In this document: in pieces, positions 1 through 64,000 of the stretch
Numbering within the stretch: the first letter of the stretch is position 1
Layout of the letters: every line of letters begins with the position of its first letter
DNA from: Acidobacteriota bacterium
GTDB taxonomy: Bacteria; Acidobacteriota; Terriglobia; UBA7540
Direction of reading: 5' to 3'
Length of the DNA stretch: 64,000 nt
Assembly: GCA_004298155.1 (NCBI GenBank)
Contig: SCRD01000008.1
Coordinates: 124,001 to 188,000 of the forward strand
Notes under the pieces: model-generated
Told to the model about the DNA's origin: nothing
Database searches by the model: none
Seen by the model: the letters and a program-made list of their open reading frames with translations, nothing else
Program-made: the position numbers and the translations under genes

Positions 1-1
1 C

Positions 2-1024
2 AAGCTCTCCGCAAGGGAGCGTGCGGCATTGGAGCGTCTGCAGCGGGAGGAAGAGCAGGAACAGATGTCGCTTTTCCAACCGACGCCAGAAGAGCTGAAA
101 GCCGCCGAGGAATTACGGACGCAGGCGGAAGACCTGCTCTTTCGCACATTCTACCGGGCGCTGAAGGCCAAAATCATGACCCACCAGAATCCTGTGCCGG
201 TTCAGGTGATGCGCCCGGATACCTTCCTGCGGTCAGATGAGGAAGGCCAAAGCAATGCGACGCGGGCATGGAATCTTGCCACATCTCTCTTCTACAAGTC
301 TGGACACGAGCCGTGGCGGCCTGCGGATCTGCCTAGCAACACCTGTTTTATCGGCATTTCATTCCACCATCTCAAGCGCCGCGAAGGCGATGTCGTTTAC
401 GCCAGCGTGGCGCAGGCGTTCTCTAATGAAATTGAGCCATTTGCGCTCAAGGGCTCGCTTGTACCCCACGATCAGAGCCGGGACCGCCAGCCTTATCTGA
501 CTGACGCCCAAGCGGAGAGTCTCATGACGGATGTCCTCGATAAGTACGAAGCACTTGCAGGCATACTTCCCACGCGCGTCGTCGTGCACAAAACTAGCAT
601 TTACCAGCCCGAAGAGGAGCAAGGGTTTCGCACCGCCGCCGAAGCGCGAGTCCCGGCATGCGATCTTGTATGGATACGCAGTACGGCGTTCCGTCTCATC
701 CGAAAGGGGATGCAGGAGCCATGGCGTGGAACACTGTGCACTTGTGGGGATGAGTCATTTCTCTTCACGATGGGTTACGTTTCCTGGTGGGACGAATATC
801 CCGGCCCGCACATTCCCGCACCACTTGAAATCGGATCGTGCGGAAGCACTGATATTCGCGAGCGTGCGCGCGAAGTTCTCGCGCTATCCAAAATGAACTG
901 GAATTCCACCGAGGGGCTGGGGCGCTATCCCATAACAATCTCTTTCGCGCGCAAGGTCGGTACGTTGATGACGGAGCTTTCCGACAATCAGGAACCCAAC
1001 CCTTCGTATCGTTTTTACATGTAG
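2..1024 (+). CDS. Inactive prokaryotic Argonaute (long-B type), MID/PIWI part; 5' end cut by window
   Basis: The reading frame is open to the first bases of the window, so only the last 340 residues are visible. They carry a PIWI domain: a GISF strand, VVVHKTS strand, PAPLEI, LALSKMNWN and the C-terminal PITISFARKVG block that is typical of bacterial Argonautes. Active PIWI domains use a DEDX tetrad. Here the first Asp is replaced (GISF) and the third is replaced (HKTS), so the protein should bind guide and target but not cut. The next gene starts 7 bp downstream and encodes a nuclease. That matches published long-B Argonaute systems, in which a guide-loaded inactive Argonaute triggers a separate effector for abortive immunity. 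Family assignment is from motif recognition only; long-B rather than short pAgo is inferred from the partner type. Confidence 0.85.
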   Translation, partial: KLSARERAALERLQREEEQEQMSLFQPTPEELKAAEELRTQAEDLLFRTFYRALKAKIMTHQNPVPVQVMRPDTFLRSDEEGQSNATRAWNLATSLFYKSGHEPWRPADLPSNTCFIGISFHHLKRREGDVVYASVAQAFSNEIEPFALKGSLVPHDQSRDRQPYLTDAQAESLMTDVLDKYEALAGILPTRVVVHKTSIYQPEEEQGFRTAAEARVPACDLVWIRSTAFRLIRKGMQEPWRGTLCTCGDESFLFTMGYVSWWDEYPGPHIPAPLEIGSCGSTDIRERAREVLALSKMNWNSTEGLGRYPITISFARKVGTLMTELSDNQEPNPSYRFYM

Positions 1025-1031
1025 TCGTGCC

Positions 1032-1895
1032 ATGTCGAATCTTACTTATGTAGAAAAGCGAAAGCTTGAACAATTCCTTGGAATGAGCTCCGGATACGTG
1101 CTCGACTTCAGCAATCGAACCTTTGCGGAGTTTGTCCGTGAAAGCACTGGACGCAACATCTATGACTCGACTTACGATTATGCAAGCGGATCCAAAGCAA
1201 ATCGGTTGCGGGCCTTTTGGCAGAAGGAAGAAAATCTAGTGGTTGGAAAGCTGATGAGTGACATGCTTGACTATGCGGATGGAACTGGAGAATTGAAAGA
1301 GGTATGTCGTCTGATCGTTGGACGCCTTCTGCGAGATTGCCCAGTTCCTCACACGGGTATCGGGTCGCACCACCATGAGCAACAATTGCAGCAACAGCGA
1401 CTCTCTCAATCGCTAGGGCAATTGAAAGAAGAGTTTCTTGGCCTTGCTATAGAGCGCAACAGGAACAAAGCCGGCTTGGCTCTCGAAAAGGTTCTAAATC
1501 GATTGTTTGGGTTATATCAACTTCACCCCCGGCAGCCTTTCCGCGTCGTCGGAGAACAAATAGACAGATCGTTTGAATTGGAAGGACAAATCTACCTATT
1601 AGAGGCGAAATGGGAAAAGTATCCGTTACCTGAGGCAGATTTGCTTATTTTCAGAGGTAAGATTGAGGGGAAGTCCACATTTACGCGAGGTGTTTTCATC
1701 GCACTTAATGACGTCAGCTTGCCGGCGCGGCACGCTATCACAAGAGGGAAAGCGCCTTCATTTTTTGTTATGAATGGACACGACCTGACAATGATATTCA
1801 GCGAGGCAATGAGTCTGACCGATTTCCTCCGAAAGCGTGTTCGTCTTCTTGCCGAAGAGGGATGTGTCTGCATTCCTTTTTCAGAACTGGCGTGA
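1032..1895 (+). CDS. Argonaute-associated PD-(D/E)XK nuclease effector (BPAN-like)
   Basis: The protein has 287 residues and starts at ATG 7 bp after the Argonaute stop, so the two are co-transcribed. The N-terminal ~80 residues (FLGMSSGYVLDFSNRTF, then SGSKANRLRAFW) form a conserved domain also seen at the front of abortive-infection proteins. The C-terminal half is a Mrr/RecB-like nuclease: ID near residue 184 followed by LLEAKW, giving the D...ExK signature. Known long-B pAgo-associated nucleases degrade cell DNA after the Argonaute recognises an invader. By analogy this is the killing component. There is no signal peptide or membrane segment, so it acts in the cytoplasm. Activity is inferred from motifs. 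Confidence 0.8.
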   Translation: MSNLTYVEKRKLEQFLGMSSGYVLDFSNRTFAEFVRESTGRNIYDSTYDYASGSKANRLRAFWQKEENLVVGKLMSDMLDYADGTGELKEVCRLIVGRLLRDCPVPHTGIGSHHHEQQLQQQRLSQSLGQLKEEFLGLAIERNRNKAGLALEKVLNRLFGLYQLHPRQPFRVVGEQIDRSFELEGQIYLLEAKWEKYPLPEADLLIFRGKIEGKSTFTRGVFIALNDVSLPARHAITRGKAPSFFVMNGHDLTMIFSEAMSLTDFLRKRVRLLAEEGCVCIPFSELA

Positions 1896-1939
1896 GATAT
1901 CTCCCAAGCGCACCAAGGTAAGTTGCTGCTGTGGTCTTT

Positions 1940-1956
1940 GCGGGTTCGAACCCCGT
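1940..1956 (+). other. tRNA T-arm-like stem-loop, possible attachment-site scar
   Basis: Seventeen bases read as a perfect T-arm: stem GCGGG, loop TTCGAAC, stem CCCGT (one G-U pair). I could not fold the preceding ~55 bases into a D-arm and anticodon arm, and no CCA follows, so this is not a complete tRNA gene. It lies just after the Argonaute/nuclease pair, where a 3' tRNA fragment left by integration would be plausible. The rest of 1896-2147 shows no gene. Confidence 0.2.
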
Positions 1957-2147
1957 TATCGCCTCGCGATAGGTCGAATCTAGCCTCGTCCCAGGCGGGT
2001 TCGACAAGGCCGGAATCCCCACTCCTTCAATGGACCAAAAATGGGGGGACCTTCAAGGCATCCCGGAACTCGCATTATGATTGGACCTAAAACCGGGAGC
2101 AGCTCACCACCAGGCACTTCCCGCAGCAAAAACGAAGGCTCCTTTCC

Positions 2148-3599
2148 TCATCGGTAATACGAACCCCATCGGATGGTTGCAGCTCCGCCAAGGAATATAA
2201 GAGTAATGAGTACTTGGATAACTAAGATTGACAAGGAGGTTCGGAATTGCTCCCAATCGGGACGCGGCACACGAAAAACGAACAACGGGACCTTGGCTAA
2301 TGCTCGATGAGGAAGTACACTATAGTCCACCCATAGTGGCTGGCTTAATGTGTAGCCATCTTCTTCTATTCGAGGCCCTGATCTGAGTGCGCGATGAAAC
2401 CATTCTTTTTGCAGCTCTTCCGAGACTGGGCTAAAAACGTTTACATATCGATTTACAGCAGACGCGAAGTTTTCTTCGAAAGCACCACCTGCTACAAAGG
2501 TTGCGTCTACCCCCTGACGAACGACCTCAAAAGGCGAGGCACGCGAGAGCTTTTCGCGGAGCCGATTCTGCATTTCCATGTTTCCGAGAAACTCAGTCCG
2601 AAGTTCCGTTACTTCCGCCTTAAATCTCTGCAGCTCGTGCAGACTTCTCCGCGCTTCATCTTCATTCAGTTTATTTATCCTATCTTGTTCCGCGGAACGC
2701 GGTAAGTGTTCACTTAGGATATTTGCGATTGCGAAGGAGGAAATGGGGCCTGCCCTCTCATAAAAAGAGATTTGGGCATGATGAATCTCGTTCCGCAGAC
2801 GGTCTAGAGGTGGCGTTGGCGCAAGAATTTGTGTACATATCGATGCAAAAACTGGAACGAGAACAGTGAGCGCTAGCCACAAGAGCAAAACGCCTAGGAG
2901 TGCCTCCCAACATGTAGAAACCAAACATGAAACTAAACAACCCAAAATTACGGCTATTATGATACCTCCTGCCATAAGCACGAAACTGCCACCGTATCGT
3001 AACAAGAGGTCCTTCGAGAGTGGTACTACTTTCGAGAGAGTTATTGGCACTAAATTAATCATCATGGAGACGGCGAGGACGAAGCAGCCAACAGTAGCGC
3101 CAGCCAGACTTGCAGCACCAACAAGAATGCATGGACGAATTGGATGAGCAAGAATGATACGCCATCGACCCGTCTCTCGTTCAGCGGCGATCGCATCGTA
3201 AGAGACTAAGAATGCAAGCGGAAGGAATATGAACTCATATAGGGATCGCCAGTCAAGCGAAGCAAAGTATGCGTTGTCATCAGTCCCCAAAGTCTCCGTG
3301 GGAGTATCTACAGCCCATGGCGTGACGATGAGATATGGAGGTGTGTGTGCAAGGTCGCTTCGGTCAACGTAAGCGAATGTGGCAGATGGTCGTGCAACGA
3401 AAACCCTTTCAATGGTGTTTTCTCGTTTGGCGGCGAGGGAAACCCGCTGCGCAGCATAGCGCTGCTGCGTAACGTAATCCTTTGCGGCAATGCCGTTTAA
3501 CAACATCGTCGTTAAGCCTACAGCTCCTAACACTTGGACACGTCCGCTGCGAAATAGGCGTGCTGTGAAGTACAGGACTAGGACTCGGAGAATGTACAC
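2148..3599 (-). CDS. ABC-2 type permease with large extracytoplasmic loops (DUF3526-like)
   Basis: Last gene of the minus-strand transporter operon. A GTG start at 3599 is chosen: it follows the upstream permease stop by one base and has AAGGGG about six bases ahead. An ORF start further upstream would overlap the other permease. The 483-residue product has one N-terminal membrane helix, a ~130-residue outer loop, a cluster of five or six helices containing SYDAIAAERETGRW, then a second long loop with coiled-coil-like charged repeats, and a final helix. That two-loop layout is the one of ABC-2 permeases related to NosY/DUF3526. It should pair with the neighbouring permease and the ATPase as an exporter. 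Substrate is unknown; the Cys-rich peptide encoded upstream is a candidate. Confidence 0.75.
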   Translation of the reverse strand: MYILRVLVLYFTARLFRSGRVQVLGAVGLTTMLLNGIAAKDYVTQQRYAAQRVSLAAKRENTIERVFVARPSATFAYVDRSDLAHTPPYLIVTPWAVDTPTETLGTDDNAYFASLDWRSLYEFIFLPLAFLVSYDAIAAERETGRWRIILAHPIRPCILVGAASLAGATVGCFVLAVSMMINLVPITLSKVVPLSKDLLLRYGGSFVLMAGGIIIAVILGCLVSCLVSTCWEALLGVLLLWLALTVLVPVFASICTQILAPTPPLDRLRNEIHHAQISFYERAGPISSFAIANILSEHLPRSAEQDRINKLNEDEARRSLHELQRFKAEVTELRTEFLGNMEMQNRLREKLSRASPFEVVRQGVDATFVAGGAFEENFASAVNRYVNVFSPVSEELQKEWFHRALRSGPRIEEDGYTLSQPLWVDYSVLPHRALAKVPLFVFRVPRPDWEQFRTSLSILVIQVLITLIFLGGAATIRWGSYYR

Positions 3600-3600
3600 C

Positions 3601-4884
3601 TTATTCCCCTTCTCGCACGCAAAGTTTGGTGCACATTGCGGAAATAGCCATAAGCACCACTCCATCCAGGAGTAATAAATTCGCTACCCCAATAACTAAA
3701 TACCTGCACCTAACCGCCCAAGGTACTCCCGCGTACCAATCGGGTATTCCATTCGGACCCGATTGGAATAAAGGATAGGCCCCCTTGAACATATGGTTTT
3801 GGGACTGCCGCCATTCTTTGCCAATTGACTTACCGGATTCGACGCTCAGCACTGTAACCTGATGACAAAAGTAATACCAACTTTCCTTACCAGTTTCTGT
3901 CAGAGCTCCCGCAAAACGGAAATACGCATTCACTGGTAGGAATGAGAGGCCCATCCCTTTGGGCCTGCACGATTCTAGTATTTGATCAGGGACCCTACCA
4001 ATAGCAACTCTATCGCTCGTCGGGTTGGCGAGTTCCAAAACGCCCTCTGACAGCCTAAAAGGGCGGCCGCGCGCAGTATCGCCAGCACCAGATATTCCCG
4101 GGCTCATCGGCGCTGCTAGAAGAGCTAAACCAACCCAAATGGCAAAAGCCAAACATGTAACACTCGCGTGCCGAAGACCAGAAGCCCCAAGCATCACCCC
4201 TATCATTACAAAAAACATCGCCAACATGACCATAACCGAATATAGCGCTGCAATCTGAGCAATGAAATTAAACTCAAACACCTCAGGGACCTTGATCCAA
4301 AAGATAACTGCAGTTATCAGGCCTGCTAACCCAACAGGAACACCCAAAACTCCTGTGATCGCGATTACGTCAGCCCACATCAATTGTTTGCGCCGTATGG
4401 GAAATGACATCGCAAGCCTTAGAGTTCCCTCTTCTTTCTCGGCCGCAACCGCCTCTGCTCCGTATAATATGCCCGCAAGTCCTAGTAGTAGAGCCAAAAG
4501 ACGTATTGGATCTGCCGTCAGACGACGTGGCAACCAGAAGTTTGTTGTCCGAGAGCTCATTAACTCAATTTCAGCAGGGCTACCACGAATTACCGCTACA
4601 TCTGGCGCTGAATCAGAAGAGCCATCAAAAAGCATGGCCCCTGCCGGGATTTTGCGGACCAGAACTGCATATAGTCCCGAATAAGCATGCAGATCTCTAT
4701 TGTTTAGGATGTCGTGTAGTTGCTGCACTGTAGCACTCTGAGTTTCTGCGCTTTCTCGAAAATTAGTTAACGCCACCAACCCAGTTGTCGCGGAGACCAC
4801 GATTGCCAGCATAGAAAAGGCCCACAAAGCTCGGTTTCGGGTAGCGAGTAGAATGCGTTTGTGGATAAGAGTCTGCAGTATCAT
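3601..4884 (-). CDS. ABC-2 type permease, first subunit
   Basis: About 427 residues from ATG 4884. A TTG at 4956 would also be possible, but it overlaps the ATPase and has no better ribosome site. The layout mirrors the downstream permease: one N-terminal helix, an outer loop, a helix cluster that includes LYGAEAVAAEKEEGTLRLA, then a second outer loop of about 130 residues and a last helix. The AAEKEEGTLR motif is the coupling region common to ABC-2 permeases with this fold. The gene lies 40 bp after the ATPase and 1 bp before the second permease, so the three form one transporter (ATPase plus heterodimeric permease). Function as an exporter is family knowledge; its cargo is not shown by the sequence. 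Confidence 0.75.
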   Translation of the reverse strand: MILQTLIHKRILLATRNRALWAFSMLAIVVSATTGLVALTNFRESAETQSATVQQLHDILNNRDLHAYSGLYAVLVRKIPAGAMLFDGSSDSAPDVAVIRGSPAEIELMSSRTTNFWLPRRLTADPIRLLALLLGLAGILYGAEAVAAEKEEGTLRLAMSFPIRRKQLMWADVIAITGVLGVPVGLAGLITAVIFWIKVPEVFEFNFIAQIAALYSVMVMLAMFFVMIGVMLGASGLRHASVTCLAFAIWVGLALLAAPMSPGISGAGDTARGRPFRLSEGVLELANPTSDRVAIGRVPDQILESCRPKGMGLSFLPVNAYFRFAGALTETGKESWYYFCHQVTVLSVESGKSIGKEWRQSQNHMFKGAYPLFQSGPNGIPDWYAGVPWAVRCRYLVIGVANLLLLDGVVLMAISAMCTKLCVREGE

Positions 4885-4924
4885 GCACAATGTTTGATTG
4901 CGGACAAGCGGTTGGGAGAGGCTA

Positions 4925-5656
4925 TCATTGGGTGAATAAGTCCCCCATGATAACAAGATTCAGCATTTCCATATTCTCCTTACGAATCTCACCCGCTGTC
5001 CTCTGAAGCACCAATTTCCCGTCTCGCATAATCCCCACATTATCAGCCAACCGCGCCGTGAGAAGGAGATCGTGAGTAGTCAATAGGACAGCTTTACCGT
5101 GCGTCTTGAGTTGTCGTACGGCGCGTTCAAACTCATCAATGGCTTTCGGGTCCAGCCCCGAAGTCGGCTCATCCAAGAAAACTGCATCGCTATTTCTTGC
5201 CAACGCAATGGCGATCGCAAGTTTTTGAGTCAGTCCCTTGGAGAACTGCCGTGCGGGTTGTTCATACGTTCGCTCTGGGAGCCCTGCCTCGCTGAGGGCA
5301 CGATAATAATCTTTCCTCGTAAGGTGGCGAACACCGCCCAGCTGTGTAAAAAATTCTAGATTCTCTCGGGCTGAAAAGTTGCCGTAAAGTGCAACTTTCT
5401 CTGGAACGTAAGCAAGGTTTCTTTTAGCGCGAGTAGGATGCTTATGACAGTCAATACCCTTAACTCGAGCTTCACCGGCCGTAGGAGAAATGAAATTTAA
5501 GAACAAATTAACCAACGTGGTCTTCCCCGCCCCATTTGGTCCGAGCAAGCAAAATACTTGTCCACCCAAAACAGTCATGTTCACGTTGTCCAAAGCCCGA
5601 ATACCGTTCCGATACTGCTTGGTCAGGCCGACGGCCTCAATTATCGCGTTAGTCAC
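4925..5656 (-). CDS. ABC transporter ATP-binding protein
   Basis: A 243-residue ATPase with every expected motif: Walker A GPNGAGKTT near residue 38, Q-loop, signature FSKGLTQKLAI (a variant of LSGGQ), Walker B VFLDEPTSGLDP and the H-loop TTHD. It resembles the CcmA/NosF class that powers ABC-2 permeases. It precedes two permease genes on the same strand and follows the PCYCxC gene by 30 bp. It is cytoplasmic and should hydrolyse ATP to drive export. The FSKGLTQK signature, in place of LSGGQ, is frequent in this class and is not a sign of inactivity. Confidence 0.92.
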   Translation of the reverse strand: MTNAIIEAVGLTKQYRNGIRALDNVNMTVLGGQVFCLLGPNGAGKTTLVNLFLNFISPTAGEARVKGIDCHKHPTRAKRNLAYVPEKVALYGNFSARENLEFFTQLGGVRHLTRKDYYRALSEAGLPERTYEQPARQFSKGLTQKLAIAIALARNSDAVFLDEPTSGLDPKAIDEFERAVRQLKTHGKAVLLTTHDLLLTARLADNVGIMRDGKLVLQRTAGEIRKENMEMLNLVIMGDLFTQ

Positions 5657-5686
5657 ATTCCCTCCGAAGCTGTATGACCATCCGGA

Positions 5687-6202
5687 CTAATCCTGGCATG
5701 CTGCAACTTCCTTGCTATCGACCAACATCTTCGCAAAGTGTTTCAACTCGACCTTTTCCCAGGCCCCTCTTAATATGTCCGTACGAATTTCAGAAAGAGT
5801 TCTACCCTTTAGTTTTTGACAAAAGGCGTAAACGGCTTCCTGTTGACAGATTTCACATTCAGAGGCGTGCGTACCCACGAAACAATCTAGGAGGCAGGTA
5901 TGACCGAGGCTACGGTCGCAGTAACAATAGCATGGTAACTGATAAAGAAGCCTTTCCATCCGAGGCGCAATACGATAGACTTCAGCGGTTGCTTGGTCCC
6001 TGAAGAGGTTTGGGGAAAGCGTGCGAGGGAATCGATTCAAATGCGGTAAAGTGTGGTAGTGCGGAACTGGAAGATTGAGTCGGTGATGACGTGTGTTAGA
6101 TGGGATCAGCGCGTGCAGCGATAAAAAACCAGCGCCCACGACCATGACTTTCGCTAGGGTTAAAGAGCAATTTGGTATTTTCCCTCCGCGAGATGTGATC
6201 AT
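5687..6202 (-). CDS. PCYCxC-motif cysteine-rich protein
   Basis: A 171-residue protein with a hydrophobic N-terminal segment (residues ~14-32), so probably exported or membrane-anchored. The centre holds PCYCYC, then LGHTCLLDCF, then HASECEICQQEA. This spacing of Cys and His is the hallmark of the PCYCGC family (Pfam PF13798), whose role is unknown but whose cysteines suggest metal or disulfide chemistry. The motif here is PCYCYC rather than PCYCGC. It lies between the ten-Cys peptide gene and the ABC exporter, in the same orientation, which links it to handling of that peptide or of a metal. The start has only a weak ribosome site. Confidence 0.75.
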   Translation of the reverse strand: MITSRGGKIPNCSLTLAKVMVVGAGFLSLHALIPSNTRHHRLNLPVPHYHTLPHLNRFPRTLSPNLFRDQATAEVYRIAPRMERLLYQLPCYCYCDRSLGHTCLLDCFVGTHASECEICQQEAVYAFCQKLKGRTLSEIRTDILRGAWEKVELKHFAKMLVDSKEVAACQD

Positions 6203-6530
6203 GGTTCATCCAACACATTAAAGCACTGAATCTCGTTTGGTAGCCCCTGGCCACACGGCACCGGTTTCCCAGAGGCTTCCTGTCAGTATGTGAATCGAAG
6301 CACAGATGCCAGCTTCAGTAGAGTAATGATCCTCCGGCAAAGCCGGAGGCTTTGCAGTTGCTGGCCCCTCGAAGGGATCTGGTCGCAACTGCTCAAAATC
6401 AAAATCCGACACTCGTCACGTTAGAGCGTAATCGACGAGGGCGCAAACAGCTTCGGTGAAGTGCACCGCCGAAAATGTCAAACTTCTACTGCCACCCCGG
6501 CAGAGCCGGGGGATCTCCTAACCGCATTAG
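6203..6530. other. Intergenic stretch without a clear gene
   Basis: No gene is supported between the Cys-peptide hairpin and the PCYCxC gene. A 64-codon minus-strand frame (6218-6412) exists but has no recognisable domain and a weak start. A short inverted repeat CCGGCAAAGCCGG occurs near 6335. Transcription probably runs through to the PCYCxC gene. Confidence 0.4.
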
Positions 6531-6562
6531 ACGGGTGGAGCTAGATAGGCAGCTCCACCCGT
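6531..6562 (-). terminator. Perfect 12-bp hairpin just after the Cys-peptide gene
   Basis: Arms ACGGGTGGAGCT and AGCTCCACCCGT flank an eight-base loop, six bases past the peptide stop codon. There is no U-tract on the minus transcript, so it is either a factor-dependent terminator or a 3' stabiliser that would give the peptide message a different level from the downstream exporter genes. Confidence 0.5.
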
Positions 6563-6568
6563 TTCCCT

Positions 6569-6739
6569 TTAGCTACATGGTCCGCACAGACACTCGCACC
6601 CGTTCGTTGCGCAACAGTTCCCGGTGCAGTGACCCCCCGAACAGCTGTAGCAGGTACATTGAGCCCAAGCGAAAATCCCGGGCAACAACATGAACGTCAG
6701 CAGAAAGATTCCCACACTCCTGCGAAATACTTTACTCAT
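6569..6739 (-). CDS. Secreted 56-residue peptide with ten cysteines
   Basis: ATG 6739 is preceded by an excellent ribosome site (GGAGG, seven bases upstream). The product starts MSKVFRRSVGIFLLTFMLLP and has a classic signal peptide (two Arg, a hydrophobic core, and AWA-Q as a cleavage site near residue 26). The mature part is about 30 residues with ten cysteines at 28, 30, 33, 38, 42, 43, 48, 50, 52 and 55, separated mostly by Gly, Ser, Thr and Asn. It ends in a stop just before a strong hairpin. It sits in an operon with a CPIC-containing redoxin, a propeller, a PCYCxC protein and an ABC exporter. I do not recognise a family; metallothionein-like binding, a disulfide-rich peptide or a modified peptide are all possible. 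Confidence 0.75.
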   Translation of the reverse strand: MSKVFRRSVGIFLLTFMLLPGIFAWAQCTCYSCSGGHCTGNCCATNGCECLCGPCS

Positions 6740-6807
6740 GGAATTACCTCCTTCAGTGCATTGTTAGGTGATGCCTTCGACCCCGTTACTATGCGAACAG
6801 CGAAAGT

Positions 6808-7803
6808 TCAGTAAATCCGTCCTTCGTAGATGTCAGGTTGGAACGTGGTCGTCAAAAAGACATTGCCATTATTTATAGCAGAATCCACAAATTGCCCGCC
6901 CTTCTTGCCTTCGATCGGAAGCTCAGCCCTCTCGCCGTCGCTCCCGTCGATTTCAAATAGGGCGTCTAACCCAACAAGAACATAGCTACGATGGATTACC
7001 CTATCGAATAGCACTCCCCTTGTGACGAAATCCACCTGCTCCCCATCCATCGGGCTAGACAGCAGCCGCGTGCCCGGCCGAGCGTTCCAGAAGATGTGCC
7101 GAAGCGAATCGGCTAACCGTCCCTTAAGTTGACGCTCGAATAACAGATGTCCGGAAGTGGAGAATTTGCAGATTACAGGTGCTATCACGTACGATGCGTA
7201 AACATTACCCTTGTCGTCGGCCATAAGCCATACGCGATTCGCCTGCCAGTGTAATTCGTCGTCTCGGTACCTGTCCTTGGACGAATAAAGCGCGGAAACA
7301 GTAGTCAATTTCCCAAAGCCGCCGATTACATGGCCTTCCTCGTCGTATACCGTAATCAGATTTCCATTATGGGGATCATTAATATATATTCGCTTTTGCT
7401 GATCGACCGTTAGAGTGCGGGTATCTGCTGACAATGAGAATTGTGACTGGAAGCGACCTCGGGCTGAGAAAAACTCCACGCGCTGATTGCCCTTGTCATA
7501 TATCGCAACAAAGTTATCGCTGGCGGTCATGGCGATAGGATGAAAGAACTCACCTGGACCAGGTCCCGTCCTTCCAACTATTCTCATCAACTTTCCGCTG
7601 AGGCTGAAAATGAAAAGACGATTAGTAAGGTCATCGAAGACGTAGACGTTATTGCTATTCATCGCTACCAGTGTCGGTTTGCTTAATGTCACATCGGAAT
7701 GGAACAGCCTAAGCGTCACTCTTTTCAATCCATTAGAAGGGCTGACTGCCCCGAAAAGGAATACTCCGACTATTAACGTCGAAAGGTGTGTGTGTAGTTT
7801 CAA
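6808..7803 (-). CDS. Secreted six-bladed beta-propeller (NHL-like) protein
   Basis: Start is TTG 7803, with GAGGGGGG upstream, 15 bp after the redoxin gene. The 331-residue product begins with a signal peptide (LIVGVFLFGAVSPSNG). The body shows repeated NHL/6-bladed propeller blades: VYVFDDLTNRLFIFSLSGK, then RTGPGPGEFFHP followed by IYDKGNQRVEFF, then IYINDPHNGNLITVYDEEG. GPGPGEF is a standard mark of bacterial six-bladed propellers of the BF3164/NVEALA-associated kind. It is presumably periplasmic and binds a ligand or peptide. In Bacteroides such propellers are coded beside short secreted peptides, which resembles the arrangement here with the ten-Cys peptide. Confidence 0.8.
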   Translation of the reverse strand: MKLHTHLSTLIVGVFLFGAVSPSNGLKRVTLRLFHSDVTLSKPTLVAMNSNNVYVFDDLTNRLFIFSLSGKLMRIVGRTGPGPGEFFHPIAMTASDNFVAIYDKGNQRVEFFSARGRFQSQFSLSADTRTLTVDQQKRIYINDPHNGNLITVYDEEGHVIGGFGKLTTVSALYSSKDRYRDDELHWQANRVWLMADDKGNVYASYVIAPVICKFSTSGHLLFERQLKGRLADSLRHIFWNARPGTRLLSSPMDGEQVDFVTRGVLFDRVIHRSYVLVGLDALFEIDGSDGERAELPIEGKKGGQFVDSAINNGNVFLTTTFQPDIYEGRIY

Positions 7804-7818
7804 GGAAGAAATCCCCCC

Positions 7819-8811
7819 TCAATGTTTCGTGTTTACTTCGCTTACTGGACTGATGTCGGTTATTATTCTGTTCCGGTCGGTTTGTATTTCAAGCCCACCT
7901 ATGGCGCTGGTGCTTTGCCCAAAGTACAGCTCCTCGAAGCCGGTGATCTGGTCTTCTGCAATATACAAAGGCTGGCTGATTCCTATTTCACCTGCTAGAC
8001 GTCTAACGAGAGGTTCAGGAAAACTCGAGCTAAAGAGCGGCACAATTCGGTCATGCCTTTCCTCCAGCTCATGAACCTCAATGAGGAATCTTCTAATTGC
8101 GCAAATTGGACACTGGGCTGTAAACACTACGTACTCCGACATGCCGGGTCGAGCAAATTTATCTAGAGTGCCCTCGCGTTGGGATAAGATCTCACGGACT
8201 CTCACATTAGGGAAGAAACTACCCACGCGGGCAGTAATATCTTGGCCAGGCTGGAAATACGTTATATTCCCCATGCTGTAGCGCTCGTATAGCTCTCGCA
8301 GGTCTTCCGGTTCGAAAAAACCTGTCGGTGTTGAGAAAAGAATCTTGCCGTCTTGACGGTATACGAAAAGGCCGTCCTTCTGTCTCGGTATGGTCAGTGC
8401 CCTCGCGATTTCCAAGCTCGCATCATTCACGAGCGGGAAAGTGATTTCAGCTTCTCGACGTAAGTTCTCAAGGTCATTGAAATGGCCACCAGTAATAATT
8501 ACAAAGCTCAACTCCTTTGCTCCGTACTTCCGGTACAAGAATTCGGCGAATACAGCATTTTGAATGTTTTGTGGAGTGGCATTATTAAAGTAAATAAGAA
8601 AATTGAGCCTTCGATCCCTTAAGTGAACGGCCTTGCCTGTAAGAAGATCATGGCATCTGAAATTCGGAAGTGTGCTGCCAATTCCGATGGTCTCAGCCCC
8701 TTGGTATGGACGGCTTTTAAGTGTGAGATAGTGCAGGTCAAACCAGATTACAATCACAACGATCACGCTGGTCCCAAGAAGGGTTTTCCTGGATGGTAAC
8801 GTGATGGCCAT
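7819..8811 (-). CDS. Membrane-anchored tandem thioredoxin-fold protein with C-terminal CPIC
   Basis: Start chosen at ATG 8811, which places a basic residue run and one membrane helix (residues 10-28) at the N-terminus; a frame extension upstream would add an unlikely leader. The 330-residue product holds two thioredoxin-like domains. The first (about 40-170) has the TlpA/peroxiredoxin outline but its CxxC position reads NNATPQN, so it lacks a redox pair. The second (about 195-320) has FTAQCPIC with Cys 234 and 237. The protein should face the periplasm and exchange disulfides. As first gene of the operon that encodes a ten-Cys peptide and a PCYCxC protein, it is the likely oxidoreductase for them; that link is inference. 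Confidence 0.75.
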   Translation of the reverse strand: MAITLPSRKTLLGTSVIVVIVIWFDLHYLTLKSRPYQGAETIGIGSTLPNFRCHDLLTGKAVHLRDRRLNFLIYFNNATPQNIQNAVFAEFLYRKYGAKELSFVIITGGHFNDLENLRREAEITFPLVNDASLEIARALTIPRQKDGLFVYRQDGKILFSTPTGFFEPEDLRELYERYSMGNITYFQPGQDITARVGSFFPNVRVREILSQREGTLDKFARPGMSEYVVFTAQCPICAIRRFLIEVHELEERHDRIVPLFSSSFPEPLVRRLAGEIGISQPLYIAEDQITGFEELYFGQSTSAIGGLEIQTDRNRIITDISPVSEVNTKH

Positions 8812-8928
8812 ATTACCTGCTCGCGTTTCTTGCAAGAGATGGCTATGACATATATGTCTATAGATCTTATTAGGCATCTTGTCAAGTCTTTTTTCATCAC
8901 TTTTTTCACCACTCGCTTTAACAACATA

Positions 8929-9032
8929 GGTGGGGCCAAATTAAATGATCAAAAGGGGGCCTAACCAAGTTGACAAAAGCAGGTGGGCCAATTCAAACCA
9001 TCAAAGTGAGCCAAATCAGGTTGACAGAATCA
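8929..9032 (+). repeat. Four imperfect ~26-bp tandem repeats, IS21-end-like
   Basis: Units begin at 8929, 8955, 8982 and 9006. Each starts with a GGTGGGCCAAAT-like block and ends with TGAYCAAA or TGACARAA. Serial subterminal repeats of this look are typical of IS21-family ends. They lie directly left of a broken IS256 transposase, so one element may have landed in or beside another. Confidence 0.55.
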
Positions 9033-9048
9033 GAAGGAGAGTTTCTGA

Positions 9049-10172
9049 GGGGACCTGGACGGGAAGACGCGGCTGGCATGGGAGCGATTCTGGGGAGAGG
9101 AATCGTGGCTGGCGCGGGACCGGTATCTGGTGGCGGACAGTTACGAGCGGGCAAGCGGGGAGCGGCGCGGGTATCGCAACTGGTATTACGTACGGGATTT
9201 CGTGACGCGGCTGGGGACGCTGCGAGTGCGGGTGGCGCGGAGCCGGGATCGAGGTTTTCGGCCGCCGGGGCTGGAGCGGTTCCGGCGGCGGGCGCCGAAA
9301 GTGATGATGCTGATCCGGGGAGCGTTTCTGCGGGGCATCTCAACGCGTCGGGTGGGACGGGTGGTGGGAATCGTGACCGGCGAAGTGGTCAGTGCGCAGA
9401 CAGTTTCGAAGGTCACTCGCAGCCTGGACCGGATGGTGAAGGCGTTTCAGCAGGCACTCTTGAAGGACGAGTGGGTTTATCTGTTTCTGGGCGGAGTGAG
9501 CCTGCGTGTGCGGCGGCCGGCGGGCGGCAGTGGGTGCAGATGCTGGTGGCTTACGGGGTGCGGGCTGACGGCAGCCGGCAGTTGCTGGGTTTCCTGCGCA
9601 GCCAGGGCGAGAGTCAGGCGGCCTGGGAAGGGCTGCTCGAGGATCTGTATCGGCGCGGGCTGGAACGGAGGAATCTGAAGCTGGTGATTACCGACGGATG
9701 CGAGGGGCTGGCGGCGGCTCTCCGGACCATTTACCCACACGTGCCGCATCAGCGCTGCTGGGTGCACAAGACGCGGAACATCCTGGAACACGCCCGCAAG
9801 CGCGACCGTGACCAGGTAAAGGCCGACGCCCAGGCGATCTATCTTGCCGAGAGCCGCCAGGCGGCACGGGCTGCCTTCCGGGTCTTTCGATCCCGCTGGC
9901 AAAGCAGCTATCCGGCGATGGTGAAACGCCTGGAGCGGGACTTGCCGGAACTGCTCGTGTTTTTCAGCTTCCCGCGGCCGCTGTGGAGCAAGCTGCGGAC
10001 GACCAATGTGATCGAGCGCTGTTTCGTCGAGGTGCGACGCCGCACCCGGCCGATGGTCTGCTTCGTCAACGTCGCCAGCGTCGACCGGATCATCTTTGCT
10101 ATCTTCAATGGCATGAATGAGAAGCATCAATGGAAAAACCGCACCCTCCAACTTTTTACACAAGCAGCTTGA
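9049..10172 (+). pseudogene. IS256-family (Mutator) transposase, frameshifted and missing the first catalytic Asp
   Basis: Homology to IS256 transposases starts near 9070 (RLAWERFWGEE, then DRYLVADSYERAS, then GERRGYRNWYY) in one frame and changes frame near 9510, continuing as QMLVAYGVRADGSRQLLGF to the stop at 10172. The DDE triad can be followed: the first Asp, normally in FLDGVSLRVR, reads FLGGVSLRVR here; the second (VITDGCEG) and the Glu (TNVIERCF) are intact. With a frameshift, a lost catalytic residue and no convincing N-terminus it is dead. High GC compared with the flanks fits a transferred element. A GTTGACA stretch right of the stop, like those left of it, may be part of an end sequence. 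Confidence 0.85.
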
Positions 10173-10262
10173 CGTCACCCTAGGCTTTCCGCAGGTTGAC
10201 AATTCCTCGGGAGGTCGATATATATTCACTCCGGGCGAAACAGGGCCACCTGCAGAATTGGC

Positions 10263-12953
10263 CTATTCATTTCTCAATGTGGTCATAGGATCGACGAACG
10301 CTGCTCGTCGAGCCGGAATATAGCTCGCAAGCAATCCTACCGCTAGCAGGAGTCCAGCGGCTATAACGAAGGTCAATGGATCCGTTGAGCTGATTCCGTA
10401 TAACATGCTGGATAGGACCCGCGTTAGACACAATGAACCAGCCAAACCAACTCCAACGCCAACTCCGGCTAACACCATTCCTTGTCTTAAGACCATTTTC
10501 AACATGTCGGACTTAAGTGCGCCCAACGCCATGCGAATTCCAATCTCATGGTTGCAATGGCTAACAGTATAGGACATTACTCCATATATACCGACCAAAG
10601 CCAGAATTAGGGCCAACGACGCAAAGATGGTAAGCAGAATAGTTCGAAAACGCGGCCCCGCTACGGACATTGAAAGAGCATGCTGTAACATCGTTGCGGG
10701 AGGCACAGGCTGATCCTTATCGATGGACCACACTTGACTGCGAATTTCGTTCACCAAAGTTCGTGGGCTTGCCGTTGTCCGAACGACAAGGTCCATCCCC
10801 AGGGTCTGTGCCTGTAAATAGGGCGCGTAGACCTCTGGCTCCGCAGCCTTTTCAAGCGCAACATCTCGAGAATCATCCACAATTCCTATGATTTTGCACG
10901 ACTTTCCAAGCCCGGCCCATCCCAGCTTGATATGCTTCCCGATCGGATTTTCGCCTGGCCAAAACCGTCGCGCCAACGATCGGTTAATTATCACAACGAG
11001 AGGCTCTTGCCAAGTGTCGTCTTCTGTAAAGTCACGGCCATTCGCCAGCGGGATCCCAAGAGTGAAAAAGAAGCCGGGGCTTACAATCCGTACCTGAACG
11101 TCCGGTGTCGTACGCTCTGGGAAAGATGCTTGGCCTTCGATCATAAGACTTGTCTTGATCGCACTACCAGCGAGAATGTCAACATTGGAAAGTGCCACAG
11201 CCCGTACTCCTGGAAGTGTCTTTACTCGCTCGACGACCTGTTGAAAGAAGAGTTGGGTTTTATGGGGGATATTCATTTCGGAAAAGGGTCGAGAAATGCG
11301 CAAGGTGAGTACATTCTGGGGATCAAATCCTGGATCTACATTCATCAACCGCCAGAAGCTCCGCAGTAATAATCCGGCACCCGACATAAGGACCAAGGCA
11401 AGAGCTATTTCCGAAACCACCAGCAGATTTGCCAATCGGGGGCGGCGAATGCGAAGCCCAAAAGAGGCATGACGTTGCTTTAGCGACTCCAGAAGTGCAC
11501 GATTAGAAACGTGAAATGCGGGGATCAAGCCGAAAAGAACAGCGGAAGCCAGGGAAACTGTGATACAAAACCAGAGTACACCGATGTTTATCGTGATGGT
11601 CTGCGCCAGCGGAATACTGGCTGGAGCTAATTCTCGAATGAGACGGATTGCCGACGGAATCAGAAGTAGTCCAAGGGCACCACTTCCGATCGCAAGCACC
11701 AAGTTCTCTGTAAGAAGCTGTTGGAGTATGCGCGCGCGACTCGCCCCAAGCGTCTCGCGGATTGCGATTTCATGTTGACGATTGGCCCCTCGAGCCAACA
11801 ATAGGTTGGATATGTTAGCGCATGCGATCAGAAGTACAAAACCGATCGCCCCAAAAAGCATCCATAGGGCGGATTGGTACCGTTCAACAGTAACCTGTCT
11901 TAGTGATACGACAGTTAGCTGCCAGCCATGATCCGACGGATAAACATGTGCTAGCCGGTCTCCGATCGATTGAATCTGCGCGTTTGATTGTTCTATTCCA
12001 ACGCCGGGCTTAAGCCGGGCAAGGATCACACAATTTCGTGAACTGCGGCTGTGAAAATCGTTGAATGAAGGCGTCAAGGGAACCCATATATCTTGCCCGG
12101 GTGTTGAAAATGAGAAATTTGCAGGCATAACACCTACGACTGTGAACAACGTCTTGTTCAAGCTGACCGTCTTGCCTAACACATCGGTTGAAGCCCCGAA
12201 ACGGGTTTGCCATAATGAGTGACTCAGGATCGCAGCCCGGCCGCCCCCTGGCAAAGCTTCATCGGCAGTGAATGGTCGCCCGAGGGCTGGGTTAACACCT
12301 AGCACGCTGAGCAGATTCGGTGAAATGTATACGACCCGGACGGCCACCGGAGGACCACCTCCGGTCATCGTCATGGGGAATCCCTGCCTATAAGCAGCCA
12401 CTTCCGCAAAGGATTGCTTATGCGAGCTGATATCGATGAAGTCTCCGTATGGCACATCCATAAACTCATTTCCGAATTTCGGATTTACGGAGCGGATTTC
12501 CACCAGTCGATCCGAATACCTATATGGCAACGGATTCAACAAGGCCCTGTATACCACACTAAATATTGCTGTGTTTGCGCCAATTGCCAACGCCAACGTG
12601 ACCGCCGCTACCACCGTAAAGCTTCGGTCACGGTGCAATTGCCGGACAGCATAACGCATATCGTTCCACAGAGCTGACATAACGTTTCTCTTGGCTTTTT
12701 CCCCTAAGGTGGTCCTCTCTGGGCCGGCAGTCTCAGTCTGCTCCAACTCTTGAGCTAACAAGCCCGTGTCACCGAGCTCAGCGAGTAAAATGCTGTGCAC
12801 TTCAGATTCGTCAGCGCCATCAGAAACCAATTCGTTGTAGCAGGCTTCGAGATGCAGCGCCAACTCTTCGACAATCTCGGCTTCCCGTGTTGGCTCTAGC
12901 TCCAACTCGGCCAAATGCGAGCGGATCTCTTCATGCCACTCTGGCATTCGCAC
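10263..12953 (-). CDS. ADOP-type MacB/FtsX permease
   Basis: An 896-residue membrane protein (ATG alternative at 12947). Residues 1-75 form the permease prefix domain (EEIRSHLAELELEPTREAE). Then come two MacB periplasmic core plus FtsX units: helix near 112-135, MacB_PCD with ARLKPGV, FtsX with LLIACANISNLLLARGANR, then a second core and a final FtsX block with GVMSYTVSHCNHEIGIRMALGA. This is the architecture of acidobacterial duplicated orphan permeases, which lack their own ATPase. The PadR regulator gene lies 211 bp upstream on the same strand, the usual partner. Role in efflux or lipoprotein/peptide transport is family inference. No frameshift seen. Confidence 0.92.
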   Translation of the reverse strand: MRMPEWHEEIRSHLAELELEPTREAEIVEELALHLEACYNELVSDGADESEVHSILLAELGDTGLLAQELEQTETAGPERTTLGEKAKRNVMSALWNDMRYAVRQLHRDRSFTVVAAVTLALAIGANTAIFSVVYRALLNPLPYRYSDRLVEIRSVNPKFGNEFMDVPYGDFIDISSHKQSFAEVAAYRQGFPMTMTGGGPPVAVRVVYISPNLLSVLGVNPALGRPFTADEALPGGGRAAILSHSLWQTRFGASTDVLGKTVSLNKTLFTVVGVMPANFSFSTPGQDIWVPLTPSFNDFHSRSSRNCVILARLKPGVGIEQSNAQIQSIGDRLAHVYPSDHGWQLTVVSLRQVTVERYQSALWMLFGAIGFVLLIACANISNLLLARGANRQHEIAIRETLGASRARILQQLLTENLVLAIGSGALGLLLIPSAIRLIRELAPASIPLAQTITINIGVLWFCITVSLASAVLFGLIPAFHVSNRALLESLKQRHASFGLRIRRPRLANLLVVSEIALALVLMSGAGLLLRSFWRLMNVDPGFDPQNVLTLRISRPFSEMNIPHKTQLFFQQVVERVKTLPGVRAVALSNVDILAGSAIKTSLMIEGQASFPERTTPDVQVRIVSPGFFFTLGIPLANGRDFTEDDTWQEPLVVIINRSLARRFWPGENPIGKHIKLGWAGLGKSCKIIGIVDDSRDVALEKAAEPEVYAPYLQAQTLGMDLVVRTTASPRTLVNEIRSQVWSIDKDQPVPPATMLQHALSMSVAGPRFRTILLTIFASLALILALVGIYGVMSYTVSHCNHEIGIRMALGALKSDMLKMVLRQGMVLAGVGVGVGLAGSLCLTRVLSSMLYGISSTDPLTFVIAAGLLLAVGLLASYIPARRAAFVDPMTTLRNE

Positions 12954-13164
12954 TTAAGTACTAAAGCCTCGCCATATTTATTAAGATCCGGGAAAGCACA
13001 ACCGGAGGAAAGTTCGTTGCGTTCACCACTGGTGTTCCCATTCAGGTACGTAAGTCTAAACAAGGCAAACAGTCGAAAAAACATAACGAGGCTCATCTAG
13101 GCCTTCAGGCGCAACATTTCTCTGAAAAACGCCAGCTAAAGGGTACGTTTTGGCAAGTTGCCAA

Positions 13165-13524
13165 TCAGACATGTTCGAGGTTCGCGATGTGGTTGATAGC
13201 CCACACAAAGCGTTGCCAGCCATGTCGCTGCGCAGCCAATATCTTACGCCCTTCCGGTGTCAGCTGGTAATAACGACGACGACGCTGGCCAGCCTTTTCG
13301 ACCCAACGGCCTTGAATCCATCTTCGCTTTTCCAATCGGTATAACAACGGATATAGCGAAGCAACGTGGAACCGTATGCTCCCACCGGAGCGCTGCTCGA
13401 TGAGTTTGCTGATATCATACCCATGGCGCGGGCGAGATTCTACTAGGGACAAAATCAGCAGCTCGGCGCTGCCTTTCTTTAGCTCACGATCAAGTGTCTT
13501 TGCATGTATATCCTTCATTGCCAT
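13165..13524 (-). CDS. PadR-family transcriptional regulator
   Basis: Start ATG 13524 (MAMKDIHAK) is preferred because AAGG lies about eight bases upstream; a second ATG at 13518 is possible. The 119-residue product has the winged-helix core ELKKGSAELLILSLVE, then RHGYDISKLIEQRSGG, VASLYPLLYRLEKRRWI and RRRYYQLTPEGRKIL, all diagnostic of PadR. In Acidobacteria such short PadR proteins repress adjacent ADOP permease genes, and here the permease follows on the same strand. The inducer is unknown. Confidence 0.93.
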   Translation of the reverse strand: MAMKDIHAKTLDRELKKGSAELLILSLVESRPRHGYDISKLIEQRSGGSIRFHVASLYPLLYRLEKRRWIQGRWVEKAGQRRRRYYQLTPEGRKILAAQRHGWQRFVWAINHIANLEHV

Positions 13525-14023
13525 ATATTCTGCCTTACAACCCACGAAGTCAAGCGATCTTTAGTAAGATCCTCCCTGGACCCTAGTTCAGGTGAAGAGA
13601 GAGAACCTCCGACAAAATTAGGAGCTTGAAGGGAGAGTTGTCGGATGAAAAAACCGCTGTAGAGCAGATTGCGTACGCCTTGCGGCAGGTGGAGACAAGC
13701 ACCCGGGCGTGGAGGGTCATTTGGAGATTGGACATGTCCACGCAATGTAATTATTCGGTGGAAGAAGCCCCCGCCTTGCTTAGTTCTGCAAGGTCTGAAA
13801 ATTCACTTGAGGGTAGCCTTCAAAATCTGTAAACGCTCCCGTTGAATGCCGTACGGAATCTCAGGGAGATCACATGCCGTAGGGCAGTAATTGTTTGTTC
13901 ATATTCCCTTTCTGTACAGTCTCCTTCGAAAACGTAACACAGCTCCTGCGCGCACGCGGAGTGGCGAAAATTGTTGCTCTCAGAACAGGGGTAAAATCCT
14001 AGTGTAGTGCGTCATACAGATCG
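13525..14023. other. No gene seen; promoter region of the PadR/permease pair
   Basis: About 500 bp with only short overlapping frames lacking ribosome sites or recognisable domains. The part nearest 13525 should hold the padR promoter and a PadR operator. The rest looks like spacer next to the decayed IS630 copy. Confidence 0.4.
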
Positions 14024-14690
14024 TTACTTATTCAGCGTCTCACTTGCGCGAGTGACTTTCTGCAGGGTGTTGGAAGCTTTGGCCGTCCAGATGAAAGGTT
14101 TGGGTTCGCGATTATTCTGGGCGATGTAGCTTTCAATAGGCCTGATGAGCTCGGCTGCTCTGGCAAAGGCCCCGCGGCCAATCCGGGGGCTGCTGAGATC
14201 GCGGAAGAAGCGCTCGTTCATGTTGAGCCAGGAGGCGCCGGTGGGCGTGAAAATGGATGTGAAAGTACGAGCCACACCGGCTTCAAGAGAAGGCCTGGTC
14301 GCGTGCGGTCCAAGTCCCGGGTCTGGTTGTTTTCGTCCAGCGAGAGCACCAAAGCGTGCTCAGGAGGATTCAGGTAAAGGCCCACGATGTCCTCTACCTT
14401 ATGGGCGAACGCCGGGTCGTTACTGACCTTAAATGTACTGGTGCGATGCGGCTTCAGCCCTTGAGCCCGCCAGATGCGACGCACCGTGGCATCGCTCACT
14501 CCTGCTGCTCGCGCCAACAAGCGCGTGCTCCAGTGCGCGGCCGGCGGGGGCGGTTCCTGCGTGGCCCTACACACAATCGCTTCCACCGGAGCCGCGGAGA
14601 GCAGGGGCTAGCGTCCCGACCGCGAAGCGTCCTTCTCAATGCCCGCCAAACCACCCTCGCTCCGCCAAAGGAAGCAGCACACAACTACTC
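14024..14690 (-). pseudogene. IS630-family transposase remnant
   Basis: The pieces match IS630 in order: GIEKDASRSGR with an in-frame stop near 14610, then THWSTRTLA-type sequence (AAHWSTRLLARAAGVSDATV), VRRIWRAQGLKPH, the first catalytic region VLSLDENNQTRDLDRTRPG, and, in another frame, FTPTGASWLNMNERFF and NNREPKPFIWTA. Roughly 80 codons between DRTRPG and FTPTGASWLN, including the second catalytic Asp, are missing. Combined with a stop and frame changes, the copy is non-functional. Confidence 0.85.
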
Positions 14691-14893
14691 TGCGCCCAGG
14701 TTTCCAGTTGTTTTCGTAGTCCCGCACTCAAAGTAATTTGCGAGGCAATTCGCATGTATTCCCTTCAACTATGTCAGGCGAGTGAGTCGCGCATACGTTA
14801 CATTAATTATGAGCGACTATCCTAGGAAGTTCAGATGAGACGCCCCCTCATTCAGCCGCCATAAAAGGTATCGCATTAGATGTTTTTGGTCTG

Positions 14894-16867
14894 TTATATT
14901 TTCGACCCAAGTTGCTTTCCTTGCTTCCGAAGGTCTCTTGCGGTAGTGACTAAATCGGGCCACCACAATAGCAGTTTCCCAAACTGACTTATTAGTTGAC
15001 GCGTCAACTCACCGGCCTCCTGAGCTGTACGGTCTTGCATAAGGTCACGGGGAATTACAAATTGGCGCTTGAGGGCTGCTTCATACCGCCTATCAAGCCA
15101 AACTCGAATTTCTGTCGCCCAAAAATCTGGCGCATACCGAAACCGCTCCAGGAGACCTTCCCAGAAACGAGCCTCATGGCTCAATCTCTGCCAGGCCCAA
15201 ATACGTAGTTGTTCCTCAATGTCCGGGAACTTCATCGAACCAATCTCAACAAGAAATTGGCCAAGCTTTCTAAGCGATCGGGCATCATCTTTGACATTCC
15301 CATTGGCCTCATGTGCGCCTATGCACATTATCATCAAATCGGAGACTCTTAGGTGGGAGGCGCTATCAATGTGGTCACACACATATGAACCTCTTTGCGC
15401 ACCGCCATGAAGCAGGGCCCACGGAATGTGGCCAAAGTAGGCGTCCGCGAAACATTTCTTTAGTGCAAAGCCAAAGACACCTTCGTCGTTTCGTGCCACT
15501 GGCATAAAAGGTGGTAAGAGTGCTCGGTTGTCAAGGCCCATAACCGCTCCCACAAATGGGAGACCATGACACACGGTCCAATCTTGCGCCACACGGAGAA
15601 TCTCTCCGCTTCGCATCGCAATGTTGCATGATTGCCTCGAATGTAGAATACGATTTCTCGTGTCAACTTCGGTTTGGCCTAATAGCGGCATTGGAGAATA
15701 CATTCCGCAGTCCCCCATTACGCCCGCGAAAGTGAGGAGTATCCTCCCGTTTCCGTGTTGCAAGCTCTCAATAGTATGAGGACATAGTTCTGAAAGCTGA
15801 ATGTCGCTATGCATTGAAAATTCCGATATAACTTGATCGAGACTTCTGCCCAGCAACTTTTCGTATGCATCTAACACATCTAACTTCGTGGGCTGAGAGA
15901 AATTGAGGACATCTTTCCTGTCGGCGAAAATCCAGAAAGACATCGGATTATCTTCCGATCCAAGCTTGAGCCTGTCTGCAAATTGCGGGTGTGCAACAAC
16001 GCGGCAGACCGTGTCGTCGTCTACCGTAAGTATCAAATTCCCTACTGAATGCAAGAGTAAAGCATTCCTATTCCTACCTGTGGAACATCCACAATTGGGT
16101 TCTCCAAAAAGAGCGAACCTGATTACGTCCAAGGGAATCCCGACGCCTTCGAGTAAACTTGAGAACTTATTCTTCTCCTCAAGCCCCCCGTACCACATCG
16201 GTGCACCAAATTTACGCTTGACGCCGTCCAGAATATTCCGAACCGACACCTCTTCAGCTTTTGTTCTGGAGTCGTCCACGATGACCACTTCGATGGACCT
16301 TGCATTTTCACGAGCATTTTGGAGAAATGATGATAAACACGACTTGAGATCTTCTGGCCTGTTGTACGTGGGGACTCCCAGCATGCTGATTCTGGCCCAT
16401 GGAGTCATTGGATTAGTTGAAGCCTGAGACTTTTCTAGAAGTACAGTATTGGAAACCAAGAGCTCTGCTTCAACAAGCTCGTCGAGCACTGCTCTGACTT
16501 TGTAGGGCTGAAGGGCAGAGTATTCATCCTGTCCCCGCTTAGCGTAGTAAAACAGCTTTCGGAACCACACGGGAACATCCATTCCTTGGAGAATAGACTC
16601 TTGTAAATTGCTCTTATTGCCAGAACCTGGAAAAGGCGAGGCGGCAGGCGCTGATTTTGCTGCATCATCAAGTGTTTTAGCCTCTGTCCAGTGCGCTAGG
16701 ATTTGTCCGATGATCGAATCTACGATGCGTACCTTTCTGCTTATGGGGCTATATATTAATTCCTGGCCAGTACCAATTTCAAATCTCAGCAGTTTATTAG
16801 GCCTATAATGCGAATCGTTACGCGAAAGAATCGTTCCTTTTTTATGTTTCGGTGAAAGCTCGGCCAT
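14894..16867 (-). CDS. GT-A-fold glycosyltransferase-like protein with extra N-terminal domain
   Basis: A 657-residue single-gene unit between transposase remnants. From about residue 155 it has a family-2-like nucleotide-sugar fold: ISMLGVPTYNRPEDLKSCL, EVVIVDDS, then STGRNRNALLLHSVGNLIL followed by TVDDDT, the DXD motif that binds Mn-UDP-sugar. The first ~150 residues (RFEIGTGQELIYSPISRKV, then VRAVLDELVEAELLVSN) weakly recall PqqD-like peptide-binding domains, so the substrate might be a peptide; this is speculative. The long C-terminal region (about 330-640) contains GDCGMYSP and DNRALLPPFMPVARNDEGVF and is unassigned. No signal peptide or membrane helix. The acceptor is unknown. Confidence 0.6.
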   Translation of the reverse strand: MAELSPKHKKGTILSRNDSHYRPNKLLRFEIGTGQELIYSPISRKVRIVDSIIGQILAHWTEAKTLDDAAKSAPAASPFPGSGNKSNLQESILQGMDVPVWFRKLFYYAKRGQDEYSALQPYKVRAVLDELVEAELLVSNTVLLEKSQASTNPMTPWARISMLGVPTYNRPEDLKSCLSSFLQNARENARSIEVVIVDDSRTKAEEVSVRNILDGVKRKFGAPMWYGGLEEKNKFSSLLEGVGIPLDVIRFALFGEPNCGCSTGRNRNALLLHSVGNLILTVDDDTVCRVVAHPQFADRLKLGSEDNPMSFWIFADRKDVLNFSQPTKLDVLDAYEKLLGRSLDQVISEFSMHSDIQLSELCPHTIESLQHGNGRILLTFAGVMGDCGMYSPMPLLGQTEVDTRNRILHSRQSCNIAMRSGEILRVAQDWTVCHGLPFVGAVMGLDNRALLPPFMPVARNDEGVFGFALKKCFADAYFGHIPWALLHGGAQRGSYVCDHIDSASHLRVSDLMIMCIGAHEANGNVKDDARSLRKLGQFLVEIGSMKFPDIEEQLRIWAWQRLSHEARFWEGLLERFRYAPDFWATEIRVWLDRRYEAALKRQFVIPRDLMQDRTAQEAGELTRQLISQFGKLLLWWPDLVTTARDLRKQGKQLGSKI

Positions 16868-16972
16868 ACGCTTGGCTCCTTAGTCGGAGAGTAGAGGACT
16901 TTCGTATCGGGACGATCTAAATCTCACTTTCTTACCTCATTTCGGGTTTGCTCGCAAGCGTTTTTCGGAGCG

Positions 16973-18090
16973 TTGCACTTGAAGATGTTGGTTCGGCCGG
17001 ATTGCCTGGTCAAGCGGCCGCGATTGCGGAAGAAGGGCGCGGGGAAAGAGGGTGAGGTTCCGATTCCCGCTTACGAAGCGATGCGGAAGGAAGAGGAATT
17101 GGGCAGCCGCATGCTGGAAATTCTGCTGCGTGGAGTCTCGACGCGGCAGTATCGCGCCGTGCTGCCGGAGATGGCGGAGACGGTGAGAGTTTCACGGTCG
17201 AGCGTCAGTCGCGAGGCTCTGGAGGCGAGCGAGGAAGAATTGAAACGCCTGCGTGAGCGGCGCCTGGAGGAGATGGATCTGCTGATCCTTTATCTGGATG
17301 GGGTGATCTTTGGCGAGCATCACGTCCTGGTAGCGGTGGGCGTGGACGAAAGAGGCCGGGAAGCACGTTCTGGGCATTGCGGAGGGGGCCAGCGAGAATC
17401 AGACGGTGGCGAAGGGGCTTCTGGAAGGCCTGGTCGGGCGGGGGCTCGCGACGGATCGGAAATACTTGTTCGTGATCGATGGTTCGAAGGCCCTGCGGGT
17501 GGCGATTAACGCGGCCTTCGGGGCGGAAAATCCGGTTCAAAGGTGCCGCCAGCACAAGCTTGAGAACGTGATGGGCTATTTGCCGGAGCACCTGAAAGAT
17601 CAGACCAAGGCGGCGATGCGCGCGGCCTTCCGGCTTCCCGGCCAAGGAAGGGATGGCGCGGTTGGAGAAGCAGGCGGAATGGCTGGAACGAGGATATCCC
17701 AGCGCCGCCACGAGCTTGCGCGAAGGTTTGGCGGAGATGTCCACGGTCAGTCGGATGGGTTTGTCGCCGAGCCTCTCGCTCTGTCTGGTATCCACCAACG
17801 TGATTGAAAGCCCGCATAGCGGTATCCGCCTGCGCACCCGCAAGGTCTGTCGCTGGCGGGATGGCAAGATGGCGCTGCGCTGGGCCGCTGCGGCCTTGCT
17901 CATGACCGGAGACAACTTCCGCAGGATTATGGGTTACAGGGACTTATGGATGCGAAGGCAGCTTTGGGTCGAAAAGAAGTGTTGTTTCATCAGGAGGTCG
18001 CGTAATATGAACCGAGCCGCCGCTCACCTCCAACGGCCTCTGGGACACCTTCATTTGGGGCAAGATAATGACCCAAGATGCCGCAGATAA
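16973..18090 (+). pseudogene. Second IS256-family transposase, two frameshifts
   Basis: Three overlapping frames together make one Mutator-type transposase: MLEILLRGVSTRQYRAVLPE and LILYLDGVIFGEHHV in the first; QTVAKGLLEGLVGRGL and YLFVIDGSKALRVAI in the second; MARLEKQAEWLERGYPSA and STNVIESPHSGIRLRTRKV in the third. The catalytic D, D and E are all present. An extra base near 17360 (before AAGCACG) and another near 17640 break the frame. It differs clearly from the copy at 9 kb, so it is an independent arrival. Its 3' end runs into an IS5 fragment. Confidence 0.85.
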
Positions 18091-18370
18091 AATCTTGGCA
18101 AGTCTCCCATGCTCTTTGGATGAAAGTTGAACCGCTGATTCCCGTTCGACATCGGCCGCCGCGGCAAAAGTATAAGCGGCGGCCGGGCGGCGGGCGGAAG
18201 CCAATCGCACCGCGCAAAGTTTTCTCCGCGATCGTCGACGTGTTGCGGACGGGATGCCTGTGGAAGGCGGTGCAGAAAGAATTCGGCAGCGCGAGCGCGA
18301 TCCACAAGCATTTTCAGCAGCGGCACCGGGCCGGTTTCTTCCTGGCGCTGTACACGTTCAAGGGTCGCAG
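18078..18370 (+). pseudogene. IS5-type transposase N-terminal fragment
   Basis: The frame from 18078 reads QVSHALWMKVEPLIPVR, then GGGRKPIAPRKVFSAIVDVL, RTGCLWKAV and FGSASAIHKHFQQ, which is the N-terminal (DUF4096) domain of IS5-group transposases. The homology stops near codon 95 and none of the DDE catalytic part follows; instead the sequence passes into a cobC-like fragment on the other strand. It is a truncated remnant. Confidence 0.8.
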
Positions 18371-18505
18371 ATTCGAAAGGCGCCTGGCGAACTGCTGGGC
18401 CTGACAGATACCAGCCCCATTCAATCCCACATCTAAAATCCCTTGTAACCGCCGGCGTCGGTTCCAGTCGGTTTCTCCATGACGAACCAGATAGATCTGA
18501 GTCAT
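18371..18505 (-). pseudogene. Truncated histidine-phosphatase (CobC-like) gene
   Basis: Starting at ATG 18505 the frame gives MTQIYLVRHGETDWNRRRRL, containing the RHG catalytic motif of the phosphoglycerate mutase/alpha-ribazole phosphatase family. After about 43 codons (ARRLSN) homology ends where the IS5 fragment begins. It starts 7 bp after the cobU remnant, so it was the second gene of a cobalamin operon. Only the N-terminal fifth remains. Confidence 0.75.
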
Positions 18506-18512
18506 GTTGGCT

Positions 18513-19050
18513 TCATGCCGAGGGTCTGTCCTTGATGACCAGCGGCAATCCCGCAACCATCAGGACCACCCTGTCGGCAACTTTGACGATCTGTTGATTT
18601 AATTCCCCCAGAAGGTCCCTGTATTCTCGTCCGCTCCTATAAGATGGAACGATCCCGCTGCCCACTTCGTTTGAGACGATAACCACGGAAGCTTCGGTCC
18701 CTTGAACGGCCTCGCAGAAGCGCTGGATTTTGGTCCGAACCTGGCGTTGGTCACACTTCTTCTGGCCCATGATGTTGGCCATATAAAGGGTCAGACAATC
18801 TATGAGCAGTAGATCTGCCCTTCGGCCTTCCTCCTGGAGAGCGCAATCGAGGTCTGTAGAAACCTCGATCGTTTTTCACGACAAAGGCCGCTCGCGACGA
18901 TGTTGCGCTATTCTAGCTCGCATCTCCGCGTGCCGTAGCGATATAGACAACTCGCTCGGAGGCGGAGGCAAGTTCTTGCGCGTAACGGCTCTTTCCGCTA
19001 CGGGCTCCGCCCAGGATAAGCGTCACCGTCTTCGGTGGGCCCGATTGCAT
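18513..19050 (-). pseudogene. cobU: Decayed cobU (adenosylcobinamide kinase/guanylyltransferase)
   Basis: From ATG 19050 the frame gives TVTLILGGARSGKSRYAQEL (P-loop GGARSGKS), then VVYIATARGDA. It must then shift frame to read EMRARIAQHRRERPLS, meets TGA where family members have Trp, and continues KTIEVSTDLDCAL, RADLLLIDCLTLYMANIMG and VVIVSNEVGSGIVP, VVLMVAGLPL. The motif order is that of CobU, which phosphorylates adenosylcobinamide and adds GMP. One frameshift plus one nonsense codon make it a pseudogene. It lies directly downstream of a cobalamin riboswitch. Confidence 0.85.
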
Positions 19051-19164
19051 GCGCCAAAAAACCTAGCATTCTGACGGAAAAGACACTTGGAGCTTCCTGG
19101 CTATGGATGTCAAATAAATTGACTGCCTGCGGATGCCCATCGACTCTCCCATCGAAGTCGAATC

Positions 19165-19328
19165 AAGCTGCTGTGAGAGCCTGGTCGGTCTCCTGACTCG
19201 CGCATCATCTTCCCGGAGCTGCCTTCCCAGAGTTCCTACTCCAGTGGCTTCCTTCGCTCCGGTTCTCCGCGCTTACAGTGGCGTGGGCCGTGCCGGGTTT
19301 ACACCGGCTTCCCAAATGAACCAGACGT
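19165..19328 (-). promoter_or_regulatory. Cobalamin (AdoCbl) riboswitch
   Basis: On the minus strand the leader contains, in order, GGGAAGCCGGTGTAAACCCG, then CACGCCACTGTAAGC (B12-box region, 19276-19282) and GTCAGGAGACCGACC near 19183-19200. These are the conserved blocks of the cobalamin riboswitch in correct order and spacing. It would repress the downstream cobU/cobC genes when coenzyme B12 is plentiful. The aptamer looks better preserved than its target genes. Confidence 0.88.
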
Positions 19329-19333
19329 GAAGA

Positions 19334-19363
19334 GTTATAACGCAGCGCAGTGGAGGGAGTCAA
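19334..19363 (-). promoter_or_regulatory. Sigma-70-type promoter of the riboswitch
   Basis: TTGACT (19358-19363) and TATAAC (19334-19339) are 18 bp apart on the minus strand, with the riboswitch starting a few bases downstream. Confidence 0.65.
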
Positions 19364-19809
19364 GTCAAACTTTTTCACGGCAAGACGCATCATGCGCAGG
19401 GCCGGTTCAAGGGTGGTTTTGTCTCACATTGCGAGTTATCACTGAAACAAAACTCGGAAGAATTCTTGCCATCTTCAAAGCAACAAAGTTCACATGGATC
19501 GGATTCAAGGGACAGCCATTGGCCCTCTTTCTTTGCAGCGATCCATTGCAATTCACGCAAAGTCAAGGGAAATCAACAGCAGACGAAAGGGATCCATCGT
19601 GAGGCACATCCCGAGGGATCGCGCACCCCGTCAGGTGGATTGTCCGGTGTGTTGCATTTACAATAGGATCGAATATTGGACACTACGAGCATAACAACAG
19701 GGCCGTGGTGACTGAGCTTGGTTTGTAGCAGCATTCTTCCAAACCCGGATCTGGCTGACTTGTTGAGACTTTTGGGGATTAGGACAAAAAGTTGAGCTTG
19801 AAAATCGCC
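19364..19809. other. No gene seen
   Basis: About 450 bp between the barrel gene and the riboswitch promoter. Several short plus-strand frames overlap here without ribosome sites or recognisable products. I see no repeat, terminator hairpin or RNA gene that I can support. Confidence 0.4.
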
Positions 19810-21201
19810 TCAATACAACGATGGTCGTGGAGAGCCACCGAGAACTGATGTGTTCATCATTGCAGTAGTATGTGTACCCTCGTGGCCTCCCCACGAGTAC
19901 AGCAGCCACACTTGTGGAAAGCCTCCCGCACGAAGTGTTAAGCCGACCGAATAGCTGTGCTGAAGATGTGTGAAATCTATGTCGCCACGCGTCAGTCCCA
20001 CTTTCCCTTCATCAACCATAGCGGTGATCCCTAATGGTCCGTAAATAGAGTGCTCGAAGCTCGCACCTATCAGGAGAGTATTGGGGGCACGAAAACGATA
20101 ATCCTGATAGCTACCGAGCGTCGGATTGCCGTTAATATCAGAGCCCCCAAGCGTGGGCTGGAAGTAGAACGGCACAATGTGTCTGTTGGGCACAATCGAC
20201 TCATTCATCAAGAAACGTATCCCGAAGCTGCCTTCCAAATTCTGCGTGATAGCAGGACAAGAGTGTTCACCTAGGGATTCCGAACAATCGTCGGGGCCAT
20301 TAAAGTTCTTAGTTAGGGTCGATCTGGTCTTCTTATACAGAGGGAACTGATGCCCTAAATCAACTGTGAACCGCTGGAAGGAAAACTTTGAAGCTCCGGG
20401 TGATACATATTCTTGTAGAGTCACGGAATAATTTAGACGGACATAGCCATTTGCGAACTCAGGTCGAATGCGGATACCTTCACCGAACTGAGCGAAAGCG
20501 GGTTGACTTGCTAAGCCGGGCGCGCTGGCGTCGGTATACAACTGGTTGATCGATGGACTAGATTGCCCATAGGCAGGTCTAATATTTACAAAGCGCCCAT
20601 TTGCTTCCCCATACAAGGACACATTGAATTTCCTCCAAATTGGCCAGGTTGCGTCTGTTCCTGTTATTATTTCGCGCATTCCAAAATAGGAGCGGGCAGT
20701 ATCATCTGTGTTTGGTCCCAGGCCAAAATAGCTGAGCTTATTGAGAGTCATCGCCTGAGTAGTGAAGAGATGAAAAACAGGATATTCCTCAATCGCTAGG
20801 TTTGACTTCAGTGTACCACCTGATCGCCCTGTTCTGACGATTATTCTGTGGCGGCGAGTACGAACTGCTGTCATGTAGGCCCCGGTACGCCACGACCCAT
20901 TTGGAGATGCAACTCCATCCACGTCCCAGTTCAACCGCCAAGATTCGTTTGGCGTCCAATGATACAAGAAAGCCGCACCAGAACCGAAGCCATTCTGTGG
21001 AGCAATGCTGCCAGCTGCAATGTGAACAGGGTGATCGGTGAACAGAACTACAGCACAGCCGCCAAGAGATTTGAAACTGAAGCCAGAACAGTTAGAGGCT
21101 AATCGCTGGCTTTCCCCTCGGAAATCGGCACCTAGGCGGCTCTCCTGCGCATGAACGTATCCAGGGAGCAAAAGGCAGAGTATTAAAACGGTACGGGACA
21201 A
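19810..21201 (-). CDS. Outer-membrane beta-barrel (Omp85/surface-antigen-like)
   Basis: TTG 21201 is chosen because it places a signal peptide at the N-terminus (SRTVLILCLLLPGYVHAQ), 11 bp after the 84-residue gene; the longer open frame overlaps that gene and is unlikely. The 463-residue product shows alternating aromatic strands (YGPLGITAMVDEGKVG, then LTLRAGGFPQVWLLYSWGG) and conserved pieces LNKLSYFGLGPNT and YFGMREIITG, which resemble the barrel domain of surface antigen/BamA-like proteins. No POTRA domains are visible, so it is barrel only. It closes an operon with a phosphoesterase, and may form an outer-membrane pore; function is not established. Confidence 0.65.
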   Translation of the reverse strand: MSRTVLILCLLLPGYVHAQESRLGADFRGESQRLASNCSGFSFKSLGGCAVVLFTDHPVHIAAGSIAPQNGFGSGAAFLYHWTPNESWRLNWDVDGVASPNGSWRTGAYMTAVRTRRHRIIVRTGRSGGTLKSNLAIEEYPVFHLFTTQAMTLNKLSYFGLGPNTDDTARSYFGMREIITGTDATWPIWRKFNVSLYGEANGRFVNIRPAYGQSSPSINQLYTDASAPGLASQPAFAQFGEGIRIRPEFANGYVRLNYSVTLQEYVSPGASKFSFQRFTVDLGHQFPLYKKTRSTLTKNFNGPDDCSESLGEHSCPAITQNLEGSFGIRFLMNESIVPNRHIVPFYFQPTLGGSDINGNPTLGSYQDYRFRAPNTLLIGASFEHSIYGPLGITAMVDEGKVGLTRGDIDFTHLQHSYSVGLTLRAGGFPQVWLLYSWGGHEGTHTTAMMNTSVLGGSPRPSLY

Positions 21202-21212
21202 GGGGTTTCTTC

Positions 21213-21467
21213 TTATCCTTCCTCGGCATTGGGTCCCCGCGTATGCAGGATAGCAGTCATCCTTCTGCTGTACTCGCTCGCGTGGTCTTCCGTCTCGATG
21301 GAATCGAAGTCGATTCCTGTCTGCTGCTCGGGGGGAAAGTCTGCCTCTAGCTTCCGAAAATGTTCGACTTGGTTTTTCAACAACGTATTCTTTGATAATG
21401 GCCGGTTTGGATTGAACGAACTGCGTGCTGGTTTTGGGACACGAATTACATTTAGGGGTGTTGCCAC
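21213..21467 (-). CDS. Small hydrophilic protein of unknown function
   Basis: GTG 21467 is preceded by AGGAGG at ideal distance, and the gene lies 9 bp after the phosphoesterase stop and 11 bp before the barrel gene. The 84-residue product begins MATPLNVIRVPKPARSSFNP and contains EADFPPEQQTGIDFDSIETE. It is rich in charged residues, has no cysteine, no signal peptide and no membrane segment. No family recognised. The ribosome site and the tight spacing argue that it is real. Confidence 0.6.
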   Translation of the reverse strand: MATPLNVIRVPKPARSSFNPNRPLSKNTLLKNQVEHFRKLEADFPPEQQTGIDFDSIETEDHASEYSRRMTAILHTRGPNAEEG

Positions 21468-21476
21468 AACTGCCTC

Positions 21477-22697
21477 CTATCCAAAATCGAAAACAGGACA
21501 CTCGGGGACGTCCTGCATTTGATCGCCTAATAAGTCAAGGAAGGTCTCCGCCGCCTTCTCGCGCGGAGTGCGTTCATCGTAGTTGCCGATAAAGTGTTTC
21601 GTTACTGTCGCGGGGATTGAGGCATGTTCGAAAATTCGTCCATTAGTTGGATCCTCAGGACCAGAAACGACCGTTCTGGGAGCAATCCAAGGAGAAACGA
21701 GAATTGCAGGGACACGCACGCCGAGCCGATCAAAGGCGAATGCCACGCCCTCTGTGTCTTGCGGCGATGCGTTAAATCCGTCGGGTTTGCAAGAAGGCGG
21801 AGGGACATGGTCAAAAATGCCGCCGTGCTCGTCGTAAACAATAAGTAGCGCGGTGCTCTTCCACAATTCCGGGTTCTCGTGGATTGCATTGTACACTGCG
21901 GCGATGAGAATTTCACCCGCCTGCACGTCGTGGTCGGGGTGCTGATCAGATGCCAGTTCTTCGCCCCCTCCGTCACCTAAGTGGTCTTTATAGTTTGGTT
22001 CAATGAAACTGTAATGAGGAAGTTCTCCGAGCCTACAATCCGCCAGGAATTGCTTGTAGGTACCAAAGATTTGCGGTTGCTTATTCAATAAACTTGCGAT
22101 CTCCGTTGTCGAACTCGCCTGATCGTAATAATAAATCTTAGCTGTCCGTCCAGCTTTGAGCATTCGATCGTAAATGCTCAAGTACGGTTCGGACGTATAA
22201 AAGAATTCCATCCCAACCCGACCGAATGATGTGCCGTAGTGAGCGAATGCGCGATTGCAGAGGGTTGGCCCAGGTATAGAGGAAAACCACCCGTTGAAAA
22301 CGGCAAATTTACGTGCGAGGTTGTGGAGTACAGGCAGTTTGTCGACATCGAAATAGTACATAATTTCGCGAGAGTGGCGGACATCTCGTTGCTGATCGAA
22401 GTAGCTCTGGACAAAACCTTGCATCGATGGAACTGCTGGAGGCCCCGGAGTACCAAAGAACAATTGTTTGTGGACTGCTGCAAAATGGTGGTCCGGATCG
22501 GGGTCAAGCTGGCCTTGGAACTCAGCGTGCGGCTGGACCTTTACGGGCTCGTTCGTTGTATCTAAATTCTCCTCGTTTCCCGTTAGGCCATTAATGCGCG
22601 AATCTTCAGCTTTCAACGCCCCGAGCATGTGGTCAAAGGAGCGATTCTCCATCATGAGGACAACGATGTGCTTAAGATTGTCTAACCCTGTGGACAT
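21477..22697 (-). CDS. Phosphoesterase of the phospholipase C / acid phosphatase family
   Basis: A 406-residue protein with the start IVVLMMENRSFDHMLG, where Glu and Asn of ENRSFDH bind the metal/phosphate in PF04185 enzymes. The later LLIVYDEHGGIFDHVPPP is the second signature, followed by GVRVPAILVSPWI and the C-terminal EHASIPATVTKHF. These enzymes hydrolyse phosphoesters such as phosphatidylcholine or sphingomyelin headgroups. Unlike many relatives it has no Tat or Sec signal, so it may be cytoplasmic or exported by another route. It is the first gene of a three-gene operon ending in an outer-membrane barrel. Confidence 0.88.
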   Translation of the reverse strand: MSTGLDNLKHIVVLMMENRSFDHMLGALKAEDSRINGLTGNEENLDTTNEPVKVQPHAEFQGQLDPDPDHHFAAVHKQLFFGTPGPPAVPSMQGFVQSYFDQQRDVRHSREIMYYFDVDKLPVLHNLARKFAVFNGWFSSIPGPTLCNRAFAHYGTSFGRVGMEFFYTSEPYLSIYDRMLKAGRTAKIYYYDQASSTTEIASLLNKQPQIFGTYKQFLADCRLGELPHYSFIEPNYKDHLGDGGGEELASDQHPDHDVQAGEILIAAVYNAIHENPELWKSTALLIVYDEHGGIFDHVPPPSCKPDGFNASPQDTEGVAFAFDRLGVRVPAILVSPWIAPRTVVSGPEDPTNGRIFEHASIPATVTKHFIGNYDERTPREKAAETFLDLLGDQMQDVPECPVFDFG

Positions 22698-23239
22698 AGG
22701 CCCCCACCAAGCGCAAACAGCATATGATTATAGAGTGCCGACGTATAAATTGTCGCGCATTGATTGTAAGCAGGAAGAGTTAACATCATTTTGACATCGG
22801 CCCCCCTGGACGCCAGATCCAACCTTCTTTAATTAAGAAGGAGGCGCTGGGCACATCAACTTGTCGACCTTACAACCAATTTGTTGCAGGCTGATTGGTG
22901 ATAGCTTTCGAATGGCTGACATACGGGACCGGATCGCGTTAATACGCTCGTTTGTGCAGTGCTCCATCCAGAGTATCAGGCCCGTAACAGTTTTAACCTA
23001 ATTGCTGACCGCTACTTTAAAGCGATCTGCCGACCTTCATTTCCGTGGGGCTCTTGCTTTGGCGCGGACTGCTTCTTCTTATTTCGCAGGAGATAGAGGA
23101 GCTGTTGAACTGGAGTGGGCTGTGAAGGTTGTTGCTACGTCTGACTTCCTCCTTCCTTGCGCAGCACTTCTTCAAGGATTCCGGCCACTTCCTCCAGCGG
23201 ATTGCCGAATTTCGGTAAGCGTCCTAAAATATCCGAAAG
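22698..23239. other. No gene seen; contains a palindrome at 22823-22841
   Basis: The 540-bp gap has no supported gene. CCTTCTT-TAATT-AAGAAGG at 22823-22841 is a perfect 7-bp inverted repeat. The block CTGGACGCCAGATCC just left of it recurs, almost unchanged, ahead of the ssb gene near 53767. Confidence 0.45.
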
Positions 23240-23985
23240 TCAGCACAGCGAATAGCGAACCGGACCACAGCCGATGCTCAGTCGGCTCAACAACTTTTTC
23301 CCCCACGGTGCGGATTGCTGGCGATACCTGAGAACTGCATTGGTTCGATCGCGTTGTATACTGGCTGCGCACCGTGCGCTTTCAGCTGCCTCGAAGGGAT
23401 CTAGCTTCTCAAGCATCCAGTGAGTATTTTCGACTGCCGCGGAAGGGTTGATAAGCCAGTCGTCACTTCCCAGCAACAGCGTCGCCTTCCGTGAAAACAA
23501 GAGAACCGGAATGTGCTCCTTGCGGCGAGCCGCGTAATCGAAGACCTCACGTGCAATGTCGAATCCGTCCAACGCACATTCGTTTTTACGGGAGGCCCAG
23601 ACAGAAGACAAATCTGAAACTGCGGATGCGAAGATCTCCTCATAAATTCGCAGAAGCCGATTGGCCTGCTCATTGTTTGCCGGGGTTTGGCTGGAAAAAA
23701 GATGTCCGTAACGACGGCATCGCAGAGGGTGCCTGCCTGAAGCGCCGCCACGACATGCTTTCTGCTGCTGAATGTCAACAGAGCAAAATGGAGACGATGA
23801 CTCTCAACAAACCAATCGCGATTGGCACACTCGTCGTCAACAAACCATACCAGAGGCCTTTTCTGGAGCCGCCTCCTTAGCGCCCTCAACCATGATTTGC
23901 TTGGTTTTTGGATTTCGCTGAGCGGTAGAGGTCGCGATCCCGACTCTACCCACAAAGTGCCTTCTTCCTCACCAAATGCTGCCAT
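23240..23985 (-). pseudogene. Response-regulator receiver-like gene with one frameshift
   Basis: The first frame (from ATG 23985) gives RPLVWFVDDECANRDW, AALQAGTLCDAVVTDIFFPA, which has the paired acidic residues and phospho-acceptor strand of a receiver domain. After the CCAAACCCCGG run near 23690 the homology continues in another frame: NNEQANRLLRIYEEIFASAV, then DGFDIAREVFDYAARRKEHI, PVLLFSRKATLLLG, the latter carrying the conserved Lys region. Joined, the product is about 245 residues with no output domain recognised. A single-base change at a short C-run could be a sequencing error, so the gene might be intact. Confidence 0.6.
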
Positions 23986-24486
23986 CCCATTGTACTCGGG
24001 CGTAATTGTGTGAGCCTATTATATTGGAATACGCTGCCAGGTGTTCAGGAAACAACGCAATTCCAGTTTGCACAACAGTCGTCATAATGATCAGGTGACT
24101 CCCCGGCAGCTTCAGCGATCTAATCGTGGGATCATTGAGTTCGTCGCGTCGCACATCGGGATTCGACCACTTTGACAGTTAAACGGCCAAACCTGCCGAG
24201 TGCTGGATTGCTCGAGACCTCCGGAAATGATGGTGCCGTTGCTGACAAGGTTTTCGGCCCGCGTTGAAATTTGCTCATGTTTGTTGGGAAAGCACGCCCG
24301 ACCCCTCCATTAATCAGATATATCCTCGAAAGCTAACTTTGCACACAACTCGCCCACATGTATGTGGGGAGGCCAGCATTTATGCTAGTTCCCAAGGGGT
24401 GTCACTGATCTAGGGATTCAGTGGCAGAGGTACCAGCTTGCCATTATTTTTCGCACCTGGCTCCGAGTGGACCTTCGCTCTATGTC
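23986..24486. other. No gene seen
   Basis: About 500 bp between the receiver-like gene and the SbcC-like gene. No frame has a convincing start or domain, and I see no RNA gene. It probably includes the 3' untranslated part of the sbcC transcript. Confidence 0.4.
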
Positions 24487-26631
24487 CTATTCGCCGGGCA
24501 GTTTCCCAGTTTCGGTCTTCACGCTACCGCCGCCAACTGAGACAATGTTATCCGCCAATTCCCAAACCAGCGGCGAATGGCAAATGAAGATTACTTGATG
24601 GAAACCGCCCAGATCCATCGCTCGGCGAAGCATGCGAACGTACTCTTTGCCGTTAGCTGAATCCAGAGCGCCGACAGTTTCGTCCCGGAACAAGGTCTCA
24701 TAACAAGTGCCCTCGCCCTGACGCATGTTGTAAATGGCGATACCTAAATTCACCGCCTCGTTGACCAAGACAAACTGGCCGCCCGAGAGCTCATCTACGA
24801 GGCAGGTCCGATCGAGATTCTTGTTTCGAACTTCGATGTCAAAATCATCCACCATGCCCCGACCGTCGGCCTTGGGACGCTGGGTTCGAAATCGAATTTC
24901 AAACTTGTTGTCAAAACAGCCTTCGAGCAGGGCGTTCACAAGGGAAGAGACCTCGGGTCCGGCAGCCTGGATCTCACAAAGCTGGATTTCATCAGGACCA
25001 AAGGCTCTTGCGAGATAGTTGGAATCCTCAAGTTCAGTCTTCGCATTGCCGAGTTCTTGTTCGATTTCGGCCAATCGAGCCCGGGCCGCCTCCTTTTGCT
25101 CCTGACGTTGTTTGATTTGCGCGCGGTAGGCAATCAGTCGGTCCCGCTCGGCTCGGCAGGAAATCAGCTCGTGATTCGCATCCTCAGTCTCCCTGCGCAC
25201 TGCGTTCATTCTGGCGCCTAGATCGGCAAACGCAGACACGGCCGATTCTTTCCCAGCCAATTCCTCGGCGATTTCCCGTCGGTTCTGGGACAAATGGTCA
25301 AATGTCTTAAGCCGCTCGTCACGTCGAGCTTCGATGGCACGCAGTTCCTCATAGTGCAGTCGTTCCTGCTCGATCTTGGCCCTGTCGCGTTCACAGCCTT
25401 GAAGCGTCCGAGTGAGTTGCGAGGATGGCGCGGCAATTTGAACCAATGAACTCTGCTGGACTTTGACTTCGAGCGAGAGCGTGGTAACGCGATCTTCGAG
25501 GTCGGAAATCTTCGGGCCGGCCTCGACCGCACGCCGGATTTTTGGGCAGGAAGCGTACGGGCCTTCACCCAGGCAAGGCACCCTTGCGAGTTCCTCACGC
25601 TCGACTCGGAGATGGTCAAGCTCGGTGCTATTTGCCTTCAATTCCGCGTTGAGTTCCTGGATAGTTCGTTGCGTTTCTTGATTCGAGGCCTCTTGATTCT
25701 GGGTTTCCCGAATCTGACGGTGTAATCCCTCGATGCGAGAGGCAAGCGCATTCGTTCGCTCCGCCAGGGCTCCGAGATCTTTCTTTCCTGCCAACAAGGT
25801 TTCATCCCTTGCGGTCTGACGCTTCATTTCTGCGATCTCTGCGTCTGCCTTGAGGAGTCGCTGCTTCAAGGTCTCGATTTCCACCAGAAGCGGTTTGCGA
25901 TTCGCATCGAGCGACTGAAGTTCGAGAAGGCGCTTCTGGAGTGTGACCTTTTGGACCTCAAGCCTCTCAATGCGCGATGACACATCGCGAAGCTGATTTT
26001 CACCCTGGGCAGGAACTTCGATCGGCGCATCCACTACCTCCCGAAGGCCTTTGCACTGTCCGTCCAATCCAGTCACGATGTCGCCCGCTTCTTCTGCTCT
26101 TTCTTTGGCCGCAGCTGCGATCAGCCGCAGGCGATCGAGTCCCAGCAGCTCCCGAATGAACAGCTCCTTACGCTCGCTGCGATCGAGCGAGAGAAAGTTT
26201 CCCGTACGCTTCTGGCTCGAAAAGATACTGCTTAGAAAGAATTCGGGAGTGCCAACGTACTTGCGGATCAATTCCTGGAACGGCTCTTTCTTGCCGTTAG
26301 TCAGTGGAGTTCCATCCGAATTGAACAGGTAGCTTTCCATCTGGCGTGCCTTGGGATCAAGTTTGAGCAGTGATCGGAAGTATGCGCCATTGACTCCAAA
26401 CGCGAGGTCAATTTCCGGGTGAGGATGAGTGGCGAAGTCGTAGAGTGGGCGTCTTTGCCCAGGCAATTGGCGGAACAGGGCAGCAAAGATTGACCCGATC
26501 AGGGTGGATTTGCCGGCGCCGTTTGGGCCGATGATCGCAATCAGGCCGGAGCCAAGGGCGTCAAAGTTGACAGATACTGCGTTGGGAAAGGCCTCGGTGA
26601 GCCCTCTCAATCCAAGGTGGAGTAGTCTCAT
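24487..26631 (-). CDS. SbcC/Rad50-like SMC-family ATPase
   Basis: A 714-residue coiled-coil ATPase. Walker A GPNGAGKS lies at residues 35-42; the middle (about 180-560) is two coiled-coil arms; C353 and C362 (PCLGEGPYASC) sit at the apex, a hook-like pair though spaced wider than the CxxC of Rad50. The C-terminal lobe holds the signature DELSGGQFVLVNEAV and a Walker B/D-loop region FRDETVGALDSANG. It is shorter than E. coli SbcC (about 1000) and closer in size to phage gp46-type proteins. Its nuclease partner SbcD is coded 2.3 kb upstream on the same strand, separated by an AbiE cassette. Role: ATP-driven clamp for DNA end processing. Confidence 0.9.
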   Translation of the reverse strand: MRLLHLGLRGLTEAFPNAVSVNFDALGSGLIAIIGPNGAGKSTLIGSIFAALFRQLPGQRRPLYDFATHPHPEIDLAFGVNGAYFRSLLKLDPKARQMESYLFNSDGTPLTNGKKEPFQELIRKYVGTPEFFLSSIFSSQKRTGNFLSLDRSERKELFIRELLGLDRLRLIAAAAKERAEEAGDIVTGLDGQCKGLREVVDAPIEVPAQGENQLRDVSSRIERLEVQKVTLQKRLLELQSLDANRKPLLVEIETLKQRLLKADAEIAEMKRQTARDETLLAGKKDLGALAERTNALASRIEGLHRQIRETQNQEASNQETQRTIQELNAELKANSTELDHLRVEREELARVPCLGEGPYASCPKIRRAVEAGPKISDLEDRVTTLSLEVKVQQSSLVQIAAPSSQLTRTLQGCERDRAKIEQERLHYEELRAIEARRDERLKTFDHLSQNRREIAEELAGKESAVSAFADLGARMNAVRRETEDANHELISCRAERDRLIAYRAQIKQRQEQKEAARARLAEIEQELGNAKTELEDSNYLARAFGPDEIQLCEIQAAGPEVSSLVNALLEGCFDNKFEIRFRTQRPKADGRGMVDDFDIEVRNKNLDRTCLVDELSGGQFVLVNEAVNLGIAIYNMRQGEGTCYETLFRDETVGALDSANGKEYVRMLRRAMDLGGFHQVIFICHSPLVWELADNIVSVGGGSVKTETGKLPGE

Positions 26632-26891
26632 AATGTGTCCTCATAGGAGCGGCTGCCCACTCTGCCGCCGCGCAGGAACAGCGCAAGAACGACAACAATA
26701 AGTGCCATGATGACAGGCACGACAACTATAGCGAGCACGACGACGACCATGACGAGGATGGCCGGCAGCAGCATGATGATCAGCAGCGCGGGCAGCAACA
26801 ATTGCAGCCCCGCCGCAGTTGCCACTCGCGCCGCCGCTGCCGTAGCGGACGCCGCCGGCGCAGCCCGCGACTGCATGGGGGTGGATTTCAA
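26628..26891 (-). CDS. Possible small membrane protein ahead of sbcC
   Basis: An 87-codon frame whose stop overlaps the sbcC start (ATGA). The product has an Ala-rich N-terminal part and two long runs of Leu, Ile and Val (residues ~30-75), so it would be a two-helix membrane protein. The nucleotide sequence is low-complexity (GAC/GCC/CAT repeats) and no ribosome site is clear, so it may be a chance frame. Confidence 0.25.
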   Translation of the reverse strand: MKSTPMQSRAAPAASATAAAARVATAAGLQLLLPALLIIMLLPAILVMVVVVLAIVVVPVIMALIVVVLALFLRGGRVGSRSYEDTL

Positions 26892-26899
26892 CGGCGTAG
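26890..26899 (+). repeat. Direct repeat AACGGCGTAG, left of the AbiE cassette
   Basis: The same ten bases occur at 28801-28810 on the other side of the AbiE genes, in the same orientation. Both copies are followed by a similar T/A-rich stretch (TTTATAAAG and GGTTTACATAAGG). This may mark the boundary of an inserted cassette. Confidence 0.4.
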
Positions 26900-26955
26900 T
26901 TTATAAAGCATCTTATTTGTATATCGTTGGCATACAAATGTAGTAAGTAATAAAC
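26898..26955. promoter_or_regulatory. Nested inverted repeats in the sbcC/abiE intergenic region
   Basis: Inner arms ATTTGTAT (26915-26922) and ATACAAAT (26932-26939) lie inside outer arms AGTTTAT (26898-26904) and ATAAACT (26949-26955). The centre lies between divergent abiE and sbcC genes. AbiEi antitoxins are known to bind inverted repeats in their own promoter, so this is the best operator candidate. Confidence 0.45.
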
Positions 26956-26982
26956 TGGCGCGTAGTTTAAACTTATGCTATT

Positions 26983-27855
26983 TTGTCAACTGTGGGTGAA
27001 CGGCGCCAAGATAAATTAAACTGGCTCCAAAGGTCCCTTCCTGAAGGGCTTGTGGCCGACGCTGCCTGGTTCGAAAAGCACGGTTACTCCAGAGGATTGC
27101 GTAACAAGTATGTTGCACATGGCTGGCTCGATCGGGTGGCGCGGGGCGTGTACCGTCGCCCGGCTCCAAGCCTCGAAACAGAGGGTGGCGGCCAGACGAG
27201 CGTCCGATGGCAGCCTGTCGTAATATCCCTTCAGACGCTTCTTGGTTGCCCGTGCACGGTGGGAGGCCGAACAGCGCTCGAATTGCAGGGGTTTGCTCAT
27301 TACCTGTCCTCCGGGCGCCATCGCGAGATCCACCTTTACGGCACCGGCAAACCACCGAACTGGTTGTTCAAGCTGAAACTGGAGAGCACCCTTGTGTTTC
27401 ACAACGCGGACAGGCTCTTCAAAACCGAAGCGATACACCTCGACCGCAGTAAAGGCGGAGGAGATGCTAAAAAGAAACTTCTCGAAAGCAGCTACATACG
27501 GCAGCCCTGGGGACAGTGGGGATGGCCGTTGACGATCTCATCCCCGGAGCGGGCCAGCCTCGAACTGCTGGATGAGGTTCCACAGCGCGAGACCTTTCAC
27601 CAGGCAGACGTTCTCATGGAGGGACTGCGCAACCTTAGCCCGAAGCGCCTTCAGGTGCTTCTTGTCGCCTGCCGCAGCGTCAAAGTGAAGCGTTTGTTCC
27701 TATGGTTCGCCGAACGGCACCAGCATCCCTGGCTGGAGAAATTGGACCGCAAAGGCATCGACCTCGGGCATGGGAAGCGCATGCTCACGCCCGGCGGCAA
27801 GCTGGATAAGACATTTAATATCACCGTTCCGGAGTCTCTCGATGCCGGTGGATGA
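26983..27855 (+). CDS. abiEi: AbiEi-type antitoxin/autorepressor (type IV TA)
   Basis: The 290-residue product has an N-terminal winged-helix region (WFEKHGYSRGLRNKYVAHGW, then LDRVARGVYRRP), followed by the AbiEi domain: CTVGGRTALELQGFAHYL, EIHLYGTGKPPNWL, then LTISSPERASLELLDEVP. AbiEi represses its operon and neutralises AbiEii without direct protein contact in the studied system. Start is TTG 26983; GTG 26992 is an alternative. The stop overlaps the toxin start by 14 bp, showing translational coupling. The pair is oriented against the surrounding sbcD and sbcC genes, which marks it as an insertion. Confidence 0.88.
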   Translation: MSTVGERRQDKLNWLQRSLPEGLVADAAWFEKHGYSRGLRNKYVAHGWLDRVARGVYRRPAPSLETEGGGQTSVRWQPVVISLQTLLGCPCTVGGRTALELQGFAHYLSSGRHREIHLYGTGKPPNWLFKLKLESTLVFHNADRLFKTEAIHLDRSKGGGDAKKKLLESSYIRQPWGQWGWPLTISSPERASLELLDEVPQRETFHQADVLMEGLRNLSPKRLQVLLVACRSVKVKRLFLWFAERHQHPWLEKLDRKGIDLGHGKRMLTPGGKLDKTFNITVPESLDAGG

Positions 27856-28768
27856 GGTCTATCGCAAGCAGGCGGCGCTGCTGGTGAGGATGGTGCCTTT
27901 CGTCGCCGCCGAAGCCACCTTCGCGCTCAAAGGCGGAACGGCCATTAACCTGTTCCTGCGCGACATGCCCCGGCTTTCTGTCGACATCGATCTGACATAC
28001 GTCCCAATCGCGGATCGCGCGTCCTCGCTCAAAGGAATCGATGCAGCGCTGCGACGGATCGCGAAAGAAATCCGGAGGCAGGTTCCGGGCGCACGAGTGA
28101 GCGCGAGTGCACCAAAGGGCGAGGAGGGCATAACCAAACTGATCGTCCACGTCCACGACGCCCAGATCAAGATCGAAGTTACACCGGTGTTGCGCGGCTG
28201 TATCTACAAACCCGCGATCAGGCCGGTTTCGGCGGGCGTGGAGGCAGAATTCGGGTATGCCGAAATGCAGGTCGTCAGCTTCGCCGACCTGTATGCCGGG
28301 AAGATCGTCGCCGCACTCGACCGCCAGCACCCCCGCGACCTGTTCGATGTGCGTGACCTGCTCTTGCACGAAGGCATAGACGACACCCTCCGTAAGGCCT
28401 TCGTCGTCTACCTTCTCGGCCACCATCGCCCCATGGCCGAGGTTCTTGCGCCAGCGCGCCTCGATATCACGGCGGAATACGAGCGCGGTTTCGAAGGGAT
28501 GATTAACAACCCGGTGACCCTTGATGAGCTTCTTCAGGCGCGTGAAGTCCTGATCCGTGAAATGGTAGGCAAAATGCCGGAGCAGCACCGGCGTTTCCTG
28601 ATATCGGTGAAGCGGGGCGAGCCTGACTGGGGCCTTTTGGACATACCCAGCGCCAGGAATTTGCCGGCGGTGCGCTGGAAGCTTGAGAACCTGGCCAAGC
28701 TGAGCGGCAAAAAACGGGAGCGACTGCTGGCGAGGCTAAGCGACACATTGGGGATGAATGAATCGTAG
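27842..28768 (+). CDS. abiEii: AbiEii-type nucleotidyltransferase toxin
   Basis: ATG 27842 lies inside the end of abiEi; a longer upstream frame is ignored because it would duplicate antitoxin sequence. The 308-residue product carries the DUF1814/AbiEii nucleotidyltransferase core: ATFALKGGTAINLFLRD, then RLSVDIDLTYV, giving GG and DxD metal-binding motifs, and later FADLYAGKIVAALDRQHPRD followed by FDVRDLL, the conserved C-terminal block. Known AbiEii relatives act as nucleotidyltransferases (MenT-type enzymes modify tRNA ends) and arrest growth on phage infection. Motifs are intact. Confidence 0.9.
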   Translation: MPVDEVYRKQAALLVRMVPFVAAEATFALKGGTAINLFLRDMPRLSVDIDLTYVPIADRASSLKGIDAALRRIAKEIRRQVPGARVSASAPKGEEGITKLIVHVHDAQIKIEVTPVLRGCIYKPAIRPVSAGVEAEFGYAEMQVVSFADLYAGKIVAALDRQHPRDLFDVRDLLLHEGIDDTLRKAFVVYLLGHHRPMAEVLAPARLDITAEYERGFEGMINNPVTLDELLQAREVLIREMVGKMPEQHRRFLISVKRGEPDWGLLDIPSARNLPAVRWKLENLAKLSGKKRERLLARLSDTLGMNES

Positions 28769-28800
28769 CCATGCGTAGCAAACCACCCCCAAGTTGACCT

Positions 28801-28810
28801 AACGGCGTAG
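28801..28810 (+). repeat. Direct repeat AACGGCGTAG, right of the AbiE cassette
   Basis: Partner of the copy at 26890-26899; the two enclose 1.9 kb containing the AbiE operon and its promoter region. Confidence 0.4.
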
Positions 28811-28916
28811 GGTTTACATAAGGTCTGTGGCTCTGGGAAGCGCGGTCTGAAAATTGACGAGAAGAGAATTGGGGAGTTTAGAAGGCTCCTCGGGGAGAGC
28901 ATGGGAAGTGGGAAAA

Positions 28917-30077
28917 TCATTGTCTGTCTGTATTTCCCATGACTCTTGCCTCAAGCTCAGCCAGTTTGGTTAGTAGCCGCGCCTGCCGGTCGGGCTTCGG
29001 TAAACCTTTCATCGTCCAATAAGCGCGGAGCTTGTCTTCGGCCGAGCGAGCAGCGGCAATTGGCGCCGGTGCTGCGGACGCAAGGGCTTCGTGCTCAATT
29101 TTCAGCTTCAGTTCCGCAGGCGCTGCGGCCAGCAACTTTCCCCTCATGACCTCCTGCTGCTCGCGTCCCAGCAGGTGATCGGGACCGGCGGGAATTCGCA
29201 CGATCACTTTCACCCGGGAATCCCTCAACGTCGAAAGGTCCAAATCTCCGGGTAGCCGAAGCTCCCCGTTTTCATAAACGGCATGAAGTTCGGTCATGGT
29301 CCGCGTGGGCGATTTGCGAAACTCAACCTGCAAGTCCCTGTGATCCGGCAGCAGCTCGGAGCTGGTCAGGGTCACCAGGTTGTAGCCTTTGTCTTCAATC
29401 TCGCTATAATCGCAGCGGGAGAGCGAGCCCGCGTACCAAACGCGCGAACCGAGCTGCTGCCGCAAGTGGATGTGGCTCAGGCCAGTGTACTGGCTCCGCA
29501 GATTCAAAAGAGGTTCCAACGGATATTCCGCGCACCGTCCAACGAGTGGCTGGCCGCTGGAAACCTTCGCGCCCGTCACACCGAAGTGGCCGAAACACAG
29601 CCGGTAGGAATCCGGCCGCTGCTCGAACCGCTCGTTGAACTTTTGTAATTGCTCGGCAAACGCGTGCGCGAGCCCTCCCTCCTCAGCCGTCCCTGCGAAT
29701 TCCGCTTTGCGCGGATACGGAAACACCGCGATAGCGGCGCGGTCTAACTCAATGAACTCCGGCTCGGTGCAAAGAAAGACCGGATGTCTCCCCTTGACCT
29801 TGAAGAGTGGCCACAAGTCGTCCTCGAGCTCTTTCCCATGATTCCCCGCAATCAAAAGGACCGGCGCATTGTCTGCCATGCGAATGATGGCGTCCACCCA
29901 GAACTTTCGCTCTCCAATGGTCTGCTTGTGGGTCGTGAGATCACCATTCAGCACGAAAAGGTTGGTGCCCTGCTGGATCCCATCCTCGATGAACCACTCG
30001 ATGCAATGGGCAGTGTCATCGAAATATCGGTCCTCCTCGAGGTGAAAGTCCCCACTATGTGAGAATTTGAAAGACAT
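28917..30077 (-). CDS. SbcD/Mre11-like nuclease subunit
   Basis: A 386-residue calcineurin-fold phosphoesterase with all metal-binding motifs: FSHSGDFHL, FVLNGDLTTH, LLIAGNHGKE, CFGHFGVTG and GLSHIHLRQQLG. With SbcC it would form the nuclease complex that opens hairpins and protein-blocked DNA ends. ATG 30077 has GGAGGAG seven bases upstream, and the Tn7-like transposon ends only 23 bp further out, so its ribosome site survives but the original promoter has been separated. The C-terminal 100 residues (capping domain) include MKGLPKPDRQARLLTKLAEL, of unknown role. Confidence 0.9.
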   Translation of the reverse strand: MSFKFSHSGDFHLEEDRYFDDTAHCIEWFIEDGIQQGTNLFVLNGDLTTHKQTIGERKFWVDAIIRMADNAPVLLIAGNHGKELEDDLWPLFKVKGRHPVFLCTEPEFIELDRAAIAVFPYPRKAEFAGTAEEGGLAHAFAEQLQKFNERFEQRPDSYRLCFGHFGVTGAKVSSGQPLVGRCAEYPLEPLLNLRSQYTGLSHIHLRQQLGSRVWYAGSLSRCDYSEIEDKGYNLVTLTSSELLPDHRDLQVEFRKSPTRTMTELHAVYENGELRLPGDLDLSTLRDSRVKVIVRIPAGPDHLLGREQQEVMRGKLLAAAPAELKLKIEHEALASAAPAPIAAARSAEDKLRAYWTMKGLPKPDRQARLLTKLAELEARVMGNTDRQ

Positions 30078-30100
30078 TGCGCACTCCTCCAGTTCAATCG

Positions 30101-30147
30101 TGTAAATGGAACCATAAATTGTCCGCCACGGCCACTTTATGGTTCCA
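30101..30147. repeat. Left end of the transposon with two TnsB-type boxes
   Basis: The terminal box TGGAACCATAAA is at 30107-30118 and an inverted copy TTTATGGTTCCA at 30136-30147. The 12 bases are exact reverse complements of one another. Confidence 0.85.
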
Positions 30148-30306
30148 AACCGGCCGTTGCAGAAAGAATATTAAAAGGGTTCTCGAACGGTGAACCCTCG
30201 TCAGCCGATCAGCGTCACTCGTGCATGTCAGGTCACTGACTCCAGAGGGTCGTGGCGAGTCATTAAATCAATCACGTATAGCCGGGAAGGGAGAATTGAG
30301 GAGAGA

Positions 30307-32034
30307 TCACGCGTTCTTACCCTGGTTTTGTTTCCTTGCAACGAATCTGTGGTAGGACTCCGGGAACCTTCTCTGAAGTGTGGCTATTGAAAGCCCCAAT
30401 CTACGGGCTACCGTACACGCCGACGGCAGCGGTCGCTCAGAAAGCATGGGTTGCAACCTCAACATCAACTGATGGCTGTTCTGCCGCCTGCAGGCTTGAC
30501 GATGCGCGATGAGGGCTGCCTCCAGCTTAGGGAAATAATGGTGAATTACTTTCTTGTCGCGGTAGCCCAAGCGGTGCGCAACCTCGCGTAAAGGAGGAGG
30601 AGGGTTTTCTTCCAGGGTTTTGATAATAATCCGCCTCATTGTTTTAAGCCGGCTCTTTTTTCTGGAGGCGATTTTTGCGTTAATGGCCCGGCATAGCTCG
30701 GGAAATTCAATTAGTATCGGTGCGGATTGAGCGTATCCGAGCCGGACTGCAATCTCGGGAACAGACTCGGGTGTCCGCCGGGCGAGCGATGCGCGAAGGG
30801 CTGCCTCGATTTTGCTGGCCTTGCAGATTCGAGGGCGTGGCCCCTTGTGGAAAGGTCCCGGGACAAAAGAATCCTGGTAATTTTTTGTGATTTGCTTGCA
30901 GGTCTCGGGCGCGACCCTGCGCAACCCCTCGGTTCCTTTGTAACCCAAACGGCGGGCAATCTGCGCGAGGGTGGGAGCGGGTCGCTCCCGAAGGGCTGGC
31001 GTGAGCGCCCGAAGAGTATCCTCCCTTCGCCAGTACCGTCCCACAGACCTATCAGGGTGGATACGGCTTGCGAATGAACTCCAGTTGGTCATCGCTCGGG
31101 AGGGATCCAGCAGGAATGCAGCCATCGGGACTTCGAGCCGGACACAGACCTCGAGAAATCGACTGATGCGCGGAATTGTAGCTCCGCTTATCCAATTCCC
31201 AACCGCACTGGGTGGGCAACTCACGAAGTGTGCAAATGCCGCCCGGTTCCCCTGAAAAAGCTCATGGACACATTTGCGCAGGTGGTACAGAAAGTTCTGT
31301 CGCAAAGGACCGCCATTGAGTTGGGGCGCACAGGCCAGCAGGTCTCCCAGGTATTCAGTCCGCCGAGTTTCAAGAATTTTTGTGGGATTGAGGGATATAC
31401 ATTCAGTAAACGACTCACCTTCAATTGCACCCAGCCAACGATAGCACCGTGAACAGCGCCCCGGACGAGAGGCCGAAGTCAAAGGTTTCATTGCCCGGCT
31501 GCAATGCGGACATCTTTCCGTCAGATAAACGTGATGCTTCGGGCAGACCTTCGCGAGCCTGAGACTCCATAACAAGGGTTCATAAATCGTTCTGCCGGCG
31601 ATTCGCCACTCTTCAAGGCAGGTTCGGCACCATGCCCTGACCCTCCGAAAGAGACTAAGGCTGCAGAAGAACTCGTGCAAGGACAGAAGCGTCAGATGTG
31701 AAAGGTCGCTTCGTAAGGTTGCAGCTTCCAGCGCTTCGACCCAACGTGAAGCGCCCTCCTCCAATCCGTTGATGGAATAGGACATCAACGAAACTGCGGA
31801 GGGCCGACTTGCGCGGCGATCTCTCCATGGCCCCTGGGAACGAGCGGGCGGCCTAAGACGCGCCAACTCGTGATTGACTAGCGCTCCAACCGGAACGGCA
31901 TGCGCATCCGCCAACCGGAGAATATAGCTGGTGAGTCCCTCGACGAGCGGTGTCCCTTTGGCGGCCGGCTCCAATGGATATAGGCGGCTCCGGGAAGGGA
32001 TCTCGGGGATCTTCAGGTTCCAGAATTCATACAT
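30307..32034 (-). CDS. tniQ: TniQ/TnsD-like target-selection protein with tandem HTH repeats
   Basis: ATG 32034 overlaps the tnsC stop (ATGTATGA) and gives a typical TniQ start: SRLYPLEPAAKGTPLVEGLT, then SYILRLADAH. Zinc ligands follow at C136, C139, C164, H167, C175, C178, C194 and C197, the TniQ zinc-finger layout. From about residue 270 an XRE-like helix-turn-helix (CPPSAVGNWISG) is followed by four copies of a ~55-residue module marked by ARRLGYKGTEGLRRVAPE, VRLGYAQSAPILIEFPE, HRLGYRDKKVIHHYFP and ARRLGLSIATLQRRFPE. At 575 residues it is TnsD-sized. Such tails recognise a fixed DNA site, so this element probably chooses its target by sequence. Confidence 0.88.
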   Translation of the reverse strand: MYEFWNLKIPEIPSRSRLYPLEPAAKGTPLVEGLTSYILRLADAHAVPVGALVNHELARLRPPARSQGPWRDRRASRPSAVSLMSYSINGLEEGASRWVEALEAATLRSDLSHLTLLSLHEFFCSLSLFRRVRAWCRTCLEEWRIAGRTIYEPLLWSLRLAKVCPKHHVYLTERCPHCSRAMKPLTSASRPGRCSRCYRWLGAIEGESFTECISLNPTKILETRRTEYLGDLLACAPQLNGGPLRQNFLYHLRKCVHELFQGNRAAFAHFVSCPPSAVGNWISGATIPRISRFLEVCVRLEVPMAAFLLDPSRAMTNWSSFASRIHPDRSVGRYWRREDTLRALTPALRERPAPTLAQIARRLGYKGTEGLRRVAPETCKQITKNYQDSFVPGPFHKGPRPRICKASKIEAALRASLARRTPESVPEIAVRLGYAQSAPILIEFPELCRAINAKIASRKKSRLKTMRRIIIKTLEENPPPPLREVAHRLGYRDKKVIHHYFPKLEAALIAHRQACRRQNSHQLMLRLQPMLSERPLPSACTVARRLGLSIATLQRRFPESYHRFVARKQNQGKNA

Positions 32035-33277
32035 GCAAACCGCCGCCCATGACGACCTGTGTGGTTCCAATTCTGTCGCGCATCGGCAGACGTTGGCTTG
32101 GCCGTCTTCTTGACCTTCGCGGCTTCTGGCCATTCGAGATTGCCCCCACAGGTTCGCGGGCGACTGACTCTGAGCCGTTTGCGTCGTCGCTCAGGCCCAA
32201 GCGAAGGCGTAAACGCAACCGAACATCCCTCGTTTCTTGTAAGCGAATCTCACCCTCTAACGTCTCGGAGAGCATCCTGTCACATTGCGAGACGGATAAG
32301 GCATAAGGCTCCAGATCCTTACGGCCAAAGGTCGTCCTGCCAGACCGCAGGACAGCCGGAAGCGCCCGCATGAGCCAATCTTTCAGGACGCCCACGCAAC
32401 CGAGGGTTCGTTCGTAGATATACTCCCAATCCTTGAGCAGGTCGGGTGGCTCCGGAAACGGAAGCTGGCGCTCAAAGGATCGCAACACGCTGGCAAAAAT
32501 TCTGCGATCCCCGGCCTCCTCTGCTCGATACCGCTGGAAATGGATGTCGATGCTGCGGCGGCTTAGTTGTCCATTCAGATTTCGAAAGGAAAGGAGGTCA
32601 TACGTTCCGAACAATACATGGATCGTCCGGGTGCGGTCGGCGATGGATTTGATCACGTCGAGCTGGTCTAAAAGTCTACGACCCGATCTTACCTTAGCGA
32701 AGTGTTGCGCCTCATCAATCAATACAGCTACAGGGTGGCGAAAATGAAGGGCCTGCTCAACAGCGTAGCGATACTCAGCTCCGGCCCAGATCTTTCTCAG
32801 TTGACCGGGGAAGCTCAGAGGGTGATCTTCCCCGCCTAACGGCAGGCGCTTATAATTTACCAGAGGCTCCTCGATCTGGCACAGCATCCTTCGGAAATGA
32901 TCGCGCCAATTGAAGTTGCCGGATTCTGGAGACACGGCGCTCATCTTCACCACGGGAATGGTCGCGCGATCGGTTGCCAGCTCTCCAGCCAACTCCTGGG
33001 TAAGGATCTGTTCGATCCTGGCGCACAAAGTGGTCTTACCGACGCCGGTGGGTCCAAATACCAGGACGAGGGTGTTGGGAGCTGAATCGTGGATCGCAGC
33101 CAGGACCTTCTCTTTCAATTCGGATAGGCGCGGGTGAGCCAAGGTGAAGTCCCGGAAGCGCCTCAGCTTTTCGGTCCACGGCTCGGTCAGGGTGTGACGC
33201 GATAATGGTTCGAGATAAGTTGACAGCGTCAGAACTCTCCGTAGATTTCGATACTCTCCACAATAGCGTTCTTCCAT
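32027..33277 (-). CDS. tnsC: TnsC/TniB-like AAA+ transposition regulator
   Basis: A 416-residue AAA+ ATPase with Walker A FGPTGVGKTT (residues 74-83), Walker B AVLIDEAQHF and a sensor region IHVLFGTYDLL. The motif context (PNTLVLVFGPTGVGKTTLC, LLDQLDVIKSIADRTRTIHV) is that of the transposition adaptor that polymerises on target DNA and links TniQ to the transposase. The start overlaps the end of the transposase gene by 49 bp and its stop overlaps tniQ, so the three are translationally coupled. The C-terminus carries an Arg-rich tail (RRSRRRPSQRLPMRD), perhaps for DNA or TniQ contact. Confidence 0.9.
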   Translation of the reverse strand: MEERYCGEYRNLRRVLTLSTYLEPLSRHTLTEPWTEKLRRFRDFTLAHPRLSELKEKVLAAIHDSAPNTLVLVFGPTGVGKTTLCARIEQILTQELAGELATDRATIPVVKMSAVSPESGNFNWRDHFRRMLCQIEEPLVNYKRLPLGGEDHPLSFPGQLRKIWAGAEYRYAVEQALHFRHPVAVLIDEAQHFAKVRSGRRLLDQLDVIKSIADRTRTIHVLFGTYDLLSFRNLNGQLSRRSIDIHFQRYRAEEAGDRRIFASVLRSFERQLPFPEPPDLLKDWEYIYERTLGCVGVLKDWLMRALPAVLRSGRTTFGRKDLEPYALSVSQCDRMLSETLEGEIRLQETRDVRLRLRLRLGLSDDANGSESVAREPVGAISNGQKPRRSRRRPSQRLPMRDRIGTTQVVMGGGLHV

Positions 33278-35901
33278 GGGTCGCGGCGCAACTCGGCCGG
33301 GGAATGATCCGGAGTTCTTGAGGTCGCTGGGACGATGCCGTTCGTGCGCATCGTTTTTGTCTCTTTGCCCTCGCGATCGCGCAGACGCTGGGTCAGTAAG
33401 GCTTCCTGCGCCTCAACCGATTGCAGGAACTCAGCCAGCCCCCGAGCATTGATGCTGAATTGCCGGGTGTAATTCTGGCGGCTTTTCAACAGCTCCCTCG
33501 AAGCCAGCTTCAACTCTTTCTCAGAGCGCCCACGAAAAATTGTATACAACTCTGAATGGCATTCGACCCACTGACCGTCAACGAAGGCGTACGCCGTGCC
33601 GGCATCAAACGGTTCATACCGGACAGCCACCGGCTTGCGTTCGACTTCAGGGTTCCGAAAGGCTTCGGACCAATAATATAGATAGTTGATCATTACTCCC
33701 CGGCCCGGCTGCACCCGCACCGTGCTCCTCTTCGGCGCGGGTAGAGTGAGCACCAGAAACTCACGATTGTACGGAATTATTTGTTGCAACCTGTGACCCG
33801 TCAGGGCGAAGCCTCTCTCGAAAGCTTCTCGCGGGCTTTGACCCAGCGAAGGATGCAGTGTGGTGTCATAGATCTCGTAGGCGAATTCGGCCAAACGCTC
33901 GCATAGGTCTGGCAGGTTCCATACGGCAAGATTTTTGGGATTCACCGCCGTGGTAACTTGCCGGGTACATTGCATGATCTGCGTGTTGCCGCGCAGGTTA
34001 TGAATGAAACGTGAATTCGCTACGCCGAAAATCCGCTCGCAAACCGAGCCGAAGCGCGGCGCGGCTGCAGGCCGGACTTTCTTCGTGCACTCATACCTTG
34101 CCAACAGAGTTTCAAAGTACGTACTCCTGAAATCCGCGCCGTTGTCCACGACGATGATTTGAGGCAGACGCGCATGCCGGCGCACACACTCGCGCATGAC
34201 CATCATGCAGGAGCGATAACTGGGCGCGTCAAAAGTCACGTAAACCGCCAGGATGCGACGCGAAAAAGCGTCGCTAAATAAAGTCATCCATGGGCGTCCA
34301 AGGTTGACGCCTGCATCGGAGGAGACCAACTCAACGTCCAACTGAGTGTGGTCAATATGGGCGATTTCAAACGGGCGGTCGCCGTGGCGGGGAGTTGTCT
34401 GTTCCAAGTACCAGTAAAACGCCTCACGGGCATATGCGGCCCTGCGGCCTTGCCGCTTGAGAATTCGATCATGGGGCGGGCGATGGGCAACCGCTAAACG
34501 GAAAGTCCGATAGCTCGGAGCCACCAGGCCTTCGCGTTCGCAGGCGAGTTTCAAAGCAATCCAAGAGGCAAGCTTCGATTTCTGCTTCGATGTTTCGTAA
34601 TCCTCCGCGATGAATCGCTGCATGAGCGTTTGGGTTGGCACAGGCAGCTTGGCCGCTCGGTTGCCGCGTCGCTGGGTGTGGGGTAGGAGCTCAACAAAAG
34701 CGTTGCCGTAGCCCTCCTGTGCTTGCCGAGACGCGGCCTTCCATCGGCGGAGCGTTCTGGAAGAGACCGCTTTATGCGAAGAACCACTCGCGTTCCCCTT
34801 TACCAGCTCCGCGCGTCGGTTGGCTGTTCGCAATGCGTTGACGCTCGCTCCCGACAAGATTTTGAGCGTCGGATTATTCTCGCCGTCGAGGGCAGCGGGC
34901 TGTGACCAGTTGACGCGGCCCTCTTTGACCAGTGTCTCCAGCACGCCTATGGGAACTTCAGCCAAGGTCCGATCGTCGCGGAGTAGACTGACCGTCGTCT
35001 CCCCGATGTTGATCACATTCCAAGTGGCGCCGTCCCAGATCAGCACGCAGCCCACGCTTAGAGGGCAGGATGTCACCGTGTGCGAGGGGGAGAATGGGGA
35101 GAGCCTTTGTACGGCTCCTTGCTGGGGCGACTGGCTGGCGAAAATGGCGACCTTGCACGGCTCAGCAAGCGGCGCCGCATAGAGATCGACGTAAACCTTA
35201 TCCTCAGCGATCAGCGCGTAGATCTCATCGCGCGTGATGGAACCCTGAGTGGCGGTGAACAGGTTTTCCAGCGATAAGCCCGGCGCCGCTCTGGCCAGCG
35301 CCAGTACCCTTTGAAGGGCGTCATCCGAGACAAGCGAGGACTCGCTTCGGAAGTAATCGTCCAGGAATTGAAGATTGCGTTGGAAGGTCCAGTTGATCTC
35401 CAGAGAAGACCGCACGCGGTAATACAACCCCAACTCCTTCGCGTGCCTTTCGCCGGGCAGACAGATCCAGCCTCCCTCCGCATCGCGCCGGTAACGGTTC
35501 GGATTCCTCTCGGCAAGCCGGACTAGCTCCTCCTCGGTCTTCCATTCCTCCCAGCCCGCCGCCTCCCTGCGAAGAACAAAGAAGTCCGGCGTGTGCATCA
35601 CGCCCAAGCGACGGCCTCCGGTGCTCAGATAATCCAGCTTGATGGCGGGCGGTTGGTCATAAAACTCCCACACGAAATCGTCGTGCTCCATCTCGTAAAT
35701 GGCCGCGAGTTCGACGCGATGGCTCTCAAACTGGATGGTAACTCCCATCTTCCGGCTGGGGTAATGGCCACTCACGTTCCGGCGACCACCATCAACTCGG
35801 CGTGCCGGCCCAGTAGAGCGAATTCGATCAACTACAGATCTGGCCTGAAGCGTAAGATTCAGCCGCGTGTACCATGTTAAAAGCTCGTCCGGGTCGAGCA
35901 T
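33229..35901 (-). CDS. tnsAB: TnsA-TnsB fusion transposase
   Basis: An 890-residue protein that joins two Tn7 activities. Residues ~45-180 are a TnsA endonuclease: E59 in IQFESHRVEL, D106 in MHTPDFFVLR, and E119-x-K121 in GWEEWK, matching the E/D/QxK centre of TnsA that cuts the 5' strands. Residues ~370-780 are TnsB: helix-turn-helix regions, then the DDE core with D517 (AHIDHTQLD), D586 (IVVDNGADF) and E622 (RFGSVCERIF), the last two 36 apart. This lets one protein cut both strands, giving cut-and-paste movement instead of the replicative route of TniA-only elements. ATG 35901 has GGAGGAG upstream. No frameshift. Confidence 0.9.
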   Translation of the reverse strand: MLDPDELLTWYTRLNLTLQARSVVDRIRSTGPARRVDGGRRNVSGHYPSRKMGVTIQFESHRVELAAIYEMEHDDFVWEFYDQPPAIKLDYLSTGGRRLGVMHTPDFFVLRREAAGWEEWKTEEELVRLAERNPNRYRRDAEGGWICLPGERHAKELGLYYRVRSSLEINWTFQRNLQFLDDYFRSESSLVSDDALQRVLALARAAPGLSLENLFTATQGSITRDEIYALIAEDKVYVDLYAAPLAEPCKVAIFASQSPQQGAVQRLSPFSPSHTVTSCPLSVGCVLIWDGATWNVINIGETTVSLLRDDRTLAEVPIGVLETLVKEGRVNWSQPAALDGENNPTLKILSGASVNALRTANRRAELVKGNASGSSHKAVSSRTLRRWKAASRQAQEGYGNAFVELLPHTQRRGNRAAKLPVPTQTLMQRFIAEDYETSKQKSKLASWIALKLACEREGLVAPSYRTFRLAVAHRPPHDRILKRQGRRAAYAREAFYWYLEQTTPRHGDRPFEIAHIDHTQLDVELVSSDAGVNLGRPWMTLFSDAFSRRILAVYVTFDAPSYRSCMMVMRECVRRHARLPQIIVVDNGADFRSTYFETLLARYECTKKVRPAAAPRFGSVCERIFGVANSRFIHNLRGNTQIMQCTRQVTTAVNPKNLAVWNLPDLCERLAEFAYEIYDTTLHPSLGQSPREAFERGFALTGHRLQQIIPYNREFLVLTLPAPKRSTVRVQPGRGVMINYLYYWSEAFRNPEVERKPVAVRYEPFDAGTAYAFVDGQWVECHSELYTIFRGRSEKELKLASRELLKSRQNYTRQFSINARGLAEFLQSVEAQEALLTQRLRDREGKETKTMRTNGIVPATSRTPDHSPAELRRDPWKNAIVESIEIYGEF

Positions 35902-35944
35902 CGAGCGCGCCCTCTCCTCCCGCCGCAGCCAGCGCCGGCAACCC

Positions 35945-36271
35945 TTAGCCCTTGGGTTGCGGCTGCTCCTTGAGCGACTTCATATATCGAATTCCAGCCT
36001 CGTTGATCAACTCATGCAGGCGGCGGCCGTTTCGAATGGCCTTACGCACCTCAGGTACCAGTTTTTTAGGGACATACATGGAGAACCGCCGGCTTCCACG
36101 CCGGCCGTAGAGGGCATAGTTCGTGTGCAGTTTACCGACCGCGCAAGCCGGGCACTTCGGCCGAATGCAGCGTCCCTTCCTCAACGAGAGTGACCCGATG
36201 GCCACCGGCCACATCTGCCGGATAGCTTCGGTAAACCATGATCGGACATCATCGGGTGTCTCGCGCCTCAT
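35945..36271 (-). CDS. DUF6788-like small protein
   Basis: A 108-residue basic protein: LRKGRCIRPKCPACAVGKLH, then RFSMYVPKKLVPEVRKAIRN and GRRLHELINEAGIRYM. The pattern GRCxxPxCxxCxxGxxH followed by YVPKxLxPEV is that of DUF6788, a family often seen next to transposase genes. Two CxxC-like pairs suggest zinc binding. It is first in the transposon's minus-strand operon, 43 bp ahead of tnsAB, and its ATG abuts a palindrome, so it may be the element's own regulator. That role is a guess. Confidence 0.65.
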   Translation of the reverse strand: MRRETPDDVRSWFTEAIRQMWPVAIGSLSLRKGRCIRPKCPACAVGKLHTNYALYGRRGSRRFSMYVPKKLVPEVRKAIRNGRRLHELINEAGIRYMKSLKEQPQPKG

Positions 36272-36305
36272 GTACGCATGTAGATATACATTTATACGAA
36301 TGTAC
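36272..36305. promoter_or_regulatory. Imperfect palindrome abutting the DUF6788 start codon
   Basis: GTACGCATGTAGATATACAT and the following TTATACGAATGTAC form an AT-rich imperfect inverted repeat with GTAC at both outer ends. It lies exactly at the head of the transposition operon and is a candidate operator. Confidence 0.45.
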
Positions 36306-36440
36306 TGTCAAGCGTTTTTTCATCTTTGCCGTGATCATCCAGAGATCATCCCAGCTACCGCGTAGACAGGGGCTACAAGGGCGGGACGGGCGACGGCGTG
36401 ACCATGCCGTTGAGCCCGTGATAGCCTTATCTGGAGTCCC

Positions 36441-37346
36441 ATGGACGTTCAAGAAATCCTCTCACGGCTCGAGCGGAGCGAAGGCGAATTCCCCAAGGCC
36501 GCACTTCAGGAAGCGGTTGCCCACCGTGAAGACATCATTCCGCCCCTTCTTGAGGTCCTTGAGACCGTGGCGCGCGATCCTGTGCAGTTCACGACCGACG
36601 GGCGGCGGGTGATCCACATCTACGCTATGTACCTGCTGGCGCAGTTCCGGGAGCCACGGGCCCATCCGCTCCTCGTTCAGATCTTCTCCGCGCCTGGTGA
36701 ATTGGCTTTTGACTTGGCCGGTGACATCGTGACCGACGATCTCGGCAAGATCCTTGCTTCCGTTTCTGACGGCGACATGAGCGGCATGACTGCACTCGTG
36801 GAAAACGAGCAAGCCAATGAATTCGTCCGCTCCGCAGCGCTGGACGGCCTTGCGACCTTGGTGGCCTGCGGTAGGCGAAGCCGGGATGAGGTGATGGCCT
36901 ACCTCCGCGGCTTGGTTGGAAAGCTGGAGCGAACTCCCAGCGTGGCCTGGGATGAACTGGCCGCCGTGTGCGCCGATCTCTGTCCTGCAGAAGTTGAGGA
37001 GGATCTTCGTCAGGCGTACGACGAGGGACTTATCGACCCGAGACACATCGCCTGGGAGGAGATTCCGGAAGCATCGGCTGAAGGTCCAGAAGTCGCGCTG
37101 GAGCGAGTGAAGAAGCGCTACACGTTGATCGAGGATGTTGTCGAAGAAATGGGGCGGTGGGCGTCTCCCGAGGACGAAGAGGGTTTCGAGGAGGAGGATA
37201 GCTTCGATCCCCTGTTCGAGGATCTGGGAGTCCAGGAGCCGTATCGCCGAAGTCAACCGAAGATAGGACGGAATCAGCCCTGTCCTTGTGGGAGTGGGAA
37301 AAAATTCAAAAAATGTTGCGGACGGTCGTTCTCAGCTTCCCACTAG
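36441..37346 (+). CDS. DUF1186 protein with C-terminal SEC-C zinc motif (transposon cargo)
   Basis: A 301-residue acidic protein. Residues ~1-215 are HEAT-like helices of DUF1186 ([20 protein letters not shown], then [19 protein letters not shown]). The end is the SEC-C motif [20 protein letters not shown], which binds one zinc and is known from SecA. It is the only plus-strand gene inside the transposon and so is cargo. Its function is unknown. A hairpin (GCTCTATT/AATAGAGC, 37428-37446) lies downstream and could end its transcript before the right terminus. Confidence 0.85.
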
Positions 37347-37361
37347 CTCGCAACTACGGCC

Positions 37362-37510
37362 ACATTATCCTTCCTTTTTGAACTTTCGGCCACATTATGG
37401 TTCCAGCGGGCCAAAGACCCCAGGTTAGCTCTATTGAAAATAGAGCCCTTTCGACCGCTCCTCGGCCATTTTATGGTTCCAGCCGTGGCCAAGTTTTAGT
37501 TCCAATCACA
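37362..37510. repeat. Right end of the transposon with repeated TnsB-type boxes
   Basis: Boxes ATTATGGTTCCA (37394-37405), TTTATGGTTCCA (37470-37481) and the terminal TTTTAGTTCCA (37494-37504) face the same way; a degenerate fourth (ACATTATCCTTCC) is at 37362-37374. The end closes with ACA at 37508-37510. More boxes than on the left end is the usual asymmetry in Tn7-like elements. Confidence 0.85.
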
Positions 37511-37733
37511 AATCGCTAGAGATGACCTGCCATGCCGGCCGCCTTCAGGGTATTCAAAGCCAAGCTTCGGAATGCACAATGGCAGTGCAAAGAGGTGAAT
37601 TTTCTTTGGCTGCAATCAATTGAAGTTGTGTAGGCTGGCCTTTTCGACAGGCTTTTGCACAAAATTGTGGAAAAGCTTTTGCAGCAGCCTGAAGTTCAGT
37701 CCTCTGGTGGATACCAAGAATGTTCTGCACGTC

Positions 37734-40100
37734 TTACGGGCCAAACAGAGCCAGTTGCTTTTCGGAAGTAGAGGCACGGCGCGGACTCTTTCCTTTGACA
37801 AGCTCCGCTACTGGCATCCCGAACGCGTATAAAGGCTGCGAGACGAGCGGAAGCGGACCAGAAGGCGCCACCGGCTCAACGATCGACGCAATTTCTGGCT
37901 CTCCCTCCTGCTGCGTTCCGAATGACTCCTCGTGGCGCTTTTGAAGCTTACGCCAGATGGCAGACGCTGATTCACCCACACCTTTTTCGGTCACCAGCTC
38001 GCGGGCCATGGCCATGAGCATGTCCTCGTCACCAACGGCTTGCAGGCCTTCAGCCGAAAACTTGCCTTCCATTGCAAGTGAGACCAGCAGCTTCCTGCCC
38101 ATCAGCCGCAAGCAGGTCTCCTGGGCCGTGTCTTTGTAAGCGAAATATTTGACTACGACATTGCGATACTGGCCGATCCGCCATGAACGGCGGCTGGCTT
38201 GGCGCAAGGTGAAGATCGAATAGCCGGTTTCGTAGAAGATGAGCGTGGGGAACGAGAGAAGGTCGAGCCCCAAGGCGACCAGGCGCGGGTGGGCGATGAC
38301 CACTTGTGTGCCCTGGCGCAGTTGCCGTTCGTACCATGCCTCGCGGAGTTCCGGCTTCACATCCGCCGTCAACCGTGCCACGCGGATGCCGTCGTTGGCG
38401 AGTATTGACTCCAACCGGCGTGTCACGTCGCGTTTCTGCGTGTAAACGGCGTACACCTGGACCTTCCGGCCGCGTTCGAGTTCGCCTTTAATCTCATCGA
38501 CAAGTTGGCGCTCCTTGGCGTAGACCGTGTTTCGGTCCAGATCGCGTGGCTCGGCGAAGACAAATCGTTCCCGCCGCTCAGTTTCAGGTTTGTACTCCCA
38601 CCCACAAAGAGGTCCGAGCTCGAAAGGCCGGTCCGGGTAAAGCAGAAGGGCGTTGATCCCCGTGCTCAACACCGACTGGTTGCCTCGATGGTCGCGGAAG
38701 GCTTGCTTCACGTCCTTTTCGAGATCCTCGTACGCCTCCTTTAGGGCGCGGTCCATTTCGACTGCAACGACCTCTTCCCGATAGAGCGGGAGGGCATCAG
38801 AGATATCTTCGAGCGATAGGAAGGCGGCAAGATCCATCAGGAAATGCCCGAAGAGAAGCGGGGAAGCGCCAGGGCGCCGCCGGACACGCTCGGTGACGCG
38901 TGCCTCGGAGCATTTGTTATCGGCAGGTTCGATGGTGGTCACCTTTTCGAGCAGGCCGTAGGTCTCGGTGAAGTACTGGACGCCACCGGAGCCGTGTTCG
39001 AAGCCCATTTGGAGCATCTTCCGAGGGTCAAGGCGGTACAGGATGTGAAACAATTCATCCGCGTATCCCCCAAGCAGGGTTCCGGTGAGAATGAGGATGC
39101 GGGCCGCAGATGCGGCCAGGCTTCCCAGGGCGTTCCCCTGGGCCGTGTCGCCGCCTTTCAATTCATGCACCTCGTCGGCAATGGCGTAATCGAAAAAGCC
39201 CGGCATGTAGCGAGCGATGAAAGCTGCCGGTGCAAACCGATGGATCCTTGTGCCATCAGCCTGCCAGAGAGGGCTGTAGAGTGCACGCCGGCGCTTCCCG
39301 TGGTCTTTTCCGCCCTCCTCGGTATCGGCACCCAGCCACTCCGCGAGTTTGAACTTCTTGAAGTCGGAACGGATCAGTCGCTCCCCGTCTTCGCCGATAC
39401 ACACGGGGCTGCCGGTGTCGGGGTTTACGATGGAACCGGTGTATCTTCCGCATTCAGCAACGTTGTAGGCATGCTTCCAAAAGTACGAAAGCTTAGCCCG
39501 TTCGCGTCCTACGACGAAAAGAGAGGGTGAGCCGCATAAGGCATTCCAGCGTTGCCGTGCGGAACGGTAGGTCTTTCGCAAGCGCAGTTCTGTGAGGGAG
39601 GTTTTCAACCCCTCACGAACGGTCCGGCCGTGGCGCAGTTTCACTTCATTGATCCCAGTAGCGGCGTTAGGCCGGGCGGTTCGAAGACCGTCAATTGCGA
39701 ACACGCGGACTCCAGGAATGGTTTGGAATGCCTCGCGCGCCCACTTGTCAACCAAGTGAGGTGGAGCCATCGCCAGAGCAGTGAAGGGTCTGCTTTGGCT
39801 ATGAACGAAAACGGAAGCAAGGGATATCAGAGTCTTTCCCGTGCCACATTCGGCCACGGCCGCGGCCGAGCGCGAGCGTTCCCACTGCCTGACGATTCCC
39901 ATGATCGCCAGAGCTTGGGCGGGGTAGGGCCCGCGGCGGAGCTTCCCGAGGAGGGGCGAGATGGGGTCTCCGATGCCGTGCAAAGGTGGTAGCGATTGAA
40001 CGATTTGGGCAGCGAGTTCCGGCCCATGTGAGCTGAGATAATCATTGATACATCCAGGAAGCTTCACTGAGTTCGCCAATGCGACAGTCGTGGTTGCCAT
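37734..40100 (-). CDS. Large SNF2/superfamily-2-like helicase
   Basis: A 788-residue protein from ATG 40100 (a TTG at 40118 is possible). Motif I is AAAVAECGTGKTLISL, motif Ia LAMAPPHLVDKWAREAF, motif II is a variant, YAIADEVHELKGG (DEVH), motif III ILTGTLLGG, and the C-terminal half has motifs V-VI: HPRLVALGLDLLSFPTLIF and TLRQASRRSWRIGQ. The SRRSWRIGQ block is typical of SNF2-type ATPases. An insert around residues 175-300 separates motifs Ia and II. Orientation and spacing put it ahead of sbcD before the transposon arrived, so it likely worked with the end-processing pair in DNA maintenance or transfer of the element. Confidence 0.85.
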   Translation of the reverse strand: MATTTVALANSVKLPGCINDYLSSHGPELAAQIVQSLPPLHGIGDPISPLLGKLRRGPYPAQALAIMGIVRQWERSRSAAAVAECGTGKTLISLASVFVHSQSRPFTALAMAPPHLVDKWAREAFQTIPGVRVFAIDGLRTARPNAATGINEVKLRHGRTVREGLKTSLTELRLRKTYRSARQRWNALCGSPSLFVVGRERAKLSYFWKHAYNVAECGRYTGSIVNPDTGSPVCIGEDGERLIRSDFKKFKLAEWLGADTEEGGKDHGKRRRALYSPLWQADGTRIHRFAPAAFIARYMPGFFDYAIADEVHELKGGDTAQGNALGSLAASAARILILTGTLLGGYADELFHILYRLDPRKMLQMGFEHGSGGVQYFTETYGLLEKVTTIEPADNKCSEARVTERVRRRPGASPLLFGHFLMDLAAFLSLEDISDALPLYREEVVAVEMDRALKEAYEDLEKDVKQAFRDHRGNQSVLSTGINALLLYPDRPFELGPLCGWEYKPETERRERFVFAEPRDLDRNTVYAKERQLVDEIKGELERGRKVQVYAVYTQKRDVTRRLESILANDGIRVARLTADVKPELREAWYERQLRQGTQVVIAHPRLVALGLDLLSFPTLIFYETGYSIFTLRQASRRSWRIGQYRNVVVKYFAYKDTAQETCLRLMGRKLLVSLAMEGKFSAEGLQAVGDEDMLMAMARELVTEKGVGESASAIWRKLQKRHEESFGTQQEGEPEIASIVEPVAPSGPLPLVSQPLYAFGMPVAELVKGKSPRRASTSEKQLALFGP

Positions 40101-40348
40101 AGTTATCGAAGAAGCCAAGCATCGGGGCGTTGCCCCTCATCCCACGGCCAAGCCAGACAGCGTCAGGAAAATTCAAAGCTTGGCCGCGGGTTGAGAGGTT
40201 CCCGGCACACGTGATCCTCTGTGGCCCCGTCCTCGACGGGATTCAGCGGCGTGGCCCTGAGAGAGGTTGTCTTTCAATTCGGAATGTTAAGTTGCCGGTT
40301 TTGTGCGTATGAATAGGTACGGCCACGATGGAAGATGGCTGGTTGTTG

Positions 40349-41041
40349 TTAATGACATGAGTCCGCGGTCTGGCCGGTGTTCTTCCGCCCCCAGATGCCG
40401 TCGAAACTCGGCCAACGGATGGGTTGCTTTGTGTCCGGTAACTGGATCACACGCCGTTTCACCGACTTGCCAATCCAATCGAGGAATGCTTTGCCCGTCC
40501 CCTTCACCACGACCGGAGAGCAGCCGAGGCCGGTGAGCGGCGCGATGGCTTTGCGCTCCTGAAGCTCTTCCATAAACCAATCGGCCCATTGAGGTACAAC
40601 AGGCAGGCCGAAGCGCTGGGCGACCCGGTAGAGAACGAAGGGCGGACCGTCGCCGCACAGGATAGTTCGCCTCGAACCGTTGTCGCCTCCCGGTGCTGTC
40701 AGGGCAAGTTCCCGGGAGATGGCTACGAGATGGCGTAACGGCCGCTTGCGGCCAGGAATTGAAATCGATCCTCGCCAACATTGCGGTTTGTCGCCCAAGG
40801 TAGCGCTCACAATTTCCAGCTCCGGCCCCTCCAGCCAGAACGTCCTGCCATCGAGGACTGCGGCCCAAATTCCACCGATGTCAGCGTCGTTTCCCACAAC
40901 GGAAATCAGGTGGGCGATGGCATTTCCGTCCTGCCGCGGCTCAAGAATCAGGCGGTCCATGCGAACGCGCACATCAATTGTCGTATCGTGAGTGGGCCTC
41001 GTATAGCGCAATGTTCCGAAACGAAGATGGGCATTTTTCAC
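40349..41041 (-). CDS. Conserved hypothetical protein of a mobile element
   Basis: A 230-residue protein starting at ATG 41041, 7 bp after the methyltransferase stop. It has no signal peptide. Visible pieces are MKNAHLRFGTLRYTRPTH, VVGNDADIGGIWAAVLDGRT, and a C-terminal PPFVLYRVAQRFGLPVVPQW, then ADWFMEELQERKAI. Such a protein is often found directly after a DUF6094-type methyltransferase in integrative elements, but I cannot name its family or function. Confidence 0.6.
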   Translation of the reverse strand: MKNAHLRFGTLRYTRPTHDTTIDVRVRMDRLILEPRQDGNAIAHLISVVGNDADIGGIWAAVLDGRTFWLEGPELEIVSATLGDKPQCWRGSISIPGRKRPLRHLVAISRELALTAPGGDNGSRRTILCGDGPPFVLYRVAQRFGLPVVPQWADWFMEELQERKAIAPLTGLGCSPVVVKGTGKAFLDWIGKSVKRRVIQLPDTKQPIRWPSFDGIWGRKNTGQTADSCH

Positions 41042-41048
41042 GGAAACC

Positions 41049-42083
41049 TCAATTCAAGACCGCGACTCGGCCATCTCTGAAGACGATGCGAAGCTCGTGC
41101 GAAAAGCGTTCCTTTTCTCGGATCGTCGTCACACCCGCATCGTCGGTTTCTTCAACCGTGTCCGTCACTTTCACGCTTTGCCACCGTGCGATATGAAGTG
41201 TCGGCCCTTCGCCGAAAATTCCGTTGAGCAGGCCCGATACTGCGAGCAGCCCCACGTGCCCTCCGTGGAGCGGAGTGAGCGGGCGGCCGGCGACGTGGTC
41301 CTCCTTCCCAATCAGAAGGCGGCTTGCTTGACGGTAGGCTGGAGATTTCGCCAGCAAATCCTCGACCTCATCGAGCGGCAGGCCGCGATCGGCCAGCGTG
41401 ATCGGTTCGGCTGCAGGTACGGGGTAGATGCGGGAGGGACGATCAGTGAGAGGATGGAGTTGACGAAACTCATCAAGTGCCCGTGATTTCCGGTAATAGT
41501 CCATTCGCTGGCGGCTGACATCATCATCGCGGACACGCTCACGTTCACTCCGCGTTCGCCGAATACCAAAAAGGACCACCTGGCTGTACTTTACACACTC
41601 GGGCTCAGTAAGCGCATAAACGCACGTGTCTTTGAAGTTCCAAGCAAGAATTTCGCTGCAATCAGCAAGGCTGGCGCACGGAATGACAAGAACCAGGATC
41701 CCGCCCGGCTTAAGCCAGCGGCAGGTGTGCCGGAGGAAAACGCGCTCCATGCGCTCGTTCTTGTCTTCGGAGATTTCGAAGTCGTAGGGAGGATTCAGAT
41801 AGAGAAGCGAAATGGATTCGGCCGAGCAATGGACGTCGAAGGCGCTGGCATGGATGACCTGTTCAGCGCGCGCAGCTGCCTGCTCGGCTCGGTAGGCATC
41901 GAGTTCGATGCCGCAGCTGTGGCCCTCGACGCCAGCGGTAATTGCAGCGAGGGCGTGGCCCTCGCCGGCACAAGGATCAAGCGCCACGAACCCGGGCGTC
42001 AGTTGAAGATGCTGCCGGATGCGTTCAGCTTCCGGCAATGGAAGCGGGAAGTACCCGAGACGGACACGGCCTTCGATTCGCAA
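41049..42083 (-). CDS. N6-adenine-type DNA methyltransferase-like protein (DUF6094-like)
   Basis: TTG 42083 is preferred because AAAGGAG lies about nine bases upstream; it gives MRIEGRVRLGYFPLPLPEAE. The 344-residue product has an AdoMet fold: ALDPCAGEGHAL (motif I), then LLYLNPPYDFE (motif IV, NPPY, the catalytic motif of amino-methylases) and WLKPGGILVLVIP. Family knowledge: DUF6094 proteins occur in ICEs and phages and look like DNA methyltransferases. Methylation of adenine is inferred from NPPY; target sequence unknown. It heads the operon containing the helicase. Confidence 0.8.
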   Translation of the reverse strand: MRIEGRVRLGYFPLPLPEAERIRQHLQLTPGFVALDPCAGEGHALAAITAGVEGHSCGIELDAYRAEQAAARAEQVIHASAFDVHCSAESISLLYLNPPYDFEISEDKNERMERVFLRHTCRWLKPGGILVLVIPCASLADCSEILAWNFKDTCVYALTEPECVKYSQVVLFGIRRTRSERERVRDDDVSRQRMDYYRKSRALDEFRQLHPLTDRPSRIYPVPAAEPITLADRGLPLDEVEDLLAKSPAYRQASRLLIGKEDHVAGRPLTPLHGGHVGLLAVSGLLNGIFGEGPTLHIARWQSVKVTDTVEETDDAGVTTIREKERFSHELRIVFRDGRVAVLN

Positions 42084-42199
42084 AGGGGGCCACTCCTTTC
42101 CGCGTTTCTCTTGATATTTTTGGAGCTGCGATATCCTAATGAAAAGACAAGTGTTGGCAGCCGTTTGACGGGTTCGAGCCAAGGCATTAACCTGACGCC

Positions 42200-43708
42200 A
42201 TGTCCCAGTTTGTGAACAACGGTCAGACCTGCTACGGCAGGGTTTCGGAACTCAGAACCTCCGCCCGGCGCGTAGATTGCATCCTCGGAGAGGGACATTC
42301 TTTGCTCCTGTCCAGGGTCCCGGGCGGTTTGGTCTTTCGTGGGGACACAATTGAGTTTCCGCTGCCAAGTGAAGGCTGCGACATCGGAACCGAAATCCTG
42401 GTTCGCAGAGGCCCGAACTCCAGACGGAAGGATCTCTATCAGGCGCCCATCGGCTACTTTGTGAGACCGAAAGAGGACAGGCGGGGCCAGTTTTACTCAC
42501 TCGCAGAGGTTCGTCGTGGTTCAATCGGAATCTCGGCCGTGCGGCTGAATTGCGATATCATTCGCGACTACTTTTATGTCGCCGCATTCTCAAGTCGTGC
42601 TAAGGAGCAGCCCGACTTCTATGAGGTCCTCAAGACAACCCCGACTGCGTCGCAGGCTGAGCTGCGGCTTGCTTACAAGATTCGTGACCTGGAATTAAGG
42701 GCTGCTGGCGCCAGCCTACGGGAACTCAAGGTGACCGAGCGCGCCTTCAACATCCTGGCCGAGCCGGAATTGCGGGCCTGTTACGATAGGCTCCTGAAAG
42801 ATCCCAACACGCCGGCGCTCTTTCCTTATGGTGGACTTGGCTCGCTCATAGTTGAGGGCGAGCGCTCTCGTGATGGAAAGACCTTCTTTGCCCGCCGCAT
42901 TCTTGCTTTTTCCCCAGACAGGCGCGAGCAAAGATTCACGGTACCCCTCCGAAACTTCTGCTTTTATGCGGATCGCGCGATTTACCGTGACGCGAGACGG
43001 ACGTTGGAAATCATCGTGGACCAAGCGGCGATGCCGCTCCTTTGGGACGCCACCTGGAATCAATGGAAACATTTGCTCGATGCCACAGCTGAGGTTCGAG
43101 CGACGTTTCTCCAGACCGGCGTTTACCGCATAAAGGATGGAGAATGGACTCCTGTAACTTGGGAGAAGTCTCTGCCTAGCCGGATCAAGGTAACGCTGCC
43201 GCCTGATATTAACGAGCGAATCGAGGCTGCGCGTCGCCGGCATCACATTTTCGGACTACATGCCGACTTCTTCGCCCGCCTGCGTGTCCGCATCGAGCGG
43301 GAGCCGATCGCGAAATCGGAGATTGAGCGATTGTGCGACGATGCAGGAATTCCTGGTGACTTCGACGTGGCGCAGATTACGTGGGAAGCTGACTACAGTG
43401 CCTTTTATTACCGGGAGCTATTGAAGCGCACCAGAACCGTGTACTTCTTCCGAGATGAGTTCATCTTTGAGCTTGAGCGAGTGATCGCGATTGAAAGACC
43501 GGAATTGGGCCATGCCACCTATCTGTTCGCGAGACCTTCAAACATGGATGACTTCCTCCGACTATATGCCAGTACCACCAAGCAAGCTATTCGTGCCAAC
43601 CAGGACAACATAGCCGAGCAAGTCAGATTCGTGGGCCGCATCAATCACGGGGTAAAGCCTGAAACATGGTTGGAGGCCCTGAGAGTTTTCCTGGGAGGGG
43701 CAGTCTAA
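42200..43708 (+). CDS. Large protein with degenerate J-like domain
   Basis: A 502-residue protein divergent from the methyltransferase operon. Residues ~138-200 (DFYEVLKTTPTASQAELRLA, then YKIRDLELRAAG and FNILAEPELRACYDRLL) match a DnaJ domain, but the HPD tripeptide needed to stimulate DnaK is absent. The preceding ~130 residues look beta-rich (YFVRPKEDRRGQFYSL); the C-terminal 300 residues are unassigned. Without HPD the domain is likely a binding platform. It may belong to the replication or transfer machinery of the element; no direct evidence. Confidence 0.6.
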   Translation: MSQFVNNGQTCYGRVSELRTSARRVDCILGEGHSLLLSRVPGGLVFRGDTIEFPLPSEGCDIGTEILVRRGPNSRRKDLYQAPIGYFVRPKEDRRGQFYSLAEVRRGSIGISAVRLNCDIIRDYFYVAAFSSRAKEQPDFYEVLKTTPTASQAELRLAYKIRDLELRAAGASLRELKVTERAFNILAEPELRACYDRLLKDPNTPALFPYGGLGSLIVEGERSRDGKTFFARRILAFSPDRREQRFTVPLRNFCFYADRAIYRDARRTLEIIVDQAAMPLLWDATWNQWKHLLDATAEVRATFLQTGVYRIKDGEWTPVTWEKSLPSRIKVTLPPDINERIEAARRRHHIFGLHADFFARLRVRIEREPIAKSEIERLCDDAGIPGDFDVAQITWEADYSAFYYRELLKRTRTVYFFRDEFIFELERVIAIERPELGHATYLFARPSNMDDFLRLYASTTKQAIRANQDNIAEQVRFVGRINHGVKPETWLEALRVFLGGAV

Positions 43709-43783
43709 CTTTTGCCGGCGGCAGTGATGCTGTTCCAAATTCCGGATGCCACCGCGACTTGAGCTTATAATGTAGCCTTCTCA

Positions 43784-44092
43784 ATGCGCGATTCCGACGG
43801 GCATTCGACCCTGGAAGGCGCTCGTATTGATATCGGCGGAGGCCAAGGAGAGCCCGGTGTGAAGGTCAAGGTTGAATGCTTCGCAGGTCGAAGCGGGAAC
43901 GAGCGGCCGGTCCGTTTCAACCTTCATGAACGCGACTACGTCGTCGAAGAAGTACAGGATCATTGGAATGGCCTCGAGGGCGAGTTCTTCAAGGTCCTTG
44001 TTGACGACGGCAATCTTTATATCCTCCGACGCCGCGTGAGCGGCGGAGCCGATGAGTGGTCCCTACAATCCATTGGACCGCAAAAGCAGTAG
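43784..44092 (+). CDS. Small hypothetical protein
   Basis: A 102-residue soluble protein, ATG 43784, 75 bp after the J-like gene. The central part reads NERPVRFNLHERDYVVEEV followed by QDHWNGLEGEFFKVLVDDGN and LYILRRRV, a beta-strand pattern seen in short proteins of DUF6504 type. No signal peptide, no cysteine pair. Function unknown. Confidence 0.5.
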   Translation: MRDSDGHSTLEGARIDIGGGQGEPGVKVKVECFAGRSGNERPVRFNLHERDYVVEEVQDHWNGLEGEFFKVLVDDGNLYILRRRVSGGADEWSLQSIGPQKQ

Positions 44093-44194
44093 CCGCTTTC
44101 GTGATTGTCGCCGACGTACAAGCGTACCGCTTATGAGACAATGCAACTTCGAGCATGTCGCGGTCATTTTTCGCCCTGGGGAGGGGAAGTCTTC

Positions 44195-44373
44195 ATGTTC
44201 AGGCGCTGGGTGGATGTCCACTTCAAGCTGGTAGGAGCCTTTCTCTTAATCCCCGCTGCTTTCAACCTGTTGGGTCCTTACACACTCTTTCCAGACCACC
44301 CGTAATGGCCGCGGCCAATGCGACGATGGCAGTGATCCTTGCCATCGGAGGGGTCATGTCCTGGCGATCTTAA
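44195..44373 (+). pseudogene. Small two-helix membrane protein, one-base deletion; paralog of 63131-63322
   Basis: ATG 44195 (AGGGG upstream) begins MFRRWVDVHFKLVGAFLLIP, then AAFNLLGPYTLFPDHP and a stop. One base further the second helix continues in another frame: MAAANATMAVILAIGGVMSW. The intact relative on the minus strand at 63.2 kb has FKKWVEKHFNLFRVLLLILA and PIMGLANGTMAIVIVVGVIL in a single frame, so a base is missing near 44302. About 60 residues with two membrane helices; function unknown. Confidence 0.6.
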
Positions 44374-44505
44374 TAGCCGCACGGTCAGGCGTACCGTTGG
44401 AATCGGCGGATTGGAGCCACCATGGCGAGTGAACGCGCAGACACGACTACGTGGCGAAACCCACAATACGCCGCCCGTGTGGAATAGTTACATGCAGGAG
44501 GCGCC

Positions 44506-45455
44506 ATGCCACGGCAACTTCACCATTTCGTGCCCCGCTTCTACCTTCAGCGCTTCGTGGACCCTCGGGCGGGGCGTGCGTTGGTATGGACATACGAGCG
44601 AGGAAAGCAGGCGCCCGCAATGCGATCCGCTGACCATATCGCGGCTCGGAATAACTATTACACAGTCGACTTGGGAGACGGGCGCAAGTTTACGATGGCA
44701 TTGAAAAGATGTTCGCGGTAGTAGAGTCGGCAGCCGCGACGATTCTGGATAAGCTAACGGCGGGAGATTTTAGGCTCTCCTCCGAAGAGTGCGAGATATT
44801 CTGCATGTTCTTGTCGTTAGGCTGGAGTCGGGTTCCGAGGTTTCGGACTGACCTCGAGGAGTCAGCTACCTTTCTGATGAACACGTACAATGAAGATCTA
44901 GCCAGTGATCCAGACAAGTTCGCCCGGACAGTTGCTAAGTTTGAATCAGAATCTGGCACGCATTTGGGTGATTGGGAAGAGATGCGGCGAGCGATTTTGG
45001 AAAAAAGGGTCGAGGTCGTCGCAAGCCCAGAGATGAGCCTTAAGATGATGATTTTAAGCTTCGAGTTTCTCGCGCAGGTGATTGCCGCTATGAAGTGGTC
45101 GTTTCGTACCACCGAATCCATAAGCCCATTTGTGACGTCAGATGCCCCCGTGGTCCTAAACAATCCGAGCATGTTGGACGGGGAAAGTCCGCCTACGCCG
45201 GCGGCGCTCGAAGTTACTTTCCCAATAACACCTGAACTCCTTTTTGTTGCCACGTGGGACGGGCATGCTGGGGCAGGTTCGATGCGACCACGGTTGGCGA
45301 GGCAAATCAATAAACTGATTGCCCTTTCTGCACACCAATATGTCTACTCTTCGACGGAAATTCCGGCCATAACAAAATACTCGTCGGAACCTCGCAAATC
45401 GCTGATCGACCGAACTCTTCTGATCCGAATTTCCAAACATTCCGGTGACGAATAA
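44506..45455 (+). pseudogene. DUF4238 protein with a one-base frameshift
   Basis: ATG 44506, with AGGAGG upstream, gives MPRQLHHFVPRFYLQRFVDP, the defining start of DUF4238. After GDGRKFTMAL the frame ends; reading one base over gives MFAVVESAAATILDKLTAGD and the conserved PFVTSDAPVVLNNPSM to the stop at 45455. The expected join is an A-run (TTGAAAAGATG) near 44700 that lacks one base. Intact length would be about 315 residues. DUF4238 proteins occur in defence-rich regions but their activity is not established. Sequencing error is possible. Confidence 0.75.
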
Positions 45456-45560
45456 CACCGGCGTTGCGCCGTCGCTGCCTCGACTGAGCTGCTCGACGCT
45501 TTGAAGGTCAACCGGGGACACATGGTCGTGCTGCCTGCTGTTAATGAGCCGGCGTTTTGG

Positions 45561-46382
45561 TTAAGCCTCTCGGGACTGCAAACTCAGTGTGGCCTGTCTT
45601 CTCATTCGCTTCCAGCACGCCGGGTCAATCCTGAGAACTGAGGTTGCCCCGGTTGCCAGATTGATGAAGCAGCCGTGATAGCTGATTTCGCCGTAGCGAA
45701 ACAGCCTCGCCAACAACGCAAGCGCGTGCTGCGCTAGGGTCGAATTAATGAATGCACCTTGCCTCTCCAGGGCAGCAACAGCGCTGCAACTTGGCTCGGT
45801 GTCGTCATCAAAGGCCGGATCGCAAATCTCAGGGAATAATTCGAAGGACGCGCGCAGGCGCAGCCTCGATCTGCGATTGCGCTCATTTAGGGGCTCACCC
45901 AGGACAAACTGGCCAGTGTCCGAGCTGTTTCCTAAATCCAGCATGTAGCTCGTTGCACTCCAGTTACTCACCGCATCCCGAATCGCGGCTCTCGCAGCTC
46001 TCGTGTCAACGCACCCGATCACAATGTGCGCGCGGAGGTCGTCGCCGGAATAACTCCGTGAAATGTAGGCGCCGGGTTTCAAGTGAGCCGGGAGCGCTTC
46101 CCAATTCAGTCCCCAGAAGAGGTTTAGGCGGTTGACCAGAACGACCGCTTTGTTATGGCCGATCTCCGATCGCGCGAACGCTTGGCGAACACAGTTGAAG
46201 GGCGAGATTGCATCGCCGTCCATCACGGTGACGTGCAAACCACCGGGGTGGCCCCAAGCCACGAGAGACTGATGAAGATAAGGCAGCCCGGCGGCGACGG
46301 CGCTTCCTGTCCCGCCGCAACCTACGACCAGCACACGCACCTGGCGTTCGAGCAATTCCGGATGGACGCGGTGGATTCCCAT
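45561..46382 (-). CDS. PRTRC system ThiF-family (E1-like) protein
   Basis: ATG 46382 has GAGGAAAT upstream and follows the PRTRC B gene, overlapping its end by ATG-proximal bases only slightly short of coupling. The 273-residue product has the E1 Rossmann motif VLVVGCGGTGSAVAAGL, then VTVMDGDAISPFNCVRQAFA and VIGCVDTRAARAAI. These are the nucleotide-binding and acceptor-docking motifs of ThiF/MoeB/E1 enzymes, which adenylate the C-terminus of a ubiquitin-like protein. No CxxC zinc pairs are evident. It is last in the cassette E-C-x-F-B-ThiF. Expected partners are PRTRC C (Ubl) and B (E2-like). Confidence 0.9.
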   Translation of the reverse strand: MGIHRVHPELLERQVRVLVVGCGGTGSAVAAGLPYLHQSLVAWGHPGGLHVTVMDGDAISPFNCVRQAFARSEIGHNKAVVLVNRLNLFWGLNWEALPAHLKPGAYISRSYSGDDLRAHIVIGCVDTRAARAAIRDAVSNWSATSYMLDLGNSSDTGQFVLGEPLNERNRRSRLRLRASFELFPEICDPAFDDDTEPSCSAVAALERQGAFINSTLAQHALALLARLFRYGEISYHGCFINLATGATSVLRIDPACWKRMRRQATLSLQSREA

Positions 46383-46392
46383 GGCGATTTCC

Positions 46393-47106
46393 TCAGCGGT
46401 CTGCTCCGCGGGCAACGAATTCCTCGAGCGTCTCGCCAGCGTCGGTCAGATACCGAACTGCGAATCTCTTCCTGTTAGCAAGACTTCTCCACAGGCCGAT
46501 GAAACCTCCTGGGTGATTGGTGAGCCGAACTGCTCCGACTGCGTGGGTGAAATTGGACTGAAAATAAGCAGCCTGCCACTGTGGAATCGAGGAAACATCG
46601 GAGCTTTCGGGCACGCGCATTGTGCCGGGACAAACCAAGCCTCGGTTGTCCGTGTTCCAATACGGCGCGGTCTTAAGCGGCGAGTTTCCTGCTGGCCGCG
46701 ATGTCGTTGCAAGCGCTCTTACGGAAAGATCTCTGCCAGCGACCTTGAAGACAAGCGCCGGGTGCGGTAAGACAAGACCATTGAGCTTCCGCGCTTGTTC
46801 GTCGGTTCCACCAAAGAACATGACCCGGCACTGCGGCCTTGACCACCAAACCAGCAAGTCCGGTGTCCGCGCGAGAATATTGTCGGGAAGAATCTCGGGT
46901 TTGACGCGGGCGCCCAGGCCTTCGGCAAGAGTGCGCACGAACGCAGTGTTTAGCAGTTCTCCGGCGGCGAGATACGGAGCGCCGTCCTGACTTTGTTCCA
47001 CTTTGTGCAGGCTAGCAAAAGCTCCGTCTCCCCCGGTCCGATAAACGAGCACAGCTTCGCGAAGCTTGAATTCACGGTTAGCGCCGATGTCAATGTAGGC
47101 TTTCAT
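46393..47106 (-). CDS. PRTRC system protein B (E2-like)
   Basis: ATG 47106 is preferred over an upstream frame start at 47124, which overlaps protein F. The 237-residue product begins MKAYIDIGANREFKLREAVL, then VYRTG, and includes PDNILARTPDLLVWWSRPQC followed by RVMFFGG, RKLNGLVLPHPALVFKVAGR and FTHAVGAVRLTNHPGGFIGL. This conserved order identifies PRTRC B, classed by comparative genomics as a divergent ubiquitin-conjugating (Prok-E2_D) domain. C108 in SRPQCRVMFF is a candidate catalytic residue, inferred only. It lies 4 bp after protein F and 10 bp before ThiF. Confidence 0.88.
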   Translation of the reverse strand: MKAYIDIGANREFKLREAVLVYRTGGDGAFASLHKVEQSQDGAPYLAAGELLNTAFVRTLAEGLGARVKPEILPDNILARTPDLLVWWSRPQCRVMFFGGTDEQARKLNGLVLPHPALVFKVAGRDLSVRALATTSRPAGNSPLKTAPYWNTDNRGLVCPGTMRVPESSDVSSIPQWQAAYFQSNFTHAVGAVRLTNHPGGFIGLWRSLANRKRFAVRYLTDAGETLEEFVARGADR

Positions 47107-47110
47107 CTTT

Positions 47111-48085
47111 TCACCCTGAAACAACCCACTTGTCGTTGCCCGGCATCAGGTCCATAAGCCGGCTCGCCGTCGCAAGCGTTTCGCAAGCGACACCGAATGA
47201 ATCAAACGCCTGCCTTGCGCCTTCCCGGTCACCCGGATCAAACGGGATGATCAGATTCGGCTCGGGCGTGACCTCCATCATTCCTTCGGACTCCTCATCG
47301 AATGCTGCCGCAATTCTGTCCGCTTCTGCGAAGATCGACAGAAGAGCGGGCAAAGGCGGGTTGCAGTCCGAAAGCAGTTCGCCGACAACGTCATCAAGCT
47401 GCGGTCGCTCCGCTTTGCGAGACACCTGGTCGAGCCTAAGAACTGTTTCGACCAACTTTGCCGCAAGCGGATTGGCGAACTTCCCCTTCAGACGGAGGAG
47501 TTCGCGGTGCTTCAGCGGCACCTGCTTCATGCACCGCGGAATCGAGCCCTGGACATCAGGCAATTCGTATTGGTTAGCCTCCGGCTCGTTCGCAATCCAA
47601 TCGAGCAAATTCTCCCTACGTTCTTCGGCGTCACGATAATCGTAGACCCTAGTCCAGCGATTCAGAGCGGCGACAAATAGATGGAAGAACGTTGCCGGCA
47701 GTTTGGGATGGTTTCCCTCGAGCAGTTGCAATGTGGGACCGAACATCACGCAGCCGGCCTCCGTTGGCTCGACCGTCAAGAAGAGCCTTTGCGGGTGGGC
47801 TTGATCTTCCTCGCCCCAAGCGGAAGGAGAAGAGCTGATTCTTGCTTCCAAAATGAAACGGCGCCGAATCGCCTCGCCACCATGTGCCTCGATCCACCGC
47901 TCAAGCGTCAGGCCAATAAACGAGGAGGGATCATGTTCCGCTCGATGCCAGTCTTCGAGGACTGCAATGTCCATTTCGACAAGAGATTTGGCCAGCATCA
48001 CAGCCAAGGTGTCGTCTGCAACCAAACGATGAACCAGCGGGACGCCATCGAGTCGCGGGAGCACCAATCCGCTGCCTTGCGCCAT
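47111..48085 (-). CDS. PRTRC system protein F
   Basis: ATG 48085 overlaps the stop of the preceding small gene (TGATG), which decides the start; the longer upstream frame is rejected. The 324-residue product begins MAQGSGLVLPRLDGVPLVHR and has DIAVLEDWHRAEHDPSSFIG, then CMKQVPLKHRELLRLKGKF and LAAKLVETVLRLDQVSR. This is the PRTRC F pattern. The protein is mostly helical, without catalytic motifs I can name. Its role in the PRTRC set is unknown. Confidence 0.85.
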   Translation of the reverse strand: MAQGSGLVLPRLDGVPLVHRLVADDTLAVMLAKSLVEMDIAVLEDWHRAEHDPSSFIGLTLERWIEAHGGEAIRRRFILEARISSSPSAWGEEDQAHPQRLFLTVEPTEAGCVMFGPTLQLLEGNHPKLPATFFHLFVAALNRWTRVYDYRDAEERRENLLDWIANEPEANQYELPDVQGSIPRCMKQVPLKHRELLRLKGKFANPLAAKLVETVLRLDQVSRKAERPQLDDVVGELLSDCNPPLPALLSIFAEADRIAAAFDEESEGMMEVTPEPNLIIPFDPGDREGARQAFDSFGVACETLATASRLMDLMPGNDKWVVSG

Positions 48086-48318
48086 CAACTGACCGGCGGA
48101 AGCCAGCCGGCCGGTGCATCGAGCGGCGTGCGGTTGTAAGCGCGCGCGCTCGCGTCCAGCGCGGCTGCGAGGAGTGCGGCGGCGCGTATCAATTCGGGGC
48201 ATCTGGCAAACCTCCCGACCAGTGTTTGGTAACGGGCATGGCGGCCCTGGCGAAGGTTTTCAAGCTCCGCTAGAACCGCCTGCTTCGTTGCCTCCCTCCG
48301 TTTGGAATTTTGGTTCAT
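48085..48318 (-). CDS. Small helical protein inside the PRTRC cassette
   Basis: ATG 48318 lies 4 bp after the PRTRC C stop; the stop overlaps the F start. The 77-residue product starts MNQNSKRREATKQAVLAELE and continues with GRFARCPELIRAAALLAAAL. It is basic and helical with one cysteine. Coupling on both sides shows it is a genuine cassette member, though I have no family name for it. Confidence 0.65.
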   Translation of the reverse strand: MNQNSKRREATKQAVLAELENLRQGRHARYQTLVGRFARCPELIRAAALLAAALDASARAYNRTPLDAPAGWLPPVS

Positions 48319-48322
48319 CGGG

Positions 48323-48526
48323 TCACCCCTTTGAACCAATGGCGCGAGAGAACCTGTACACCAGCTTGTCCCCGACAACTTCCGGCCCGGTGATCGTCGC
48401 GGTCGCAATGTCGGGATATTGCTGTGAATACAGCGTCCGAACTTCCTCTGCTGAGAGCTTCGGGTCCGGATCGGGAAGCTTCAAAGATTGGAAACTGAAA
48501 CTGCGGCCAAGTACTCGGCTTTCCAT
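48323..48526 (-). CDS. PRTRC system protein C (ubiquitin-like)
   Basis: ATG 48526 overlaps the protein E stop (TGATG). The 67-residue product reads MESRVLGRSFSFQSLKLPDP, then VRTLYSQQYPDIATATITGP and DKLVYRFSRAIGSKG. It matches PRTRC C, a beta-grasp (Prok_Ub) protein proposed to be the modifier of this system. The C-terminus ends in Lys-Gly rather than Gly-Gly, which bears on whether and how it is adenylated by the ThiF protein. Very short, cytoplasmic. Confidence 0.88.
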   Translation of the reverse strand: MESRVLGRSFSFQSLKLPDPDPKLSAEEVRTLYSQQYPDIATATITGPEVVGDKLVYRFSRAIGSKG

Positions 48527-49026
48527 CAGAGTGCGAGACCTCCCTTCGGTTGAGTTGAAGCTGGCTCGCACGACGCCGTTCCGAATAGCCCCGGCGCTGC
48601 AGCGGATGCCGAAGCCGGCGCGGTGTCGGAAGGCGTTGCGGGTGCGGCGGATGCAGTTGAGCTAGGCTCAGCGGACGTCGCGTTGCTTCCTTTATCGAGC
48701 GGCTTGTGAGTTGCTTTCTTGCGCTCTTCGGCTTTCCGCTTCGCTTCCTCCTGCGCGGCCTTGGCGGCAGCCTCCATCGTGGCTTTCGCTTCGGCCAGAG
48801 TGCTGGCGGTTTGCTGGTGGGTTTGGACGTAACCGGCCAAATGCTTCCCGAGTTCGGCATCAAGTTCCTCGGGCGAGCCGGTGTACGTGAGTGGGGTGGT
48901 GAGAGCCGGATTCTCGTCGGCCTTTCCGTGGGGAATGACGTTGACGCGGAGCGTCCTGTCATCCACCTTGGCCACCGTGATGAGCACGGTGCAGCCGGCA
49001 AGAAGCGGCATGAGTTCGACGAACAT
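48526..49026 (-). CDS. PRTRC system protein E
   Basis: First gene of the cassette, ATG 49026, with a perfect AAGGAGG upstream. The 166-residue product begins MFVELMPLLAGCTVLITVAK and has the conserved DRTLRVNVIPHGKADENPAL, then TTPLTYTGSPEELDAEL. From about residue 80 it becomes a Lys/Glu/Ala helix and then a Ser/Thr/Ala/Pro-rich disordered tail. This is PRTRC E. Its function is unknown; a scaffold for the conjugation enzymes is conceivable. Confidence 0.85.
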   Translation of the reverse strand: MFVELMPLLAGCTVLITVAKVDDRTLRVNVIPHGKADENPALTTPLTYTGSPEELDAELGKHLAGYVQTHQQTASTLAEAKATMEAAAKAAQEEAKRKAEERKKATHKPLDKGSNATSAEPSSTASAAPATPSDTAPASASAAAPGLFGTASCEPASTQPKGGLAL

Positions 49027-49161
49027 TACGTGTCCTCCTTATTTTGAAATAGGGCAATTTCGTTGCCGACCACGGTCGGGCCACATTCTGAACCTTGCAC
49101 ACGCAGGATGGGAGAGGGCTCACCCGGTATTGCAATAGGCGACCGAAACCGAGCCAAGGTT

Positions 49162-49202
49162 TTGCCCCCCTCGCCCTTCTTGTGGTATGCTAATCAGCGG
49201 AT
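49162..49202 (+). promoter_or_regulatory. Promoter of the XRE gene with shared box
   Basis: TTGCCC (49162-49167), 18-bp spacer, then TATGCTAATCAGCGGAT (49186-49202), ten bases before the XRE start codon. The 17-base box recurs, with one difference, ahead of the ubiquitin-like gene at 50271. GCTAATCAGC inside the box is a small dyad. Confidence 0.6.
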
Positions 49203-49211
49203 ATACGGATC

Positions 49212-49523
49212 ATGACATTCGGACAAATCGTCGCTCAAGCTCGAAAGAAGTTGGGTATCAGCCAAAAGGAGCTTGCCAATCGCATTAAAAAGGAAGACGG
49301 AGAATCGATATCACCGCAATACCTGAATGATATAGAGCGAGATCGCAGGAACCCTCCGTCGGAATATCTCATTAGCCAGTTCGCAAAGGAGTTGAAGCTC
49401 TCCAAGCACTACCTCCTTCTCGCAGCAGGCACATTGCCTCAAGAAGACAAGGAAAAATTAAGTGATTCGAACCCCGATGATGTCGAACAGGCATATCGGG
49501 CTTTTCGCAGGCAAATTAAGTGA
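49212..49523 (+). CDS. XRE-family helix-turn-helix regulator
   Basis: A 103-residue protein: FGQIVAQARKKLGISQKELA, then GESISPQYLNDIERDRRNPP and FAKELKLSKHYLLLAAGTLP. This is a Cro/cI-type HTH over residues ~3-65 with a short tail. It is followed 6 bp later by an ImmA/IrrE metallopeptidase. In ICEBs1-type switches the protease cleaves the XRE repressor. The box in its own promoter is shared with the Ubl operon, so it probably represses both. Confidence 0.88.
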   Translation: MTFGQIVAQARKKLGISQKELANRIKKEDGESISPQYLNDIERDRRNPPSEYLISQFAKELKLSKHYLLLAAGTLPQEDKEKLSDSNPDDVEQAYRAFRRQIK

Positions 49524-49529
49524 AGACCG

Positions 49530-50243
49530 ATGAAGTGGGTTAAAGATCAAACCGGGCGCTTCTCAGTGCGGCCTCACTATCTTCCCGAGGAACTCGACTC
49601 CGAATGTGAGAAGCTCATAACTGATTTTCTCCTTCAACGACATCGAAAGGTCGAGTACCCGGTCAGAACCGACGACGTCACTGTGCTCATTGAGACCTTG
49701 ACAGATGACCTTGATTTATATGCCGATCTGTCACAAGAGGATGGCGACGTCGAAGGAGTCACAGACTTCTTCCCAGGGCACCGACCGAAAGTAAAAATCT
49801 CTAGAGAGTTGGCACTCGATCCGCGCATGAGCAATCGCCTTCGGACCACGCTCACTCACGAACTTGGACACGTTAAGTTTCATGCGTTCATGTACGAAAG
49901 TGAGACATCAGGCAACTTGTTTAGTAGTGCGGGCGCTGTCATCTCCAATAAATGCAAGCGGGACAACATGTTAGGGTCGCTCAAGGCGGACTGGATGGAA
50001 TGGCAGGCGGGATTCTCATGCGGAGCTTTCCTGATGCCGGTGACGGCGTTGCGCGCAACGGTTAGGCAGTTCCTTGAAGAGCATGAAATTTCCGTGGGAC
50101 AATTCGAGGCAAGGACTTCGGAGGCCGGGAGGCTAATTTCCACGGTTTCTAATGCCTACGCGGTCTCGCGGGAGGCTGCCCGTGTCCGCTTGCTGCAACA
50201 AGGCACGCTCTCCGAAACAGCGTTGCCAGCCGCTCTTTTTTGA
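49530..50243 (+). CDS. ImmA/IrrE-family metallopeptidase
   Basis: A 237-residue protein with the zinc-protease motif TLTHELGHVKFHAFM (HELGH, residues ~111-115) and a C-terminal helical region containing KADWMEWQAGFSCGAFLMPV, the conserved WxxxxAxxxAxxLLMP-like block of ImmA/IrrE. Relatives cleave a partner HTH repressor on DNA damage or infection. It lies directly behind the XRE gene and just ahead of the ubiquitin-like operon, so it is the likely trigger that turns the operon on. The inducing signal is unknown. Confidence 0.88.
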   Translation: MKWVKDQTGRFSVRPHYLPEELDSECEKLITDFLLQRHRKVEYPVRTDDVTVLIETLTDDLDLYADLSQEDGDVEGVTDFFPGHRPKVKISRELALDPRMSNRLRTTLTHELGHVKFHAFMYESETSGNLFSSAGAVISNKCKRDNMLGSLKADWMEWQAGFSCGAFLMPVTALRATVRQFLEEHEISVGQFEARTSEAGRLISTVSNAYAVSREAARVRLLQQGTLSETALPAALF

Positions 50244-50246
50244 CAG

Positions 50247-50287
50247 TTGCAAAATTTTTTCGATGTGCGATATGCTAATAAGCGGAT
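50247..50287 (+). promoter_or_regulatory. Promoter of the Ubl operon with the same box
   Basis: TTGCAA (50247-50252), 18-bp spacer, then TATGCTAATAAGCGGAT (50271-50287). Both the box and the -35/-10 spacing match the XRE promoter; the start codon is 37 bp downstream with a leader carrying AGGGAG. Confidence 0.62.
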
Positions 50288-50324
50288 CGGCAGAATAGCA
50301 GCGTTGATCGAAAGGGAGACAAAA

Positions 50325-50582
50325 ATGGCTACACAGATTAACCATCCCACGGACCCCGCGACGGGTCCCGACGTGACTATCACGATCAACAATACAGGCT
50401 ACACGGTGCACCGTGGAAGTATGACGGTCAGCGAGATCAAGGAGCTCGCCAGAATTCCCGCGGCGTACGAACTTGAGGAAATTGTCGATGGAAAATTGGT
50501 CCCGCTCAAAGACGACCAGCACGTGGTTATTAAGGGCGGTGAAATATTCGTCAGTCACCCTCGGTCCGGGTCGGCATCCTAA
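50325..50582 (+). CDS. Ubiquitin-like modifier (multiubiquitin-domain family)
   Basis: ATG 50325 with AAGGGAG upstream. The 85-residue product contains a single beta-grasp unit: VTITINNTGYTVHRGSMTVS, EIKELARIPAAYELEEIVDG, KLVPLKDDQHVVIKGGEIFV and SHP. This is the Multi_ubiq (PF14452) signature; relatives often carry two or three copies, here one. The tail after the fold is RSGSAS, with no terminal Gly-Gly, so it may need trimming by the JAB peptidase coded two genes later, or work without it. First gene of a five-gene operon with E2, JAB, E1 and a kinase. Confidence 0.85.
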   Translation: MATQINHPTDPATGPDVTITINNTGYTVHRGSMTVSEIKELARIPAAYELEEIVDGKLVPLKDDQHVVIKGGEIFVSHPRSGSAS

Positions 50583-50917
50583 TGGTCGATCAAAGGCACC
50601 TCCAAGAGATACGATCTCTGTGCCCGGGGCTTAAACAACTCACGGAAGGCGGGGTTGATTACGTCCTGCTTCCAGCACTTAGGCTGCCCGATGGGTGCAC
50701 TCCTTGCGTTGTGGATTGCCTGCTCGTCTTAGGGTCGCGAGACGGATACGACACCCGCTTGTACTTCTCGCAGGTGGTCACGAGTCCACAGGGCCGAAAC
50801 TGGAACAGCCAAAACATTCGCATACTAGAACGCAATTGGTTCGCATATTCTTGGCGCATCCCGACGGGGCTCCGGCCAATCGAGACTCTGCTCGCACACT
50901 TGCAAGCACTCAGATGA
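50582..50917 (+). CDS. E2-like ubiquitin-conjugating protein (Prok-E2_E type)
   Basis: A 111-residue protein whose ATG overlaps the Ubl stop. The family blocks are visible: CTPCVVDCLLVLGSRDGYDT, RLYFS, then RNWNSQNIRILERNWFAYSW and RIPTGLRPIETLLAHLQALR. The E2 fold in this family carries a conserved Trp/Asn region instead of the HPN of eukaryotic E2s. Cysteines are at 14, 39, 42 and 46, any of which could be the carrier; I cannot pick one. Tight coupling with the Ubl and JAB genes supports its role. Confidence 0.83.
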   Translation: MVDQRHLQEIRSLCPGLKQLTEGGVDYVLLPALRLPDGCTPCVVDCLLVLGSRDGYDTRLYFSQVVTSPQGRNWNSQNIRILERNWFAYSWRIPTGLRPIETLLAHLQALR

Positions 50918-51420
50918 ACATCACGCTTCGCATCCCCGGCTACCTTCTAGACATGATCCTGACGGATCTCCGTCGACGGCACGAATTTGCACGTGAGCGC
51001 GTCGGCTTTGTGTGTTGCAAACAGGCCCCGGTCCCTTCTGGCCACCTGCTCCTCGCCTACAAGTACACGCCCATCAGGGATAAGCAGTATATCGAGAACC
51101 AGACTGTTGGTGCGGAATTCGACGCTTCGGCAATTCGCGAGGCGATGCAACTTGCACTCGATGAAGACGCAGCGGTGTTACATGTCCACCTCCACGATCA
51201 CCCTGGAAGGCCAAGCATGAGCAAAACCGATAACCGTGAAATACAAGCCTTGATGCCGTGCTTCGTGAGCCTCTGTCCAAAGCGGGTACATGGAGCGTTG
51301 GTACTCAGCGCCGACCGTGCCACAGCAAAGGTATGGGGAACGCATTTGCCCCCCGATGGTACTTCGATGACGAAGATCACCAGCGTCGGGGCGCGGATCC
51401 GTTTCCTTGGAGGAGTATGA
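50914..51420 (+). CDS. JAB/MPN-domain peptidase (Ubl processing or removal)
   Basis: Start ATG 50914 overlaps the E2 stop (ATGA), deciding against a longer upstream frame. The 168-residue product has the JAMM zinc motif HVHLHDHPGRPSMSKTD (H94-x-H96, S103, D106) with the expected upstream Glu in ERVGF (E28). JAB proteases cut isopeptide or peptide bonds after ubiquitin-like proteins. Here it may mature the Ubl tail and reverse conjugation. Other parts: VGAEFDASAIREAMQLALDE. All catalytic ligands appear intact. Confidence 0.85.
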   Translation: MNITLRIPGYLLDMILTDLRRRHEFARERVGFVCCKQAPVPSGHLLLAYKYTPIRDKQYIENQTVGAEFDASAIREAMQLALDEDAAVLHVHLHDHPGRPSMSKTDNREIQALMPCFVSLCPKRVHGALVLSADRATAKVWGTHLPPDGTSMTKITSVGARIRFLGGV

Positions 51421-52208
51421 CCGAGCGCTACTCGAGGCAGACATTTCTTGGGGCGAATGCAATGGAATTCCTGCGAGAAGCCGACGTGGCCATTATCGGC
51501 GTCGGCGGTGGCGGTTCGCATGTCGCTCAGCAACTCGCACACATTGGCGTAGGGCATGTACAGCTCTACGATCCCGATCGGGTCGACGAGAGCAACCTGA
51601 ATCGCCTCGTCGGCGCCGTTGCCGCGGATGCAACGACTCGCGAGCTAAAAGTGAGAGTCGCGGAACGGATGATCCGGGGCATCAATCCTGAGGTGAACAC
51701 ACAGGTCTTTCCCTCAAAATGGCAACTGGCCGCGCCTAGGCTCAGGGAATCAGATGTAATCGTCAGCTGCGTGGATTCGTTCGCGGCACGTCAAGACATC
51801 GAAGTAACGGCCCGTCGATTCCTAATTCCCCTAATCGACATCGGCATGGATGTGCACCTTGTTGACAATAAGCCGCAAATCGCTGGCCAAGTCATCCTCT
51901 CCCTCCCCGGTGGACCGTGCATGAAATGCCTCGGATTTCTCAATGACGAGGCGTTACGCCAAGAGGCAGACCAGTATGGGGCCGCGGGTGATCGTCCTCA
52001 GGTGATCTGGACCAATGGCGTTCTCGCCTCGGTTGCTGTCGGCATACTGGCAGATCTTGTGACTGGATGGAGAGACCAGCGGCTCTGCGGCGAATACATC
52101 CACTACGACGGCAACACCCACGAATTATCAAACAGTCCTAGACTTCAGTACGCTCCAGCCAAGTGCATCCATTTTCCCTTGGAGGATATCGGAGAACCAC
52201 GGCTGTAA
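51417..52208 (+). CDS. E1-like (ThiF) activating enzyme of the Ubl operon
   Basis: Start ATG 51417 overlaps the JAB stop (ATGA) and has GGAGG upstream. The 263-residue product has Rossmann motif VAIIGVGGGGSHVAQQLA (residues 24-41), YDPDRVDESNLNRLVGA and VSCVDSFAARQDIE, all core E1 features. PCMKCLG (C168, C171) could be half of a zinc site or contain the catalytic Cys. It should adenylate the Ubl and pass it to the E2. It is clearly different from the ThiF protein of the PRTRC cassette 5 kb to the left. Confidence 0.88.
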   Translation: MTERYSRQTFLGANAMEFLREADVAIIGVGGGGSHVAQQLAHIGVGHVQLYDPDRVDESNLNRLVGAVAADATTRELKVRVAERMIRGINPEVNTQVFPSKWQLAAPRLRESDVIVSCVDSFAARQDIEVTARRFLIPLIDIGMDVHLVDNKPQIAGQVILSLPGGPCMKCLGFLNDEALRQEADQYGAAGDRPQVIWTNGVLASVAVGILADLVTGWRDQRLCGEYIHYDGNTHELSNSPRLQYAPAKCIHFPLEDIGEPRL

Positions 52209-52226
52209 GGAAGGACGCCAATAACC

Positions 52227-53078
52227 ATGGAACTGAGCCAGGTTGAGCCGAGCGTAATTGCCAACAATTGCCCAGGTTTAGTCATCGGAACACAGCTTAA
52301 AATCGGGGGACAGAAACGAGTCTGGCAATGCGCGTACCAAAAGGAGGCTTACGTACTGAAAGCATTGATGGGGGATGAGCGCACGCTACGCCGGGTTCGT
52401 CGCGAGATTGAAGTGATGCATGTTTGCGAATCACGTTACTTACCCAAGTTCGGCCCATTGCCCCTGCAGGAGCTGCGGCTTGCTAACGGACAAACACTTC
52501 TTTACTTTTTGGAGGAATATATCGAGGGTACCCCGCTCAACTCAGTCCACATGCCGATGCCGACAGAGGATGTAGTTGCGCTCGCACTCTGCGTGGCCGA
52601 GGCCCTCGATGTGCTTGCCCTAAATGGGTACGTTCATCGCGACGTCAAGCCCATGAATATCATTCAAAGGCGCTCATCCGACTACGTGCTGATTGACGCA
52701 GGGATAGCGCTTGACCTCGACGGAGAAGCAATCAGCGTTTCCGGTGCTGTGGTCGGTACGAAGTGGTACCTTTCCCCCGACCAACTAACTCTCCCGCCAA
52801 AAGAACTGGACCTTCGGTCCGACCTATTCTCGCTTGGTGTCACACTATATGAGAGTGCGACGGGAGAACATCCTTTTATGAATGACGAAGTGCCACGTGG
52901 CGATATTGTTCTCAACATTCTGCATTTCGAGTGTCTTGACCCGCAGCGGTTCAACCCCGCAATGCCTCGCCCACTCTGTGACGTCATCTCAAGACTTTTG
53001 TGCAAAGATCGCAATGGGCGCTATTCCACCGTAGAGGAGCTGCGGGACGCGCTCAAGGCCGTGCGCTTGCCGGTGTAA
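52227..53078 (+). CDS. Ser/Thr protein kinase ending the Ubl operon
   Basis: A 283-residue single-domain kinase that starts 18 bp after the E1 gene. Motifs: Lys in AYVLKALMGD (K45), catalytic loop YVHRDVKPMNII (HRD 137-139, N144), DAG (157-159) in place of DFG, and activation segment VVGTKWYLSPDQ in place of APE. F-helix DLFSLGVTLYESATGEHPF is present. The glycine-rich loop (LKIGGQK) is short. Active-site Asp and Lys are retained, so it is probably active. No membrane segment or sensor domain. A kinase as fifth gene of such an operon is not a layout I know. Confidence 0.88.
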   Translation: MELSQVEPSVIANNCPGLVIGTQLKIGGQKRVWQCAYQKEAYVLKALMGDERTLRRVRREIEVMHVCESRYLPKFGPLPLQELRLANGQTLLYFLEEYIEGTPLNSVHMPMPTEDVVALALCVAEALDVLALNGYVHRDVKPMNIIQRRSSDYVLIDAGIALDLDGEAISVSGAVVGTKWYLSPDQLTLPPKELDLRSDLFSLGVTLYESATGEHPFMNDEVPRGDIVLNILHFECLDPQRFNPAMPRPLCDVISRLLCKDRNGRYSTVEELRDALKAVRLPV

Positions 53079-53285
53079 AAACATCCTGGCAAGTATAAAC
53101 GATGGCACGCAGTCATTCATTTCCTTGGGCTCAAGGACACCTCGAAGCGCGAAACTGCCATCCACGGCTCGTAGGGCCAGGGTTTGCTCCCAGCCAATGC
53201 CGATACAAACGTCGGTCCCACGGCACCATTTTCAGGGCAGGAAAAGAGAACAACGAGAGAAGTGAACGTTGGCACGAGCCACAAG

Positions 53286-53735
53286 CTAAAATGGAATATC
53301 AGAGTCCTTGATCTCGCTCTCCGGGTCGTTGAACGGGTTATCGCTTTCGTCGGCAGGCTCTGTGACCTTCGGTGATTCAGCCGACTTTGTGCCGTTTCCA
53401 TTCTTTGCTGGCCCGAGGAACCTGATCGTGTTGACGACCACTTCAGTGACGTCGTGCTTCTCGCCTTGGCGGTCTTCATAGGTCCGAAACTGAAGCCTTC
53501 CTTCGACGAACAGGTATTTGCCCTTAGTGACATGCTCGCCGACAATCTCCGCCACGCGCCGCCATGCGACACAGCGGATCCAGAGCGTATTGGATTTCTT
53601 CTCACCCTGGGCGTTCTTGAAGGTTTCGTTCACCGCCATTGAGAAATTGGCCACGGGCGTGCCGCCGGCAGTAAATTTCATTTCGCTGTCGCCGCCCGCG
53701 TATCCGATCAACATCACTTTGTTTAACATGGGCAT
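53286..53735 (-). CDS. ssb: Single-stranded DNA-binding protein
   Basis: ATG 53735 (or 53729) gives MPMLNKVMLIGYAGGDSEMK, an OB-fold start, then TPVANFSMAVNETFKNAQGE, WIRCVAWRRVAEIVGEHVTK and KYLFVEGRLQFRTYEDRQGE. The acidic C-terminal tip DSDIPF is present, the docking site for replication and repair partners. About 149 residues. It binds ssDNA as a tetramer. As a second ssb on accessory DNA it fits the plasmid/ICE maintenance set with dnaN and SbcCD. Confidence 0.93.
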   Translation of the reverse strand: MPMLNKVMLIGYAGGDSEMKFTAGGTPVANFSMAVNETFKNAQGEKKSNTLWIRCVAWRRVAEIVGEHVTKGKYLFVEGRLQFRTYEDRQGEKHDVTEVVVNTIRFLGPAKNGNGTKSAESPKVTEPADESDNPFNDPESEIKDSDIPF

Positions 53736-53821
53736 CTGAATGTGCGCGCAGGCCGGCAATTGCCAGCCTGGACGCCAGAACCTCCTTCTTTGTGTATAAA
53801 TCCTTTCGAGGGGCGCAACGT

Positions 53822-55114
53822 TTATTGGAGGGTGATCCGAATTGTTTCTCCAAATGGCGCAGTTCTCCTGGACTCTGTTACCCAGAGCACTGGGTAATCC
53901 GGCGTCTCTGGAAACGAATCACAACAGAGATCGGTGAGATAGATCAGGCAGGCAGGGGCGACCTCCTTTTCGACGACCCAGTCGAATGCCGGGCGGAAAT
54001 CGGTACCGCCACCGCCTTTGGGTTCGAGCTTGACTGGCTCTGATGCTCGGAACTCTTGAATCGATTGAACCGCCGCGTCGCAATACGCCACGTGGATAGC
54101 TTCCGGCTGCACCTCCTCAGAAATAGCGGAGATTTCAGCGGCAAATTGTTCGAGCTCCCGTTTTCCAATCGACCCGGAGGTGTCAACCACGACCACAATC
54201 TCGCCCAGGGCACGCCGCTCAACCGAGGGTAAATAGAGCCCCGAAGCGATATAACGCCGATTGGGCGGCGTCCAGCGATAATCAGAGGGCGCCGCGGCGG
54301 CAATAAAATCGCGTAGGATAGCTCGCCAGTCCTGCTTCGATTCGCGGCTTTCAGATAGCGGCCTCTGAACTCCTCCCGGCTCATGCCCGCACGCCTTGGC
54401 CGACCGGAGAGCTTGCTCCGCAGCGATGTTCCATTCGTGCCCCTGGCGACGCTTCTCGGCCGGCGAAGCGGGATGGCCTTGATCATCGGTTGCGTCCCAG
54501 ACTTCGCCGAATCCGCCGGCGCGCATTGAAGCCGGATCGGGGGTTCTATCCCTTGTCTCGGGAGTTCGGTTTTCCGCTGGCTGACAAGCGGAGGGAGCGC
54601 TCGATTCCTGGGTTCTGGGACCTTGCGCAGCCTGCGGGCCGGTACTCGTCATCCCGCCACCGGTCGCTTGCCCGCCCGATTGCGCGGGCGCGGTGCTCCC
54701 TTCGCTTCTTTTCTGTAGCAACCGGGCGTAGATTTCCTCTGCGCTCAAGTTCGTGAAAGCGGGATCTATGAGCGCTCCGGCAGGGAGAGTAAGGCCGTTC
54801 TTGATCAGAATCGGGTTGATGGCCAAATCGGCGGCTTCATTCCAGAGTCTTGGCTCCCGGTTGCCACGCCGACAATGATGGCCCAACGCGCAGTGCAAGA
54901 CTTCGTGGGCAAGCGTTCCTTCGAGTTCGGTCGGTTTGAGTTGATCTACGAATCCAGGGTTATAGACAATCCGAGTGCCGTCAGTTGCCATCGTGGGCAG
55001 GCTTCCGGGAGTGAGTTTCAGTCTCAAACTCAACGTTCCGAAAAAAGGCTGGTCCAAGACAAGCCTCGTGCGCGCACGTGTGAGCCTTTCTTCCGTCGTC
55101 TGCCTAAATTTCAC
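53822..55114 (-). CDS. VWA-like metallopeptidase-domain protein (DUF2201 type)
   Basis: A 430-residue protein. Residues ~1-135 hold a zinc-peptidase-like domain with LEGTLAHEVLHCALGHHCRR (HExxHxxxxH). A Ser/Pro/Thr-rich linker (about 135-235) leads to a C-terminal VWA-like domain: ALGEIVVVVDTSGSIGKREL (DTSGS MIDAS), and later ACLIYLTDLCCDSFP. This pair of domains is a regular partner of MoxR AAA+ ATPases. The MoxR gene is 3.7 kb upstream on the same strand. Its start overlaps the next gene's stop (ATGA). Role: probably chaperone/assembly, by analogy. Confidence 0.88.
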   Translation of the reverse strand: MKFRQTTEERLTRARTRLVLDQPFFGTLSLRLKLTPGSLPTMATDGTRIVYNPGFVDQLKPTELEGTLAHEVLHCALGHHCRRGNREPRLWNEAADLAINPILIKNGLTLPAGALIDPAFTNLSAEEIYARLLQKRSEGSTAPAQSGGQATGGGMTSTGPQAAQGPRTQESSAPSACQPAENRTPETRDRTPDPASMRAGGFGEVWDATDDQGHPASPAEKRRQGHEWNIAAEQALRSAKACGHEPGGVQRPLSESRESKQDWRAILRDFIAAAAPSDYRWTPPNRRYIASGLYLPSVERRALGEIVVVVDTSGSIGKRELEQFAAEISAISEEVQPEAIHVAYCDAAVQSIQEFRASEPVKLEPKGGGGTDFRPAFDWVVEKEVAPACLIYLTDLCCDSFPETPDYPVLWVTESRRTAPFGETIRITLQ

Positions 55115-56037
55115 GCCACCCTCCCCTCAATAGGAGCAGGGACCGAGTAGCCAGCAAGAAATGGAGCCATCTTTGCCGCAATCGCTGACGCAGCCTTGGC
55201 GGTTTCGCTGCGAACCAACTCCGACTCCCGCAGTTCTTTCGGATCAACAAGCAGGGATGCCCTCACTTGCGCGGCCAGTCTTTCCAGTTCCGGGTCCCCG
55301 GTGACATTCAGCTTGGGCAGTACATCAACCAGTTTCACCAGATTGGTGACGACGGAATCGCGGAATGGGTGCTCGACTCCATCCTCCGTGACCTTGTAAG
55401 CGTGAAGTCGTTCGGCCAGGTGGCTCACTGCTTCGTACAGCCGCTGCCACAATTCCCGGCTTGCAACCTGAAGGGACGCCTCGACGGCCGCGGTGATCTG
55501 GCGCTTGATCCGGTCCTTCTCCTCCTCGCCCAATGTGACCCGGAAATCGCCTGCATCGGGCAGAGGCATCACCTTGGTGTCAAAGGAGAATTTCGAGCGC
55601 AGCTCCTCGGGCGACGGATAATCCTCCGGACGGAATAGCCCGCCAAGTCGGACTTTGGCTTCTTCCACAAGCTGACCGAATTGCTGCACAAGGGTCTCAA
55701 CGGCCGGAGAGAACCGGTTGGAAAGATCCCGCATTCGTTCGGTGTGGTCCATGTAGGCCGCTGCCGGGAGGACTCGATAGCCGTTATCGTCCCAGGGCAA
55801 GGTCATGAAGTAATGCTCCTGGCGGGCATCGCTGACGATTCTCTGGATCTCGGCGAGCACCGCTTTGGGGAGAAGCACTTTGTGGTAACGCCCAGCGTCA
55901 GACTGCGCGCCATGCCGCTGGGCAATTTCCTCGGAGGCTTCGGGGTCGTGTTTCCGAGCCGACCACATGCTGATCGAGAGCGAACACAGCATGGCCCGTG
56001 AAGACAAAGAAGGTTCTGGAACAGTGATAGAGTTCAT
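55111..56037 (-). CDS. DUF3150-like protein of the MoxR/VWA set
   Basis: A 308-residue helical protein coupled to the VWA gene. It reads LCSLSISMWSARKHDPEASE, RYHKVLLPKAVLAEIQRIVS and HYFMTLPWDDNGYRVLPAAA, the W(S)xRKxD and TLPWxDxGxR pattern that I associate with DUF3150. Residues 100-290 are predicted helices rich in Glu and Arg. Such proteins sit between MoxR and VWA genes in phages and integrative elements. Function unknown; the family call is from memory and tentative. Confidence 0.6.
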   Translation of the reverse strand: MNSITVPEPSLSSRAMLCSLSISMWSARKHDPEASEEIAQRHGAQSDAGRYHKVLLPKAVLAEIQRIVSDARQEHYFMTLPWDDNGYRVLPAAAYMDHTERMRDLSNRFSPAVETLVQQFGQLVEEAKVRLGGLFRPEDYPSPEELRSKFSFDTKVMPLPDAGDFRVTLGEEEKDRIKRQITAAVEASLQVASRELWQRLYEAVSHLAERLHAYKVTEDGVEHPFRDSVVTNLVKLVDVLPKLNVTGDPELERLAAQVRASLLVDPKELRESELVRSETAKAASAIAAKMAPFLAGYSVPAPIEGRVA

Positions 56038-56522
56038 GGCATTGCCTCGGTTTTGTTAGTGAACGTAAAGCGTAGAAGAATCCTAAGAACAGAGGCTCGT
56101 GAGCTTCCCTAACGGCAGGCTTTCATGAGTGGATTGTAGAAGTGCTGGCTGTTGCCTTCGGGCAAATCATTCGGAATTACGGAGGTCAGGTTAAAATCCG
56201 AAGTCTTGAACTAGCCTCGCCCAATCACGAGTAAACCCTCGACGACCGTGCAGGAGCAATGGGGCCAACTTCCGTGTAGCCGACAATCCACCCGAAACTC
56301 AGGCCAGACTTCCCACAAGGCCGTTTTGAGTCGTCACGCGGGATCTTCAGCCGTACAGCGACTGGACGTTCGAGTTGAACGCTTCGAGATATTTCGCAAT
56401 CGCGAACGTCCGCTTATCTGGTTGGGAGTCACGTACACGCGGGCACTTCCACCATTTCAGGCTCCGCAGAATGGCTGCGCACATCGACGCTGTCCAGAGC
56501 ATGCTAAAATATTTTCATCCAG
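56038..56522. other. No gene seen
   Basis: About 480 bp upstream of the DUF3150-like and TIR-module genes, which diverge from here. It should contain both promoters. Long overlapping plus-strand frames are present but have no recognisable content. Confidence 0.4.
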
Positions 56523-57230
56523 ATGCAGCGACCGATGTACAAATATGTTTCTTGTCTCGACCATGCGAAATGGTTCCAACAGGGCAAAATGTTTCATCGC
56601 ACCGCTGCCTACTACCGCGATTATGAAGACAAAAGGGCCGCTCAGGTCATCGGCGATCAATATGAATGCACACGCCTCTACATTCCGGCTTCGATTAGAA
56701 AGATGGCCAAGGACGGAACGCCTGGGGAATGGCAAAGGTTCCCTCCCGACCAGCGAATGGAATGCATCACTCGCGCCCATGAAATCTTTGTGTTCTGCCT
56801 CAGCCTTTCGCTGAACGACGTTCTAAGGAATGAATTTGAAGCGGTAGCCTGCGTCGAGATATTCAACCCAGCAGAGCTGCACTTAAGATGGCTGAAGGCC
56901 CTCCCCGCTGAAGTTAAGAATCACGTAAGCAAGGGAGTCGGAGACTATCCAAGATACGTTTCTCGCAAGGTCACCTATTACACGCCGGAAGAATTGATGG
57001 GGCCGGTTTGGGCGATTCCCGACATGATTACGACCAGCAAGCTAAAGCAATTCACGTATCAGGACGAGTATCGCTTCGCATACACCAAAACTGATGCCTT
57101 CACATTTCAGAACTGTGCCTATCAGCTCACAAACCGACGCCACAGGCCAACCCCGAAGCCAGAGGAACATTTTTCGGAGAAACTAGACCTTGGAGACCTG
57201 CGAGACATCTGCCGCATACGAGTATTGTGA
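56523..57230 (+). CDS. Unknown protein coupled to a TIR gene
   Basis: A 235-residue protein (ATG 56523; ATG 56535 also possible). It begins MYKYVSCLDHAKWFQQGKMF, then AAYYRDYEDKRAAQVIGDQY and ECTRLYIP, which recalls a group of proteins with a YYRxxED motif near the N-terminus followed by RxDxxEG; the match is loose. The rest includes MTTSKLKQFTYQDEYRFAYT. No membrane helix. Its stop overlaps a GTG just ahead of the TIR gene, so the two are one operon. It could be a sensor or partner of the TIR effector; unproven. Confidence 0.6.
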   Translation: MQRPMYKYVSCLDHAKWFQQGKMFHRTAAYYRDYEDKRAAQVIGDQYECTRLYIPASIRKMAKDGTPGEWQRFPPDQRMECITRAHEIFVFCLSLSLNDVLRNEFEAVACVEIFNPAELHLRWLKALPAEVKNHVSKGVGDYPRYVSRKVTYYTPEELMGPVWAIPDMITTSKLKQFTYQDEYRFAYTKTDAFTFQNCAYQLTNRRHRPTPKPEEHFSEKLDLGDLRDICRIRVL

Positions 57231-57253
57231 AAGCACCCCAAGAGTCGAATCAC

Positions 57254-57760
57254 ATGGCCTACAACGTCTTTATCAGCTATTCGACGAAGAACCTTCACAT
57301 CGTCCAATGGGCGGTAAACACGCTAACGCAGCCAGACCATATCGCCGTCTTCGCGGCGGAATACTCCGTCCAGCCGAGCCAGGTCTTGAATGCGGAGATC
57401 GAGCGAGCCATCCGGGGCTGTGATCTCTTCATCCTCCTTTGGAGCCATGACGCCCGCGCATCGGATTACGTACCGCAGGAAATCGGAATAGCCAAGGGAT
57501 GCAACAAGGTGATTCTGCCGGTGGTGATGGAAGAGGGCGTGAAAGTCCCCGGATTCATCAGCGATCTAAAATACCTTCCCGCGCACAAGGATTGGGATGG
57601 ATCATTCGTTTGGCTAACGAATTTCGTTCGCTCCAATACAAACGATCTCGCTAAGAAGAAAATTCTTGGTGGAATCGCGGCGGCAGTTCTGGCAGGAATC
57701 GCCCTATTCAGCCGGGGAGACGACGAAGACGATTATGACGACGAGGAAGACGATGAGTAG
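57254..57760 (+). CDS. TIR-domain protein with C-terminal membrane helix and acidic tail
   Basis: ATG 57254 starts directly with the TIR fold: MAYNVFISYSTKNLHIVQWA, then FAAEYSVQPSQVLNAEIERA and CDLFILLWSHDARASDYVPQ. The glutamate of the NADase type (EIERAI) is present, though other catalytic residues cannot be fixed by eye. After ~130 residues a hydrophobic helix (KKILGGIAAAVLAGIALF) and a tail of DE residues follow. So this is a tail-anchored TIR protein of 168 residues. Bacterial TIRs consume or signal through NAD in anti-phage defence; here that is family inference. Confidence 0.8.
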   Translation: MAYNVFISYSTKNLHIVQWAVNTLTQPDHIAVFAAEYSVQPSQVLNAEIERAIRGCDLFILLWSHDARASDYVPQEIGIAKGCNKVILPVVMEEGVKVPGFISDLKYLPAHKDWDGSFVWLTNFVRSNTNDLAKKKILGGIAAAVLAGIALFSRGDDEDDYDDEEDDE

Positions 57761-57920
57761 CGTCATGGCAGCGTCTTCAGGTTGTATGCGGAGCCCGCTG
57801 AAACGTGACGCCGGCATGCTTGTCATGCGGCACAAGCTTCCCTGGTCGTGGGGAAGCAACTGGCCGCGTGCCAGTAGGCGCCCGGCTTACCAGGCGGGCT
57901 GAGAACGGTGCGGTACGGCG

Positions 57921-58550
57921 CTAGCGGGTGATGGCGCGGGTCCTTTGGGTGTAGCGCGTGATTGCGTCGGCGTAGGCGATGGCAGTAGGGTCGCCCATGC
58001 CGGGTGCGCTGTTCACTTCAAGCACGTAGGATCCCCCGGCTTTGTCTTCAAGAATGTCGACTGCTCCCCAGAGATAGCCGAGTTCGTCGACGGCGCGTTT
58101 CGCGAGTTCTACAGCCGCAGCGGGCGGGCTGAAGTTGTGATTGTAGCTATACCCGGTAGATGTGTTCCGGATTGGAAGACCATCGGTCCTCGATGGTTTG
58201 GCGTTTGGGTTAAGCTCTTTCAGGCTCTGATGAATGAGCTGGCCGTCGAAAATGTGGATTCGATATTCGCGTTCGGCGGGAATGACTTTGGTCCAGAAGT
58301 CTTTCTTGGCCCATTCCGGAGAATCGGGGGCGACGATGTCGAGACCTTTTTCGTGGTTGTCGTTTCGTCCAAAAACGAGACGGTCGGCTTGCACCCATTG
58401 GTTTGCCTCGTCGAGGTCCGCTGTGAAGTCGGGGCAGGCGATATTAGCTCGTTTGAAGCGTTGGAGTTGCGTGAGTCCGCTGACGACTATTGGGTGGTGC
58501 CTGAAGGTGCCGGGGGCGTCCTTGAGCAGGGGCTCCAGTTTTTTTACCAT
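57921..58550 (-). CDS. ATP-grasp (RimK-like) protein
   Basis: Using ATG 58550 the product has 209 residues; the frame is open further up, so the start is uncertain. Motifs: PIVVSGLTQLQRFKRANIAC, DFWTKVIPAEREYRIHIFDG, YNHNFSPPAAAVELAKRAVD, and the end GYLWGAVDILEDKAGGSYVL then EVNSAPGMG, which holds the Mg-binding E and N of ATP-grasp ligases. It lacks a full N-terminal lobe. Members of this kind in phages and mobile elements ligate amino acids or peptides; the substrate here is unknown. It lies 234 bp after the MoxR gene on the same strand. Confidence 0.75.
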   Translation of the reverse strand: MVKKLEPLLKDAPGTFRHHPIVVSGLTQLQRFKRANIACPDFTADLDEANQWVQADRLVFGRNDNHEKGLDIVAPDSPEWAKKDFWTKVIPAEREYRIHIFDGQLIHQSLKELNPNAKPSRTDGLPIRNTSTGYSYNHNFSPPAAAVELAKRAVDELGYLWGAVDILEDKAGGSYVLEVNSAPGMGDPTAIAYADAITRYTQRTRAITR

Positions 58551-58784
58551 GGTTTGACTTGGAATGTCGAGGCGCGCGGCTCGTACCTCCTGAGTAGTGA
58601 CAATAAGACGAAGCGGGACGGAACGCAAGCGACAAAAGGTTGGTTGGTCGATTCCGAGCGGACCGTCAGCATCGCGTTGATTTGAGCGTCTGGCGCCTGC
58701 TCCGGCCGTGTCACAAGCCACTCGGAAGTTTGTCCAGCGATCGGCTCGAAGGGAAATCTCTGCCCGCCCGCAACCATCCTGTCA

Positions 58785-59771
58785 CTAGGCAATGGCGTGA
58801 TGATTCTCCACGGCCCATCTTGTGTAGCCCGCGGTCCAGCGAATGGCGGGCTCGCGGAGGGTGGCGTCGCGCACGCACAGTACCCGAAACTCGGTCGGCA
58901 GGCGATCCAAGTACAGGCAAATGCGGTCGAAGTTGGCATCAGAGGCGCAACGAGCCAGCGCGGATGCCACGGCATACTGCGTTGCGGCATTTTCCGGCAC
59001 AGGCTCAGTGTGAGGGTTCAGCAAGATGGCATCAATGTTGGGCAAGTTTCGGAACATGCGCAAGAATGCAGAAAATTCGGTCGCGGCGCCTGCACCAACC
59101 GCTCCCGCGATGACTTCGTGCTCAATCGCTGGGTTCGACTGTGAGTCGAGGGAGTCCAGAATGCGCGAGACGAATTCCCAGGATCGAGGTGACGGGAATG
59201 CGTTCGTGTCGCGGTCGAACACGCTTAGCAGTTCCGGCCGGAAGCGAAGAAAGGCAATCACCTCGGGGCGAATTCCTGCCTGTATCGCCCACTCAGACCA
59301 TTCCTGCACATCAACCTCAAAATCCAGATGAACAAAACGGTTTCGCAAAGGTGTGGGCATCCGGGTCGTAGCCCCACGGTCCGAGTCGCGATTGCCGGCG
59401 GCGATGATGGCCCAACCCTCGGGCAAGGTGTATTCGCCCAGCTTGCGATCCAACACCAATTGATAGCAACTGGCTTGCACCATAGCTGGCGCGGCGTTCA
59501 GTTCGTCCAGGAAAAGGATGCCCGATCCGCCCTGCGGCAAGAAATCCGGTGTTGCCCATTTCGACTGCCCGTCACTTCCTAAGAACGGCAGACCGCGAAG
59601 GTCAACGGGGTCGAGCAAGAGCGCCCGCACGTCTTGCAATGGGATCTCCAACGCTTCGGCAAGCTGTTTTACCACAGACGACTTGCCCTGGCCTGGCCCG
59701 CCCCAAACGAACACCGGCTGGTGGGCTGCGACGAGCACCCGCAATGCTGCTGCAATAGCAGAGGCTTTCAT
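58785..59771 (-). CDS. MoxR-like AAA+ ATPase
   Basis: ATG 59771, with AAAGGA upstream and an ATGA overlap with the preceding gene, decides the start; an upstream frame is rejected. The 328-residue product has Walker A VWGGPGQGKSSVVKQLA, Walker B GILFLDELNAAP, sensor-1 WAIIAAGNRDSDRG and an arginine-finger region RMPTPLRNRF. This is the MoxR class that works with VWA proteins to remodel targets. The VWA partner is at 53822-55114. The cluster has been split by the TIR module, which is on the opposite strand. Confidence 0.92.
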   Translation of the reverse strand: MKASAIAAALRVLVAAHQPVFVWGGPGQGKSSVVKQLAEALEIPLQDVRALLLDPVDLRGLPFLGSDGQSKWATPDFLPQGGSGILFLDELNAAPAMVQASCYQLVLDRKLGEYTLPEGWAIIAAGNRDSDRGATTRMPTPLRNRFVHLDFEVDVQEWSEWAIQAGIRPEVIAFLRFRPELLSVFDRDTNAFPSPRSWEFVSRILDSLDSQSNPAIEHEVIAGAVGAGAATEFSAFLRMFRNLPNIDAILLNPHTEPVPENAATQYAVASALARCASDANFDRICLYLDRLPTEFRVLCVRDATLREPAIRWTAGYTRWAVENHHAIA

Positions 59772-60139
59772 GACGATTTCCTTTCGAGATGCTGCACTGT
59801 GGAATCCGGATCCTTGATTTCCGCTACCAATGACGCGCACTCGACTAATTCCCGAAACTCTGGTTCAAAGGCATAGAGCAATCGAAGCGCATAGCCCAAA
59901 CCCTCAGCCTTGAGCCAGAGCGCATGAGCCACCTCGGGATTCGGGTCGCGAACTGCACTTCGATCCCAACTCTCGATTTGATTTTCCAGATTCGACAAGA
60001 AATTGTCGTATAGGTAGCGGTTGAAATTCGGTGTCGCCTTCTTACTCCCGTCGCTCTCCTCGCCGCTGGACCTGTCACTGGGTAGGGCCGCAGTCGCTTC
60101 GTCTTTGGCCATCTGGTAGGTCTTGATGCCTTGGGTCAC
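59768..60139 (-). CDS. Small acidic protein ahead of moxR
   Basis: A 123-residue protein, start ATG 60139, overlapping moxR by ATGA. Content: MTQGIKTYQMAKDEATAALP, a Ser/Glu-rich linker (RSSGEESDGSKK), then a helical part NRYLYDNFLSNLENQIESWD and ALWLKAEGLGYALRLLYAFE. No domain recognised. Coupling to moxR suggests that it belongs to the same complex. Confidence 0.6.
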   Translation of the reverse strand: MTQGIKTYQMAKDEATAALPSDRSSGEESDGSKKATPNFNRYLYDNFLSNLENQIESWDRSAVRDPNPEVAHALWLKAEGLGYALRLLYAFEPEFRELVECASLVAEIKDPDSTVQHLERKSS

Positions 60140-60376
60140 TTTGATTTCTCCCTCTCTGTCGTGGTTCCAGGCAGAACTTCGCCAAACGCCGTCCTCACGA
60201 GGGGCCGTCTGTTAGGCCACGACCTACCAGACCGAATCGTGCATCGGCCAAGCCTCGCGTTCCGAATCCTCGTTCAAGAGACTGTTTCTGACCTTTGCGT
60301 TTCACCCATCCAGAACCGAAATGGGCTAAGCTCAGAAATAGGTTCGAGATGGCAGGATGGAAGGTTCAAAGGAAGC

Positions 60377-60994
60377 ATGGAGATAACCGCTGCGCCAGAC
60401 AATTTTCGCCGCGTCGTCCACCTCCAGGTCTTGACCATCGCTTGGATGACCGTTGAGGTTGTCGTCGCGTTAGGAGCAGCTTGGGTTGCGAGAAGCCCCG
60501 CGCTTCTTGGCTTTGGAGGCGACAGTGCCGTCGAGCTCCTCTCGGCGTCTATCGTGTTTTGGCGGTTCCGCTCTAGACACGATTCCGTGAAGACGGAAAG
60601 ATTTGCAGCCCGCGTTGGCGGAGGATTACTTTTCATTGTTGCAGGCTTTGTCGTTGTCACTTCCAGCCTTTCATTCCTCGGACATCTTGAACCGCGACCA
60701 AGCCTCGTCGGGATCATACTTCTGGCTCTTGCAGCCATCGGCATGCCATGGCTAGCAGGCCGGAAACGGATGTTGGCCTATAAAGTCAGCAGTGCTGCCT
60801 TGAGGGCTGACGCAACCGAGTCTGCCCTTTGTGGTTACCTCTCGCTCATCGCTTTGGGAGGCCTGCTGGCCAATTGGGCCTTTCACGTGTCGTGGACAGA
60901 CCCCGTAGCAGCCTTAGGCCTCCTGCCATTCATCATCAAGGAAGGGTGGCAGGCAATCCACACTTCACACCAATGCTGCGGCTCCCGGATTTGA
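60377..60994 (+). CDS. CDF/TMEM163-like cation transporter
   Basis: ATG 60377 with AAAGGA upstream gives a 205-residue protein that begins MEITAAPDNFRRVVHLQVLT and has six hydrophobic segments. The first two CDF helices are there with LGFGGDSAVELLSASIVFWR (DxxxE metal-site type), and the fifth carries LRADATESALCGYLSLIAL. It ends in DPVAALGLLPFIIKEGWQAI. It lacks the cytoplasmic C-terminal domain of full CDF exporters such as FieF. Likely moves divalent metal ions across the inner membrane; specificity unknown. Confidence 0.8.
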   Translation: MEITAAPDNFRRVVHLQVLTIAWMTVEVVVALGAAWVARSPALLGFGGDSAVELLSASIVFWRFRSRHDSVKTERFAARVGGGLLFIVAGFVVVTSSLSFLGHLEPRPSLVGIILLALAAIGMPWLAGRKRMLAYKVSSAALRADATESALCGYLSLIALGGLLANWAFHVSWTDPVAALGLLPFIIKEGWQAIHTSHQCCGSRI

Positions 60995-61062
60995 TGTGTC
61001 CTTCGGGGTTGTTCCCGAAAGTACTGCGCTAGGATCAGGCGCACGCGGGACGCACAATGCCA

Positions 61063-62172
61063 TTAAATCCGCATGGGCATGACGACATACGTATAGCGCG
61101 TTCCTTGGTCTGTTGGCCGGAACTCGGCAGCGCTTTCGGCATCCTTCAGAGCAATCTCGATGTCGCCGGTCTTAACGACGCCGAGCATGTCGAGGAGGAA
61201 CGAGGCGTTGAAGCCGATTCGCAAAGGCGCGCCGGTGAAGGCCGCATCGAGCGTTTCCGATGCCTCGCCCGTGTCACAGCCCGAGGTTGTGAGCGTGAGC
61301 CAGCCTGAGTCGAGTGAAAAGCAAACCGCGTGTGTCTGCTCCGGGGCGAGCAGCGCGACCCGCCGCAAGGATTCCCGCAATGTCGCCACGTCGAGTGTGG
61401 CCGTAAGGGTGTTGTTCTTGGGCAGGACGGCTTCGTAAGTGGGGAACTGCCCGGAGAGCATTCGCGAAATAAGGATGGAATCGTCAGCCGAGAAGAACAG
61501 GTGGCTGTCATCTTTCGCGATATGGATGGGGCGGTCCGATTGCTGGGCGTTCGCCAGGCGGCGCAGCCCAGCCAGGGCTCGCTTGGGAACCAAGAGCCGT
61601 TCCTCTCTCTTCAGTCCTGTGATTTCGACATCGCGTGTGGCGAGCGGCAGACGATGCCCGTCGGTCGCAACCATCTCAACGCTACCCGGCTTGAGCACAA
61701 GCAACGCGCCGTTCAACGTGTAACGCGACTCCTCGTTGGAGATGGCGAACGCGGTGCGGTCAATCAGGCCGGCCAGCACTCCGGCAGGCACTTGGGCCAG
61801 TGGTTCGGGAATGTTGGGCAGCACCGGGAAAGTGTCCCTCGCGAGCGCCGCCAGCTTGAAGACCGACCGGCCGGCATTGACCTGAACCCAGTTATTCTCC
61901 AGACCGCGGACACGAACATCTGCTTCCGGCAATGACTTCACGATTTCGAGCAAACGGCGCGCCGGGACAGCAACGCTGCCAGTCTTCTTGACCTGGGCCG
62001 AGCAATACGTCCGAATGCCCACTTCGAGGTCAGTAGCGGCGAACCGAAGCCCGCTGACGCAAGCTTCGACCAGGACATGTGACAGGATCGGAATCGTGCT
62101 CTTTCTTTCCACCGCCTCCTGCGCCTGTTCCAGCGCCACACTGAGCGATTTCGCATCAGCAGAAAATTCCAT
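61063..62172 (-). CDS. dnaN: DNA polymerase III sliding clamp (beta), accessory copy
   Basis: A 369-residue protein, ATG 62172 with AGGAGG upstream. It starts MEFSADAKSLSVALEQAQEA, then KSTIPILSHVLVEA, and has three clamp domains with LLEIVKSLPEADVRV, YTLNGALLVLKPGSVEMVAT then DGHRL, and the end RYTYVVMPMRI, the MPMR motif that closes nearly every DnaN. It tethers polymerase to DNA. Its company (ssb, SbcCD-like, MoxR/VWA) rather than dnaA/recF marks it as an accessory clamp on a mobile element. Confidence 0.94.
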   Translation of the reverse strand: MEFSADAKSLSVALEQAQEAVERKSTIPILSHVLVEACVSGLRFAATDLEVGIRTYCSAQVKKTGSVAVPARRLLEIVKSLPEADVRVRGLENNWVQVNAGRSVFKLAALARDTFPVLPNIPEPLAQVPAGVLAGLIDRTAFAISNEESRYTLNGALLVLKPGSVEMVATDGHRLPLATRDVEITGLKREERLLVPKRALAGLRRLANAQQSDRPIHIAKDDSHLFFSADDSILISRMLSGQFPTYEAVLPKNNTLTATLDVATLRESLRRVALLAPEQTHAVCFSLDSGWLTLTTSGCDTGEASETLDAAFTGAPLRIGFNASFLLDMLGVVKTGDIEIALKDAESAAEFRPTDQGTRYTYVVMPMRI

Positions 62173-62231
62173 GGCAAGACCTCCTGGTAAACCTGCAATT
62201 GGCCAAGTAAGATGATGGTGAATTCGCGTCG

Positions 62232-63053
62232 ATGAAATTGAGGATCAAGGGTAACGAGGTTTACTCCGTCGGGCCAGAGGGCGAGGTGCGCGTCGTGTAT
62301 AAGCTGGATTCACTTCGCGAGTGCGCAGAGGTCTCACACCGCGGATCATCCCTTAGAATCGTGGGCTTCTCTGACTGGCGCGTGCAAGACATAGGCGGAC
62401 TTATTCGGTTCCTTGAGTCCCAAGAAAGGCCTGACTTGATTCTGCACGCGGGAGACGACATCGGGCGATTCCGTCCCCCGTACGAAAATCTGTTTGAAGA
62501 GCTTGCAAGTCTGTCAAGATACGGACTCTGCGCGGTGGCCGGAAACGACGACGCTCCGTCCGCAAGAGAATTAATCTCCGGCCATAAAGTTTATCCAGTG
62601 CATTCGCGAGCGCTCGTCCTGGGGGGATTTGCGGTTGTTGGTGTGGAAGGTGCCCCCTTATTTGCGAATGATGACCAGCACCGCAATAAGGGATCGCTAT
62701 TGTATCCTGAGCGCTTTCTCTCCTACCTCATGAGGAAATGGGACGCCCTTAAGGACAAGAGTCTCATTGTCGTTTCGCACGCTCCGCCCTTCGGTGTTCT
62801 CGATTTCGCCGTTTGCTTCGGCCCCCGCAGCATTGGCAGCCGCCCACTTCGAGAGTTTCTGGAGGCAAGCCGAAACGTAGTGCTTTGCGTGTGCGGTCAT
62901 GTGCACCGATGCGGCGGAGAAAGCACCAAGCTGGGTAGAGCGCTCGTGATAAATGCGGCGTCACACGACAGGCCCGGTGACCCCGGCAGGGTCTTTATTA
63001 TCCGAATTAGAAGCGGGAGAGTTCTACCCCCGCGTTGGCACTACCTGAGCTGA
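62232..63053 (+). CDS. Calcineurin-like metallophosphoesterase
   Basis: A 273-residue protein divergent from dnaN. Metal motifs are in order: IVGFSDWRVQD, LILHAGDDIGRF, CAVAGNDDAPS, LIVVSHAPPFGVLD and LCVCGHVHRCGG. The first has DWR where many have DxH, and the third has GNDD where GNHE is usual; the family tolerates both. Residues 1-40 form a separate small beta domain (LRIKGNEVYSVGPEGEVRVV). It is cytoplasmic. Substrate cannot be told; nucleic acid, nucleotide or phosphoprotein are all possible, and the Ubl-operon kinase is only 9 kb away. Confidence 0.8.
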   Translation: MKLRIKGNEVYSVGPEGEVRVVYKLDSLRECAEVSHRGSSLRIVGFSDWRVQDIGGLIRFLESQERPDLILHAGDDIGRFRPPYENLFEELASLSRYGLCAVAGNDDAPSARELISGHKVYPVHSRALVLGGFAVVGVEGAPLFANDDQHRNKGSLLYPERFLSYLMRKWDALKDKSLIVVSHAPPFGVLDFAVCFGPRSIGSRPLREFLEASRNVVLCVCGHVHRCGGESTKLGRALVINAASHDRPGDPGRVFIIRIRSGRVLPPRWHYLS

Positions 63054-63130
63054 TTTTTCGTGCAAATGACTTGCGCCACGGGACATTGGTCGACCGGATG
63101 GTAAAATCGGGGTACGAGAGGGTCCTGATC

Positions 63131-63322
63131 TCATTTGGGTTTGCCTGCACCCCACAAGAGGATAACTCCCACGACGATCACAATAGCCATGGTCCCATTC
63201 GCCAGACCCATGATCGGATAATCGGGAAAGATTTCAGAAGCGACCCACGTGTTTAGTGCTGCCAAGATAAGAAGCAGAACTCTGAACAAGTTGAAATGCT
63301 TTTCGACCCATTTCTTGAACAC
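63131..63322 (-). CDS. Small two-helix membrane protein (intact paralog)
   Basis: GTG 63322 with AAAGGA upstream. The 63-residue product has two membrane helices: FKKWVEKHFNLFRVLLLILA and PIMGLANGTMAIVIVVGVIL, joined by a short loop with FPDY, and ends in GKPK. A broken paralog is at 44195-44373 on the other strand. Two copies 19 kb apart in one element suggest a selected function, unknown so far. Confidence 0.65.
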   Translation of the reverse strand: MFKKWVEKHFNLFRVLLLILAALNTWVASEIFPDYPIMGLANGTMAIVIVVGVILLWGAGKPK

Positions 63323-63472
63323 GAGAATTCCTTTTGCAGTCGTGGCTTGACAGCAGAAGTGGATGGTCAGACTTGCGGTGGCCGGGGAGCCGGAGGTAAG
63401 GCTCCTGCAAGTCTTGTGAGGGTTTTCAGCGGATAGAGATCTGGGATTGGCCCGAAGTGAGTCCATGGAGTT

Positions 63473-64000
63473 CTACTGCAGATCGCCGCTCGTGCTGCCG
63501 CAATTCTCACAGCGGTAGCCCGACCCGTTGTTGCTCATGATGGCACCGCAGCTCTTGCACGCCGGCCCGTCGCCATTGGACCCATTGTTTTCTGATGATT
63601 CAGCGGTCGCCGGGACTGCTTCCAAAATGCGAATCTCTTCTCCTGGGCCGGAAGACGATACCTCGCGTGGCAAAAACTTGAGCGAGAGGTAGCGACCGAT
63701 GTAATCCATAATTGATTTGGCGTATTCGATTTCTTTGAAACCGGTCCACCCGCTCGGCTCGAATCGCGTGTGGCTGAACTTCTGGCACAGTACGCGAAGT
63801 GGGACCCGATACTGAAGCGCCAGGGATATGGCAATCCCCAAGGAATCCATGAGCCCCGCGATGGTTGAGCCTTCCTTCGCCATGCGGATGAAGATCTCGC
63901 CGGGCTGGCCATCTTCGTAGAGGCCGACCATCAAGTACCCTTCATGCCCGCCCACGGAAAAGTGGTGAACGATTGCCTTGCGCTCGTCGGGCAGGCGGCG
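63473..64000 (-). CDS. C-terminal part of class II ribonucleotide reductase-like protein; 5' end beyond window
   Basis: The frame is open to the window edge. It gives FSVGGHEGYLMVGLYEDGQP, GEIFIRMAKEGSTIAGLMDS, HTRFEPSGWTGFKEIEYAKS and MDYIGRYLSLKFLP, which is the C-terminal region of B12-dependent NrdJ. A zinc ribbon follows: CKSCGAIMSNNGSGYRCENC. NrdJ usually ends with a redox Cys (SGC-like); here the end is STSGDLQ, so the terminal redox Cys is absent. About 175 residues are visible. It may be a divergent reductase or a related nucleotide-sensing protein. Confidence 0.75.
   Translation of the reverse strand, partial: RRLPDERKAIVHHFSVGGHEGYLMVGLYEDGQPGEIFIRMAKEGSTIAGLMDSLGIAISLALQYRVPLRVLCQKFSHTRFEPSGWTGFKEIEYAKSIMDYIGRYLSLKFLPREVSSSGPGEEIRILEAVPATAESSENNGSNGDGPACKSCGAIMSNNGSGYRCENCGSTSGDLQ

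What the first reader, a model, noticed from the sequence alone, without database searches (positions are those of the whole stretch)
45561..53078. Two divergent ubiquitin-like conjugation cassettes side by side, with a regulator/protease pair between them
Leftward: PRTRC E, C (Ubl-like), small protein, F, B (E2-like), ThiF (E1-like). Rightward: Ubl, E2, JAB, E1, kinase. Each has its own modifier, E1 and E2; only the right one has a JAB. The pairing could allow cross-talk (one JAB serving both Ubls) or division of labour between maintenance (PRTRC) and defence (Ubl operon).
Basis: partly seen in the sequence, partly recalled or inferred. Interest (0 to 1): 0.85.

Follow-up and report, generated by a model that had tools for sequence, protein, structure and literature searches.

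The report
Two ubiquitin-like cassettes, one locus
An unnamed bacterium carries two different bacterial ubiquitin-like tagging systems back to back in what looks like a mobile-element region: a stripped-down PRTRC core and, beside it as cargo, a Bub operon (a known, putative immune system); the neighbourhood recurs in this genome and, with a related system, in two others, but nothing points to shared parts.

Summary
Leftward: PRTRC E, C (Ubl), a small protein, F-like, B (E2), ThiF (E1). Rightward: HTH, M78 peptidase, Ubl, E2-like, JAB, E1, kinase. The right cassette is a Bub (bacterial ubiquitination-like) operon: its E1 profile and its E2-like and JAB models match solved Citrobacter BubCD/BubB best. 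The HTH+M78 pair goes with Bub (CapH/CapP-like), not with both. The left cassette is a PRTRC-derived core without A, D or a ParB above cut-off; A is PRTRC's own JAB and is above cut-off in 0 of 299 class genomes. The chemistries differ: PRTRC B and ThiF keep invariant cysteines and PRTRC C ends at ...KG; Bub E1 and E2-like proteins have no conserved catalytic cysteine and the Ubl has a GxSS-type tail. Cross-talk is therefore unlikely. The genome holds a second PRTRC+Bub pair whose Bub comes from the opposite deep clade, and two other class genomes have Bil within about 15 kb of PRTRC. Best reading: PRTRC-bearing elements carry defence cargo, in which ubiquitin-like cassettes recur. Against a conserved pair: 0 of 59 other Bub loci show PRTRC genes in their fetched flanks.

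The parts
45561..46415 (-). PRTRC ThiF (E1-like), left cassette
   Evidence: TIGR03736 267 bits; Cys210 in 27 of 27 aligned rows, one locus entered twice
46393..47124 (-). PRTRC B (E2-like, Prok-E2_D), left cassette
   Evidence: TIGR03737 167 bits, Prok-E2_D 111 bits; Cys165 and His194 in 21 of 21
47111..48202 (-). PRTRC F-like protein (true start probably nearer 48091)
   Evidence: TIGR03742 28 bits, below cut-off 58.4; homologues in the same place in class loci
48085..48318 (-). small protein between PRTRC F and C
   Evidence: homologues in the same place in several class loci
48323..48571 (-). PRTRC C (Ubl, Prok_Ub), ends ...RAIGSKG
   Evidence: TIGR03738 76 bits, Prok_Ub 81 bits; terminus shared
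48526..49026 (-). PRTRC E
   Evidence: TIGR03741 70 bits
49186..49202 (+). candidate operator copy 1 (TATGCTAATCAGCGGAT), just before the HTH gene
   Evidence: only 2 matches with up to 3 mismatches in 64 kb, chance mean 0.26, 3 of 100 shuffles reach 2; pattern chosen after reading the sequence
49212..49523 (+). HTH repressor, CapH-like (weak)
   Evidence: HTH_3 39 bits; PADLOC HTH_VI 35 bits, capH 18 bits
49530..50243 (+). M78 (ImmA/IrrE-type) metallopeptidase, CapP-like
   Evidence: Peptidase_M78 24.7 bits; PADLOC capP 24 bits, 6e-6
50271..50287 (+). candidate operator copy 2 (TATGCTAATAAGCGGAT), before the Ubl gene
50325..50582 (+). Ubl (BubA-like, single Multi_ubiq-type domain, tail ...SGSAS)
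   Evidence: Multi_ubiq 24.3 bits; C-terminal pattern shared by relatives
50582..50917 (+). E2-like protein (BubB-like), no conserved cysteine
   Evidence: AlphaFold pLDDT 95.1, best PDB fold match 9eae_C BubB; Y56, W86, S90, L107 invariant
50914..51420 (+). JAB/JAMM peptidase
   Evidence: E28, H92, H94, S103, D106 invariant, H90 98%; fold hits BubCD 7e-9, then BRCC36 and Rpn11 types
51417..52208 (+). E1 (ThiF-type adenylating enzyme) of the Bub cassette
   Evidence: ThiF 127 bits; profile hits BubCD 1e-24
52227..53078 (+). Ser/Thr kinase, PD-T4-6-like, 18 bases after the E1
   Evidence: Pkinase 90 bits, PD-T4-6 129 bits; homologue after the E1 in G142 (L119, 62%)
53286..53759 (-). SSB-like protein, far edge of the cargo slot (named by eye)
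   Evidence: homologue at the far side of the same slot in G042 (L112)
53822..56037 (-). DUF2201 VWA/metallopeptidase gene and a gene with a weak DUF3150 match (19.9 bits, cut-off 24.9)
37734..43708 (.). neighbours also next to the second PRTRC locus: helicase, 230-aa protein, DUF6094 methyltransferase, 502-aa protein

Best explanation
Two independent ubiquitin-like systems lie side by side because one is part of the backbone of a mobile-element-like region and the other is defence-type cargo in a slot of that backbone. Left: a PRTRC-derived core (Iyer type 6d) with a Ubl that ends at its glycine, an E1 and an E2 with invariant cysteines, and no JAB of its own; its task is unknown, and maintenance or transfer of the element is the inferred one. 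Right: a Bub operon. Inferred working: a CapH-like HTH protein represses its own gene and the Ubl operon through a 17-base site found before both; DNA damage or phage attack makes single-stranded DNA, which activates the CapP-like M78 peptidase to cut the repressor; the JAB trims the Ubl behind the conserved glycine; the E1 adenylates it; with the cysteine-less BubB-like protein it is joined to targets; the JAB also removes it; the PD-T4-6-like kinase is an added effector or regulator. Shown here: gene content, families, predicted folds, conserved residues, the repeated site, the second locus. Inferred: every biochemical step, the defence role and the mobility.
For: Bub identity: E1 profile to BubCD 1e-24, JAB profile to BubCD 3e-4, E2-like model to BubB, JAB model to BubCD. 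Regulator goes with Bub: M78 within 6 kb upstream of the E1 in 16 of 41 loci with full flank against 0 of 41 downstream; a 2026 paper reports 219 of 544 Bub operons with CapW or CapH+CapP (passages of PMC13373217). Cargo slot: the nearest PRTRC relative found (G042, ThiF 87%) has PIN, an 839-aa protein and a DNA methylase gene between PRTRC E and SSB instead of Bub; complete BilABCD lies between PRTRC E and C in G235, and QatABCD between F and B in G221. Independent gains: the two Bub E1s of this genome fall on opposite sides of the deepest split of the midpoint-drawn tree, 100/94. Different conserved residues. VirB8 and TraG-type coupling-protein matches downstream on the same contig.
Against: Some cargo is not defence: slots in other genomes hold, by eye, xanthine-dehydrogenase-like and alcohol-dehydrogenase-like genes and a family-B DNA polymerase. 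The 17-base repeat has only two copies, was picked after reading the sequence, no similar repeat was seen at the second locus, and no sigma-70-type promoter was found. The window's HTH and M78 match capH and capP only weakly (18 and 24 bits). Copy 1 of the repeat lies in the shared 185-base gap, so an effect on PRTRC E is not excluded. Element ends were not found. Bub has not been shown to protect against phage (PMC13373217). The BubB fold match has E 3e-3 and none passes 0.001.
Confidence: 0.74

Rival explanations
1. Cross-talk: the right-hand JAB serves both modifiers and replaces the lost PRTRC A.
For: PRTRC A, the JAB of canonical PRTRC, is missing here and above cut-off in the whole class sample, and a Bub or Bil JAB lies in the neighbourhood in G000, G235 and G202. 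In the A-bearing Rhodoferax plasmid, PRTRC C carries 71 residues after its KG that would need cutting, so JAB and tail could go together.
Against: 18 of 23 class genomes with a PRTRC ThiF match have neither Bub nor Bil at the limits. PRTRC C of the window already ends at KG. The A and Bub JAB profiles hardly align (hhalign probability 0.7%; one profile has only 2 sequences, so this is weak). Aromatoleum has A although its PRTRC C ends at KG.
Confidence: 0.07
2. Shared switch: one regulator (HTH/M78) controls both cassettes through the divergent gap, so PRTRC and Bub are induced together by DNA damage.
For: The gap between PRTRC E and HTH is only 185 bases and holds one copy of the 17-base repeat. 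An HTH gene with a capP-like M78 also sits directly before PRTRC B in G221 (L120, 55 bits).
Against: The second copy lies before the Ubl, and copy 1 is about 160 bases from PRTRC E, next to the HTH start. At the second locus the HTH/M78 pair lies beyond the Ubl operon, about 7 kb from PRTRC E. M78 goes with Bub in loci without PRTRC.
Confidence: 0.13
3. Chance neighbours with no element-level link.
For: 0 of 59 other Bub loci show PRTRC components in their fetched flanks (27 of 59 have 9 kb or more on both sides). Of 48 other Bub genomes and 2 plasmids, 4 have a PRTRC ThiF match, one on a contig of the same length as the Bub contig, about 39 kb away.
Against: Within the class sample PRTRC and Bub/Bil share 5 genomes against 1.15 expected (P 0.003), and 4 of the 6 cassettes in those genomes lie within 20 kb of PRTRC against 0.07 expected by uniform placement. 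The 20 kb limit was set after seeing the places, two of the four lie in one genome, and defence islands are not uniform.
Confidence: 0.06

Closest known systems
Bub (bacterial ubiquitination-like) operon; Iyer 2006 operon type 6e
   Same: Multi_ubiq-type Ubl, cysteine-less E2-like protein, JAB and E1 next to each other, CapH/CapP-type regulator upstream; fold and profile matches to Citrobacter BubCD/BubB; type 6e as described in the paper (section read).
   Different: JAB and E1 are separate genes (one chain in Citrobacter BubCD); the Ubl has a single domain; a PD-T4-6-like kinase gene follows the E1, seen otherwise in the closest relative G142 and, more distantly, in 1 of 59 loci (46 of them with 3 kb downstream).
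PRTRC system; Iyer 2006 operon type 6d
   Same: E, C, F-like, B and ThiF in the order seen on PRTRC plasmids; B and ThiF keep invariant Cys; C ends in glycine.
   Different: No A (JAB), no D, no ParB above cut-off; F below cut-off; an extra small protein between C and F.
Bil (BilABCD)
   Same: Ubl, E2, JAB, E1; found in or near a PRTRC locus in two class genomes.
   Different: No match in this genome; BilB has a catalytic Cys and BilD a Cys domain (passages of PMC11354881), which the window's Bub proteins lack.

Membership tests
Bub operon | E1 of the Bub type | tested here: met
   family profile hits BubCD best, 1e-24; next MoeB/ThiF 1e-17
Bub operon | E2-like BubB fold without canonical catalytic Cys | tested here: met
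   best fold hit BubB, TM 0.70, probability 1.00, E 3e-3; no conserved Cys in 66 rows, 8 with none at all
Bub operon | JAB peptidase with JAMM residues | tested here: met
Bub operon | Ubl of the Multi_ubiq type | tested here: inconclusive
   24.3 bits against cut-off 24.5; tail pattern G-x-[SA]-[SA] in 56 of 58 rows including the window
Bub operon | protein conjugation activity, phage defence | not testable with these tools
   needs biochemistry; defence not shown for Bub in general
PRTRC system | C, E, B and ThiF proteins above curated cut-offs | tested here: met
PRTRC system | protein F | tested here: inconclusive
   28 bits, cut-off 58.4
PRTRC system | protein A (DUF2016+JAB) | tested here: not met
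   no match in the own genome, 0 of 299 class genomes above cut-off; no tblastn hit of two plasmid A proteins
PRTRC system | ParB and D proteins | tested here: not met
   ParB best 156 bits, cut-off 278.6, none on the window's contig; D no match. Filed as a PRTRC-derived core, not as a complete PRTRC system.
CapH/CapP regulator | HTH gene followed by M78 peptidase next to an immune-type operon | tested here: met
   capP 6e-6 and capH 9e-4, both weak; the pair at the second locus scores 115 and 32 bits
CapH/CapP regulator | repressor cleavage on single-stranded DNA | not testable with these tools
   needs experiment

The most novel reading that the evidence does not exclude
PRTRC-bearing elements of this bacterial class are a preferred vehicle for ubiquitin-like immune cassettes: Bub (two clades) and Bil repeatedly enter slots of a JAB-less PRTRC backbone, which may give the element a working advantage, for example a shared pool of targets or a JAB in trans.
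Probability: 0.25. Interest if true: 0.7.

Novelty: new variant of a known kind. Interest (0 to 1): 0.5.

Why it matters
Both cassettes are known kinds, but the locus is a natural side-by-side of two bacterial ubiquitin-like chemistries, one with cysteine relay residues and one without. It allows a clean test of specificity between such systems, adds a kinase-bearing Bub variant, and points to PRTRC loci as places to look for defence systems, since complete Bil and Qat sets were found inside PRTRC gene sets.

Tried and rejected
Rejected: a shared JAB as the main reading (see rivals). Rejected: one PRTRC+Bub block that was duplicated; the two Bub E1s are 47% identical and lie in opposite deep clades, while the PRTRC ThiFs are 64% identical. 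Rejected: the kinase as a regular Bub part. Rejected: CapK as the kinase; CapK is an HTH-STAS-GHKL kinase encoded upstream (PMC13373217), this is a Pkinase-family protein downstream. Led nowhere: Rfam search of 44000-55000 (0 matches); repeat search in the regulator gap of the second locus (one 9-base pair only); promoter and terminator scan (0 found); PDB sequence search for PRTRC ThiF and B (0 matches); paper search for PRTRC with ubiquitin (1 unrelated paper); listing of the 26 papers with PRTRC (none read); search for BubCD (1 unrelated paper). The two Bub papers named in the reference list of PMC13373217 (Gong 2025, Ye 2026) and Lau 2022 are not held; I saw only their references and claim nothing from their content. 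That Bub and CapH/CapP exist was a recalled lead, then tested.

Rows dropped before counts: L135 (identical to L040), but it was still among the rows; L042 (Ubl fused to E2) in the tail count; 13 JAB rows (long ORFs, mostly JAB-E1 fusions) and 5 E1 rows of odd length, the same 5 E1 rows; copies under 200 residues, where L138 appears twice for ThiF. Two further rows printed (L125, L130 with the Rhodoferax query) are read-throughs of the same genes and were not counted. The Rhodoferax row is the one PRTRC C copy of 19 that does not end in KG.
Full report
What is there. The six leftward genes are a PRTRC set: E, C, a small protein, F-like, B and ThiF. C, E, B and ThiF exceed their curated NCBIfam cut-offs; F does not. 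The rightward genes are HTH, M78, Ubl, an E2-like protein, JAB, E1 and a kinase; stop and start codons overlap from Ubl to E1, and 18 bases separate E1 and kinase. The window lies at C8:124001-188000 of a 5.2 Mb genome in 29 contigs.

The right-hand cassette is a Bub operon. A search for the E1 in species genomes gave 59 loci in organisms of many phyla. In 69 loci (these, the two own loci, 3 plasmids and class genomes; one duplicate removed) 59 have all four components within 3 kb. The E1 family profile hits Citrobacter BubCD at 1e-24, ahead of MoeB and ThiF at 1e-17; the JAB profile hits it at 3e-4. The E2-like model (pLDDT 95.1) has BubB as best PDB match (TM 0.70, probability 1.00, E 3e-3; no match passes 0.001, and the next has probability 0.10). 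The JAB model (pLDDT 94.7) hits BubCD first, then BRCC36 and Rpn11-type proteins. This agrees with operon type 6e of Iyer 2006: a Ubl of one to three domains, a cysteine-less RWD-like E2, a JAB and an E1 (section 14 of PMC1779556 read).

The left-hand cassette is a PRTRC-derived core, Iyer type 6d. Canonical PRTRC also has protein A. I took A from the Rhodoferax and Aromatoleum plasmids and it is DUF2016 plus Prok-JAB, so canonical PRTRC owns a JAB. DUF2016 is above cut-off in 0 of 299 class genomes; two have weaker matches, one of them (G164) a PRTRC genome. The two plasmid A proteins have no tblastn hit (E up to 1e-3) in the window, the second locus or the 22 other PRTRC stretches fetched, several of which are short. 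PRTRC D has no match in the genome and ParB is below cut-off.

The conserved residues differ. PRTRC B keeps Cys165 and His194 in 21 of 21 copies, and ThiF keeps Cys210 in 27 of 27 rows. Of 19 PRTRC C copies, 18 end in KG; the Rhodoferax one carries 71 residues beyond it. The Bub E2-like proteins have no conserved cysteine (at most 39 of 66) and 8 of 66 have none; Y56, W86, S90 and L107 are invariant. In 65 Bub E1s the invariant cysteines are C168, C171 and C250, with H252, a zinc-site pattern by my reading; C112 is in 58 of 65 but is serine in the window. Bub Ubls have G-x-[SA]-[SA] within the last eight residues in 56 of 58. In 55 separate JABs E28, H92, H94, S103 and D106 are invariant and H90 is in 98%.

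The regulator pair goes with Bub. M78 lies within 6 kb upstream of the E1 in 16 of 41 loci with full flank and in 0 of 41 downstream. PADLOC names the window's M78 capP (6e-6) and its HTH capH only weakly (9e-4; HTH_VI scores higher); the pair at the second locus scores 115 and 32 bits. [quoted passage not shown] A 17-base sequence occurs twice in the window, before the HTH gene and before the Ubl gene; 3 of 100 shuffles give two matches at up to three mismatches, but I chose the pattern after reading the sequence, and no counterpart was seen at the second locus.

Is the pairing more than local? The same genome has a second PRTRC locus (C24), with its own HTH, M78 and Ubl-E2-JAB-E1 upstream of PRTRC E. 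Neighbours (helicase, methyltransferase, 502-aa protein) are shared, but the two Bub E1s are 47% identical and separate at the deepest split of a 64-row tree (27 and 37 rows, support 100/94; midpoint root). In G042, the closest relative of the window's PRTRC found, the same slot holds other genes. Of 299 class genomes, 23 have a PRTRC ThiF match (E up to 1e-10, several short), 8 Bub E1, 8 BilD (two at only 77 bits) and 6 QatA. PRTRC and Bub/Bil share 5 genomes, of 23 and 15 (expected 1.15, P 0.003). In those 5 genomes 4 of 6 cassettes lie within 20 kb of PRTRC (two here, G235, G202; expected 0.07 by uniform placement); within 10 kb it is 3 of 6. The limit was chosen after the fact, two cases share a genome, and islands are not uniform, so this shows clustering, not mechanism. 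Qat, which is not ubiquitin-like, also sits inside one PRTRC set (1 of 6 Qat loci), so the cargo is not Ubl-specific.

Against the pairing. 0 of 59 other Bub loci show PRTRC components in their fetched flanks, of which 27 reach 9 kb on both sides. Among 48 of their genomes and 2 plasmids (50 of the 62 loci I had), 4 have a PRTRC ThiF match, one of them only about 104 bits; one lies on a contig of the same length as the Bub contig, about 39 kb away. In the family sample 6 of 39 genomes have PRTRC and 2 of 39 Bub.

Setting. On the same contig, just beyond the window, lie a VirB8 match and a TraG/TrwB-type coupling-protein match (L006), which suggests a conjugative element, but ends were not found. 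The window also holds AbiE and TIR-type genes. The reading is therefore: element backbone with a PRTRC core, defence-type cargo in slots, two independent ubiquitin-like systems. In the library searched, PRTRC and ubiquitin share one unrelated paper and PRTRC does not occur in PMC13373217, so I found no report of the pairing; most subscription papers are not in that library.

Noticed in passing
window 52227-53078; L119 10483-11433: A PD-T4-6-like Ser/Thr kinase follows the Bub E1 in this window and in G142; in G142 no Ubl was found and the E2-like gene shows only as a fragment in frame with an unrelated long ORF.
   Followed up: partly
L126 8186-10983 (G235): A complete BilABCD, with an M78 gene beside it, lies between PRTRC E and PRTRC C.
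   Followed up: yes
L137 6959-11987 (G221): A complete QatABCD lies between PRTRC F and PRTRC B.
   Followed up: yes
L172 6851-8571 with L125 (G202): BilD and a BilC-like gene lie about 15 kb from PRTRC ThiF, with DUF2201-, DUF3150- and MoxR-like genes of the window's kind in between.
   Followed up: partly
L070 4993-5418: Rhodoferax PRTRC C has 71 residues after its conserved KG; the class copies stop there and a separate small protein follows. A fusion that JAB A must cut is possible.
   Followed up: partly
L135 and L173 (G176, 57% complete): One genome of the window's family has both Bub and Bil, on different contigs, with no PRTRC match.
   Followed up: no
window 30307-35901: Tn7-like transposition genes: TniQ, an AAA/TniB-type ATPase, and a protein with TnsA-like and Mu-type transposase matches.
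   Followed up: partly
window 26983-28768: AbiEi/AbiEii toxin-antitoxin pair, 308 and 404 bits.
   Followed up: partly
window 57227-57760: TIR-domain protein near the two cassettes, weak ThsB similarity.
   Followed up: no
window 61063-62172; L141 12994-14148: A DnaN sliding clamp lies near each of the two PRTRC loci (78% identical).
   Followed up: no
L120 11466-12868 (G221): An HTH gene and a capP-like M78 (55 bits) sit directly before PRTRC B, with no Bub operon in the stretch.
   Followed up: no
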